From Isoetes taiwanensis (Eukaryota > Streptophyta > Lycopodiopsida > Isoetales > Isoetaceae): 64,000 nucleotides of DNA. The position numbers were made by a program, and so were the translations under genes. Every line of letters begins with the position of its first letter. The stretch's first letter is position 1. The notes beneath the pieces were generated by a model, which was not told the origin of the DNA, did not search any database, and saw only the letters and a program-made list of their open reading frames with translations. This document shows, one piece after another, positions 1-64,000 of the stretch. The stretch is taken from NCBI GenBank assembly GCA_021234155.1, contig JAJEKV010000140.1, forward strand, positions 62,001-126,000, in the 5' to 3' direction.

Positions 1-431
1 AGTTGGAGGAGCATATAGTGAGCAATCAGACCACCCTTTTTGGGCAGGCCAACATGATCTTCTGTGGTATTGGAAGATGGAGCATCAAGACCCTCAGTAC
101 AAATTTGGAACAAGGTCATGATCTTCTTTAGTACACTGCTGCAGGATGGATTCTTGGCCGAGTGAACGCGCGGAAGGATAATTGCTTGCCAGTGCCCTCC
201 AGTTATTTGCATTTTACGGGGTGAGCTTCAAATGGTTACAGTTAGAGTTTGGAAATTGACCTTGATTATCGTTCAGGATGAGTAGGTCTATATCAGTCTT
301 TAGGTCTGATTTTGGGTTTTAGCCTAAGCTTCATTTATATCTGGCTCATCAAGGGGTCTTGTAATAAGATCTTGTACCACTTTATATTAATAAAAATAAA
401 CATCTTACCTTCAAAAAAAAAAAAAAAAAAA
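1..431 (+). mobile_element. 3' end of a poly(A)-tailed retroelement (LINE or processed copy)
   Basis: The stretch ends in a run of about 19 A at 413-431. An AATAAAAATAAA-type polyadenylation region lies just upstream (about 387-400), after a T-rich 3'-UTR-like sequence. This is the usual look of the 3' end of a plant L1-type LINE or a processed transcript inserted by reverse transcription. No reverse transcriptase coding is visible because the element runs off the left edge. A clear target-site duplication cannot be tested without the 5' end. Confidence 0.45.
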
Positions 432-497
432 TGATGCGTTAATACATCAAAGATGCTTCAGATGTCAGAATTTTAGGAACATGAGAACTTTAAAACC

Positions 498-1740
498 ATG
501 GAAGACTATCAAAAGTTGTTGGATCAGATAAGCATATTGGCTAACCAGCAAATTTACCAGATCGGTATATTCATCGCACCGGATCATCTCAATGAGTGCT
601 TGGCTGCCATGAATAGATAGTGGTAGTCATGTATGGATCAGAGCATACCAGAATCCCAGCACGAAGACTGCCTCAACATCTAAGGTGCGCGAGCTTCAGA
701 GTCTTGTTCTATTGATGTACGTCGCAAGAGAGCAAGCGGCCATTCCAGTCTTAAATGATCTGAACCTGTATTTCACGAGTGCTGACCATCCTCAGCAACA
801 TTCGAAGTTTCTAGAACTTCTCAGAGAGGCAGATGACATTGAAAAGAATTTGCTGCACATTGATTGCCTGGCAGGTAAAGTTCTACTCAAATTGGGCGTC
901 TGCCCTATTTCATCATGTTTGTTGTTGGACTCAGTGTGTATGTCTCTTGCAGCATACTGGCTACACCATCCTTCATATGAGAAGGGTGTCGGCGACAGGG
1001 GAGGGGCTCTGGTGCCGAACCAATTGGATCGACGACGTGCACATACCTTGTATGCAAGTTAATGATAAAAGGTTGCACAATCCTTGATTTCTTTTCAGGT
1101 GGTGCATTCAGCAGGGCCGCACTATACGAAGGGTATAAAGCCTTGGCCTTTGAGGTCGATGAGGTGTGATGCCAGAAGATCGTTTGAATATTTGAACATC
1201 TTGAGATAATGTTGGATGAGAAAAGATCGAAGGCTCGCGCCCAACAACAATTAGCCTGGGGGAAAAAGAATCATGCTGCATCTAAGGCCCAAGAAACACC
1301 TAAGTCCCCAGTACAACCATGTTCTTTCTCTCAGAAAATAATAGAGGAGGCACAATCCATGCTTCAGTTAAGTATAGCTCCTTGGTCGAGTAATTGAAAA
1401 GCTCATGGGCTTCTGGATCAAAGTCAAAGTTTCAAAAAGAAGAAGGAAACCATTAATGCTCTGGTAGGACCACGGTGTGCATCCAGGATGTCGTTGAAAG
1501 TGGTTCCAAATTCCAAGAGCTAGTTTTATAGGAGAGGCTCCCCGAAGCTCAAGACCTGGTCCCGAAAACTCAAGAACCTGTCCACGAGAAACTAGAGCAA
1601 CAAACTGAGAAATTGCCTCCACGTGAAGCAGATGAGAAGGAAAACGTCTCCTTGGACTCTCAGGAATTCATGGAGAGGAGGCAATTTTCAAGGATGTTGT
1701 AGAGTTAGCTCAAGGTTTGGTTGAAAAACTCGATGAGCAT
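498..1740 (+). pseudogene. Decayed spliced gene of unknown family
   Basis: Several stretches read as protein but in different frames. An ATG at 498 opens about 45 codons (MEDYQKLLDQ...) ending at a TAG. A second frame covers about 683-872 (...HIDCLAG) and ends at a good donor (CAG|gtaaag). It joins in phase to an acceptor after ttttcag near 1099, continuing GGAFSRAALYEG... to a stop near 1168. A Lys/Gln-rich stretch follows at about 1206-1397. Stops and frame changes between the pieces argue for a pseudogene. I recognise no domain, so no function is given. It could also be part of a retroelement. Confidence 0.25.
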
Positions 1741-1784
1741 GAGGAAGAGCCACCTGAACCATGAATAGATGAGGAGAGGGTATC

Positions 1785-1812
1785 TTGAAATTGGGCGCCC
1801 GCCCAATTTCAA
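1785..1812. repeat. Perfect 13-bp palindrome, GC-rich core
   Basis: TTGAAATTGGGCG at 1785-1797 is followed by CC and its exact reverse complement at 1800-1812. It could form a 13-bp hairpin or cruciform. A decayed relative of the same motif lies at about 886-911 (AAATTGGGCGTCTGCCCTATTT). Its role is unknown. Confidence 0.7.
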
Positions 1813-1922
1813 CTTGTCCCAATGTATAATGTCTTTGTATTTTTTATCAAACGAAGAAAATTTCATTATAAGTCGCAAGTTATGTCACTAAACACTCTCT
1901 ACTCTATGCACCAAAGATCATG

Positions 1923-2469
1923 TCATACATTTGAGTCAAACCAGTTGGTTGTATTCATGTAATAAAGAAATACATAAGACTGGCAGCCAGCCATAGATAT
2001 CGGAACGTCAAGAGAGCTCCATTTCTGCCCAATAAGATCTTCAAGCACAAACTTCTCAATATCATTTCGGCCATACAGATCCAGCCAGCTATCCAATTCC
2101 CTGCCAGAGTGAGTAGTGTTGTCCAAGGGCATGATAACCACAACCTCACACTGTCTATATTGCTTCTCATAAAGCTTCATGAAAATCGGTTTGAATGCAT
2201 TGTGGATCCACAAGTCCTCTATTCTCAGTCAGGAGCCTCTTCAGTGCCTTTGTCCTGTAAATGTAGGCTTTGAGAGATATTAGGCATTCTGGCAGCTTCA
2301 TCCTGGAGAGTTGAGCCTCTGCATTGTGTATTTGACCCGACCCTTGCTCTTGGAGTTTCCTAAACCGGCCTCTGATCTCCTTCTTTCCATGCACATTGAG
2401 TTCCCTTTGCACCTCCCGCTGCATCTCATTGGCATGGGCCAGAATGGATTCAGAGATCTGGCATTGCAT
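1923..2469 (-). pseudogene. Unknown protein, frameshifted coding stretch
   Basis: A minus-strand ATG at 2469 opens about 85 codons of charged, coiled-coil-like sequence (ILAHANEMQREVQREL...). Reading then makes sense only after a frame change near 2200-2215, into a second stretch of about 90 codons (WIHNAFKPIFMKLYEKQY... to ...NTTNWFDSN). The two overlap and read as one protein broken by a single frameshift. I do not recognise the family. A sequencing error or a short unseen intron are alternatives to pseudogene status. Confidence 0.3.
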
Positions 2470-5400
2470 TTTTGTTAATGTATGATCCTCTTACGCCTGG
2501 TTACAACCATTCTGGAGCATATATATTTCTAGCAAATTACATGCTTATGGTTCTTTTATAATCTTTTAATATAGATATGGTGGGAATAGATACGGGGCAG
2601 GATGCAGTGGGTGATTAGTCCCTAATATAAGCTTAGGTCCATAGTATAAGCTTAGATTAGTCCCTTAGTATAAACTTATTTGTTGTTCTCTTAGTTCTAT
2701 TAGTACGTAGAGGAAACACATTATAACTTATTTTTTTGTCCATTGCTTTAGAGTTATGTGAACTTAGAATTTAGAATTCTTTAGAAACACGTTCCATAAG
2801 AATTGGAAAATACGTCGATTATTGATCACCATCCCTGGGACTCCTATAAGGTCCCAGGATAGATGGTTTTGTGAGCACGAGGTTTGACACACATGGTTCT
2901 GGGAGATCAGGGTAGCTGGGGTCTAGATGCGGATGCTGCAAAGAAGCACCACGTGAACGGGCATGGGGAGGTACCAATTGCGGCGTTCATGTGGCTTTAA
3001 CCCTGCGTATATTGGCAAATGGGTTCTTCATCGAGGATTCCATTGAAGGAGCTTCGTCCAGTGCCGTTCAAGTACATCACAAAGCTCTATTTTTTGCACA
3101 TGATTTAGAAAATGTTCATAATCATATGGTTTTCCTTCATAGGTTAGATAGAATTGGTTTTTCCTTCCATTATAGATCCGAGGAGAGCAACAAGTTCTCT
3201 CCTCTGCTATTGCATTATTATATGCATTATGGCTGATTCGTAACAAGGCAAGGGGTTAATGACTTATATGAAACAAGATACTTGCTTACATTTATCATTT
3301 ACTTAAGTTTGTTCTTTTATGGTTGCCCCTAGGGGCAAGCCCTTGTTTATGGGTTTATGGTATATTTCAAGCATATGCTAGCATATGCCGTGAATATGCC
3401 GATGACCGCTAAAAACAAAGCTATTGGGTGTAAATGGATCTGTGGTCATTGTTGTTCGGGCAAATGACTTTGGAACCGCTAACCGGTTAATAGACACAGG
3501 GTTCCTTCAAATTCGCTTTTACTATTTTACTTTTCTCGCTTTTTGTTTTCTTTGACCAATCTTTGCCGAGCTCGTGATTTCAAATTTCTTACTCTGATCT
3601 TATGGCGCTAATTTATCACATGATCTTTCCTTCCGAAGCTCCTATGTATGATCATTTCGCACTTCACGTAAAGAAAACTTAAGTACTTCTTTTGGTATTC
3701 CAGAACGCCTCGAAAGTGCATCAAATTGGTAAAGCCATCAAGAAATACTTCCCCTAGGCGATTTCCCATCCCATTGTACATGGCCCGATGAAGTTCGTCA
3801 AGACATACAAATACAGCATGGAGTGGCCCTCTTCACTATATTGACACCCCTGGATGACAGCTTGCAGCTATGATTACCGTAGTAAGTGAACTACAATCTA
3901 CATATGCAAGAGTTTGTTTCATGTTGGACCTTCATAAAATCCTTGCAGATCATGACATTCATAACATAATGCATTTGCGGTTCGTCTGCTTGATGAGTTC
4001 CCCAAACAACACAAAATATATTCTTAGTTTTGTCTAAAAGTGATTCATTGCGCCAACGCAATATGCCTTTATGTTTATTTGTACCCATTGACTATCGCTT
4101 TTTCTTCTTTCTTCTTTTTTTTTACCTCTCCCTTGTTTCCATCTCGCCATCCCCGGGTTCATAGGATAGCAAGAAACCCCTCCAGATGCAATCTACCCCC
4201 TCTCTATGCAATTTACTCAATACTTAGGAAAACACTTCAAAAACATCGCCCTTCCTCCCAACCCCGAAAGTGCTAGACATAAACATAGGGGACGGAGAAA
4301 TCGTGATAAATTATATTGATGTCATGGATTTCCCTCATGGAGCAGAGATTGTCATAGTACCTTAGGCAAAGAAGGCATGTGCCTTCAAAAGCTATTCAAA
4401 ATTTTACTTCGAAGCTTCAACCAAGTATACAAATTCACCATCCGAATCATGTAAGTATCATCTTCAAACTCAGTCTATAAGCTCGATTTTACAGATATGT
4501 ATATATATACATGAACGACTTGGATTCAGAAATCAGTTATCCTTCCAGCCAGATAGTCTCTTTGAAACTCCTTAGTGACATCATTAGTCATTTACAGAGT
4601 GGTAACACAACACACACTACTGCAAAATTTGTGGCAAAACCACTTCATAGGATTTTTGGGTGGGCATAGGAAAAAAAAATTCCATTGTGTAATAATATTG
4701 GCAGAACTACCAAAGAATACAAGCGTACCTTGTGACATTACAGTATTCATGCTGAAAAGTTGACAGTCCATGTTATTGACAGATAACTTGACCGAGGCCC
4801 TCCTTTTCTTGGTGCATTTTATGGGGCAGTGGCACCTACTATTGTTGGATGGGTTGTTGTTGCCATGGTAAAGGTGGGTATTTTGAAGGATGCGGTTTTG
4901 TTCTCCTGCCATTCATTGTCTGATGGGTCATTTTTCCAGAGTAAAGGCAGTTTATATTTTGGACGTCTCTTACTTTTTTTAGGTGGTGGGATTATCTCAT
5001 TTACTGTAAGCATTTTGTCCCGATGCATCCTATATATCCTGTACTTGTTTTTGCATTTTGTTTATCTTGTGTCTTCGCCATTCCCGGAGGGCATGGCTTG
5101 TAGCAGCTTCCCTCGTTGGGCTTTTTTTATATAAAGGTAAGGGTTTTGGCATTTCAATAAGACACTGTTCTATATCAAATAGGAGTCAAGACTATGAATT
5201 CACTTGTGTACATTGGAATCTTATCAATGTTTTAGCTAATTTGAAGTTTTTGGTTCATACAACTAGACATTGAAGGCAGACGGTGTTATGAGCACTTTTA
5301 TCAACATTGTAGTTCTCTCAGAGCTATTGGTAAATGTTACTTTAGTGTGCACATTGTACATCTTCTATTATGTCTTAACATGTAGACATTATGTTTTAGG

Positions 5401-7589
5401 TTTGTATTGCTGCATTTTCTTTCGCCATGGGAGCAATCTCGTGAATCATTCTGGGAGAAATAAGTACCAAGTAGATTAATCAATCTTCGTAGTAATTTAT
5501 TAACAAACATGTTTATCCATGTCTAGATTTTTCCCTCTCGAGTGAAGGCAAAGTGGTCGGCAGTTTGCATCCTTAGTCAATTGGCTATGCTCTTTGGTTG
5601 TAACTTTACGCTTCAATCTCCTTTTCGATTGAAGTCCCAAGCAGCACAATTAATATAATTTGGGGAAACGTGGATTTGTACGGTATAGTATATTGACAAT
5701 TGGGTTTTGTTCACGTGATGCTTTTGGTTATTCACTCGCTTGCTTGTCGCCGTGGTATTTGTGATGAAGTTTTTGCCTCGAACTCGTGGTTGTTCACCGA
5801 ACAAATTGAGGCATTATTTAATAAGTAGTTGAATAGTTCTCATCAGGATTCGAAGGAATCATGTGTAAATGTGCGGGAGAACTTTGTGAAATAGAATTAT
5901 TTGATTTCTTACGGATCTGTAGGCTAAGATAAGGTAAAAAAAATGGGATCTGTAGCTAAGTTTGAACATTCATGCCTGGGCCATAGGACCGTACAATGAG
6001 CCCAGCATTAGGCCCACACATCAGGCAGGCAAGACCCCGTCATAAGACATTAATGCCCACATTAGATAAAGGGACATCATAAGGCATGGGACAGTACAAT
6101 AAGCATGGCATTAAGTACATACTAGATAATTCACACTGCAACGGCGTCGAGTCCCGCAGCGCTGTCGAGGCATTTTTCGGGGCGGAATTTTCAACCCCCG
6201 TGAATTAACGAACGTAATCAACAGTTTCTTTAAATTTCCAATCATTTGTTGACACGTTGTTCTTGCTTCTGGCAATGGCACTGTGGTATCTTTTTGCCAC
6301 CGCCGATCTCTAATTTGCGCATCTCTTAACATTAGGAAGCCATGAATTTGGATTCTAGAATACATAGGTTTCGTCCTTAGCACTTGAAAATCATGATTTT
6401 GGTAGAGGATTCTCGAATATAGAGGATTTTTTTAGAGCATTTTAGAATACAAGGGTGTTTTTCTTGGGCCACGATTTTGCCAAGATGATTAAATAAACGA
6501 TTATTATTTCACGGCAATAAACATGGCAAAGTCTTGTATAAATGGGACCTAAGAAATCCATTTTGCATATAATCTAATACGGGAGACACTTTAGAAACAA
6601 GGAACAAACAACAACAAAGGAAGAATTTTTTTCTTAGCCTGAACAAAAACAAACGGTTAAAGAGAAGCATTTAAATAAGTAAACGAATTTCTGGAGCAAA
6701 ATATATGTCGTCATGAATCTTGGTTCAAGAGTAGTTTCCAGAAGATCTGTTGATCTAGGCACCCTAGAGGTACAACTACTTCATAAAGAAGTCTAAATTA
6801 ATTTACAACAAAAATATAAAATATGCTAAACTCGACATGTACTGAATTGGGCACAAACAAGGATCATAGATAGTAGTTCCTCTAACATGCAAAATCTAAA
6901 AAGACATAGATTCATTTAAAGCACAACATTCCAAAAGTTAGAATCAATAATGAAAATTTTGTATCCATTTGCCCAATTTTTCAATCATGTGATATTGCTT
7001 GAAGATGTAAAATTAGAATGAACTAGTTCACATTGAACTTTTTGTTGAAAACATGCTAAAATCTAAGTTGCATATTTGACTGAAATTTGTTCCCCATGGT
7101 TCAATGTAATTTCCTGTGAGGAATAAGTTGGCTGCAATAGAATTGAAAGCCTCTATAAAGTGAAGGCCATCCCAACTCACAAAGTTTTCGGGGTTAACAC
7201 ACACGTTCAAACTCGTGCATGCATCTCCTTGATGCTTGAATGATCCCACTCCTCCACAACAAGCTGATTATATCCCTACATTTGTAAATCCTGCATTTGA
7301 AACAAGATGGTTGACCAAGCAATAGATATTGTGGAGCTTGTATCTTGAGGCTTGTTGAGACCCATAAGTTTACCTTTGAACGTCTGGCTATTGTGGTTAC
7401 AGAGCCTTGTGAGCCTCATGTCCTCTTTTATTCTAGTCTGTATGCCCTCCTTTCAGAAAAGCTTTGAAGTGGTTTTGGAGAACAAATTACAGATCAGGTT
7501 TATTTAGCTACCATGTTGTTCTATTACTTGTGAAAATCATTGTTCCTGCCATGTATTTAACTTGTTACCTTTTCTTTAACAAATAAGCA
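2470..7589. other. Intergenic, nothing recognised
   Basis: This is a long AT-rich stretch with only short open frames that show no coherent domain, splice pattern or repeat boundary. A Phe/Leu-rich frame at 4829-5134 and small frames around 5058-5480 look like chance reading of T-rich DNA. I see no tRNA, rRNA or transposon ends here. Confidence 0.4.
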
Positions 7590-7772
7590 GCTGAAAATTC
7601 ACAAGTTGTGCTCATTTGAGTTGATTTTTAAAGCACTGCAACTTGAAGATTCCAACTTTGCTTCAGATGATTCTATTATGGTTGGGTAACTCTCATCTAT
7701 AAGTTTCATGAAGGCCATTGTTTTTTATTTCATTGATCACAAAAATGCTATTGCCATTTAAGCCAAATATCC
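7590..7772 (+). mobile_element. Decayed relic of the MITE family found at 47.1-47.6 kb
   Basis: This stretch aligns over its length with the interior of the intact MITE at 47139-47572. Shared blocks in the same order include AAATTCACAAGTT, TGCTCATTT, ACTTGAAGATTCCAACT, GATTCTA, ATGAAGG and TTGATCA. The terminal inverted repeats of the intact copy are not recognisable here, so this is an old internal relic. Together the copies show a multi-copy family in this genome. Confidence 0.6.
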
Positions 7773-7914
7773 ATCGATCCTAGCATCAATTGAAAGAGCA
7801 CTTAGAGTATTCAGGCTATCTTATACATTTCCTAATAATGACCTTTATCTTATACATTCCTAATAATACCTTACATCTTCTGAATTAGAGTGACCTTACA
7901 CAAATTTATTACCC

Positions 7915-8100
7915 CATAGGCCCGAGCCTTTGATCTAGTGGTAACAAACTAGTCCTAGAATAGATGTGTCTCGAGTTTGAGACCTAAATGTCTCACTACG
8001 TATGGTTTCATCTTGTTTCTATCTTAAGAAGCGATGATACTATCTTTATTCTACCTGCCTAGATTCTAGAGTAAGAATGCACATGCGTATAAGATTTCAA
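7915..8100 (+). mobile_element. tRNA-derived SINE-like unit
   Basis: An A-box-like sequence (TTGATCTAGTGGTAAC, about 7930) is followed some 40 bp later by a B-box-like sequence (CGAGTTTGAGACC, about 7972). This matches the spacing of an internal RNA polymerase III promoter in plant SINEs. The start (GGCCCGAGCC) is also SINE-like. The 3' end and target duplication are not clear, so the right border is approximate. A decayed tRNA pseudogene is the alternative. Confidence 0.45.
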
Positions 8101-8361
8101 TCTTTATAGAAAGGAGAAGCGACACCTGATGAAAATACAGAGCTTCAAGATGAAGTTCCAGAGGAGGTCTTGGCAGTGGACCAACCCAAAAAGGAAATGG
8201 AGGAGTCCGTTGACATTTCTGTTGTAATATCAGGTGTAGCTGAAAGATCTTTTGGTGAATGTGCTGGATTAGATGTCTTCCCTGAAAATTATCCATGTGG
8301 GTTTGTGGCATATTCCAAGTATATGTCAAGATATGCTCGAAAACATGACTTTCAAGTGTGA
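8101..8361 (+). other. Short coding-looking stretch, unknown
   Basis: An open frame ends at 8359-8361 and reads acidic then mixed sequence (ELQDEVPEEVLAVDQPKKEMEESVD... FVAYSKYMSRYARK). It could be an exon fragment of a decayed gene. No domain is recognised and no matching neighbouring exon is found. Confidence 0.2.
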
Positions 8362-8518
8362 TATATCACTCTCGTCAATGGGGCAACCCTCTCGTAAGTA
8401 ATCACCTTGTTTTTTTTGCTTTTGTCTCTTGAATGTAAAACTCAATAATCTTTGACAAAGACAAGAGCTATGCAAAAACAGTTATGTAGATCATAGTTTA
8501 ATGACTTAATAAAATAAT

Positions 8519-9329
8519 TTATACACGTAGACTAGTTCCTCCTCTTGGCCTACTTCCAGCATGGAGCGGTGGTTGTTGCCGAAGTGGACCAAGCTCTCTG
8601 GATGGCATTATCTCCTCGTAATTGAATAACTCTTGTCTCCTGGTAGACTCCACAGGACGAGAACTACGTCTACATACTGCTATGTATTTTCTCACATAAG
8701 CTTCTGGAGCCATGAAACTTGGCTCCCATTTGCCATACCTTCTTAATATTATCTAGAGTAGGGCATATAGGCAGGTGCCCTAGACCGCCTTCGACGTGCG
8801 CTCTAAAAATAATTTGCTTCCACATCCATGATGGTGGGATGTACAACCATTTTCCAAAGGTCAAGCGCATGAGAAGACGAGATTCCGTATGAACTTGCAA
8901 CTTCTCCTGGAAACTCAACCACCTCCATATGAGTTGTGTATCTCCTGGCTTTTGTGACTGGTGAACATAGCCTCCGGGAAAATTAGGATCTGCTTGAAAG
9001 ACATCTTGAATAGCGGGATGGACGGAACTTAAGACACAATGCACCATCAAATAGTATGAAGCTTCACTAGAAATGCAGCCCTCAGCTGAGGCGATTACAA
9101 ATATAGGAGGAAATAATTGAATGTAATGATCCTCTTCCAAGGGATCATGATAATCCACATTTGCACCATCTTCCTCGTGTTGATCCCCAAAACTTGCAGC
9201 ATCCTCAGTATTTTCAAAAGCAAAATCACTTACAGTTTCATCCGTTTCATACGGAGATGAGTCTATGGAAGCATCCTCCTCATATCGCCAAACGCTTCTA
9301 CACCCGTGATCCATTGCAAGTGTTTGCAA
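8519..9329 (-). pseudogene. LTR-retroelement pol relic (integrase zinc-binding-like)
   Basis: About 219 codons are open on the minus strand. The N-terminal half is acidic. The C-terminal part has the layout of an integrase H2C2 zinc-binding region: a basic stretch, then HVEGGLGH (His-x6-His, as in Ty3/gypsy integrases), then a Thr-led helix and VWQMG at the place of the usual YWPGM. After a frame change near 8700 the reading continues as YVRKYIAVCRR, resembling the Cys part of the motif, but the second Cys is absent. Upstream linker and downstream catalytic core are missing. Assignment rests on motif layout only, so an unrelated protein remains possible. Confidence 0.35.
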
Positions 9330-9418
9330 GCATGGAGTAAAAGCACGTGGGAGGAGAAATCATTCAAAGATGTGTAGAGCAAATCATAATACCTCATGAA
9401 AATTTTAATCCAAGATAT

Positions 9419-9680
9419 GGAAACCCTTCTTATTTTCCTCATGCATGGAAAATAGGAAGGGTTTCCCCGCTGCTGGAAAAATAGGAAGGGTTTCTCTCAA
9501 GATTGGAAAATAGGAAGGGTTTTCATTCAAAATTTGTAATCTAGGTTGACATCGCGGCATTTTGATGGACGTAAGCACCTTAATGGAAGGCGTCGCTTCG
9601 ATAAGCGTGATAATGTAAAAGCTTGTGCGCCTATATTCTAAAAAATAAAATAATTTGCTTGAAACCCTTCTTATTTTCCC
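9419..9680. repeat. Direct and inverted copies of GGAAAATAGGAAGGGTTT
   Basis: GGAAAATAGGAAGGGTTT occurs at about 9447, 9475 (one extra A) and 9505. The inverted form (AAACCCTTCTTATTTTCC) is at 9419-9438 and again at about 9661-9680. The first pair (9419-9466) can fold into a 20-bp hairpin with one mismatch and a small loop. Weaker relatives lie at about 11620-11690 just upstream of RAF1. The repeats may be relics of terminal inverted repeats of small DNA elements. Confidence 0.6.
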
Positions 9681-9699
9681 CGAAACCCTACCCCATTGG

Positions 9700-11778
9700 G
9701 GAGGTTCTAAGGATTTTCAAAAACTACACAATAAATTCCTGTATTTTCTGTGAGCCTTAATATAGTGTGCTATTTTCGTTTTGGGGTGGGGAGGGGTTTC
9801 AGCCGTGGTTGGGACTATGATTCCCGTGATAGTATTGTATAAAAACAAGATAATTCGCCATGTGAGAGGAGCTTCAAAGTTTCATGCTATTTTGGGTGGT
9901 TTGAAATTAGCTTTTGCATGGATCTTTTTGCAAAGTCCGAACTCCACGGGCCGAATTTGGAAGGCACGAGGCATTTGATGTCCCCGGCCGGGCGCGTGTA
10001 CTGTGGGGCTGCTCGGGACAGGAAGGCCAACGACGGGCTTTGTTGCGTCCGATTTCTCCTCCGTAGCAAATAGCTTCGATTGCAGGAGCTTGGAGGGCGA
10101 TGGAGGATGTTGGTGAGCGGGTTCACTTTGCTAGAATTCCCGTGGTGTGTTTGTGCGTGTTCACCGTGAGGGCGTGGGTCGGGTTGCTTCCAGAGACGGG
10201 TGGGCATACAAAGGTCCTATTTTCGCTTTTGGGTCGGGTGGTTCCAAACCGTGGTTAGTGCTACATGTGAATTTGCTTACAGATGGTGCCCGATTACCCC
10301 ATCGATCCATATGAAGCCTTAGGAAAGGCAATCTGTAGCATCCGCATACTTTGCTTGCATCCGCACGGCTTTTTACGTGAGAGGCATACTTTAGTATCTT
10401 CAAACATAGGTTCGCCCCGATTCGCAGCCCTAAAATAGGGATTTGCTTGATTGCCGAGCGTAGCCCTACCATTTCTTTGTCGCTATTTGTACTTGGCCCA
10501 TCTAAAGATTGGTCGCTTGTGCTTGGCATGTGTTGCTTCTTGGCAAGATATAGAATATAGTGTGCTAAGTTCCGAGGAACTAGCATTTCGCGGATAAGCT
10601 CGCTTCTGCATATATGAAGAAATTTCTATTTGTTGTTTTTCAACTTGCGTAACACGTATGGGGAGATTTCCGGTTTTGGCGCTTTATCTCCGTGATTGCG
10701 CAAAAATCTCCGTGCAAAATGGGGAGCGCCCACAGGCCTTATTATCCTTGTGGCGTTGTTAGATGTTTGTAAATAGACCTGTGGTGTCTCGGGCTGTCAT
10801 GCATGCCGCTTTGCCTACCAAGGCTTATGTAAATTCTCTCGTTTAATGATATTGTGGTTTTAGACCATTGAGGTCAAGGTGAACCATTGAAAAAGTTTGT
10901 CTCGTTTTTGTTGTAAATGATGTGGGCCATCGATCTGGTACAATGCCAGGAATATTCCCCACATCGATGGCTTGCAATGAAAGATGAACCAAACGAGCAG
11001 GTATTTTTACTAGTCGTGGCAATTTCTAATTTCGGGGCCTGCCTGCCCTAGGGTATGGTCGCCATGTTTCAAGCGATATACCCGCTTATCGCCACCCTCC
11101 CCTTTTTAAATATATGTTGCAGTCGCTAAAATAAAAGATCAAGGGCTAAGATTTGATGTTATGATAACAGGGCCCATCCACCACGGTTTATGGGCCCATC
11201 CCCCACTATTTATGGGTCCTCACTAAAAGTGTCATAACTTCTCTTTCACATCTCTGTTTGGCATATGGACACGTGCATTTGAAAGCTATTTGAAAGGGCT
11301 TTCTAATGATGTAGATATCTCCCACGTTTGCCTCTTAAATCTCTTGAAAAACCTCCAAGAAGTGGATGGAAATCCCCCGCTAGGAAGGGGACTCCGGCCA
11401 CCTGAGGGGCCATTAGATCTCTCCTCTTCCGCCTACTCTTAACTTTTTGTAGATATGTCAGAATCAGGCGATTTTTTTTTTATTGGAAACGCAAACACAT
11501 TAGGTATCCAAAAAGTATATTTTTAACCAATTTTGACTTTGACCGTGCCTCCATTTTTTAGTTTGCCTCTTAAGTGCGCGAAACATGGCGACCATACCCT
11601 ACCCATTTTCCAAAATTTCCAAAAAAGAAGGGTTTCATAGGGTCTCAGGGAAAATTGGAAGGGTTCCGTAGGGTTTCAGGGTTTGGGGCGTACATAAAAC
11701 CATCGGTGGTAAAGCCTTGCATATTATTAGAGGATAACATAGAAGGAAGGGCAGAGTTTGAGTCCTCTATTCACGAGG
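9700..11778. other. Intergenic region upstream of RAF1
   Basis: No gene is recognised. The frames at 9887-10207 and 10161-10586 on the minus strand have no family features and unlikely composition. The last several hundred bases must contain the RAF1 promoter and 5' UTR, but I cannot place a TATA box with confidence. A TATA-less promoter is possible. Confidence 0.35.
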
Positions 11779-13086
11779 ATGACAGCTTTGAGTGCCCAGT
11801 GCGCCTACAGGTGCCAACCCAATTTAGCCCAAGCATTCATTCATGGGAGCTCAAATCTTCATAGCTTGGGCCCAAGTCTTGCCTCTTCGCTGTTCATCGA
11901 TAAGGCAACGAATTATGCAACGAAGGATTTGAAAAGGTATTCTGTTATCCCTAGATCATTTGGAAAGGATGTCTATCAGCCCTTCAGACCTCCGTTAGTA
12001 AATGGTTCAGATGTAATGTCTGTAGAAGAACAGCTAGAGATACTAAAGGAAAGAAGAGGATATTGGCATCAATATGCCCAAAACATAGTAACCCTACAGA
12101 GGGCAGGATTTACTCCATCTGCAATTGATGAAGCTACTGGATTGACTGGAGTGGAGCAGAATCATATAGTAGTGGCTTCTCAGGTTAGGTCTTCAATGGC
12201 ATCTAGTGGATTCGACAAGGAGGCCTTGGCATATTTTGATATTGGAGGGGCTGAAATTCTGTATGAATTAAGAATATTATCAGGGGAACAAAGAAAAAAT
12301 GCTGCAGAGTTTGTTATTGAAAGGAGAATGGATGGTAAATATGCAAGGGAGTTGGCGAGGGCAATTAAGGAGTATGAGAGAAGAAAGAATGAGGAAGGAA
12401 GAGACTGCTTTACTTCATCTCCAGGAGACTGTATGGCCTTTGCTTGCTATAGGCAGGCTAAGGAGCATAGAAGTATAGATGAAAAGGAAAGTATGCTGAG
12501 GAAAGGGCTTGAATTTGCAGTTACATCTAAAGCAGTGAGCAAACTATCAAAAGCACTAGGCATTGAGGATGATGATGAAGCTAGCAAAACCGACGAAGCA
12601 GCTTCAGAGCTGTTCATTATGAGGCTTGCTTTAGGAGAAACAGAGGGCCTGGTCATGATTCCGATAGCTGAACCAACCAAAGAGTCCATTGAAAATGCTC
12701 CATCTTCTGTTGCTTGTGGCGATGGACCATTTAGGATTTGTAATTCTAAACTGCCTTGGAATGCTTGGGTTCCTTTGCCTAAATGGGACCAGGTTATGGA
12801 AGCGATTGCACCCGTTGCCATTCCTTATCCTGACAGTTCAATTTTGCCGCCAGAAAAGAGAAAGATGCAGGAACAGATCCTTGTTCTTGTTGATAAAGGA
12901 AATTTAACAGTTGAGAATACAAGATTCTATCTTGTACCTGCTAACGAAGGCAATGGACTTAGCATTCAGACTGGTCTTGCAGTTCTAGAAAATACGGTCC
13001 AACCATTGGCTAGGGTTCTCATAATCCTAAGACCACCACTTGTTGCACAGCAAAACTCAGATCAAGATCCAGAGGACTGGGTGTAA
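11779..13086 (+). CDS. RAF1: Rubisco accumulation factor 1, chloroplastic
   Basis: RAF1 is a nuclear-encoded chloroplast chaperone that binds folded Rubisco large-subunit dimers and brings them together into the L8 core before the small subunit joins. The frame from the ATG at 11779 gives 435 residues, the usual length for plant RAF1, in one exon as in known plant genes. Residues 1 to about 60 are rich in Ser, Ala and basic residues with few acids, fitting a chloroplast transit peptide. From about residue 80 the conserved helical alpha domain follows (VEEQLEILKERRGYW, then a helix-turn-helix-like part, FTPSAIDEATGL). An acidic linker (GIEDDDEASKTDEA) comes near residue 265. The C-terminal beta domain begins soon after (PFRICNSKLPWNAWVPLPKW) and ends at the family-typical acidic tail (DPEDWV). 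The frame is open upstream to 11758 without another ATG. No breaks are seen. A canonical AATAAA lies 44 bp after the stop. Confidence 0.95.
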   Translation: MTALSAQCAYRCQPNLAQAFIHGSSNLHSLGPSLASSLFIDKATNYATKDLKRYSVIPRSFGKDVYQPFRPPLVNGSDVMSVEEQLEILKERRGYWHQYAQNIVTLQRAGFTPSAIDEATGLTGVEQNHIVVASQVRSSMASSGFDKEALAYFDIGGAEILYELRILSGEQRKNAAEFVIERRMDGKYARELARAIKEYERRKNEEGRDCFTSSPGDCMAFACYRQAKEHRSIDEKESMLRKGLEFAVTSKAVSKLSKALGIEDDDEASKTDEAASELFIMRLALGETEGLVMIPIAEPTKESIENAPSSVACGDGPFRICNSKLPWNAWVPLPKWDQVMEAIAPVAIPYPDSSILPPEKRKMQEQILVLVDKGNLTVENTRFYLVPANEGNGLSIQTGLAVLENTVQPLARVLIILRPPLVAQQNSDQDPEDWV

Positions 13087-13129
13087 GCCTACATTCTTCA
13101 GGTGCTGTGCATTAGTTATTTGTTTAACC

Positions 13130-13135
13130 AATAAA
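13130..13135 (+). terminator. Candidate polyadenylation signal of RAF1
   Basis: A canonical AATAAA lies 44 bp after the RAF1 stop codon and is followed by an A-rich tract. The position is short for a plant 3' UTR but acceptable, and other signals further downstream could also be used. Confidence 0.4.
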
Positions 13136-14200
13136 GCATAAAAAAATTTCTACTTCAAGAATTTTTGGCATGTCAGCTCATTTCATGATGCTTTATAAAC
13201 ATGGTAGGGATAAGAATATGAAACTGGCCCAACCGTGCCAAGCTGCAAGGATTACTCATCTACAGTGATCTTGGGCATAGATGATGACATATAGATAAGA
13301 TTAACTAGCATGCCATTTTGTTTCAAAAACTGCTTGTTTTGGTCAAGGATGTGTTTGAAATAATGGATTGCAAGCTTTTACACTAGATCTCTAAACAGAA
13401 TTTTTTTGGGTTGCCCGTAGGGCATACACTTGGTTTGGTGGGATTTTGGGAATATGATTTGGAGTATGCTGTTTTACTAAATTCGGATTGGGCAGTTTGG
13501 GTTTGTTGCTCTGCGTTAATTATGTTGGCATAGAGAATGTGGTCTATGTTAGGTGGTATGAAATGGACCAGAATCTTCGATCTCGATGATGTTGAGCATA
13601 TTGGTTCTTCTTTCAAGCTCTTGTCTGTTACCGTGTAAGTACCCTGCAATGTTGAGATTGTATAATGCTCATTTGTTTTATATTAATCTTTTATGTCTTG
13701 TACTTATGCTTCACAATCATACGGAAATCATGGAAGCAATGTGGATCCGAGAAAGTTCAAGTGGTGTATCTATATGCAATCTTGTACGTATTTTCCTCAA
13801 TTTGCCTTCTGCTATCACTGTCTATTGGGCTTATAGAGAGAAGATGCTGGAGAGTCCCATGCCTTTGCAGTGCTTCTTAGAAGTGAGTTCAGGGATGTAG
13901 CAGTCATGCTTATGATCCTGCATCAGGTAATTGCACCTTCAATGTCGTGATAAATCATTTTTGTGCAATTGTCTCTGAGCATTCAACAATTTCGTTAGCA
14001 ATAATAAGCATAAGATGTTGGAGCATTTTTCTTAACTCTTGATTAATAATTCCTATGTGCTGAACTGGTTTTGCAATGAGAAGAATGATACCATCCACCT
14101 AGTCCCTGCATCAGCTTGCTAAATACTTGGTGGCATGGTATGGAAGGCATTAGCTAATTATTGGATCTATGCCAACAAATTAGTTTTACCTGCACAGAGT

Positions 14201-14362
14201 TTGATGTAGACATGCCTGTCTTGAAGCACATGTGAGAGCTTGAAAATCTCTGTAACTTTCTTTTAAGGCCGTATGAACAGAATTTGATGTAGACATGCCT
14301 GTCTCGAAGCAAATCTGAGAGCTTGAACAATGCTGCAATTTTCTTTTAAGGCCGTATGAACT
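14201..14362. repeat. 82-bp tandem duplication
   Basis: Two adjacent copies start with TTGATGTAGACATGCCTGTC at 14201 and 14283. Both end with CTTTTAAGGCCGTATGAAC. Scattered substitutions show that the duplication is not recent. Confidence 0.85.
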
Positions 14363-14971
14363 GCAGACGCGCATTATAATATTCGTCTTCTAATATGTGG
14401 ATAAAAAGCACCCCGAATGTTTATCGTTGAGGTTTGAGATACTCAGAATTGTTGGACCAAATCTTCCACCAAGATGGAAAACTTCATTTCAGTTCCCAAG
14501 TCCACTTGCATGGAATCTGCATTTAGAATGCTACACCTGAAATTGCAGCCTCATTTAAGAGATGTGAGAAGCCAAATGAAATAAGAGGATGAATGACGAA
14601 AGGTATAGGAAAAAATTCATTCCAGTGGATTTGGGACACTTGGAAATCCTTTTAGAAGGATATGGATCTAGGGTTGACCTCAAGTGGATTAAGCTATCCT
14701 TAGGGAATTATAAAAATCACGTCATGAATGGCCACAGTACCCGTCTCTTTTTTGGCAGCCCATTTCTCCTAGTGTTATATGGAAAATTCTAAACTTTGGT
14801 AAGAACAAGGTCAAATGGAAGAGCTTTATAGGAAATCCTATATTTTAGTTTTGTAAGAATAAGGGTCATTCTCTTCTAGTAAATGGAAGAGCTTTATAAT
14901 ATGTTGTTCCTGATGAACCCAAAGATGGAAAGAGTCCTAAACTATAAGATAAGTAAGCTTCTCCTTACCAT

Positions 14972-15549
14972 ATGTCACACAGTAATTATGCAACTTTCCA
15001 AACAATGGGGAAGGGCCAACGGTCTATCGCCCACACCACAAACTCTGGCACGACTATCTCCCAGAGAACTAATCAGGAAGTCTGGCTTCCTCTTGATTCT
15101 TTCCAAAAGAATCGAATGGCCCTTGAGCACAAAGACCAGCGAATTATCTCCATGATGCAAGCTAACTCTTGCAATCAATCTGGCAATACTGCAATCAATC
15201 ACAAGCAAGACTCTTGTATCCAATACAAGAATTACTCTTGCAAGTCAATTCTTCACGCCTTGCTCTTCCCACCACTACTTAGTGATGTAGAATAGAAGGG
15301 ATCAATCTGAATGAGTTGCCCGGGAAGAAAGGACCCCATCGGATAAGAGGACTTCGGAAATAGAACCCTTTGACTATGAGAAGTTCAGCATGTTCAATCA
15401 AAACAATTCGATCGTCCATGGAGATTCCACTACGTTAGTGGGGACTATCAAGCCACAGGGCTTCACGCGCATCGTAGCCGGTCTTCAGATAACAACAGAC
15501 GGAATCATGACAATGGCATTGGCTGGCATAGAACAATGGCTAGGGTAGT
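14972..15549 (+). other. Coding-looking stretch without a clean start, unknown
   Basis: An open frame at 14972-15295 has protein-like composition (QEVWLPLDSFQKNRMALEHK). After a stop, a second stretch of about 77 codons runs from about 15315 to a TAG at about 15549, lacking an early ATG (EPFDYEKFSMFNQNNSIVHG and GFTRIVAGLQITTDGIMTM). The pieces resemble parts of a reverse-transcribing element polyprotein in texture, but I see no diagnostic motif such as YxDD, DTG protease or a zinc knuckle. I therefore do not assign it. It could also be decayed host exons. Confidence 0.25.
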
Positions 15550-16490
15550 CCACTTCATCCGTCCCTCCTATGCACACTTTGCAGATAGGCTGAAACATGC
15601 GATGACACGATTGTAGCCTTCTGGAGATGTAATCTCATGGAGTCACCCTATGAGACTACTGCAGATTGCATCTCCCTGGTCTGATACACTATAGAAGCTC
15701 CAGTAACCACGTTCAACAAGGCTCCGCCTCCACTTCCCCATTGTTTCAGTTATATGGTGCTCACTCTTGGCATAACATCTACAGCTAGGTGGGTTCTTGG
15801 GCACAGGCCACATTTATTTGGATTTATAGGATTCTAGTTAGAAACATCTCTATTCCTACTAGCCTTTAGGTCTCTACCCCCTTTTATCCCACAAGTACAA
15901 GGGGGTAGCAAAAGAACTACCATAAATTATAGATCCACTCATAACTTCAAATAGAGCATCAATAAAAGATTAATCATCCATCTAAACAAGCAAGGGTTAA
16001 TCTCTATCTAGAATCTCAAGCTAACTAAGCCTACTAACCGGTTTGGGCTGCAAGGCTTTATTCTCTAATTGATTTCCTCTGCAACAGAGATACGGAGACG
16101 CTTTTCTAGCTTGCCCAATTCGTGGCTCCCCCTTGAACTCGGATTTTCAGGTCTTTATATTGCCAAAATCCCTTCTTGGATGCTTTCCCATGCAATTCCA
16201 AGCCTCTCCAGGTGGTTATCATGCCGTTGCATGCCAGAAATGAGAGCAGATTGGCTGCTGCCACTCAACTAGCCTCAGATCAGAAAAGTTTGAATCTTTT
16301 CTTGGCCTTTTCTTGATTGGTTCACTCTAGACCAATACGATGGTGTCACGTGTCCACATTAACATTATAATTAATGTTCTACAATACTATAGCTAATGTT
16401 TACAAGATATATTGGCACTATTTTACTTTAGATTATCATCGCACTAGAACTTTGTTACCTAACTGCAAAGATACCAACACATAAACTCAC

Positions 16491-18214
16491 CTACCAGCTC
16501 TTTGGCTTGCTGCAGGTCTGATAATAATAACTCGATTTTCAGAATAGGAAGAACAGACTCCACATAATCAAACGATTTCTTTTTTATGCAGTTTACTACA
16601 GGAGGTTGTTTGGAAGAAAGATCCTTTGGTAGCTCTTTAACGATCTGAATGAATTCTCGCATTTCCTGAATAAAGTAGTCCACATCAAAAATATCTGCAA
16701 AACCACTATGGCCAAGAGTGCAACGAGATGAGAAATGGTAAGACAATCTTAAAATGACAAAATAGTAGCTACTAAGTTACCAATTAGGATTGCTTGTCAT
16801 CCAGACAAGTCATTTATCAAACAATGTATATTGATATTCTAAAGAAGGAGAACTCACATTTGCCTTAATTGAGATTTCAATGCCCACAACACACATCAGC
16901 AACTAATTATGCACCTCAATGTTCTTTTTTGATCATTAACTTAGTGATCCCTATGTTCTCAACTTCCTGTGCGCATCCATGACAATGAGAAACATAATCA
17001 TGTATTAAGGAAACCTGAAAACATATCCATAGAAGTGAAAGACCTTGAATCGTTCCAGTAGCTAGATGTTTCGAACTGAGGTAACAATATAAGGTGGCAT
17101 TTAGAAGACGAGCCACTGCAACACCATCACAGAACGGCAGAAAATATCTACCATACTGTAAGCAAGGAAGTTTCCAGAATCCTTACAAATCAATAGATGC
17201 TTAAAGGTTTCCCTTCAAGTATCTTACTATCCTTTTGCACTAGACATTTTTATTCCATCTCGCACAGTAAGCCAAAATTCAGAGCTGCTAACAATGAAGA
17301 GGAAGACAGTCGCCAGAAAAGAAAGCTATGTGGAAACTTACATCACGCCTCATTTGATTCAAGCCTCCAGTACAATCAAACGATAATATATCCATTGCTC
17401 TTTTGTGATGGTACTATAACACATTCCAAATCATAATTGTTGTAAGAAAAAATAATATAACACACTTGCTCTTGATGATAAATGGGTAAAAGAATACCAG
17501 CATCCTTTGGACTGGCCCACCACGGACATGGTTTCCAGATATACTTCTGTAAGCCCTTTGCTCTATCGGTTCTACAAACAAAAGGGCAGTGAGAAGGAAC
17601 TGAAATGTATTAAAAACTCTGACAACAATATTGTACCCTGAGGAGCTAATTATTCAAAAGTCTGAAACTGGAGGAAAATCTGGATGTGTCCCTTTCAAAT
17701 TACCATAATGATGTTGAGGTAGTTGTTTGAAAAATAAACCGGGAGATACATATAGCAACCAATGGCAATTGGTTTGGTTTGTCTGCTTGTCAACTTTGTC
17801 ACATCTCCTATATTCACATTTGAAGTTTGAAATGTGAGACTAGCATAAAGAGGACAAGAAAGATCTATATGATTCCAGGTTCATCATGTCTTCCTAGCTG
17901 TTAAAATCACTTATGCAGGAACAGGAGTTCGACTCCATAATGTTGACTGTTACATCTAAACTAGGACCTTTTCCTTTCACTAGTCCACAAATAATTACAT
18001 AAAAGGTGCTGTAAGTGATACACAATGCTGCAGGCTTGGATAAAGTTATAGGAACTTACAGTGCATTCGTAGAATTGAATGGGAACGATTCGTAGTAAAA
18101 AAAATGTAGGGCGAGAAATGAAACTAGGAGGCCAAACACCAACGATGCAGTCTTGAGGGATCCATAGTCGTTGAACACAGATCTTACTGCCTTCAGCAGA
18201 GCAAACATCTCCAT
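16491..18214 (-). pseudogene. Plant O-fucosyltransferase-family protein, truncated and frameshifted
   Basis: Five exons follow each other on the minus strand with GT-AG borders and matching phases: 18060-18214, 17498-17571, 17342-17413, 17044-17155 and 16491-16694. Exon 1 starts with an ATG at 18214 and encodes a short cytosolic end and one membrane segment (LVFGLLVSFLALHFFYY), the type II Golgi topology of this family. The following exons carry the family landmarks SNGYIIV, GGLNQMR, VAVARLLNATL, DIFDVDYFI, IVKELPK and VESVLPIL. Intact members are usually over 400 residues; here only the N-terminal part is present, and no later exons with the remaining catalytic region are seen below 16490. 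In exon 3 one extra T in a TTT run (17378-17380) shifts the frame between SNGYIIV and the Cys of CTGGLNQMR. So the locus is a pseudogene, or a gene broken by a sequence error and rearrangement. Confidence 0.7.
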
Positions 18215-18249
18215 TTCGAGGCGCGGATCATAGCGTATTCATAGCCTAG

Positions 18250-20540
18250 ACGTATATTTATAACATACAAAAAATTTATCGCGATCTATACACAACTGAG
18301 TGAAACAAAAAAATTTGTTCGCAGTGCCCAGATCTTCTACTGACTCACTTATCGGTTAGAATTTTGTCTGGCAGCAAAATAGTTATAGACGATCTAGTTG
18401 TGTGTATTGTGTTATAGTTTAGAGACGACGCAAATTTATGCTCCATGTGCACAGTTTGAATGGTATTTGACTTACTTTTCAAATTTAAATACTTAAGGAC
18501 CCATTTAACTTCAGGCCCCCCTAACTTGGCATTAACAAGCCTTTGGTCATTCTAGCTTGCATGAGTGTATTGAGTAGCTTTTGGTAGAATCATCTAAATG
18601 CCTAATTGCCAAAGGCAAACAATAGAACTATGGTCCAAATCTGAACGAGACTTATATGTTGGAGCTACATAGAGGTTTTTAGGTGGATTAAGAGGATTGC
18701 TCAGACTGTTATATAGGATGCAATTCATAACAATCAATTTCTCGAGAGCTTTTAGAAGAAGTGTGCAACATGGGTACCAAGAGCACAAATCCATTACTAA
18801 GCAAGCATTGTATTGTTAAATGTTGGGCATTAACAGTGCATTTAGCTGCACAACTTTGAACAAAAGGATATTCGGTGGCCAAGGTGCCGCAATAAGTTTC
18901 TTGTGTTGATAGTTTAGAAACTTAACCTGTGTTCAGCATAGAGTAAATTTTCAATAGTTTTAGAAACTTAACATAAAGGAAAATTTGTGGTTCACAAGCA
19001 GTTTTTCGAGACAAAATAATTCGATCGATTTGGCTTCGTCAATGCCTAAAGGTGTCTTCAAAGAGACACAATGTTGCCTACCCCATCTGATCCACGTTCT
19101 ACAGACCCAATCGACCTTGTTATGGCTTTATGATTCTAAACTGCTCGGAGGTCAAGGTTCCAGTCTGAAAACAGGGGCTTCGAGCAACCCAAAGATCCAA
19201 ATAACATCATTATGACAGATGGCACATGGCATTTCGCTGGTTTGAGCTCGCAAGTACAAAGATGCAAAAATCAAAATGTTTTGAAGCAAATCCCTTTTAC
19301 GCAGAGGTTTGGAGTTTCTTCCCATGTACGCAATAAGCTAATTCGGCTTATTTTCAGCCCTCTATGGGAATGTGAGGTCCTTTCTTTTTCTCTATAAGCC
19401 AGAATTTTCAATGCAAAAAAAGAAAGAAAAAAGGCAAAACAGGAATGCTTCTTCATCTTCTCTCATAGCCTACTACAGGAACCCAAGTTAGAGGTTGAAT
19501 GCAAAGGCGGTTATGTATACCCTTGGCTGGCAAGAAGCCAAGTTGTTTCTCAGGCTCCAAAATCGCAATTTTAGACTTCAAAAATAGGGCTATCATCATC
19601 TTTTTGTGATTCACATTAAAATGTTTTTCCCTGCTTCATGAAATTTCCAGTTGGATGCACAATTTCTGCCAATGTAGGCTCAAATCCGACTGTCAAGCTA
19701 CTTTTTTTGCAATTTCATACTACCTGCTCTTTAATCCGAGCGAGATTTTTTACGTAGAAGGGGGCTCTCATGATTACGTTACGGTCTCTGTTACTCGTTG
19801 CCTATGCAAGGTCTCTATGTTAGTTCATCGAGCAAGGTCTCCGTAGAAGTGCTTCAATGGAGGTTCTGGTACGTTTGCAAACGGGTGCTCGCCAAAGACC
19901 GCCAAGGCAGAGCTCCTAATCGGAATGGGCCCCTATAGATATTCCCTAGTTGTGGGCGCTGCTTGTTTCGGCCCCTTCTGTTATGTTCTGCTGTTAGTCC
20001 TCACCGCGCAACCTTGCAGATTCTGTTCTTCCTTATCCTTTTCACATTCACTCCAATGCAAAGGAGAAAAATGCAAGCTCCAGGAAAAAAATCTGGCCTC
20101 TTGGGCAAGTTTCCAACGATTCATTCCCATCCTTCCATCACCCAGATCACGAAACGTGGCGCAGTGTTTTGAAGCTCTTTCGCTTCTGCTCCCATAATAG
20201 ATTTGGAAACGTAAAGCAAACCTACGTAAACGGATCAGCTTCGCTTCCAACAAATCATCCTCCGCTTCAAGCTCGCATTCGATTTGGCTATGGCGACGGA
20301 TTTGGCCTGGACCTAGAAAAATTCTCAGGCCTCCAGATGGTGCCAGAGCTTAGCTATGTCCATGCTACTCTAAGGAGGCCGGAATGCAAAGCCCTTACCT
20401 GGGTGTTCTTGCTAAAAGCTCATAGCGCCCAAAAAAGCTGCAGTTATGTGCCAAGACACAGGGGCAGGACGCCTCCAGTTACTCCACCTGACCCGATCCG
20501 ACCCTTCATCCTCTGCTTCATCCTGCTGCAAGGCGCCCGC
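18250..20540. other. Intergenic, nothing recognised
   Basis: Short frames occur on both strands (for example 19925-20197 and 20169-20546), but none has recognisable motifs or splice partners. The first few hundred bases would be the upstream region of the O-fucosyltransferase relic. Confidence 0.35.
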
Positions 20541-20923
20541 TGTTAGGTTGCTCGACGGAGGGCTATGCTAGAGCCAAGCATCTGGATAGAAGCAGGTGCA
20601 AGTTCAAAAAGTTTGCAAAAGCTTTTAAGTCGCATCTGAGGCACGTGTCGGCCTTGGCTGAGGCAGAACACAGAAAAATTAGCCATCGAAAAAACAAAAG
20701 TCCAAAATTGGATGTATGATTATATATGTTTTGATATATTTGATAAACATTAAAAGTCACGCCCCTAGGGCTAAAGCCCCGGTATGTCCCCATGGCCCGA
20801 CTACAGGCTTGTAGTCCACCGCATAGCAACTATGCCCCCGGCGCGCTATCGGCGGTACTCCCTTGCTTATGGAATTTCATCAGGAGTCTGTTACTGGCCA
20901 TACCCCTGGAAGCACCTGTAACA
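20541..20923 (-). mobile_element. Candidate LTR of the gypsy relic
   Basis: On the minus strand a purine-rich tract (GAGGGGGGGAGGAA, about 20924-20938) is directly followed by TGTTACAGGTG. This is the expected polypurine tract plus LTR start downstream of the pol gene. The other end is proposed at TGTTAGG on the plus strand (20541), giving TGTTA...TAACA ends and 383 bp. No second LTR is in the window, so target duplication and exact length are untested. Confidence 0.5.
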
Positions 20924-22700
20924 ATTCCTCCCCCCCTCTAAGACCTTGTCTCAAGGTATTTTAATTAGTTCAGGTGAGGAAACCAATGCACGAATTCATC
21001 CGACTCTCATGTGGCATCCTCTTTATAGAATAACTTTCGTCTATGCTTATTAGCACTAGACTTATATCGATCCTAAGCCCCTTGCAAATTCTGGCCACAA
21101 GACCAAATGCTCTATAACATCTCTGTTGCGCAGCTACCGAACTTTTTTATCCAAAAGACGTTCTGGTGTTACAGAGGAGTTTAAGACAAGCATAACATTT
21201 CAAAAGGTCTAGCATAACGTGAGTTAAGCTTGGGCACCCGTCGTTTCACTAAAGGTCGTAAATTATTCACCCTTAGTGACAAAGGATAGACCACTCTCAG
21301 AAAGATATAATCACCCTCTTTATAGAAGAACTTTCGTCTATGCTTACTAGCACTAGACTTATATCGATCCTGAGCCCCTTGCAAATTCTGCTTGCATTGA
21401 CGTAGTACTGCATCCATATCATGAAGCACATTCATAACTGCTTCCGTTTTGAGATACTTATGCATTCCAGCATAAGTTCTTGGGTTCGTACCAATCATAG
21501 CCGCAAAAGGCATCATCTTGATCCCCATATGGCTATTGTTATAGGCAAATTCCAAATAGGGCAGATAATCCTCCCACTTACTATTTTTTATGAACAAAAC
21601 TTCTCAACATATCCTCTAAATTCATGTTAATTCTCTCAGTTTGTCCATCGGTTTGCAGATGATTACCACTACTCATACGCAACCGAACTTTTAACTGGTC
21701 AAACAATCAAATATGACCAAAATCTGGGTGTGTTGCTTAGCAATCCGGGGTAACGAGACTATAAGTCCATACTCACACATTCCCACCCCTCACTTGGTAT
21801 GGGAGTGGGGTTGCAATAGGCTCGGGGTCTTGCCATATTCAACTTTCACAGCCTGACATACCAAACAATGTGATACCATCTGTTTCACTTGATCTTGCAA
21901 ACCTGGCCAATAGTACTGCCTTTTAGCCAGCTCATAAGTTTTCCATCCCCCATGCCCAGCTTGTGGTGTGTCATGATGCTCATTAATGATTGCTTCTCGC
22001 AATTTTTTGTACAAAGGAATATACAGTCTTCCCTTATAGAAGTACAACCTTTCTGGCTCGGTCCACCAATCCCCAGTTTTGATGACTGCAGGGTCTTGTT
22101 GTTCCTTTGCATAAGCATCCCTAATCCTCTGGAAAAGTTCATTCTCCATGATAACAAGAGCGTTCACATGCTTAATCCTAGATAAAACATATGCTACTGG
22201 GTTATTCTTCCCAGGTGTATGCTCAATACTGAAATGAAATTCATGGAGGAAACCAAGCCATCTAGCCTAGAGCTAATCTCAGCTTGACTTTGCAAAAACC
22301 TCAACGGTTTATGATCCGTATAGACAACGAACTTGTGTGGTTCCTTACGTGTACCACTTATCAAGTAATGCCTCCATGTTTTCAGAGCGTGAACTATTGC
22401 GAATAGTTCTTTCTCATATGTTGCATAATGCCACTCGGTGGGATTAAGCTTTCGGCTTTCATAAGCCACTACGCGATCTTGGTGCATTAATACAGCCCCA
22501 ACTGCTTGACCACAAGCCATCGGTATAACCCTCATGTTTGGATTCCATGAGCCGACTCTAGAAGCTCCAGGCACATGTTTCCATAAATTCGGCTTGCCAT
22601 TTTTCTGTCTCCAATGGGATTCATATGCTTTGTTACTTTCTAAGCTGTTGGAGCAATATTTTGATTCCCTTTGCATTCGTTCTTCAGATAACATGCACTC
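20924..22700 (-). mobile_element. Ty3/gypsy retrotransposon, decayed 3' pol region
   Basis: Reading the minus strand from 22694 down, the order is RNase H (AVGAVLMHQDRVVAYESRKL and the YTDHKPL motif, 22194-22694), integrase zinc-binding region (HHDTPQAGHGG, then CLVCQ; 21790-22167), integrase core motif QTDGQTERIN (about 21605-21680), the end of the core (WEDYLPYLEFAYN) and the C-terminal part (21181-21597). RNase H before integrase is the Ty3/gypsy order. Frames change between blocks and stops are present, so it cannot encode a working enzyme. Gag, protease and reverse transcriptase are missing. A segment of about 75 bp from the C-terminal region is duplicated near 21010-21090. Confidence 0.9.
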
Positions 22701-22850
22701 TATTATTGGAAACGAAGATCTCGGCCATGTATTTGGTGTACAATTATTGGTAAATTTTGATTTCAGGTCGAATTTGCGACAATTTTATTCAGTCTGATCT
22801 TCAAAATCTTAATAGGAATGCATTCTATTGCAAAGTGGCAACTATGCATA

Positions 22851-22895
22851 GAATAGAATAGAATAGAATAGAATAGAATAGAATAGAATAGAATA
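22851..22895. repeat. (GAATA)9 microsatellite, 3' tail of the LINE
   Basis: Nine perfect GAATA units lie here, reading (TATTC)n on the LINE coding strand, directly at the 3' end of the LINE. Some non-LTR element clades end in such short repeats rather than poly(A), so I read it as the element's tail. Confidence 0.85.
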
Positions 22896-25499
22896 AAGTT
22901 TTTATCGTCCACAGAGACCAATTGGCCTATGGAATCCAAACAGGAGGTGCAGCAAGCATATTACTGTCCGGGTTAAAAAACCCCCTCCCCGCCCTAAAGG
23001 GTTGTTTGGGGGAAAAACCATGACTGGAATAGGCTTGCTGTCAAACTGTACAAATACAAAAATAAATATAGACAGAAGTATGTACATGTATCAAGTAAGT
23101 GCTCGAGGGCCGAGCTGATCTCGGCGATCCATGATCTCTTGAATGTATGAGTCCAACCTCCGTACTGAGCTCGTGCTGAGCATCTCATGCAGGGGCTGGT
23201 CAGGATGGACCAGCTCAGCATAGCATATCCGAGTGTCATCATATGCCGGACAACTCTGAAGAATGTGGCATTCGTCTTCCACGTCTCCAACCTGGCAGCT
23301 TGACAAAGCCTCTCCTGACACAGCTCCCCAACCCATCTCCCTGTCTCAATCCAGAGATGGTGTGCACCTGTGCGGATAGAGGCAATGGATTTGCGCTTTT
23401 TCATGGGTAGATGAGTGCGCAGGTAGCATTGCGGGCCCCGCTCTAAACTGAAATTTATGTGGCATCGATAATGTGTCGTCTTGACCTGCTCAAGAGTGCT
23501 GGCATCCCATAGCTTACTGAGGAAGCATGCGTCAAGGTATTGTCTGAGACTGCGGTGATCTGCCTCTTTTGCACTTGGATGCACATGTGCTCCTGCACAT
23601 TCCATCTGGCCAGCTACTGAGCTCTCGTTTCCCGCCAGCAGGCTTTTCGGCGTTGAGGCCCCATTGCCATAGTGTAAGCGAGGTGAGGGAGATGAGTATC
23701 GTCCATGCTGACCACCTTCTGGAAGTAGACGATGTGTCTGTCAAGGGCCCCTCTTTGAAGGGGCAAGAAACCTATTTCCTGCAACAACAGTATCTGGTAT
23801 CAGACTGTGGACTTCAACCCCAGGGCTCGCGCCAAGAAAGCTTTCTGCACCTGCTCCAAGTCATTCTAAGTGGCGAGGGAAATCACTGGGCCCCAGACTC
23901 GACCCTGTACAAAAGCACATGTTCTACTAGCACTTTGAATAGGTATGATTGATGGGCCCAATCATACAGCTCCACCTTGTGGCTATTGTATTGCATAGAG
24001 TGTCTTCCAACCTGCTGCGACTCGCAGCCGGATGGAATTGTCCCAGTTCATGGCCAACGGGGACTCCACCCCCAAATATTTGTAAGTGGACACCACTTCA
24101 CCATTTTGACCACGATATGTGAGGATTGGAGGTGTTGGCTGGCATGCGGACGATACCAGAACTACCTTAATTTTGGCTAAGTTGACGCGCACGTCAGTCA
24201 CCTGACAAAATGTGTCCAGGGCATCGAGATGGCGTTGCATGTCTGCTTGAGTGTGTGCTAGGAGGTCCACATCATCAGCATAGATCAGCTGCCTGATGAT
24301 CTAGTGTAGGAGATGAGTCTCAGTGCCTCCATTATCAGTGAGTCATCTCTCCAAATGGATCAATATATAGGCCAAATAGTGTGGGAAGAGGGCATCCCTG
24401 GCGGACCCCGATACTGCTCTCGAATGGTTGGCCCGCTAGTTGCAGCCGGCCGGTGCATGTCTCATATAACTTGTACACCACCTTCTGCAATTTGGAAGGG
24501 ACGTCTAGCTGCTGCAATCTTGCCCACAGCTTTTCCCGAGGCACAGTGTCAAAAGCCTTGGCGAAGTCTATGAAGCAGCAATACAGATCTTGTCGATGGT
24601 TCATGTTGTCCTCAACCAGAGTCTGCATCGTGAAAATATGATGTATGGTTGAGTGCCCGCACTTCTGTTGTTTCTGCCCATCCTGTCAACTGCCGCTTGA
24701 GGATTCCGGCGAGGAGCTTTGCAAACACTAAGCTGATCATGATAGTCCGGTAATTGGCCGGGCAATGCGAGTCTCCTGCCTTGTAGATTGGGAGAACCCT
24801 GCTAGTGGTCCATTGGGGGAGGAAAACCTTCCCGCAATGTCTTGTTGAACATGTCGGTCAGTACCGGTGCCATGGATGGTCCTGCCCACTTGAGTAACTC
24901 TGCCTGTATGCCATCAAGGTCTGGTGCTTTTTCATTGGCTAGACGTTGCAGCCCATGCGTTACCTCCGCCTCTATGATTTCTTGTACTGGGCCCTGCTGG
25001 GGGGGTAATGTTGCCCGTGCACCCTCAGGGTTGTAGAGCTACTGTAGGTATTGCCTCCACTGTTCTGGAGTGATGTTTCCTGTGGGCGGCACTGGCCTCC
25101 TGAGCACTCTCCGCCAAAAGGTCCTGGGATGATGTTCCAGGAGGAAGAAAATTTCCTGTTGATGGGCCACAATGTACCTGGCCTTTCTAGCCTTAAGGAA
25201 AGTGCGGTATTGCTTGACTACATCCAAGCGTAGAGCAAGGTCTGTGACTTAGCGGAGCCAGCGTTTGCGTTCTTTGCAGTCGGCATCGAACCACTGGTTA
25301 CGCGGAAAGGGTAGCTCTCGAGGTTTGCCGAGGGCGACTTCTACCGAACACCTCTCTGCAGCAGCCCCGAGCACATCAATGAGCCTGCTTGCCTGCTGTT
25401 CCAGCGTTGAGCATTGTGAGATGCTTGTCAGATCCTCTGTAAGTAACTGGGAGTAAGTAGGAGCGCGCTCATAGTCCAGTCTGAGCGATATCACGGAAA
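22896..25499 (-). mobile_element. LINE (non-LTR retrotransposon), 5'-truncated, decayed
   Basis: On the minus strand the reverse transcriptase blocks appear in order: an N-terminal linker region (25249-25494), the thumb-preceding NEKAPDLDGIQAELLKWAG block (about 24900), FIDFAKAFDTVPREKLW and RQGCPL (24335-24628), and the catalytic YADD codons at 24271-24282. The region ends with a C-terminal Cys/His segment (CQVGDVEDECHILQSC) and a stop near 23091. A 3' UTR of about 195 bp leads to the pentanucleotide tail. The endonuclease domain is absent and several frame changes occur. At about 25499 the LINE abuts Helitron helicase sequence, so it inserted into or recombined with a Helitron. Its part above 24530 is repeated in the tandem array. 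Confidence 0.85.
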
Positions 25500-26923
25500 C
25501 GAATCTATTGCATCAAACGAGGGACTTATTGCAGTTAACAATATCCTTATTCAGCACGGAACAACCACCGATGCATTTGGTCTTCCGGCATTAACCACCA
25601 CATCAAGGGACGTTCAAAATGAGCTCTCAAAATTTCCCAATTATGAAGAATACATGACTAAGACTTCCAACATGTTCCAAATCATGAACAAAAATCAATC
25701 AACCATCTACAACTACATCTCAAATCTCATCGACAGTAAACATTCTCCTAACCCAATCTTCATCTACGGTAAGGCAGGAGCTGACGAAACATATGTCCTA
25801 AAAGCCCTATGCCTTCGAATACAAGGATCAAGAAACATTGTGCTCCCATGTGCTATCACTGGACTAGCTTCATGTCTCTACCCTGGTGGTAGAACTGCAC
25901 ACTCCCTATTTCAAATCCCGGTCATCGAGAACAACGTTAATCTCCATTCGCTACTTGATCCACATTCTCCAATGGCACACCTAGTAAGCCAAACAACTGC
26001 TATTATATGAAATGAATTTCCCATGGCTAACCGAGCAGTCATAGAGGCAGTTGACGTGTTGCTTCAAAAATAACAAGAACGAATGCACCCTTTGGAGGAA
26101 AGCTATTTATAGCAAAAGAGACTTCGCACAAGTTGCACCAATCGCCAAAAAGCAAGCAAGACAAATGACAATAAATGCTCCCATAATATCGCCGCACTTA
26201 TGGAACCACTTCCAAGTTCTCGAGCTTAATGAACCAATCAGGAAACTGCCGGAGATCTCGAACTCGTCTCTTTGGTCGATGTCGTTAGAGAAGGAACTTT
26301 ACTTTCAAAACGTGCCATTGACATTATTCAAAAGCACAAACCCACAAGAAGCGCTTGATTTTCTATACAACAAACAAATCGCCAAGGACCCCGAAGCGTG
26401 TGAAAAAGAGGGAATCCAATCTCCTAAAAAATATCCCCACCGACGAATTCAACGACCACGGTCATAGCGTGGACGGACTAACGTAAAACAACCAAACTAT
26501 AGACGACCACCTAATGGCAACAACAGACTTTCTAAATGGCTACAGAGACCCATCATTGCCACAACACGAGCTTCGACTAAAGCCCATCCGTCCAAGTAAA
26601 ATTACTCACAGGGGACCCACAACAAAGAGACAACATTCACCCCATATCGCGTGTTGACTTCTTCCGTCAGCCAGAAAAATGGCCATGGACAATCCACCGA
26701 CGCCAACTCCCACTACGACCTGCGTATTCAACAACGTTCAATAACTGCCTAGGGCTCACACTCGAAGATTGTGATTGACTTGCATAGTGAAGTCTTCGCA
26801 CATGGACAACTTTACACAGCACTCACCCGCATACGAAAAAGAGAAGATGTCCTAATTCTTCTAGACAAAGACAATAAGACAAAGACTATAACCAACGTCG
26901 TCTACAAGGAGCTCCTCCCATGA
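25500..26923 (+). pseudogene. Helitron helicase (Pif1-like) relic, unit 1
   Basis: This is homologous to the fuller helicase at 45149-46858 but clearly diverged, so it comes from another Helitron lineage. It starts abruptly at the LINE junction within the helicase and runs to the C-terminal TALTRIRKREDVLIL block and the stop at 26923. It is dead several times over. The Walker A site reads GKAGADET instead of GKAGTGKT, losing the ATP-binding Lys. The Walker B Trp codon is TGA (26008-26010) and the next Asp has become Asn. Further frame changes follow, including a scrambled motif III (KRDFAQVAPI). Confidence 0.8.
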
Positions 26924-26987
26924 CTAAGGTGCGTAATTCTCCCTCAAAAAAAAAAAGGGAGAGAAAAAAAACTCCATTCGCCTCAAT

Positions 26988-27095
26988 GCCGATGATGTAG
27001 ACGGAGCACCGGTCCCCTACAGGAACCGATGCTCCCTCTACACCGTGGGCAACACGCCCGTGGAGTAACCTGGGTTCGATTCCCAGGGGCGCGCA
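26988..27095 (+). other. Hairpin plus T-arm-like element after the helicase, unit 1
   Basis: A stem-loop built from GTAGACGGAGCA pairing with TGCTCCCTCTAC is followed by GGGC-AACAC-GCCC. Then comes CTGGG-TTCGATT-CCCAG, which matches a tRNA T arm and RNA polymerase III B box. No matching acceptor 5' strand or A box is visible, so I do not call a tRNA gene. The same arrangement follows the other helicase copies. Confidence 0.6.
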
Positions 27096-28499
27096 AAATC
27101 ATTATCATATCATACTATGCATACCTCCCTATTATTCTATCCGTTGAACACGATGTATTCATACACATACCATAACAAAAGCGCTCGCAAATCTTGTAAT
27201 ATATCCTTCCTAAATATATGATTACTAGAATTTTTTTTTTGGAATTACTGACTTTTTGGAATGCATTTTTCGGCAACTTCCCGAGTGCATCTAATCACAA
27301 ACTCTCGCTGCCTTGGTTTTCGGCTAAAAAGTAGCCACAAAAAACCACGGATTAATACATCACTTGCCCACGCTTAAGGTGTTGCCCTACTGCGTCGCGC
27401 CGCGCCGCCGCGTGCTACACCTAGATAGCTCAAACAAAACCCCTTATCGCCTCATCGTGATTTGCGTCTCTCTAGACCGAAACAACTAGAAGAGGCAAAA
27501 ACACAAAACACCCGTGTATGTTTTCAAGGAAACCGCTTTCATGCTATTAGCGAATTTGCAAATAGCTTCTTACTAGAGCTTTCGGGCAAAAAAATTCTGG
27601 CCCCCAATATATATTTTGCAAGATGAAATTGATTCTACAGAGTTGAGCCTAACGTGCCGACAAATTTAGCTCCCTTGCTTTTTTTGCTCGAGCAAAAAGA
27701 GAAAAACCCAGATCCATGTTGTGGCCAAAAACCCTTTTAGTGGGCTGCGATTGAGAAAACCCATCAAATAGAACAACGATTGAATCAAATACTGAAAAAG
27801 AGATGCGAAGAAGTTTAAAAAAAGAGATTGATTCACAAAGCCGAGAAAAGGGAACCCAAAAAAGGATGCAATTTCTTTCTCTTGCCATCTCAAGAGAGAG
27901 TTTTGCAAATTACCATTGCAAATCTGTGGATTGAGAGCCTAATTTGCACCAGAACTTAAAATTCGAGAATTTCCTATCGGCCAACATCTATTAATCAACA
28001 GGGAAAAAAAATATAACATGCTATCTGAAGCCTTTTGTTCAAGATGTGCTCTTTGTTGTGTTCTCAGGCTTCCCTTATAATGCCTCTATCCTATTGAACA
28101 AAATTAGTTTCTTTATGCCCTCAACTCTCTTCACGATTCCTAAAATCTTCCCAAAAAATTAATAGACTTTGGAAATAAGTTCTTAGCGGGAATTGCCAGG
28201 GGCTTCCGAATGCGTTTTCGAGATTCAAATAGAGCTTTTGTTTATAAATTGATGATTGGTAAAGCTAACGAGTTCCTTAAGACAAATAAGCTTTTCAGAG
28301 GGGGGTTAAGCAGAATAATTTTTAGCTCAAAATACATGAAATTCAGTTAGTAGCCGGCGTGATTCTTTGGTTGATAGTGAGACAGGTGCATCACAGAATG
28401 TTGCCAATGAGCTTTTGTTGTTCATGTTCTTGCTGGCCTAATGAAAGAGCTAAGGGAAAAATTATTGCCCTTTCATTTTGACGCAATTGTGATGAAGCT

Positions 28500-28920
28500 A
28501 AGAAATATCTTGAGCAATACCCGAGCAATCCGGTATCTAACATCCCAATCTAAGAGTTCGTGATTTGGGATGATGAATGTGATCCCCGCAGGTTGGACAT
28601 ATAATCATAAGGCAACAAATTGATCCCGTTGTGTGAACAAAAACCAATTAACTTGACCAAATTTCTATGCCGGATCTTCCCCAGAGTGCTCACTTCTCGC
28701 ACATAAACTTTTATCTTTTGTTGGGTCCTCGGCATTCAGCGCAATTACCTTCTTCACAGCGAGCATTTTTCCTTAAGGAAGAATACCTTTATAAACTACT
28801 ACAAATCCACCTGATCCGATCACATTTTCTTCGCTTGATCCATCTGTGGTCTGCATAACCTGACTGAATGTTAATTGCCCCAGCAATTCTTCACCTCTGT
28901 TTCTGAATCCAGCATAAGCC
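28500..28920 (-). pseudogene. LRR receptor-like kinase N-lobe relic, unit 1
   Basis: The minus strand reads ENVIGSGGFVVVYKGILP (Gly-rich loop), a TAA, then GKMLAVKKV with the ATP-binding Lys. After a frameshift within about 30 codons it reads VREVSTLGKIRHRNLVKLIG, LLPYDYMSNL and LDWDVRYRIALGIAQ. This is the kinase N-lobe and hinge of an LRR receptor-like kinase. In this copy the frame is shifted again after SNLR. The catalytic loop and C-lobe are missing. A hydrophobic stretch about 150-330 bp further upstream on the same strand (29063-29257) might be the former membrane segment. It is probably a captured or trapped host gene piece. Confidence 0.75.
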
Positions 28921-30248
28921 AGGGCATAAGAAAGCCTAAGAAACGGAGTATCTCTTAAGAAAATTTCATACTAAACATGGTTACTTGGGCTAGATGGCAA
29001 GGGCAGAGCCACCGACTTCGTACTCAATATAGGAGTATTGATGGGAAAACAAATTAAATGGATTAAACAGATAACAATGGATTCTGCCATGGAATTCTGC
29101 AATAATACAGGTTGATTTGCTCGCAAATTAGAAAACAAAACAGTAGATATACTAAAGCGAAGATCATGCTATTGGCCAGGGCAATCTTGGCCAGGAACGT
29201 ACCTGCGAATCCTGAAGAGTAAAAGCCATAAACACTACTCAAAACATGGTATCTCACTTAAGGAAAAAAGGTACAAAAATTTAAAAACACAGTTTTACTC
29301 TAAAATTCGTTACCGGCCAAACAAATACAGGCGCCATAGCCCTGCTTCTGCTTTGATCCAGAAAGAGCTGTCCGAAAAAGAAACATACCCATGAACTAGA
29401 GTTTGTTAATTGGCTCAAATGATCATGGGAAGAACAACTTGGGATAGTTGTATGAGGCAGTCATTACCGCCAGAGCCAGACCCTCTACTCCTTTGACTTT
29501 GAATTTTCTAAGATGTGGGGGAAAACTGATGATTCTTTGGCAGACACCACCTATACCCTTTGTTTCTAGCTATTAATCCAAATGTAACTACCTTTAAGTT
29601 TTTTAAATATTGTTTTGGGTACGTATCAGGTTTAACTTAGTTTCTTGGTATTACAGAGGCATAAACCATACAGGGTAAACTTCCCGAATAAATTTCAAAA
29701 TTATTTTGAAGCTGGTTATCAAAGCGAAGGACACATGAAGAAGAAAATTACGGTTAAAATTCTATTCTTTGTACATATATTTGTGTGTTGTTGAATTGTG
29801 TATTGTGCAATCTAACAAAAATGGTAACTCACAGATAAAAAAGAGAAAAGAAAAAATAGTGACTGCAAACAACAATGAGCTCGATCCGTGTACTGGTCCA
29901 GGCCATACCGAGCAACATGCAAAGTACATATTCAACTTTTGAAATATAGGATATGTATATTGAAATGCATCAAGAATTGCAATAATTATATATGGTGAAA
30001 TTGATATATAGAGAATGTGACAAACTGAAGTCGCCATCAAATGCAATGGATACAGAAGTACATAATAAGCAACATGAAATGGTGATGAAAAAAAAGGGCG
30101 TCCAAGGTGAGTCAAAATATTTCAATTCTAGTGTAGACCATCTTTAAATCTTTGTATGGTAATGAATTCTATTTTTTATTTATAATCTTTGATTAAGTTA
30201 GGTGATGTATTTTTGTTAATAGATATTAAAAGATCTCTCCTTTAATAG

Positions 30249-30685
30249 GCCTGCTCGACCAAATTCTGAACATCTTAGTGATGTTCAGATAGCCAAAATC
30301 CTTCAACATCGTGAGCGGCAAAGAAACTATGATGCTCGAAAAAAATTGAAGATCGCTATAGTTCCAAAAACTGAGAAAGAAATGTATAATGAACTAAAGA
30401 GTGGCATTTTACCATTTGATCAAATGGCTATGCAGCAACAAATAAGAGCTTCAGATTCTCTAGCTCCAGTCTCATCAGATGATATGTCATCGTCGATAAA
30501 TAAACTCCATAGGGATCGTGATTGCAAATCGATCCCTATGGAGCAAGAGATTAAAGTCCCAAATCTTTCAACTCCCATCACATCAAGTGCAATGTAATCA
30601 CCGCAAAACAAAATCGAAAGATGCGTAATCATGTTAAACCTATAGACCATGAACCGCTAAAGTGGACTAAAACATGTGAAACATG
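30249..30685 (+). pseudogene. Start of Helitron Rep gene, cut at the unit 1/unit 2 junction
   Basis: After a pyrimidine-rich tract and TAATAG| a frame opens reading SEHLSDVQIAKILQHRERQR and continues as in the fuller copy at 42552. At 30686 it is cut and LINE sequence of the next unit begins. Relative to units 2 and 3 this copy has extra small changes, for example the CACAGAATCACTGG stretch is altered, giving a stop near 30595. Confidence 0.8.
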
Positions 30686-31650
30686 CTTTTCCCGAGGCAC
30701 AGTGTCAAAAGCCTTGGCGAAGTCTATGAAGCAGCAATACAGATCTTGTCGATGGTTCATGTTGTCCTCAACCAGAGTCTGCATCGTGAAAATATGATGT
30801 ATGGTTGAGTGCCCGCACTTCAGTTGTTTCTGCCCATCCTGTCAACTGCCGCTTGAGGATTCCGTGAGGAGCTTTGCAAACACTAAGCTGATCATGATAG
30901 TCCGTAATTGGCCGGCAATGCGAAGTCTCCCCGCCTTGTAGATTGGGAGAACCCTGCTAGTGGTCCATTGGGGGAGGAAAACCTTCCCGCAATGTCTTGT
31001 TGAACATGTCGGTCAGTACCGGTGCCATGGATGGTCCTGCCCACTTGAGTAACTCTGCCTGTATGCCATCAAGGTCTGGTGCTTTTTCATTGGCTAGACG
31101 TTGCAGCCCATGCGTTACCTCCGCCTCTATGATTTCTTGTACTGGGCCCTGCTGGGGGGGTAATGTTGCCCGTGCACCCTCAGGGTTGTAGAGCTACTGT
31201 AGGTATTGCCTCCACCGCTCGGGTGATGTTTCCTCGTGGGCCTGGCCTCCCCGAGCACTCTCCGCCAAAAGGTCCTGGGATGATGTTCCAGGAGGAAGAA
31301 AATTTCCTGTTGATGGGCCACAATGTACCTGGCCTTTCTAGCCTTAAGGAAAGTGCGGTATTGCTTGACTACATCCAAGCGTAGAGCAAGGTCTGTGACT
31401 TAGCGGAGCCAGCGTTTGCGTTCTTTGCAGTCGGCATCGAACCACTGGTTACGCGGAAAGGGTAGCTCTCGAGGTTTGCCGAGGGCGACTTCTACCGAAC
31501 ACCTCTCTGCAGCAGCCCCGAGCACATCAATGAGCCTGCTTGCCTGCTGTTCCAGCGTTGAGCATTGTGAGATGCTTGTCAGATCCTCTGTAAGTAACTG
31601 GGAGTAAGTAGGAGCGCGCTCATAGTCCAGTCTGAGCGATATCACGGAAA
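30686..31650 (-). mobile_element. LINE 5' part, unit 2 copy
   Basis: This repeats 24530-25499 of the LINE with small indels, mostly around CAG, CTG and CCGG sites (for example near 30865-30935 and 31210-31255). The YADD-containing part of the LINE is not included in the repeated segment. Confidence 0.85.
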
Positions 31651-33073
31651 CGAATCTATTGCATCAAACGAGGGACTTATTGCAGTTAACAATATCCTTA
31701 TTCAGCACGGAACAACCACCGATGCATTTGGTCTTCCGGCATTAACCACCACATCAAGGGACGTTCAAAATGAGCTCTCAAAATTTCCCAATTATGAAGA
31801 ATACATGACTAAGACTTCCAACATGTTCCAAATCATGAACAAAAATCAATCAACCATCTACAACTACATCTCAAATCTCATCGACAGTAAACATTCTCCT
31901 AACCCAATCTTCATCTACGGTAAGGCAGGAGCTGACGAAACATATGTCCTAAAAGCCCTATGCCTTCGAATACAAGGATCAAGAAACATTGTGCTCCCAT
32001 GTGCTATCACTGGACTAGCTTCATGTCTCTACCCTGGTGGTAGAACTGCACACTCCCTATTTCAAATCCCGGTCATCGAGAACAACGTTAATCTCCATTC
32101 GCTACTTGATCCACATTCTCCAATGGCACACCTAGTAAGCCAAACAACTGCTATTATATGAAATGAATTTCCCATGGCTAACCGAGCAGTCATAGAGGCA
32201 GTTGACGTGTTGCTTCAAAAATAACAAGAACGAATGCACCCTTTGGAGGAAAGCTATTTATAGCAGCAGGAGACTTCAGACAAGTTGCACCAATCGTCAA
32301 AAAAGCAAGCAAGACAGCGACAATAAATGCTCCCATAATATCGTCGCACTTATGGAACCACTTCCAAGTTCTCGAGCTTAATGAACCAATCAGAAATGCC
32401 GGAGATCTCGAACTCGTCTCTTTGGTCGATGTCGTTAGAGAAGGAACTTTACTCGAAAACGTGCCATTGACATTATTCAAAAGCACAAACCCACAAGAAG
32501 CAGTTGATTTTCTATACAACAAACAAATCGTCAAGGACCCCAGAAGCGTGTGAAAAAAGAGGAATCCAATCTCCTAAAAATATCCCTGTCGACGAATTCA
32601 ACGACACAGTCATAGCGTGGACAGACTAACAGAAAACAACCAAACTATAGACGACCACCTAATGGCAACAACAGACTTTCTAAATGGCTACAGAGACCCA
32701 TCATTGCCACAACACGAGCTTCGACTAAAGCCCATCCGTCCAAGTAAAATTACTCACAGGGGACCCACAACAAAGAGACAACATTCACCCCATATCGCGT
32801 GTTGACTTCTTCCATCAGCCAGAAAAATGGCCATGGACAATCCACCGACGCCAACTCCCACTACGACCTGCGTATTCAACAACGTTCAATAACTGCCTAG
32901 GGCTCACACTCGACAAGATTGTGATTGACTTGCATAGTGAAGTCTTCGCACATGGACAACTTTACACAGCACTCACCCGCATACGAAAAAGAGAAGATGT
33001 CCTAATTCTTCTAGACAAAGACAATAAGACAAAGACTATAACCAACGTCGTCTACAAGGAGCTCCTCCCATGA
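31651..33073 (+). pseudogene. Helitron helicase relic, unit 2
   Basis: This copy has the same dead Walker A (GADET) and Walker B stop (32159-32161) as unit 1. It preserves motif III best: AAGDFRQVAPIVKK reads cleanly at about 32260-32300, whereas units 1 and 3 are garbled there. Its reading frame through LELNEPIRNAGDLEL and NVPLTLFKSTNP is also cleaner. Confidence 0.8.
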
Positions 33074-33140
33074 CTAAGGTGCGTAATTCTCCCTCAAAAA
33101 AAAAAAGAGAAAAAAAAAAACTCCATTAAGCCTCAATCTC

Positions 33141-33245
33141 GATGATGTAGGCCAGACACCGGTCCCCTACAGGAACCGATGCTCCCTCTACACCGTGGGC
33201 AACACGCCCGTGGAGTAACCTGGGTTCGATTCCCAGGGGCGCGCA
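33141..33245 (+). other. Hairpin plus T-arm-like element, unit 2
   Basis: The T-arm-like CCTGGGTTCGATTCCCAGG at 33219-33237 is identical to units 1 and 3. The 5' arm of the hairpin is altered here (GATGTAGGCCAGACACC). Confidence 0.6.
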
Positions 33246-34644
33246 AAATCATTATCATATCATACTATGCATACCTCCCTATTATTCTATCCGTTGAACA
33301 CGATGTATTCATACACATACCATAACAAAAGCGCTCGCAAATCTTGTAATATATCCTTCCTAAATATATGATTACTAGAATTTTTTTTTTGGAATTACTG
33401 ACTTTTTGGAATGCATTTTTCGGCAACTTCCCGAGTGCATCTAATCACAAACTCTCGCTGTCTTGGTTTTCAGCTAAAAGTAGCCACAGCAAACCCTGGG
33501 ATTAATACATCACTTGCCCACGCTAAGGTGTTGCCCTACTCTGTGCCGCACCTGCCGCCGTGCTACACCTAGATAGCTCAAACAAAAACCCCAGTCGGCC
33601 TACGTATTTGCAGCTCTCTAGACCGGGAACAGCTAGAAGAGGCAAAAAACACAAAACACCCAGGTATGTTTTCAAGGAAACTGCTTTCTGTATGCTATTA
33701 GCGAATTTGCAAATAGCTTCTTACTAGAGCTTTCGGCAAAATTTCTGGCCCGAAATATATATTTTGCAAGATGAAATTGATTCTACAGAGTTGAGCCTAA
33801 CGTGCCGACAAATTTAGCTCCCTTGCTTTTTTTGCTCGAGCAAAAAGAGAAAAACCCAGATCCATGTTGTGGCCAAAAACCCTTTTAGTGGGCTGCGATT
33901 GAGAAAACCCATCAAATAGAACAACGATTGAATCAAATACTGGGAAAAGAGATGCAGCAAGCGCAAAAAAGAGATTGATTCACAAAGCCAGAAAAGGGAA
34001 CCCAAAAAGCGGATGCAATTTCTTTCTCTTGCCATCTGAAGAGAGAGTTTTGCAAATTACCATTGCAAATCTGTGGATTGAGAGCCTAATTTGCACCAGA
34101 ACTTAAAATCTGAGAATTTCCTATCGGCCAACATCTATTAATCAACAGGGAAAAAAAATATAACATGCTATCTGAAGCCTTTTGTTCGAAGATGTGCTCT
34201 TTGTTGTGTTCTGTGCTTCCCTTATACGCCTCTATCCTATTGAACAAAATTAGTTTCTTTATGCCCTCAACTCTCTTCACGATTCCTAAAATCTTCCCAA
34301 AAAATTAATAGACTTTGGAAATAAGTTCTTAGCGGGAATTGCCAGGGGCTTCCGAATGCGTTTTCCAGGATTCAGCCGAGCTTTTGTTTATAAATTGATG
34401 ATTGGTAAAGCTAACGAGTTCCTTAAGACAAATAAGCTTTTCAGAGGGGGGTTAAGCAGAATAATTTTTAGCTCAAAATACATGAAATTCAGTTAGTAGC
34501 CGGCGTGATTCTTTGGTTGATAGTGAGACAGGTGCATCACAGAATGTTGCCAATGAGCTTTTGTTGTCTGTGCTCCTTGCTGGCCTAATGAAAGAGCTAA
34601 GGGAAAAATTATTGCCCTTTCATTTTGACGCAATTGTGATGAAG

Positions 34645-35066
34645 CTAAGAAATATCTTGAGCAATACCCAGAGCAATCCGGTATCTAACATCCCAATCTA
34701 AGAGTTCGCATTTGGGATGATGAATGTGATCCCGCAGGTTGGACATATAATCATAAGGCAACAAATTGATCCCGTTGTGTGAACAAAAACCAATTAACTT
34801 GACCAAATTTCTATGCCGGAGATCTTCCACAGTGCTCACTTCTCGCACATAAACTTTTATCTTTTGTTGGGTCCTCGGCATTCAGCGCAATTACCTTCTT
34901 CACAGCGAGCATTTTTCCTTAAGGAAGAATACCTTTATAAACTACTACAAATCCACCTGATCCGATCACATTTTCTTCGCTTGATCCATCTGTGGTCTGC
35001 ATAACCTGACTGAATGTTAATTGCCCCAGCAATTCTTCACCTCTGTTTCTGAATCCAGCATAAGCC
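34645..35066 (-). pseudogene. LRR receptor-like kinase N-lobe relic, unit 2
   Basis: The gene piece is the same as in unit 1. Here the frame stays open from VREVST to LDWDVRYRIALGIAQDIS, so the hinge part is longer, but STLGKIRHRN reads STVEDLRHRN because of small changes around 34820-34830. The in-frame TAA after the Gly-rich loop is shared. Confidence 0.75.
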
Positions 35067-36396
35067 AGGGCATAAGAAAGCCTAAGAAACGGAGTATCTC
35101 TTAAGAAAATTTCATACTAAACATGGTTACTTGGGCTAGATGGCAAGGGCAGAGCCACCGACTTCGTACTCAATATAGGAGTATTGATGGGAAAACAAAT
35201 TAAATGGATTAAACAGATAACAATGGATTCTGCCATGGAATTCTGCAATAATACAGGTTGATTTGCTCGCAAATTAGAAAACAAAACAGTAGATATACTA
35301 AAGCGAAGATCATGCTATTGGCCAGGGCAATCTTGGCCAGGAACGTACCTGCGAATCCTGAAGAGTAAAAGCCATAAACACTACTCAAAACATGGTATCT
35401 GCCGGAAGGAAAAAGGTACAAAAATTTAAAAACAGTTTTACTCTAAAATTAGATTCTGCCGGCCAAACAAATACAGGTAGCCATAGCCCCCTACGCTTCG
35501 CTTTGATCCGAAAGAGTCAGTCCGAAAAGAAACATACCCATGAACTAGAGTTTGTTAATTGGCTCAAATGATCATGGGAAGAACAACTTGGGATAGTTGT
35601 ATGAGGCAGTCATTACCGCCAGAGCCAGACCCTCTACTCCTTTGACTTTGAATTTTCTAAGATGTGGGGGAAAACTGATGATTCTTTGGCAGACACCACC
35701 TATACCCTTTGTTTCTAGCTATTAATCCAAATGTAACTACCTTTAAGTTTTTAAATATTGTTTTGGGTAATGTGTCGGGTTTAACTTAGTTTCTTGGTAT
35801 TACGAGGCATAAACCATACAGGGGTAAACTTCCTAATAAATTTCAAAATTATTTTGAAGCTGGTTATCAAAGCGAAGGACACATGAAGAAGAAAATTACG
35901 GTTAAAATTCTATTCTTTGTACATATATTTGTGTGTTGTTGAATTGTGTATTGTGCAATCTAACAAAAATGGTAACTCACAGATAAAAAAGAGAAAAAGA
36001 AAAATAGTGACTGCAAACAACAATGAGCTCGATCCGTATTCGGTCCAGGGCCATACCGAGCAACATGCAAAGTACATATTCAACTTTTGAAATATAGGAT
36101 ATGTATATTGAAATGCATCAAGAATTGCAATAATTATATATGGTGAAATTGATATATAGAGAATGTGACAAACTGAAGTCGCCATCAAATGCAATGGATA
36201 CAGAAGTACATAATAAGCAACATGAAATGGTGATGAAAAAAAAGGGCGTCCAAGGTGAGTCAAAATATTTCAATTCTAGTGTAGACCATCTTTAAATCTT
36301 TGTATGGTAATGAATTCTATTTTTTATTTATAATCTTTGATTAAGTTAGGTGATGTATTTTTGTTAATAGATATTAAAAGATCTCTCCTTTAATAG

Positions 36397-36837
36397 GCTG
36401 CCTCGACCAAATTCTGAACATCTTAGTGATGTTCAGATAGCCAAAATCCTTCAACATCGTGAGCGGCAAAGAAACTATGATGCTCGAAAAAAATTGAAGA
36501 TCGCTATAGTTCCAAAAACTGAGAAAGAAATGTATAATGAACTAAAGAGTGGCATTTTACCATTTGATCAAATGGCTATGCAGCAACAAATAAGAGCTTC
36601 AGATTCTCTAGCTCCAGTCTCATCAGATGATATGTCATCGTCTGATAAACCAAGCTCCATAGGGATCGTGATTGCAAATCAGATCCCTATGGAGCAAGAG
36701 ATTAAAGTCCCAAATCTTTCAACTCCCATCACATCAAGTGCACAGAATCACTGGCAAAACAAAATCGAGAAGATGCAGAATCATGTTAAACCTATAGACC
36801 ATGAACCGCTAAAGTGGACTAAAACATGTGAAACATG
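36397..36837 (+). pseudogene. Start of Helitron Rep gene, cut at the unit 2/unit 3 junction
   Basis: Nearly identical to the beginning of the fuller Rep gene at 42552 up to KTCETC, where LINE sequence starts. The open frame then runs on by chance into LINE sequence to 36949. Confidence 0.85.
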
Positions 36838-37809
36838 CTTTTCCCGAGGCACAGTGTCAAAAGCCTTGGCGAAGTCTATGAAGCAGCAATACAGATCTTG
36901 TCGATGGTTCATGTTGTCCTCAACCAGAGTCTGCATCGTGAAAATATGATGTATGGTTGAGTGCCCGCACTTCTGTTGTTTCTGCCCATCCTGTCAACTG
37001 CCGCTTGAGGATTCCGGCGAGGAGCTTTGCAAACACTAAGCTGATCATGATAGTCCGGTAATTGGCCGGGCAATGCGAGTCTCCTGCCTTGTAGATTGGG
37101 AGAACCCTGCTAGTGGTCCATTGGGGGAGGAAAACCTTCCCGCAATGTCTTGTTGAACATGCCTGGCCAAGACACCGGTGCCATGGATGGTCCTGCCCAC
37201 TTGAGTAACTCTGCCTGTATGCCATCAAGGTCTGGTGCTTTTTCATTGGCTAGACGTTGCAGCCCATGCGTTACCTCCGCCTCTATGATTTCTTGTACTG
37301 GGCCCTGCTGGGGGGGTAATGTTGCCCGTGCACCCTCAGGGTTGTAGAGCTACTTGTAGGTATTGCCTCCATCGCTCGAGTGATGTTTCCCCGTGGGCGT
37401 GACCGCCTCCCCGGCACTCTCCGCCAAAAGGTCCTGGGATGATGTTCCAGGAGGAAGAAAATTTCCTGTTGATGGGCCACAATGTACCTGGCCTTTCTAG
37501 CCTTAAGGAAAGTGCGGTATTGCTTGACTACATCCAAGCGTAGAGCAAGGTCTGTGACTTAGCGGAGCCAACGTTTGCGTTCTTTGCAGTCGGCATCGAA
37601 CCACTGGTTACGCGGAAAGGGTAGCTCTCGAGGTTTGCCGAGGGCGACTTCTACCGAACACCTCTCTGCAGCAGCCCCGAGCACATCAATGAGCCTGCTT
37701 GCCTGCTGTTCCAGCGTTGAGCATTGTGAGATGCTTGTCAGATCCTCTGTAAGTAACTGGGAGTAAGTAGGAGCGCGCTCATAGTCCAGTCTGAGCGATA
37801 TCACGGAAA
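36838..37809 (-). mobile_element. LINE 5' part, unit 3 copy
   Basis: Third copy of the LINE segment. It matches unit 1 closely, with local changes near 37160-37175 and 37370-37415. Confidence 0.85.
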
Positions 37810-39230
37810 CGAATCTATTGCATCAAACGAGGGACTTATTGCAGTTAACAATATCCTTATTCAGCACGGAACAACCACCGATGCATTTGGTCTTCCGGCA
37901 TTAACCACCACATCAAGGGACGTTCAAAATGAGCTCTCAAAATTTCCCAATTATGAAGAATACATGACTAAGACTTCCAACATGTTCCAAATCATGAACA
38001 AAAATCAATCAACCATCTACAACTACATCTCAAATCTCATCGACAGTAAACATTCTCCTAACCCAATCTTCATCTACGGTAAGGCAGGAGCTGACGAAAC
38101 ATATGTCCTAAAAGCCCTATGCCTTCGAATACAAGGATCAAGAAACATTGTGCTCCCATGTGCTATCACTGGACTAGCTTCATGTCTCTACCCTGGTGGT
38201 AGAACTGCACACTCCCTATTTCAAATCCCGGTCATCGAGAACAACGTTAATCTCCATTCGCTACTTGATCCACATTCTCCAATGGCACACCTAGTAAGCC
38301 AAACAACTGCTATTATATGAAATGAATTTCCCATGGCTAACCGAGCAGTCATAGAGGCAGTTGACGTGTTGCTTCAAAAATAACAAGAACGAATGCACCC
38401 TTTGGAGGAAAGCTATTTATAGCAAATAGAGACTTCGCACAAGTTGCACCAATCGTCAAAAAAGCAAGCAAGACAGCGACAATAAATGCTCCCATAATAT
38501 CGTCGCACTTATGGAACCACTTCCAAGTTCTCGAGCTTAATGAACCAATCAGAAATGCCGGAGATCTCGAACTCGTCTCTTTGGTCGATGTCGTTAGAGA
38601 AGGAACTTTACTCGAAAACGTGCCATTGACATTATTCAAAAGCACAAACCCACAAGAAGCAGTTGATTTTCTATACAACAAACAAATCGTCAAGGACCCC
38701 AGAAGCGTGTGAAAAAAGAGGAATCCAATCTCCTAAAAATATCCCTGTCGACGAATTCAACGACACAGTCATAGCGTGGACAGACTAACAGAAAACAACC
38801 AAACTATAGACGACCACCTAATGGCAACAACAGACTTTCTAAATGGCTACAGAGACCCATCATTGCCACAACACGAGCTTCGACTAAAGCCCATCCGTCC
38901 AAGTAAAATTACTCACAGGGGACCCACAACAAAGAGACAACATTCACCCCATATCGCGTGTTGACTTCTTCCGTCAGCCAGAAAAATGGCCATGGACAAT
39001 CCACCGACGCCAACTCCCACTACGACCTGCGTATTCAACAACGTTCAATAACTGCCTAGGGCTCACACTCGAAGATTGTGATTGACTTGCATAGTGAAGT
39101 CTTCGCACATGGACAACTTTACACAGCACTCACCCGCATACGAAAAAGAGAAGATGTCCTAATTCTTCTAGACAAAGACAATAAGACAAAGACTATAACC
39201 AACGTCGTCTACAAGGAGCTCCTCCCATGA
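37810..39230 (+). pseudogene. Helitron helicase relic, unit 3
   Basis: It shares the GADET Walker A and the Walker B TGA (38318-38320). Motif III is damaged as in unit 1 (GACTTCGCACAAG instead of GACTTCAGACAAG at about 38430), while the following 250 bp match unit 2. Confidence 0.8.
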
Positions 39231-39299
39231 CTAAGGTGCGTAATTCTCCCTCAAAAAAAAAAAGGGAGAGAAAAAAAAATCCATTCGCTTCAATGCCGA

Positions 39300-39402
39300 T
39301 GATAGATGTAGAGCACCGGGTCCCCTACAGAACCGATGCTCCCTCTACACCGTGGGCAACACGCCCGTGGAGTAACCTGGGTTCGATTCCCAGGGGCGCG
39401 CA
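39300..39402 (+). other. Hairpin plus T-arm-like element, unit 3
   Basis: The T-arm-like sequence is unchanged (about 39375-39393). The first stem is shortened by small indels (GATGTAGAGCACCGGG). Confidence 0.6.
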
Positions 39403-40806
39403 AAATCATTATCATATCATACTATGCATACCTCCCTATTATTCTATCCGTTGAACACGATGTACTCATACACATACCATAACAAAAGCGCTCGCAAATC
39501 TTGTAATATATCCTTCCTAAATATATGATTACTAGAATTTTTTTTTTTTTTTTTTTTTGAATTACTTGACTTTTTGAATGCATTTTTTTCGAACTTCCCG
39601 AGTGCATCTAATCACAAACTCTCGCTGTCTTGGTTTTCAGCTAAAAGTAGCCACAGCAAACCCTGGGATTAATACATCACTTGCCCACGCTAAGGTGTTG
39701 CCCTACTCTGTGCCGCACCTGCCGCCGTGCTACACCTAGATAGCTCAAACAAAAACCCCAGTCGGCCTACGTATTTGCAGCTCTCTAGACCGGGAACAGC
39801 TAGAAGAGGCAAAAAACACAAAACACCCAGGTATGTTTTCAAGGAAACTGCTTTCTGTATGCTATTAGCGAATTTGCAAATAGCTTCTTACTAGAGCTTT
39901 CGGCAAAATTTCTGGCCCGAAATATATATTTTGCAAGATGAAATTGATTCTACAGAGTTGAGCCTAACGTGCCGACAAATTTAGCTCCCTTGCTTTTTTT
40001 GCTCGAGCAAAAAGAGAAAAACCCAGATCCATGTTGTGGCCAAAAACCCTTTTAGTGGGCTGCGATTGAGAAAACCCATCAAATAGAACAACGATTGAAT
40101 CAAATACTGGGAAAAGAGATGCAGCAAGCGCAAAAAAGAGATTGATTCACAAAGCCAGAAAAGGGAACCCAAAAAGCGGATGCAATTTCTTTCTCTTGCC
40201 ATCTGAAGAGAGAGTTTTGCAAATTACCATTGCAAATCTGTGGATTGAGAGCCTAATTTGCACCAGAACTTAAAATCTGAGAATTTCCTATCGGCCAACA
40301 TCTATTAATCAACAGGGAAAAAAAATAAACATGCTATCCAAGCCTTTTGTTCAAGATGTGCTCTTTGTTGTGTTCTCAGGCTTCCCTTATACGCCTCTAT
40401 CCTATTGAACAAAATTAGTTTCTTTATGCCCTCAACTCTCTTCACGATTCCTAAAATCTTCCCAAAAATTAATAGACTTTGGAAATAAGTTCTTAGCGGA
40501 ATTGCCGGGGGCTTCCTAATCGTTTTCCGTGATTCAAATAGAGCTTTTGTTTATAAATTGATGATTGGTAAAGCTAACGAAGTTCCTTAAGACAAATAAG
40601 CTTTTCGAGGGGGGGTTAAGCGTAATAATTTTTAGCTCAAAATACATGAAATTCAGTTAGTAGCCTACGTGATTCTTTGGTTGATAGTGAGACAGTGCAT
40701 CACGTAATGTTGCCAATGAGCTTTTGTTGTCATGTTCCTTGCTGGCCTAATGAAAGAGCTAAGGGAAAAATTATTGCCCTTTCATTTTGACGCAATTGTG
40801 ATGAAG

Positions 40807-41228
40807 CTAAGAAATATCTTGAGCAATACCCAGAGCAATCCGGTATCTAACATCCCAATCTAAGAGTTCGCATTTGGGATGATGAATGTGATCCCGCAGG
40901 TTGGACATATAATCATAAGGCAACAAATTGATCCCGTTGTGTGAACAAAAACCAATTAACTTGACCAAATTTCTATGCCGGATCTTCCCCAGAGTGCTCA
41001 CTTCTCGCACATAAACTTTTATCTTTTGTTGGGTCCTCGGCATTCAGCGCAATTACCTTCTTCACAGCGAGCATTTTTCCTTAAGGAAGAATACCTTTAT
41101 AAACTACTACAAATCCACCTGATCCGATCACATTTTCTTCGCTTGATCCATCTGTGGTCTGCATAACCTGACTGAATGTTAATTGCCCCAGCAATTCTTC
41201 ACCTCTGTTTCTGAATCCAGCATAAGCC
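40807..41228 (-). pseudogene. LRR receptor-like kinase N-lobe relic, unit 3
   Basis: The kinase piece is the same, here with both the canonical STLGKIRHRNLVKL and the full LDWDVRYRIALGIAQ reading. This makes it the best-preserved hinge region of the three, but the TAA after the Gly-rich loop and the frameshift before VREVST remain. Confidence 0.75.
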
Positions 41229-42551
41229 AGGGCATAAGAAAGCCTAAGAAACGGAGTATCTCTTAAGAAAATTTCATACTAAACATGGTTACTTGGGCTA
41301 GATGGCAAGGGCAGAGCCACCGACTTCGTACTCAATATAGGAGTATTGATGGGAAAACAAATTAAATGGATTAAACAGATAACAATGGATTCTGCCATGG
41401 AATTCTGCAATAATACAGGTTGATTTGCTCGCAAATTAGAAAACAAAACAGTAGATATACTAAAGCGAAGATCATGCTATTGGCCAGGGCAATCTTGGCC
41501 AGGAACGTACCTGCGAATCCTGAAGAGTAAAAGCCATAAACACTACTCAAAACATGGTATCTGCCGGAAGGAAAAAGGTACAAAAATTTAAAAACACAGT
41601 TTTACTCTAAAATTCGTTACCGGCCAAACAAATACAGGCGCCATAGCCCTGCTTCTGCTTTGATCCAGAAAGAGCTGTCCGAAAAAGAAACATACCCATG
41701 AACTAGAGTTTGTTAATTGGCTCAAATGATCATGGGAAGAACAACTTGGGATAGTTGTATGAGGCAGTCATTACCGCCAGAGCCAGACCCTCTACTCCTT
41801 TGACTTTGAATTTTCTAAGATGTGGGGGAAAACTGATGATTCTTTGGCAGACACCACCTATACCCTTTGTTTCTAGCTATTAATCCAAATGTAACTACCT
41901 TTAAGTTTTTTAAATATTGTTTTGGGTACGTATCAGGTTTAACTTAGTTTCTTGGTATTACAGAGGCATAAACCATACAGGGTAAACTTCCCGAATAAAT
42001 TTCAAAATTATTTTGAAGCTGGTTATCAAAGCGAAGGACACATGAAGAAGAAAATTACGGTTAAAATTCTATTCTTTGTACATATATTTGTGTGTTGTTG
42101 AATTGTGTATTGTGCAATCTAACAAAAATGGTAACTCACAGATAAAAAAGAGAAAAGAAAAAATAGTGACTGCAAACAACAATGAGCTCGATCCGTGTAC
42201 TGGTCCAGGCCATACCGAGCAACATGCAAAGTACATATTCAACTTTTGAAATATAGGATATGTATATTGAAATGCATCAAGAATTGCAATAATTATATAT
42301 GGTGAAATTGATATATAGAGAATGTGACAAACTGAAGTCGCCATCAAATGCAATGGATACGTATACATAATAAGCAACATGAAATGGTGATGAAAAAAAA
42401 GGGTCCAAGGTGAGTCAAAATATTTCAATTCTAGTGTAGACCATCTTTAAATCTTTGTATGGTAATGAATTCTATTTTTTATTTATAATCTTTGATTAAG
42501 TTAGGTGATGTATTTTTGTTAATAGATATTAAAAGATCTCTCCTTTAATAG

Positions 42552-45500
42552 GCTGCCTCGACCAAATTCTGAACATCTTAGTGATGTTCAGATAGCCAAA
42601 ATCCTTCAACATCGTGAGCGGCAAAGAAACTATGATGCTCGAAAAAAATTGAAGATCGCTATAGTTCCAAAAACTGAGAAAGAAATGTATAATGAACTAA
42701 AGAGTGGCATTTTACCATTTGATCAAATGGCTATGCAGCAACAAATAAGAGCTTCAGATTCTCTAGCTCCAGTCTCATCAGATGATATGTCATCGTCTGA
42801 TAAACCAAGCTCCATAGGGATCGTGATTGCAAATCAGATCCCTATGGAGCAAGAGATTAAAGTCCCAAATCTTTCAACTCCCATCACATCAAGTGCACAG
42901 AATCACTGGCAAAACAAAATCGAGAAGATGCAGAATCATGTTAAACCTATAGACCATGAACCGCTAAAGTGGACTAAAACATGTGAAACATGTCACATCC
43001 AACTCCTAAACAATGAGAGCCCAAGTTTCTGTTGTAATAACGGACGCCGTTTACTTCCACCACTTGAACGTCTTCCAGACCAACTGGAGGAGTTATACTC
43101 CATGCACAAATTTGCAACAAACTCACGAGTGATCAATAATTTGTTCTGCTTCACTGCACTTGGTGTTAAAGGCGACTTTGTCACCCTAAAAACTCCTTCG
43201 GCTCTTGCTATCATGGGCCGAACATATCATCGTCTTCTATCTGCAAATGAGCCAAATAGCACTTTACATTGGTATATATATGACGATGCATGCCGATATG
43301 CAATTGCTACTGATAGACACATACCAGCTACTTGGATTACACAAGTTGCTGCAACTCTGGATGCTATTAATCCATACATTAAGGAATTGCAAACAGTCAA
43401 GGAATTAAATGCCTCGCCTGCAACACTCACGCTTGCAGACTCGACATCATTAGATGAAATCGCCAGTATAATGCATGCCAACGACAGTATCACGATCAAA
43501 CCTAGAACTGCAGCAATTTGGATGCGAAGTGACCATAAACCGGTGTTCATTAGTATCTTCGACCCTACATATGAAACACTGCAATATCCATTATTTTTTC
43601 CACACGGAACGTTAGGATGGCATCCACATAATGAATATAAAATGTCTCAAATAGACTGGTATCGAACTAGGCTATTACATGAACCACGTTTCTCACTATT
43701 GGGCAGACTTTGCAACGGATATCTCGTGGATATGTATTCAAGAGTGGAAGAGGAACGACTCAATTATATTGCGACAGAAGGTTACAGACACAATTTAACC
43801 CAACACGAAGAAGACTTCATCGATGACGATGACGAGGGTACTCGACGTGGAATACTGCCAGCTTCCTTTTTAGGCTGTAAACGATGGTGCACAGTGCAAG
43901 TAGCCGATGCGCTCGCACTTGCAAGAGTAAAAGGAAGACCAACCTTATTTATAACTATGACCACTAATCCTATCTGGCCATAAATGAAGTCCAAATTGAT
44001 GCCTAGACAAAATGCATCAGATGTCCCAATCATTGTCGTTTGAGCGTGCCATGAACGAGTGCAACAAACAAAAAGCATCATCCGTAGATTTTTTGGTCCG
44101 CTGTTTTACATGATGCATGTCATTGAATTTCAAAAACGCGGCCTTCCACATGCGCATATTGTTGTCAAAACTGAATATGATATTCCTGTCAACATGATTG
44201 ATCAACTCATTTTGCGCTGAACTACCAACAGATCCAGTATTGCGAGCGCAAGTTGAAAAATATATGATTCATAGGCATACAAAGTGATGCCTAAAAGAGA
44301 ATAATAGATGTTGTTATCATTATCCAAAGCCTATAAATCCAACAACATACATAGACGAAAAAGGATATGTCCAATATAGAAGGTGGACAGAGGACGACGT
44401 AAATGTTGTTCCATATATTCCATTCTTACTACATGAAATGGATTGCCACATATATGCAGATATTGCATTGACAGTCCATATATTTGCATATCTTTATGGG
44501 TACATCTATAAGGGTCTTGATACCACTCGCTTTCACATTGATGTTGACCATAAATCATCATCGTCAACACAAGCTACACCTAATATAACACCTCAGTCCA
44601 CAAATCAACCCAATAAAACTCAGCCACAACGAAAAAACGAAGTTCAAGACTACATCTCTGCACATTATCTGTCATCCATGGAAGCAGGGTGGAGAATCAT
44701 GTCGTACCATATGACTGAAAAACATCCATCGGTCAAGTGTCTCCCTTTACATCTCAAGGGACAAAACAGACCACAGTTCGGAAAAACGTCCACAGCAAAT
44801 ATTGGAATTTCCGCATTGGATAGGTACTTTTTGCGTCCACTCACGCCTGAATTCGATTCCATCACCTACATCGACTACACCGAGCATTATACGTTTACTA
44901 GTTATAAGCCCAACACCATATTACAATCATCCGATCAACTCGAGCAAGAATATCCAGGCGCAACACGAAATGTTGTGCATGAATGATCAAGGGGAGAACT
45001 CATCTGCAGGATACGTCTACTACTCCCAAAGGTTGGAGAGCCATTCTACTTAAGAAGCATCCTTCTCCACAAACCAGGACGTTCTTGGGAAGAGCTCAAA
45101 GTCCATGATGGGCAACACTATGAGACCTATCAAGAAATTGCTCAGGCTATGGGCATAATTGCACTGGCAACTGAAGCAATCAAGACAATGGAAGAAGCAA
45201 TATCATGTCTCCAAACTCCATCACAACTTAGATTTCTATTTACACTTCTCATACTCGATGGTGGACCAGCCTTACAGCTATGGGAAACTTTCCAACAACA
45301 AATGACAACTGACTTCTTCGACCAATATCAAGGAGATGAGGCTACTGCCACCAATGAAGCCCTCCTGGCCATCAATAATATCTTAGTACAACATGCGACC
45401 AACACTGCAGCATTCGGTCTATCCATTTGTCATGTATCATGCAGAGAAATTCAAAACGAGCTCGCAAAATTCCCGCATGACGAAGAATATCTTGCCAAAA

Positions 45501-46858
45501 GCTCAATCATGTTTCAGAACATGAAGTCAAACCAAACATCTGTCTACATCGAAATGCAGAACCTTCTCCACAACAGGCGACAACTCAAGCCACTTTTCAT
45601 CTATGGTAAAGCAGGCACAGGAAAGACATATGTGCTTAATGCGTTCTCACTATACATAAGAGGACTAAAACAAATAGTTTTACTGTGTGCAACAACAGCA
45701 CTAGCATCATTACTATATCCTGGTGGAAGAACCGCACATTCACTCTTTCAAATACCTGTAGTAGAAAACAATATCAACCTGCATTCTCTACTTGATCCGC
45801 ACTCGGCAAGAGCATTGCTCATTAAAGAATCAAGAGCTATTATATGGGATGAATTCCCAATGGCAAATAGAGCAGTTATAGAAGCAGTTGACATACTCTT
45901 ACGAACGATCACAGACACAGATCTACCTTTTGGAGGAAGGATATTTGCACCCATCGTAAAAAAAGCAGGAAAGACTGCGACAATAAATGCGTCCATCATA
46001 TCCTCGTCTCTATGGAACCATCTCGAAATACTACAACTTAATGAACCAATAAGAAATGCTGCAGATACCGAACTCATACGTTTCGTCGATGCCATTGGTG
46101 AAGGCGACCTGCTAGAAAACATTCCATTAACGCTATTCAAAACAACTATCACCATCCAAGATGCCATCGAGTTCCTCTACAATCAAGACATACTAAGCAA
46201 ACCTGAGCTTTGCGAAAAAAGAGCCTTCTTATCTCCGAAAAATATCACTGTCGACGCATTTAATAATTGCATCCTACAAATGCTTCCAGGATGTCCAAAA
46301 TTCTACTTCAGTGTCGACAGACTTACAGAGAATGATCAAGTTATAGAAGATCATCCAATGGAAACAACGGACTTCCTCAATGGTTACAAACACCCAGCAC
46401 TTCCTCAACACGAACTTCAACTAAAACCGAACACGATATGCCACTTGACAAAGACACTTGACAGAGACAGAGGATTAGTAAAAAATGCGAGAGTAATGGT
46501 ATGTTCAACACGTAATAGATTTGTCACTATCAAGCTGCTTACAGATGACCCACAACATCATGGAAACATTCATCCTATTTCCCGAGTCGATTTTTTCACT
46601 CCACCAGATGATCGACCATGGACAATTCATAGACGACAGCTGCCATTGCGTCCAACATATTCAACGAGGTTCAATAGTTGTTTAGGACTCACACTCGACA
46701 AAATAGTCTTGGATCTACGAACCGAAGTTTTCGCACATGGACAACTGTACGCAGCACTGACACGTGTACGAAGAAAGGAGGACGTACTAATCCTGCTAAA
46801 TGCCAGTAACCTAACACAAACTACAACGAATGTCGTCTACAAAGAACTCTTGCCATAA
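42552..46858 (+). mobile_element. Helitron RepHel transposase gene, nearly complete but broken
   Basis: Helitrons move by rolling-circle replication using a fused HUH endonuclease (Rep) and Pif1-type helicase. Reading starts at 42552 after TAATAG|. The Helitron N-terminal domain follows (FLGCKRWCTVQVADALALAR), then the catalytic EFQKRGLPHAHI with His-Ala-His at 44149-44157 and a Tyr-rich YLYGYIYKG block at about 44485. ISAHYLSSMEAGWRI then leads to the helicase. Lesions: TAA at 43981, TGA at 44041, a 1-base frameshift near 44215, TGA at 44285 and TGA at 44984. Several fit C-to-T change of CGA or TGG codons. Upstream of 42992 the gene is shared with the tandem units. No Helitron 5' TC end is identified. 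Confidence 0.85.
45149..46858 (+). CDS. Helitron Pif1-like helicase part, open 569-codon frame
   Basis: This is the longest open part of the RepHel gene and is in frame with the Rep part that ends in TGA at 44984. The frame is open from 44987; the first ATG is at 45149. Walker A GKAGTGKT is at residues 153-160 and Walker B IIWDEFP at about 231-237. The C-terminal helicase motifs FNSCLGLTLDKI and HGQLYAALTRVRRKEDV are intact. Motif III is missing: GGRIF joins directly to APIVKK, while the array copies have AAGDFRQV in between. This fits an in-frame deletion of about 27 bp at 45946/45947. The helicase is therefore probably inactive despite the open frame. Confidence 0.85.
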   Translation: MGIIALATEAIKTMEEAISCLQTPSQLRFLFTLLILDGGPALQLWETFQQQMTTDFFDQYQGDEATATNEALLAINNILVQHATNTAAFGLSICHVSCREIQNELAKFPHDEEYLAKSSIMFQNMKSNQTSVYIEMQNLLHNRRQLKPLFIYGKAGTGKTYVLNAFSLYIRGLKQIVLLCATTALASLLYPGGRTAHSLFQIPVVENNINLHSLLDPHSARALLIKESRAIIWDEFPMANRAVIEAVDILLRTITDTDLPFGGRIFAPIVKKAGKTATINASIISSSLWNHLEILQLNEPIRNAADTELIRFVDAIGEGDLLENIPLTLFKTTITIQDAIEFLYNQDILSKPELCEKRAFLSPKNITVDAFNNCILQMLPGCPKFYFSVDRLTENDQVIEDHPMETTDFLNGYKHPALPQHELQLKPNTICHLTKTLDRDRGLVKNARVMVCSTRNRFVTIKLLTDDPQHHGNIHPISRVDFFTPPDDRPWTIHRRQLPLRPTYSTRFNSCLGLTLDKIVLDLRTEVFAHGQLYAALTRVRRKEDVLILLNASNLTQTTTNVVYKELLP

Positions 46859-46898
46859 ATCAGGTGCGTACAAAAAAAAAAACATTTCATTCACGCCG

Positions 46899-46990
46899 AC
46901 GATGTAGACGGAGCACCGGCATCGATGCCCCCTCTACATCGTGGGCCCCGCACCATCGGTTGTATCTGGGTTCGACTCCCAGAGGTGCAA
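46899..46990 (+). other. Hairpin plus T-arm-like element after the fuller helicase
   Basis: ACGATGTAGA (46899-46908) pairs perfectly with TCTACATCGT (46933-46942). Inside the loop sits a second perfect palindrome, GGCATCGATGCC. CTGGG-TTCGACT-CCCAG follows at about 46967-46983, a T-arm/B-box match. The same order and local wording (GATGTAGACGGAGCACCGG) occur after the diverged helicases in the array, so the element belongs to the Helitron 3' region rather than being a chance palindrome. Confidence 0.65.
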
Positions 46991-47138
46991 CAAGAACTTA
47001 ATAAAAACGCACGACGCCCTCAAACTCATGTATATACCTATCTGCCATAACGAAAAGAGAGATGCTCCGCCAGCGCTAAATTCTTGTATAAGATAAGATA
47101 AACTCATAACGCATTTTAGTAGCTTTCCGTAATTTTAA

Positions 47139-47572
47139 AGGAAAATTCCAAATATACCCCTCAAGTTTGTGAAAATTCCAAAAATACCCTACGAGCAGTT
47201 TTGGAAAAAAGGTAATAGAGTTTTTGTTGCTCCTCAAATGCAAAAGTTGTCTTCACAAACATTATAGATCAGGAGAAGATCTTCCGAACGACGTCAAATT
47301 CATCGAAATCTGAGTTGAAATTCACAAGTTATGCTCATTTACGTCATTTTTTATAGCACTTACTTAAAACACTATAACTTGAAGATTCCAACTCCGTTTT
47401 TGACGATTCTACTGCTATTGGATAGCGCTCACTAATATCTATAAGATTTATGAAGGACACTTTTTTAGTTGATTGATCATAAAAAAGTTATTTCCATTTG
47501 AGCTAAACACCCTATTTCTAGGGGTATGTTTGGAATATTTGTAAACTTTAGGGGTGTATTTGGAATTTTCCC
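47139..47572. mobile_element. Mutator-like MITE with 9-bp target-site duplication
   Basis: Terminal inverted repeats of about 50 bp begin AGGAAAATTCCAAATATACC on the left and end GGTGTATTTGGAATTTTCCC on the right. The element is flanked on both sides by TAATTTTAA (47130-47138 and 47573-47581), a 9-bp target duplication as made by Mutator-type transposases. The interior has no coding. It lies about 160 bp upstream of the LUC7-like start codon, so it may sit in that gene's promoter or 5' UTR. A decayed relative is at 7590-7772. Confidence 0.85.
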
Positions 47573-47730
47573 TAATTTTAAAGTCCCAAAAATTTGCGAC
47601 CAGGCCCAAATGGACTAGGGTTCCTACCATGTTCTTCGATGGCTGGACTCTGAATCTCCCTAAACAGGGCGCTTTGTTGCGCGCCATCTGTATCCGGTGA
47701 TCTGGAAAGGTTGATTTTGAGTAGGAAACA

Positions 47731-50700
47731 ATGGATGCTTTAAGAAAACAGCTCGATGCCTTGATGGGTGCCAACCGAAACGGAGATGTCAAAGAGATAA
47801 AAAGGAAGTATTATGATCGTGATATTTGCCGCCTGTATTTGGCCGGATTATGTCCTCACGACTTGTTCCAGCTTACGGTCGGTGGCTCATTGCGGATTTT
47901 TCAGCTGGTATGTTTTACTGCTTCAAAGGCTAACTTATGCTTTCACTTCTGCAGAAAATGGACTTGGGTCCTTGTCCTAAGTTGCATTCTTTGCAGCTTC
48001 GGAAAGAGTATCCTTTGTCAACTGATTTTCTTGCCCTATTGTTTACTTGCATTCAAAATATTGGTGTCCTTTACTAACGTAGATATGAAGAGGCCAAAGC
48101 CAAAGGAAAAGATAATTATGACCGTGAATTAGAAGACTGCTTGGAGAAAAGTATTTTAGAATGTGACAGAAAAATTGCCCGAGCTCTAAAACGATTAGAG
48201 GACGATGATGTTGGGGCAGCTACTGCTATTGCTGTATCCGAGGTTACACAGGTTAGGTCTATTAGTGTGACCTGTCATGCGATTGTTGTCTGTTTTTCAC
48301 GCTTGTTTATTCTGCAGTCACCTGAGGCTAGTGAATATACGCGTCAAATAAAGGAGAAGCGTAAAGAAGCCGAATTTCTTGGTACTTTATTCTTATTGCT
48401 TTTTCAACATAGCTAACAGCTTCTCAATGTGTTAATCCAAACCTTGTCGTCTAGATCTGGAAGGAAAAACTGATGAAAAAATTAGGATCATGGAGCAAAT
48501 TGAAGAGCTACAAGCAAAACGGGCAGACAGACAGGCGGGTCTTATTTGCTTTTCACCTTTATACCTCCTTGACTTGCAGTTTAAAATCTCTGGATCGTTT
48601 TTTTTCCTATTTTTTTCAGGCAATGTCATTGCTTGAGGCTTTTAATAAGGACAGAGCGTTAATGCCACAGCCATTTGCAAATCCCCCTCCACTGGCCCCA
48701 TTGCCTACAATGGTTGCCCTGCCACCAGATGCAAGGACACAGGAGATGATAAAAGAAAAGTTGAAAAGGGCTGAAGAGCTTGGTAAGCTTCATCATTCTC
48801 TTGTGCCAGGGGTGTTTTGTCTTTTTATTTGACAATATCTTTCTTTGACAGGGGAATTGGGCATGGTGGATGAGGCACAAAAACTGCTCGAAGAAGCTGA
48901 AGCATTGAAAAAGGTGTATATATTGATATAAAGGGATCTTTGTAGTCCATTTGTCCATGCTTATCTTCTCTTTCTTGCAGCTTGTCCCTAGGCAAGATGT
49001 GCCAGCAGATCCTACCAAGATTCTCCAGCAAGATGCACGTGTTGTAAGTTTCATTTGTATGCAGTTTAATGAGAAACATAAAATATGGATTTGAAATTTT
49101 TTAGCCATGAAAATGGCCTAGCTGAGCGAGTTGTTTGTTTAATCTCCTGAATTTACATTGCAGACTGATCAAAAGCTGAGAGTGTGCGATATATGTGGGG
49201 CGTTTTTAAGTATATATGACAGGTCTGTTTTGGCCACTTTTTTGTCACGATTCAGAAGTATGGCATCTGATTATATCTTGATTAAAAAATCAGTGACCGT
49301 CGATTGGCTGACCATTTTGGAGGCAAGCTGCATCTTGGGTACATGCGTATTCGTGAGAAGCTTCAGGATCTTCGGGTAAATTTGCTACTGACTCTAACTT
49401 GATATAGAATGTTTTATATTCCTGGCTGTACATGGACAGAATCAAGTGGGATAGTCACAGAATGGAGTTTATCAACACTCACTTGGAGAAAAGACGACTA
49501 TCTTTATCATCGCTGTTGTTGGCTTTTGTACGTTTAGATTTGTTATTTTACTTGGCTATAAGACAGGGGAAACAATCTTCTAGATGTATGAGCAGTGTTT
49601 CTCCACTTGACTTTAATAGAGCCGTGAAGAATGCCGAGGGTCAGGAGTATTGTCCTTCAGTGGTCTGCCTTAAGCTTGGAAGGAAGTTTATATGTTTTAT
49701 TTTTAAAACATTCTTTTGGCTTGCTTCAGCTGTGATGTAAGTGAACCTATTGCCTCTCTCATTTAGCACATTCTCGTGTTATTCTCCAGCTGCCGCTTCT
49801 CATTCAGCTTGGTTCTTAATATTGTAGTGGTACAAAAAGAGCATCAAATGGCAGCATTCACATCTTAATTTTATTAGTTGTCAATCAGCATACGTGAGCT
49901 CCCCAGAGTAAGTATTAGCGATGGTCTTAGAGACAGCCAGCTTGCTCCATCATGTGGGCTTTCTAAGTCTTCAGTCAGTATAAGATTGAGTTGGAATGAA
50001 GGCTATCCCATGCAAACATCTTCTTAGAGTTGGCCCACTGTTTTTTTCTCCAGTGAAGGAAATTGATCTGCTATATGGGTTTCTTAAGGCCAAACAGAAA
50101 GCATGTTAGATGTCTTCTTAGATGTGAAGATTATACTCTAGTCGCTCATAGAAATTATATGAGGCACAAAGGCACAAGCAGGCTTATGATTTCTATGGTT
50201 TCCATACGTGGCAGTGTGAAGTAGTCAACAAACAGTCAGTTCTTCTGCGGTTTAACTTGCATCCCACATGCCAGCTTCTCCGATGTAATCTTTGTAAGAC
50301 ATCCAACCTAGTGAAATTGTTTTACTTCGGGAACTCTGAAAGGCTGTAAGTAGAGAGTTCCTCTTTCTTTGGGTCATACCAACATAACAACCAATAATTT
50401 TTATCACGGAGCTGTTTATAGTTGATTTTAACACCATTTGTGCGCTTTGCCAAATAATAAATTCTTGCGACTGGAGCGGTTACCAGAAAATCGTGAAATG
50501 GTGTTCTTCCTGTTCATTCCTTTCAGGTGTGCTGTTGGAATGCGCTTTTGTTAATTATAATTGTGACTTTGTCCATCTTAGATAGTTATTCTATGTGCAT
50601 GTTGTATCGCTTTCTTCAGTAGCAGAAAGTGCGCATTTGAAGATTTGAGTCAGGGTAGGTCCTGGGGGCTAGTTTCTGTCTTTGTTTAGGTTTTTGAATG

Positions 50701-51260
50701 TAATAATTTATTTGATGTGCTAGTTTTATTTGCTGCTAATACATTACATCGCTATGTGTTTATGTTCTGTTTGCTCAGGAAGAGAGGGAAATAGCTCGTA
50801 AGCTAGAGAGGGAGCGTGATGTGGAAGAGGATAGGTGAGTGAAAAACTGTAGAAGTAATGGATTTCTATTTGATATAAATCTAACATTATATCTACAGAC
50901 CACGCGATAGAGCTGTCAGCAGAGACAGAGAAAAAGATGGAGATCGTGAAAAGGAGAGACATCGGGATAGGGAACGTGGTCGAGGAGATCGGGATCGTGA
51001 TCGTCATGGTAGGGACAGAGAGCGTTCCTATGATAGGGATCGAGATAGGGAACGAGTTGATCGCAATAGAGGCAGGGACTTGGATGGTCGCAACCGGAGG
51101 CGGTATGTGTTAGCTCTCCATTTTGGCATAAGAAGGCGGTTTTTTTAATTTTAAATCTGGATTCTACAGTTCTCGATCAAGATCACGATCAAGAGACAGG
51201 TCTAGGGAAAGATCAAGAGAGCGACCAAGGGATCGAGAACACCGAGATCGTTATAGGTAA
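47731..51260 (+). CDS. LUC7: LUC7-like U1 snRNP-associated protein (13 exons)
   Basis: LUC7 proteins belong to the U1 snRNP and help choose 5' splice sites in the nucleus. Exons: 47731-47877, 47955-48007, 48083-48251, 48318-48381, 48455-48534, 48620-48782, 48852-48913, 48981-49043, 49164-49222, 49294-49375, 50779-50834, 50899-51102 and 51170-51260. They join in phase to 430 codons. Residues 1-60 include MDALRKQLDALMGANRNGD and the first zinc finger (CRLYLAGLCPHDLF, then GPCPKLH). The second finger is CDICGAFLSIYDSDRRLADH with FGGKLHLGYM. The C-terminus is an Arg/Asp/Glu and RS-rich tail. Length and layout fit plant LUC7A/LUC7B-type proteins. The exon 5 donor is GC rather than GT. The last exon may end at TAA (51258) or splice further at the overlapping AG|gtaatt, so the last residues are uncertain. 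The intron at 49376-50778 is long compared with the others. Confidence 0.93.
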
Positions 51261-52740
51261 TTTCTGCCTATGTTTATGCTTGATGATTTGAGTGCTAATA
51301 ATAGGATGGCTTTGCAGGTGAGGTTATATCCTCGACAGCTGCCTGTGTAACAATATCAATAATGAGTTAGTAGTGTGCATGACCAACGGATATTATTGTA
51401 TTTGAAGAGTTTTTGTAACTGTACGGTTAGGATCAGAGGTGGCACAATTGTATCTTTCTCTTGGCTTTAATAAGAAGTGGATGGTTGGATCTTTTGAAGT
51501 CTTCAGTTGTCATAATCTAAAGGACAAATTACAGGATTTTTCTAAATAAATGTTTCAACTGCAGAAGTAAAATGCTCTTGATGCTATTAGAGATTTTTCC
51601 CTCGTGTTTGGGACCAATAATCTGGCATGTTAGAGCAGTTTTCCTTTTGTCAATTGAATTGCACTGGCAAACTAAGCCTTTTACTTGATTAGTTTGGATT
51701 TTACAAGGATAAGACTCAAAGCTAGACTATAACCATAAGATTGCATTATTTTGGGAGATGAGATCATCATTTGACCACTTACATTTGATTTTGTACATTT
51801 TTTTGTGTTGTATTTTTTTTCTTCCTACTTTTTATATTTGGTTTTGTACGTTTTTTAACTAAGTGGTTGTGATTTCATGGTATTGCTCATTATTTCTTAT
51901 TTTTTTCATGGTATTGCTTTGGTGTTTTTGATATCTTCCATGATGCTTGTAGTATTATTCTTCATTTTCATGGTATTGCTTGTTAGTCTTCCGTGTTTAT
52001 TTTTTGGCACCCCACCTAGCGTGTCTACGACCTTTCTTGCATTTGACATCAACGTTGGGTTCTTTTATGCATCTATGGTTGGCAAAATAAAAGAACGACT
52101 CTAAAAATAGAAATGGAGATATCGTCACATAGCTTTGCATGTTGTCCTTGGTTTCTTCTAACTTATATCTTCAGACATGGAAATAGTTGACCTATGGTTT
52201 TCTTTTCTTGTTTTTGTTGCTTTTTGGTTTCTTTCCTTAGGCATGGAGATGCTTGATGTTTGGTCGAACATTATTTTAAACATGCGAGGGGCCTGGTCAG
52301 TGTTGGGGAAAGTTTTTGTCTTTAAAAGAAAAAATTCCTAATACTTTCCAGGACATTCGGAAATTATAAATTCCAATCGAAAGCTTCATACAGTTTTTTT
52401 TTTTAAATTTTCAAAATTGAAAAACTAAGTTCAAACTCTATATTGAGCCCCTTCATGTGATACAACATAGCATAGCATGCTGCTGCATAGTAAGAAAAAA
52501 AGAAAATTTGTATTCCTTGTTTAAAGCAAAACATGGATAACACATGAAGATTTTGGCCTACAAGAACAGAGGTAAACAAGATTCTAGCCTACAAGAACAG
52601 AGATAAAAAGGATCTTCTCATACAATAGTTATGGAGAAGGGGGCAGGTTGGAGGTACGTGCTATTATTATGGAAGTTGATATTTTTGGTTAGAGCTGCAC
52701 ACGTGTAACCCTCTAAAATATCGGGGAGGAGATCAATCCT
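51261..52740. other. Downstream of LUC7-like gene, no gene seen
   Basis: T-rich sequence, likely including the 3' UTR of the LUC7-like gene. The Phe/Leu-rich open frame at 51877-52104 is explained by composition. No repeat boundary is found. Confidence 0.35.
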
Positions 52741-52775
52741 TTCAGAAGTTGACACCTAGACCTAATATTAACTCC

Positions 52776-52876
52776 AGAAGTTTCTAGAAACCTCGGGCTT
52801 CAAGCTTCGTGCAGGTTCCAGAAGTTGTTAGGCTTGCTGTCCCAGAAGCTTCCGGATTATACCGCATCATATAAAA
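52776..52876 (+). promoter_or_regulatory. Heat-shock-element cluster with TATA box
   Basis: A perfect three-unit heat shock element, GAAgtTTCtaGAA, lies at 52777-52789. Two further phased pairs are TTCcaGAA at 52816-52823 and GAAgcTTC at 52845-52852. A TATAAAA box follows at 52870. This is the layout of a heat-inducible promoter. No host gene start is recognised just downstream, so it may be the U3 region of an LTR retrotransposon, as in the heat-activated ONSEN copia family. Confidence 0.55.
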
Positions 52877-53210
52877 GAGGGAGACGCGAAAAGTTCACCC
52901 AGACTGGTGCAGATAGATCGATGTTGAGATGTCTGTGAGGAAGGGGTTTTATGGAGGATTCTGATCCGGGATTCAATTGATCAATCCGAAACTGCTATCG
53001 GCGGCGAACCCATAGATCAATCATTAAAGGTGGGCTCTGTTTTATAATTCCTGAATCTCCAGGATCAAACACAGAGCTATGTACTTCCTATGTGCCAGCC
53101 GTCGGAGATCTAAAGGACGAACTTTGTGCAGAGTGACGGTACTGTGATAGCGATGTTGGGGTTTTAGGCACTTAAATTGAAGCTTGGTTTTCAGTCTCGG
53201 CTGGACTCCA

Positions 53211-53418
53211 GTGCCGTAGAATAGATTTGAAGCTGAAGAAGGTTAAAAACTAAGAAGACTTCTGTGTGGATTTTCAATCTTGGCGAAGAAATTGAGGCTG
53301 TAAAAAGAAAGAATCTAGTGCCGTAGAATAAATTTGAAGCTGAAGAAGGTTAAACACAAAGAAGAATTCTGTGTGGATTTCAATCTTGGCGAAGAAATTG
53401 AGGCTGTAAAAAGTAGGA
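53211..53418. repeat. 107-bp tandem duplication
   Basis: GTGCCGTAGAATA starts copies at 53211 and 53318. Both copies contain TTTGAAGCTGAAGAAGGTTA and end in GGCTGTAAAAAG. The TRIM below is inserted shortly after the second copy. Confidence 0.85.
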
Positions 53419-53432
53419 GATGAAATCAGAAG

Positions 53433-54176
53433 TGTAACGGGCCCATGGTAAACCGCTCGAGTATTCGAACCTTGAATGTGCCTGTGGGGCGTTCCCAGAC
53501 ACCGGCATAAATGGGAGAAGCGACTACTCATAAACGTCTAGACGGTTTTGCCCAGTTGGTTAAGGGCATGTCGGTTAGGAACATCACAGTTGGTATTAGA
53601 GCAGGTCTCAAGTTCGAGTCTCCATGGGTGCCTATATGCATGGGTAATTTGCAAAGACTTGGTCATCATTGTGACATGGTATGACATAGACATGGTATAG
53701 CCTTGGATGCTCGAGGACGAGCATAGTTCTAGTGGGAGAGACTGTAACGGGCCCATGGTAGACCGCTCGAGTATTCGAACCTTGGATGTGCATGTGGAGC
53801 ATTCCCGAGACACCGGCATAAATGGGTAGAAGTGACTACTCATAAACATCTAGACGGTTTTGCCCAGTTGGTTAAGGGCATGTCGGTTTACGGAGATTTT
53901 TGGTTCAATGGACGGGTTGTCCTGAGGAAGATGCCACATGGGAAGATGCCAATTGGATTCTTCATGAGTTTCCGGAGATGCGCCCATGAGGACATGGGTT
54001 GAATTTTTTGAGGAGAGACTGTAACGGGCCCATGGTAGACCGCTCGAGTATTCAAACCTTGAATGTGCTTGTGGGGCGTTCCCGAGACACCGGCATAAAT
54101 GGGTAGAAGCGACTACTCATAAACGTCTAGACGGTTTTGCCCAGCGGTTAAGGGCATGTCAGTTAGGAACGTTACA
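53433..54176 (+). mobile_element. Complete TRIM (miniature LTR retrotransposon) with three LTRs
   Basis: LTRs of about 156 bp lie at 53433-53588, 53743-53888 (3' end lost) and 54020-54176. Ends are TGTAACG...CGTTACA, best kept in the third. LTR 1 is followed by TGGTATTAGAGC, the plant initiator-Met tRNA primer site with one change. AGTGGGAGAGAC and TTTGAGGAGAGAC precede LTRs 2 and 3 as polypurine tracts. Both outer ends are flanked by AGAAG (53428-53432 and 54177-54181), a 5-bp target duplication. The second spacer (about 53897-53989) reads LVQWTGCPEEDATWED and FPE before a stop, the C-terminal chromodomain-like end of a gypsy polyprotein. So this is a gypsy-derived non-autonomous element. 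Confidence 0.9.
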
Positions 54177-54181
54177 AGAAG

Positions 54182-57100
54182 CATCAAACTCGTTCGGTGG
54201 AATAGGCCCATTCATGTTGAATTTTGTCTCGATGTCTGACAAGCACAGTTATGCTTCAAACTTTACCTCTGTGTTCTATCATAACCATGGCAAAATCATG
54301 TGATACAACAGTTTTCTTCTAAATGTGTTTTCGTATAAATGGAGAGAATGCTTTCTTCGATTAAAAGTTGAAGTTGAAGACATTATCTATTATGGATGGT
54401 CTTAGTTTGCGGATGAGAGTGCGGATGGAAGGCGCTGGAATAAGAAAATTAGTTACCATTTCTGGTTAGCTTCTTCAAAGATTTGGGACAAGCAAGTGGG
54501 GTTCCTATTTTTTGTTTGCCTATCCCTTGTGTCTTTGAGCTTGGTCGTCCCTGTCTGATTTAGAAGGCGCCAGAAACGTACTTAGCTTTCTCGGAGAGCA
54601 TAAAAGTGCTTAACCGCTTGATCGCATCAGAGGTACATACTTGATTTTTCTCAAAGAGCACTACAAATATAAGATAACCAAATATAGAACTTGGTTCATG
54701 ATTATTTCTTACAAGCTGTTGTAGGATCGAGAAGCCATTTGAGCCTAACTGTGTTTCTTAATAGAGGCCAATGAGATGGTGAATAAAATGTCATTGCTTT
54801 TCCAACTCTAACTATGTGTTATGTTTAGGTTTCTCGCCTTTGCAAGAAACAGTGTCGAAGATGTGATGGGTTAGATTACAGTGAATTGTCTCGAGTAGAA
54901 GGGAAAAATGCAGAGTTCAAACAAGTACTCGCATCAGGCACAATATCAAAAGAGGTAGGGTTTGCGCCATTTATTTCTTTCTATATCCTCATGGTTTTGC
55001 GTATCCTATATAGGTTGTTTGGATCAAATGCACGGATTCAATACGTACTCAGTTTGTTTGTTGATTCAGAAGAAGGAAGAGTTGCAATAGTATTTTCAAG
55101 CAGCAACCAAGAATATCTGGAAAAGATCTAAAAGGGGGATACTTATGGCTCTGTAAACAGGTGGTTTGACAATGGATCTGATAAGCTTTCTATCATAATT
55201 CTTGCAGGGGTGAAAAGTAGTAAAGAATTTTTAGATTTGAGGCTAGACACAGTGCCTGTTTCCAAAAACATCGTGCATTTGTTTGTCTCCTGAGCACGAA
55301 AAGAAGAGAGTAAGAACAAAATTGTGGTTTTTAAATAGTTAAAAGAAGAAATATATAGCATGATTTCGTCAGATTCAGTATGTCCATGGCAAAGAAAGAA
55401 CTTTCTTCATTTGCAGAAGCAAGTGGCCTCCGTAACTCATCCACCTTTTCATTTGCACTGATGTTGGCTCCCAGTTGTGGTGCTGCTATTTTTGCTGCAG
55501 TAGATTCACTAAGAAATTTAGACAACCACATATGGCATGTACCTTGCACTGTGGAGATGCAGACACTCATTCATCCTATTGTAGCTTATATGGCGAAGCA
55601 CAATAAAAAATGGTGTGAACTTTTATTGATTTAAAGGCTGCTATGGGGGCATGTATATAGTTCGAGGAGTTTGAAAGCTTTTGCTCTATTTGATCATGGC
55701 TTAGAACATAGCTCTCATTTGAGCTAAACCTGGTGGAGGATGGGCATCAAATTAGTAAATGGAGTTTGTTCTCCCATTAACAAGTCTTTGGATGGTGAAG
55801 CACTTATATTGAAGCTCCATTCCATAGGCCATTGCATGGAGTCTCCTTTCCCGCTACAGAATGGGCTTATCAAATATTGTGGACACTCCAAAGGTCTTGT
55901 GACACAACATTAGGTGGATAAGAAAAAAATAGAAATTTCATATAAATAAAATACGGTAGCTGAAAATTTGCATGCAATAAAGATTTGCCTGGATTGGATA
56001 TGCTATTCTAAGAATTGGAATGCAAATAATGGAACTTAGCCAATGGACTGAATATAGGTTGAACCTTCTTACAAATTCCCTTTTTTATTGTGAGAACTTC
56101 GAAGCCCATAGACATTTATTTGATTAATCACTGTCATATTCAATAAAAAAAATATGTGTTCTATTAGAGCAATCATAACTATTAAATTGCAAATGTAGAT
56201 GTTGCAGATAAGATGCGAATTTGGTTGATCATTGTCGCGCGAAATAAATAATATGAATTGCATCTTTATACTATGAGCTATTCTTTGTTGCATACATTGC
56301 ATTTGTTAAACTGCTAGTGAAAATTAGTAAATCTTTCAAAATCAGTTTTTTTTTAGTTTTGCTCTAACTTTTGAAAGTTTCAGTCTGACAGCAAGCCTGA
56401 TGTTCACACTAGGTATCTTTCACAATGTCTGTCATACTATTCCGAGGTCGATAGACATAATCCTTTATTAAGTAGGCATATTGCACTATCAAATCTTAAA
56501 TGTTAATAATGGGTCCAATCCCATAGGTTTGGAACCAAAAAGATGTTCGTGGCGGCCTATATATATTGGAATGCAATGCTTTATAAGGATTCGTGATTCA
56601 CAGATGTAAACCAGTGTATTAGCATAGACATCTTTTATGCTGGGTTAGCTTTTGTCCAGTTCCAATTATAGCATATCTCATGAAATGAAGAAGATATCCA
56701 CGCTACTAAAAGAAAAAAAGGTTCATGGCACATTCCCATTAGCATGGATTTGAGTTTCCAGTCCTTGGGGTGAAATCACACTAGCACCCATCTAAACTTG
56801 CAAAAGCTTTCAGCCAAATAGGATTCCACAAGTTCTTAATCCTAGGCATTACACTATGGTTGCTTAAAACTAAAAAATTCTTGGACACCATCCAAGTTCT
56901 TGGCCGAGGAATTCCCCTCGACCAAGACTTCGAATTTCTTAGATGCAACATAGGACCATGCACGTGGAAGAAGCTATCAGGACTTCCATCATCTAAAATA
57001 AAATTGAAGGAGAAGGTTGAAGGAATGTGTTTAGATAAGAAGAAGAGGTCAGACAGTTGCCATAACAAGAAAAGGAACGCCAAAATAGTCAACTAAATCA

Positions 57101-57937
57101 GAAAGCAAGCACCTACGAGAAGTCGATGAACAATCTTGCAAATAGCAATCTCCCACATGATCTAGAGGCTAGATACATATGCAATGCATGTATGCGACAA
57201 TGTAATGCATAAATGCTCACCGATACTAAAATCCCAATCTGGCATTGTTATTGTTAGCAAGTTAGATAAGTAAATAATAACATTAAAAATTGAACGCTAG
57301 TTGACTATCCTTAGTCCAAGTTGACCACTAATAAATCCCAAGCCAAAATCGCAGAAGGTGTAGATAAATGCTATATGGATACCATAGTAAGAAATTTGAA
57401 GGTTGCTTTAAGAAAAGGAGAAAGGGATACTTTTGAATTTTTTCAAGCCATGTACAAGGGGTTTTTGGTTGACCCCTTGCACGCACACGGCATATCCCCC
57501 CAAACTAAAGAATAATGGCTAACAATTTATTATTGGCATGTCCCGATCTGGCATTGTTATTGTTATTTGCAGATCCATCCCGCTCGGCAAACCAGAAATG
57601 CGTACATTTTAAGCTTTGCATTTGCATCAAGCTCGCACTGACAAGCATTTTTCCTTCTATAGAGAATTTAGGCTGTCATTCTATTATATTGCATCATTAA
57701 TTGATATAGATGTAAGCAGTGTGTTATGCATAGTGTTATCAGACTCTACTACATGCACTAGATGGTTGGATAGTGCCACATCCATTAGCGTAGATGCAAA
57801 TGGTATCGTTTATAAAGATAGTTACTTTAAACTCCTGTGTACCACCAACCAGTGGCGGCGAAGGCCGCCGCGACAAATTCTTGTAAGAATAAAGAAAATC
57901 TACTATGTATTCTCAACTGTGCTGCATTACATATAAA
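54182..57937. other. Intergenic, nothing firmly recognised
   Basis: Short frames at 54886-55131, 55331-55634 and 56781-57096 have some protein-like stretches but no motif or exon chain. The frame at 57321-57515 (KVALRKGERDTFEFFQAMYKG) is of unknown origin. Decayed transposon DNA is the likely content. Confidence 0.3.
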
Positions 57938-57965
57938 CTAGTTATGGTGCCCGGCGTTGCCAGGC
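57938..57965 (-). mobile_element. Candidate Helitron 3' terminus
   Basis: On the minus strand GCCTGGC-AAC-GCCGGGC forms a 7-bp hairpin (57949-57965). ACCATAA and then CTAG follow, with T as the next base. Hairpin, short spacer, CTRR and insertion before T is the Helitron 3' end signature. The element would extend to higher coordinates. Its TC 5' end is not identified. Confidence 0.45.
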
Positions 57966-59310
57966 TTTAGTAGTAATTTGGAGGAATTGTTGGTTCGTAG
58001 TTGTGTCGGCTTTGTTTGTGCGGTGTTTTGTATGGCGTACTGTTAAAGGAGGAATAGTAATGTAGTTGGAGATTGACGGTGTTGGCAACAATGTTTATGA
58101 ACTGAAATGGTGGAGATGCAAGTGACATTAATGATGTAAGTGGGGTTCCATTATTTTGGTGTGGGCTATATAATTGTTGTTGGGATCGTGTTTGGAATGT
58201 TGCATGATATGATTATATAACTATGCATTTGAAGGTGTTGTGTTTGAACCTTTGGATCCTTCAAATTACATTGCGTCGATAGTGCATGAGTGTTTAGTTA
58301 TTTTGTCTATGAAAGGATGCATTAAAGATATTGAGTCTTATAGAGTTGCTTGCTATGTAGTAACTGAAGATACATGTGTCAACATGCCATGCAGTTATAT
58401 CTTTATGGTCTCCAATTCTCCTATGTAGAGCTAATAAGAACGTTAAAAGGTACTAAGAAAACAAAAAGTTCAATAAGTGATGTACAACATGGCGAGATGG
58501 GGGCGAGATCTAGACGAATTCAACAATTTTCAAATGGTGATATGGAATTTGCTGCTAAGATTAACATATACAATGCTAAAGAAAGAACAATCATAAACAA
58601 ATTTGCTTTTACATTTAGTGGCAAGAAATGAGTTTGCATAATCGTTTTCAAAACATGGAGGCAATCATAATTTGATCTGCTTTTTAATGTGCTAATAACA
58701 AATATAAGATTCAAGTGCACGATTCTGAATAATTTAAAAGTTGTTACTGATTCTAAATAATTTAGAAGTTCTTGCTCATCTCTACAACAAAAAGCAATCT
58801 ACCTTATGATCTTCGTTTGCACGAAGAGAAATAGTGGCACAACATGAAGGACTATATCCTATTGTCTTCCTTTACATGGAGTATTGGCTGAGTGACAATG
58901 TTGATGGCATGATGTGGCAATTAAGACAACTCTTCCATTTGAAATGCAATTAATCCATCGCCTTTGTGTGGCAAAACTATCTGTGGCATGTAACTATAAG
59001 TAAGCTATTAAATGAAAATGACAGCAAAGTGTAATCCATATAGTAACCCTACAAAGAATGTTCTTTAAGTAGCAATGTGAGCTGCCTGCCTTCTTCTTCC
59101 CTGCATTTGCATCTGACCATGTTGTATTTAGGTTGGTAACATGCAGGTTTGAAGCTTGTGAATAGGTACATCAATATGTAGGGCTGTGAGGATGAATGCC
59201 ATCATTTGTATGCAGTAGAGACAACTGGAACCTAACAATAAGTAGATGATTTGGATAGGACCGGAATGTGTGAATTAGCAATGATCATTTTATGGGTGCT
59301 TTTCAGAAAT

Positions 59311-59643
59311 CCTGGAATGGAATATTATAAAGGGCAGCTGATATACATTGCCTGAAACCACAAAATTTGAAAGTCAATTTTGGAAGTTGATTCTACCAAG
59401 TAGTTGAATGGAGTATCAAGATTTGCGGTTGCAATTGACATATATACCACACAACAGTGGCGCTGCAATTGTGTTGTCCAAAAATATAGAAGGGTTTCTA
59501 ATTGCCTGAACTGAATGAAATACTGTAAATAGAAGCTGATATACATTGCCTAAAACCACAAAATTTCAAACTGAAACTTGGAAGTGAATTTACCCAGTTG
59601 TTGAATGAAGTATAGGGTTTGTGATTGTAATTTGGATATATAC
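59311..59643. repeat. Duplication with 198-bp period
   Basis: Two diverged copies of about 135 bp share AGCTGATATACATTGCCT, AACCACAAAATTT and GTTGAATG. The copies start at about 59311 and 59509. Their divergence shows an old event. Confidence 0.7.
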
Positions 59644-59649
59644 GAACAA

Positions 59650-62500
59650 TGCTAAATTAGTAGCATAGGAATTTTAGGATTCGCCTGCCAATCCTCATGC
59701 ATCATGGTATACAAAGCCTTTGAAGTAATCAAACATTCCATCCAACATTCAGTTTCGAAATAATTGAGCCTGCTCCATATGCCCTTCAGAAACTATATCA
59801 ATCCTGGAATATATGCTATGAATCATAAGCGCTCCAGAAACCATCTGCATGCTGGAATGTGTACAATATATATTGAAGTAACATGATTTTGGAGTCATAG
59901 GTTGTATTGAACTATATGCAGTCTAAGAGGTGTGAGCAGCATATCAAGCTCCTGCACATTGAGCAGACAGAAAGATGTCAGAGGCTTGTGAAAATATGAC
60001 ATGGGAATCCATACAGACTCCAACTAAGTCTGGATCTTCATAATATTGTGGATCTTTGGCAATCCGAAATGTAATCTAAGATGCAAGTAATAGGATACAA
60101 TAAAACATCGATGCATGGGTTAGTAGATCTATTTGGCATTCCCAAAACCTTAAAAGGAAGTGAAAAAAAACACATACCTCAAATGGAGGCGCAACGTGTT
60201 CAATACAGGCTACGTTGTTGTTATAAGGAATGAACCCTTTATCAATCCAAGAAAGGCTTGGATTTGTGAGAATCTAATTCTATTTGAAAGAAGAAGACAG
60301 AATCAGGTTGAATCCTGCAATCTATAGTGACGAAATCAATTAAAGGAACATAAAATAATTTACATAAAATAGTCATAACCTAACTAGACCACACATCAAA
60401 TGCAAATGGAACTCCTCAAATTCCAATAGTAAAAGCTTTTAAGATTGCCCTACAAACTGGATCAATATAGCCATCTTATCTTAGAGGGATGTTTTTGAGC
60501 ATCTTGAATTGAAGAGATGATATGTTCTAAACAACCAAGTCATGTCCCATAGAAGTACCATAGAACTATCATGATCATGATCATGATCTATAAAGCCCAA
60601 AGCAGCTTGCTTTCACATATTATAAATATGAAACCTAATCAACATCAAGTAATCCAAGATAACCAAATGGTCTAATAACAGCTCAACTGGGCCGACAAAA
60701 AAAGAATGATTGTTGTACTTGGAAGATGTGCTTAAATCAACTAACCTTGTGTAGAAACTCAGAAACCACTTTCGACCACGACAAAATGATGTATTTTAAT
60801 TTTGGCCCTTTAAGGACATCATAAAGTTTAATTGGCCATTCAGCTTTTGCCTCTAGTGCAAGACATAGATCGATGAAGAAAACCTTACTTTGATAAACCT
60901 TCCGAAATAGATCGATAAAAAAAACCATACTTTCATAAATCATCCGAAATGAATACGTACCAAGTTTCTTTGCAAATTCTTATAGAGTAATCCAAGTGGA
61001 GCTATATTGTGCAAAGTGTGCATTAATCCACCCGCAAAATGTGCATGAGCAATAATACAATCATACTGCCCCAAATAAACAGCTTATACAGTCCCATGTG
61101 AACTCATTTGGTCATCTCAGAATATAAAAGAACTTATTGTACATGCACACTTCCTGTAACATATAAAAGCAAAAAAGAGAAAACTGAGATTAAGCTGATA
61201 AACAGACAATAAAAGATTTCACCTCTATATCTATGGTTAATATGACTAAACGCCTAAGAAAAATAAAAGGCGCTGCACAACCAATCTCCATCTACAACAA
61301 ATTATAAATACATTCCATTAAAAAAAGAAGAAGATGAAGTTAAAACTATTGATCAACCATTCCTGCACTGGAACCTACCTACTCAGATGATATTACAATT
61401 TGCTTACATTCTACGACAACGTATGAAAGAATAAGAATGACAACAAACCTGAATAAATATTTATGCTCTTGAGCAGAGGGGAGCACAATGAGTAATATAA
61501 GTAATATAACTACCTCCAGACATGTTTGTGCTAACAGCAGTTGTGATATATATGTCCGTTCTATATGAAGATGCTTGAAAACTAAGGAGACATGCATCTA
61601 TATCCTGTTCAGAAATTATAGATGGGTTTCAGATGATCTAAATTGTAGATGGAATTTCTAAATTTAAACTGCCAGATAAATAACATGTGTTCAATCAGAA
61701 AAGATGCAATGGAATAAATTAAGAATGCATTTACCTGCAAATAAAATAGTCAAGAAGCTTCATGAAGTTGGAATGGATTTTCAAAGGATACCCAAAAGCC
61801 ATCGTGTTGAAATTCTTATTAATAAACCATTCCTCTAAGGCAATTTTCATCTGGTGCACAAATAGTGTTGCAGATCAACACCCAGAGGTGAATACTGAAG
61901 CTCCAAATCATGCCATACTTAGAGGATAAAACCCAATAATTCTGTCAAAAACTGAGAACAAAGGTTCGTATTGAAGGCCTGCAAGGAATTTGATGAGGCT
62001 CCATTTGAGAAGGACCTTGAGATCATAGCTAGACAGATTGTAGGAGGAAGAGATGTCGTGTAGGGTGCAGTGATAATTTGGTGGAAAAGCGTCAACAAAT
62101 ATTGAAGAAGGGACCAGGTCCTTTTGATGGGCATTGACAATCCAGAGCTATTGATAGAGTCTTGCACATTGTATGGTAAGTCTCAAGGTATGCCATTTTT
62201 TAATTTCTTAGTTGTGACATAACATATAGTTTTCTAATGCTTTATTATACCCTTTATTGTTTGTTCATCTCAAGTTCATCTAGATTTGAATTGCGAGCCA
62301 ATGACGCCCATTGTGCAAATGAATCTTTGATGTTATTTTTAAGGTAATTCGTTGCTACAGCTTATATAGACTTAAAAAAAAGCATGTCGTTGGGAGGATC
62401 ACCTTTTGAGGCTGTTGAGTGTTAACTTAAAATAAGAGCTATGTTTGAATTGCTTTTTCCGAGCAACACATGCTGATCTTAGATGCTCTGCGGCACCGCT
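59650..62500. other. Intergenic, nothing recognised
   Basis: AT-rich DNA with short unrelated frames on both strands. A small ATGATC-type palindromic repeat lies near 60567-60590. Confidence 0.35.
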
Positions 62501-62790
62501 GCATCAATTGCTGACATCGCCAATGGTTGCACGTCTCGCATCCTACATTTTGCAAGTCTCTACCGTCAGAGAATCCCTTACAGGACAAGGGATCTGAGAG
62601 CCTACTACCAGGGTTTTTCCTCCCATGTGGGGGTTTTTTCATCCCAGTAGTAGGGACACGTTGTATAGTAGCATTTGTCTTTTTGGTGTGGTTTTATCTG
62701 CTTTGTATACTGCATGTACCGTCTCATAGGTCAAGTTTGGCCTCCGCGGACGTTAAAATATACTTCCTTCCTTCCTTCCTTCCTTCTATC
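62500..62790 (+). mobile_element. Copia LTR-like segment ending near a (TTCC)n repeat
   Basis: GGGTTTTTCCTCCCATGTGGGGGTTTTTTC near 62612-62642 resembles the transcript start/end region of plant copia LTRs. A (CTTC)n microsatellite follows at about 62763-62786. Clear LTR ends and a target duplication were not found, so borders are approximate. Confidence 0.3.
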
Positions 62791-62929
62791 AAGTCAACTT
62801 ACAGATGAATCACATTACATTACAAAAAGCAAGGAACGGTCATAGAAACAAGAATTTTCAACAAAAAGTACAAGTTGGTATATATTTTGACATGATCTGC
62901 CACTAAGGATCTTGGCTTATCCAAAGTAG

Positions 62930-63125
62930 CTCATTGCCCCAACATTTCTTTAAATTGCTTAAACTAAGATATACAAGAGGCTTGATGAAGATATATGCCA
63001 TTTGTTTTTGGTAGATACATATTGCAGATCCAAGAATCCACCATGGTCAAATGGAAGTGAACTTCTATATGACTAAGAATGGTTGGATGATCTGCCAACT
63101 TGAGCATACTCTAATTATCATGGTA
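62930..63125 (-). pseudogene. Ty1/copia RNase H C-terminal relic
   Basis: The minus strand reads LADHPTILSHIEVHFHL, corresponding to the NPxxHxRxKHIEVxxHF block. It then gives, after frame changes, YVSTKN, QMAYIFIKPL (for QxADIFTKPL) and LGVMSYFG-like remains. This is the end of a copia polyprotein. It is heavily decayed, and its LTR on the low-coordinate side is not clear. Confidence 0.55.
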
Positions 63126-63727
63126 GGGAGAAACATTATTATGCTGAACGGTGACAATGGATATTTATTGAGCTACAAACAAGATGACTTCCAATTCTAA
63201 CTGCAAGCCATGTTGTGGACTGAATCTATAGATCATTTATTAGTTTGCTTATTAGTTAAGCTATAAAATACAAAGATCACAGAAACAATCAAAGGAAGAG
63301 TGAGCGTTGTTCCTTTATCATGGATTGGATTTATATTTAATTGATCTGTGGTGAATTAATGAATTAAGGCGAATTTATCATTTTTTTATCTCCCAGACTT
63401 ATAGCTTCCTTATCCCTTTGAAATGTTTGCATTGTCACAAATCTTTCTACACCTCCTTATGCATGTTCAATTTCCTGTAATCAAAAGTGAAACATTGTGC
63501 AGTATGTAGTAACCTACATCATGTTCCAAGCTTCATTTGCAACCATGTGTAATCCTCTTGCTTTAAAATTTGTAATGTAATTTTGTATACATGTTTATGC
63601 ATTGCACTATAAGAAATGAACTGAACTGGCAAGAAAGGAGAAAAATGGATTATGCTTTTGTATTTTCTTCATACTTAGCATATTTATTAATTCTAACAAA
63701 AATAGGAGACCATATGAATTTTGTGAG

Positions 63728-63800
63728 TCAAATTCTTTGGAAACCATGTCAAATTCTTTGGAAACCACATGGATCTTGTGAGGCAAATTCTTTGGATACT
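63728..63800. repeat. Three spaced copies of CAAATTCTTTGGA
   Basis: CAAATTCTTTGGA occurs at about 63728, 63750 and 63783, embedded in related flanks (CCATGT, ACATGGATCTTGTGAG). A small imperfect tandem expansion. Confidence 0.6.
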
Positions 63801-64000
63801 TGAGTCGCAATTGATAGTTTTTAACTAGGGTGAATATGTAGTATAAGAACAAGGAATTCCACGTGGATTTAATATGGATGGATCAATCACCATTTATCAG
63901 ACCGTAGACCATACCCTTAAAACAATTGAATGAGTTATTATAAAAACAAAAATTCAATAGAAATAAAAAACACAGTGGGTTGCTAGTTGCATTGGTTAAA

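Follow-up and report, generated by a model that had tools for sequence, protein, structure and literature searches.

The window analysed here is the whole stretch of 64,000 nucleotides of Isoetes taiwanensis DNA. It lies on a contig we call C953, contains no N letters, and carries at 24530-42992 an array of three direct units in register (Table 1). To the left of the array a LINE adjoins a short ATAGA array (22848-22895). Its reverse transcriptase is recognised by an RVT_1 match (E 1.4e-11) and by the motifs FIDFAKAFDTVPRE and GVRQGCPL. The left breakpoint, at 24530, falls inside this LINE, and about 949 bp of the 5' side of the element are present in each unit.

Each unit also contains a 3' fragment of another Helitron, Helitron A, which was absent from the first-pass annotation of this DNA. 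The remnant, repeated in units 2 and 3, is about 67-70% identical to the Helitron family on contig C1083, and its 3' end was placed from a pattern common to Helitrons A and B. Helitron B has its putative 5' end 7 bp beyond it, at 27204 in unit 1, 33354 in unit 2 and 39511 in unit 3. The ends of Helitron B were placed where homology to the C919 and C1083 copies begins and stops; they follow the pattern A/TC...CTTG/T, and inspection by eye of the C919 copy and the first C1083 copy shows a hairpin some 10 bp short of the 3' terminus. Helitrons usually start with TC, sit between A and T, and end at the 3' side in a hairpin followed by CTRR, whereas the last letters of Helitron B are CTTG, and its 3' end is therefore uncertain by a few bases. 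Helitron B encodes both a Rep protein with a Helitron_like_N domain and a PIF1-type helicase, the gene content of a Helitron, in frames that are separate in the assembly. Only its first 3.48 kb lie inside the unit: the right breakpoint, directly after 42992, cuts the Rep open frame within codon 156, upstream of Helitron_like_N.

Table 1. Features of the window (window coordinates; slashes mark joints and element boundaries)
Feature	Position	Strand	Remarks
Raf1 (Rubisco accumulation factor 1) gene	11743..13083	+	
LTR-retrotransposon pol fragments (RNase H, integrase H2C2)	21793..22784	-	left flank, outside the unit
LINE (non-LTR RT)	22885..25478	-	approximate extent, from homology with one C1038 copy; 3' end at low coordinates
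Unit 1	24530..30685		6156 bp
Helitron A remnant	25490..27196	+	PIF1 helicase part; putative 3' end ...GCAAATCTTG; 5' end not located
Joint 1, AAACATG/CTTTTCCC	30679..30693		Rep frame fused to LINE RT; homology 1 bp (G)
Unit 2	30686..36837		6152 bp
Joint 2, AAACATG/CTTTTCCC	36831..36845		letters identical to joint 1
Unit 3	36838..42992		6155 bp
Helitron B	39511..47086	+	putative ends A/TCCTTCC ... AAATTCTTG/T
Helitron B Rep frame	42526..43980	+	485 residues, Helitron_like_N at residues 379-485
Helitron B PIF1-type helicase frame	44987..46855	+	right flank

A recurring joint and a single-copy counterpart

Recomputed coordinates and lengths uphold the tandem triplication described in the first-pass annotation, and the RVT_1 match and the cut Rep frame bear out its claim of one common breakpoint pair, inside a minus-strand LINE reverse transcriptase and a plus-strand Helitron Rep gene. 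It had also put the homology at the joint at 1 bp or less, and indeed the left flank and the unit have just one terminal G in common. The 15-mer AAACATGCTTTTCCC occurs in the window exactly twice, at 30679 and 36831. When the genome was queried with 600 bp centred on joint 1, the middle of the query was crossed by the window's two joints only, among the matches listed (40 rows; 40 of 2587 candidates scored); the others stop at 301 or start at 297-316, and none of these matches places the joint elsewhere in the genome. Adjacent direct copies with a common breakpoint pair, and a first joint with so little homology, are the marks of a tandem segmental duplication.

The same annotation had read the outer flanks as continuing the two broken genes, and the ancestral single-copy order as readable from them. 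Other genomic copies do run through both edges: the LINE breakpoint is crossed by 40 of the 41 matches listed, the window among them (40 of 4554 candidates scored), and the whole 600 bp of the Rep edge are matched at at least seven places, again including the window (40 of 154 candidates scored). The single-copy order itself can be seen directly on a second contig, C1027, where one unit of 6093 bp (C1027:15883007-15889099) stands with both genes continuous, the unbroken LINE and Rep edges lying about 6.1 kb apart. For at least 12 bases on either side of both breakpoints the letters of C1027 are identical to those of C953. An unduplicated counterpart with continuous edges is a further mark of tandem segmental duplication.

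We retrieved 60 kb of C1027 around this unit, and the entire piece is collinear with C953, from window position -5303 to 66651 (about 72 kb). Long collinearity at allelic divergence (0.58% in the clean flanks, see below) is the property expected of an allelic haplotig pair. Raf1, a gene that points to a photosynthetic host, was found at two places in the genome, on C953 and C1027 only, and the copies are 98% alike; TIMELESS, a weak control of one gene, occurs at one. The two best non-self matches of C953:5001-7000 lie on C1027, at 15.762 Mb (89%) and 15.791 Mb (92%), the next match being at 76%. Probes taken from C953 at 0.8, 1.2 and 1.6 Mb, all of which fall in repeats, found no counterpart where C1027 would be expected to carry one. 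The two stretches compared for allelism (the 72 kb and C953:5001-7000) cover a span of about 124 kb of the 1.63-Mb C953. Judged from these comparisons of sequence, the simplest reading is that C953 would be a second haplotype kept in the assembly alongside the matching part of C1027. The array would then probably be a haplotype difference, with three units on C953 and one on C1027.

Divergence, sequencing error and age

Taken at face value, the three units appear old. In raw pairwise comparison they differ by 224 of 6126 (units 1 and 2), 191 of 6126 (units 1 and 3) and 144 of 6130 substitutions (units 2 and 3), or 2.4-3.7%, and all stand about 10% from the C1027 unit. Raw divergence between the two contigs is very uneven, however, running from 0 to 11% per kb, with 0.8-1.0% at Raf1 and 0.2% at LUC7 against 5-10% in the LINE and 3.5-6% in the right part of Helitron B. 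We compared stretches of high and of low divergence chosen by hand, a choice that builds in the higher overall rate of the high set and leaves the ranking of motifs free. The high set comprises the LINE, Helitron B and two unannotated portions, 9600-11300 and much of 52600-62400, and its description as transposon sequence is shown in part. In it, most substitutions fall at or near CAG, CTG, CCG or CG sites: between C953 and C1027, CAG/CTG is disrupted at 411 of 534 sites and AAT/ATT at 92 of 1086. In the low stretches, CAG/CTG is disrupted at 19 of 356 sites and AAT/ATT at 13 of 641.

CG and CHG are contexts that are methylated in plants, according to PMC8514461, and differences in methylation are described in PMC9749173 as likely to lower basecalling accuracy in plant nanopore data. 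The published account of the I. taiwanensis assembly (PMC8566536) describes R9.4.1 nanopore reads called with Guppy 3.1, assembly with minimap2/miniasm and polishing with racon and pilon, followed by Bionano optical-map scaffolding, gap filling with LR_Gapcloser and purge_haplotigs. The differences between units look mostly like nanopore error at methylation-type motifs, together with patchy polishing. Genuine methylation-driven decay from C to T was considered as the main cause and rejected, since the replacements of CAG/CTG are foremost CGG, ACG, C-G, CGA and TTG, with TAG and CAA rare.

The arrangement of the differences along the array at first suggests gene conversion between units. The 357 columns that vary among the units form a mosaic of 48 runs; tracts of 853 and 570 bp are identical across all three, and elsewhere one unit is odd. 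Among these 48 runs we selected eight odd tracts, and in 8/8 the odd unit is the poorest in CAG/CTG (in 3/8 by a single site), so that the odd unit is better seen as the less polished copy, and gene conversion was set aside. For one odd tract, 27300-28000, a search for a donor found none nearer than the other units.

With the contexts of error known, divergence can be counted anew on clean columns, defined as those more than 4 bases away from CG, CAG, CTG, CCG, CGG or runs of at least 4. In the flanks, where every window base was counted once and the array excluded, divergence between C953 and C1027 falls from 1939/52494 (3.7%) raw to 128/22028 (0.58%) clean, with 36/12131 (0.30%) on the left and 92/9897 (0.93%) on the right. 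Real divergence is not erased by this filter, because dispersed paralogues retain it: Helitron B still differs from its C1083 relative at 88/1708 (5.2%), and the LINE from its C1038 relative at 35/524 (6.7%).

Over 2026 clean columns, units 2 and 3 differ at 2, units 1 and 2 at 6 and units 1 and 3 at 8, whereas the same units differ from the C1027 unit, over 1999 columns, at 22 (unit 1), 16 (unit 2) and 16 (unit 3). The lower divergence among units is significant (Fisher p 0.0007, 0.002, 0.01). These counts dismiss a duplication as old as the raw divergence of about 10% from C1027 would indicate. Compared with the flanks, the unit pairs give p values of 0.12 (units 1 and 2), 0.35 (units 1 and 3) and 0.002 (units 2 and 3); against the left flank alone, whose 0.30% resembles the divergence of units 1 and 2, units 2 and 3 give p 0.16. 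We infer that, measured against the haplotype split, the array is of recent date, and the counts hint weakly that the units may be younger than that split.

The near identity of the units outside error contexts bears also on their number. The first-pass annotation had named an assembly artefact among its alternatives; for the joint this is the less likely now that the joint recurs exactly, and for the copy number it keeps some weight. The joint would in that case be real and the count of units a product of assembly, two copies or more than three having been miscounted during overlap or gap filling. The count rests on 6-kb repeats in a miniasm-based, gap-filled assembly of raw nanopore reads (PMC8566536), and overlaps of 6 kb between units so alike are easily confused. 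However, the window is without N letters, the units differ in their patches of error, and a poly-T run is longer in unit 3 than in the others, although polishing could have caused the last two features. We regard a miscount as unlikely, if well worth bearing in mind, and three as the probable copy number. The range of contig names, C907-C1110, spans 204 numbers, as many as the published assembly has scaffolds (204, besides 909 contigs), which suggests that C953 may be an optical-map scaffold.

Origin of the array and known systems

The reading we prefer, with a probability of roughly 0.7, is that a 6.15-kb block of nested transposon remnants underwent an ordinary tandem segmental duplication and is present as the array on C953 and as a single copy on C1027. 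According to this model, end joining or a template switch using 1 bp of homology would first have linked the Rep frame of Helitron B to the LINE reverse transcriptase, giving two copies, and unequal exchange between the two would then have produced the third. Such an order of events requires a single rare joint and would account for its exact recurrence, the second joint being identical to the first because unequal exchange made the third copy. An end-joining duplication had been one of the alternatives in the first-pass annotation, and the single G at the joint is of the size it predicts. The single copy was the first state, and the latest change may have taken place on either haplotype, contraction of an array leaving the same sequence; the single unit of C1027 could itself be an assembly collapse or a later contraction.

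One may also imagine that the 6.15-kb unit was multiplied as an extrachromosomal circle and returned to its own locus by homologous recombination. A circular multimer would likewise give one identical joint used twice, but no feature separates this route from plain tandem duplication with unequal exchange, and the joint was not found elsewhere among the genome matches scored. We consider such a circle very improbable.

The first-pass annotation had raised the possibility of rolling-circle replication by a Helitron, with a circle or concatemer as origin, and the unit does contain pieces of two Helitrons, one of them broken in its Rep frame. The breakpoints nevertheless do not coincide with the located Helitron ends, and this origin is not borne out. 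From the joint it is 3.48 kb back to the putative 5' end of Helitron B and 4.09 kb onward to its 3' end, and the unit starts, inside the LINE, about 2.67 kb from the nearest Helitron end located (of Helitron A, this is the 3' end only). The unit therefore neither starts at a Helitron 5' TC nor stops at a CTRR-type 3' end, its breakpoints being 2.7-4.1 kb from the located ends, and it contains no whole Helitron, as it stops before the 3' end of Helitron B. A duplication on another contig, in DNA of the same Helitron family, also breaks outside the Helitron. Taken together, an origin by rolling-circle replication is extremely improbable.

That other duplication (C1083:1685068-1714756), which carries a relative of Helitron B, consists of copies of about 15.9 kb and 13.8 kb placed head to tail. 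They differ at 6/3363 clean columns over the part compared, and no homology was seen by eye at their joint. The C953 array is thus not the sole event of its kind in this genome. Among the matches listed, five loci cover the whole Rep edge with an identity of at least 88%, and two of them, C953/C1027 and C1083, carry a tandem duplication; of the remaining three (C919, C1036 and C1048), the analysis took in C919 alone, within 20 kb. A bolder combination, in which the unit was amplified as a circle and reinserted at its own locus and in which DNA with members of this family is duplicated in tandem unusually readily, seems to us very unlikely.

Biologically, the array is another tandem duplication, useful in that its unduplicated counterpart sits in the same assembly. 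Broad searches of the literature found no description of it, and we make no claim of its absence from print. Should the pattern of error prove genome-wide, ages of repeats, claims of gene conversion and 'decayed' transposon frames taken from this assembly would all be misleading unless the affected contexts are masked.

Tandem arrays and concatemers of Helitrons arise from rolling-circle transposition. The C953 array resembles them in having Helitron sequence within a tandem array, but its unit has a located Helitron end at neither border, is without the 3' half of Helitron B, and includes a piece of a LINE and the remnant of a second Helitron. Retained haplotigs occur in diploid long-read assemblies, and C953 is like them in its collinearity with part of a bigger contig at sub-percent divergence outside error contexts; it differs in that the evidence covers the span of about 124 kb given above. 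Tandem segmental duplications arise by end joining or template switching and grow by unequal crossing over. With its direct, near-identical units, its one breakpoint pair, its minimal homology and its difference between haplotypes, the array, at the copy number assembled, shows no departure from this class.

Differences between the two contigs

Between window -5303..66651 and the collinear contig C1027, probably the other haplotype, differences are abundant at CAG, CTG, CCG and CG sites within the high-divergence stretches, where 411 of 534 CAG/CTG sites differ and 92 of 1086 AAT/ATT sites. This excess is the pattern that nanopore misreading of methylated cytosines should leave, and it would make repeat ages derived from this assembly come out too high. 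The LUC7-like frame falls where the two contigs diverge little.

Surroundings of the Helitrons

The two plus-strand Helitrons are arranged head to tail, with only 7 bp between the inferred 3' end of Helitron A and the inferred 5' end of Helitron B. A stem-loop with a perfect stem lies about 140 bp from the array's right breakpoint.

Features and their coordinates
Feature	Coordinates	Remark
Helitron A/Helitron B boundary	window 27181-27210
Stem-loop	window 42809-42850	14-bp stem, 14-nt loop
LUC7-like N-terminal frame	window 47725-48129	immediately right of Helitron B
Second tandem duplication	C1083:1685068-1714756	surrounds a relative of Helitron B

A second and a possible further duplication elsewhere in the assembly

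Inspection of the joint letters of the second tandem duplication, on contig C1083, revealed no visible homology; its copies (about 15.9 and 13.8 kb) are set apart by several indels, each of about 0.2-1.6 kb. On the window's own contig, C953:5001-7000 matches both C1027:15762346 and C1027:15791043 at 89-92%, and these paired matches, 28.7 kb apart, suggest a further local duplication on C1027.
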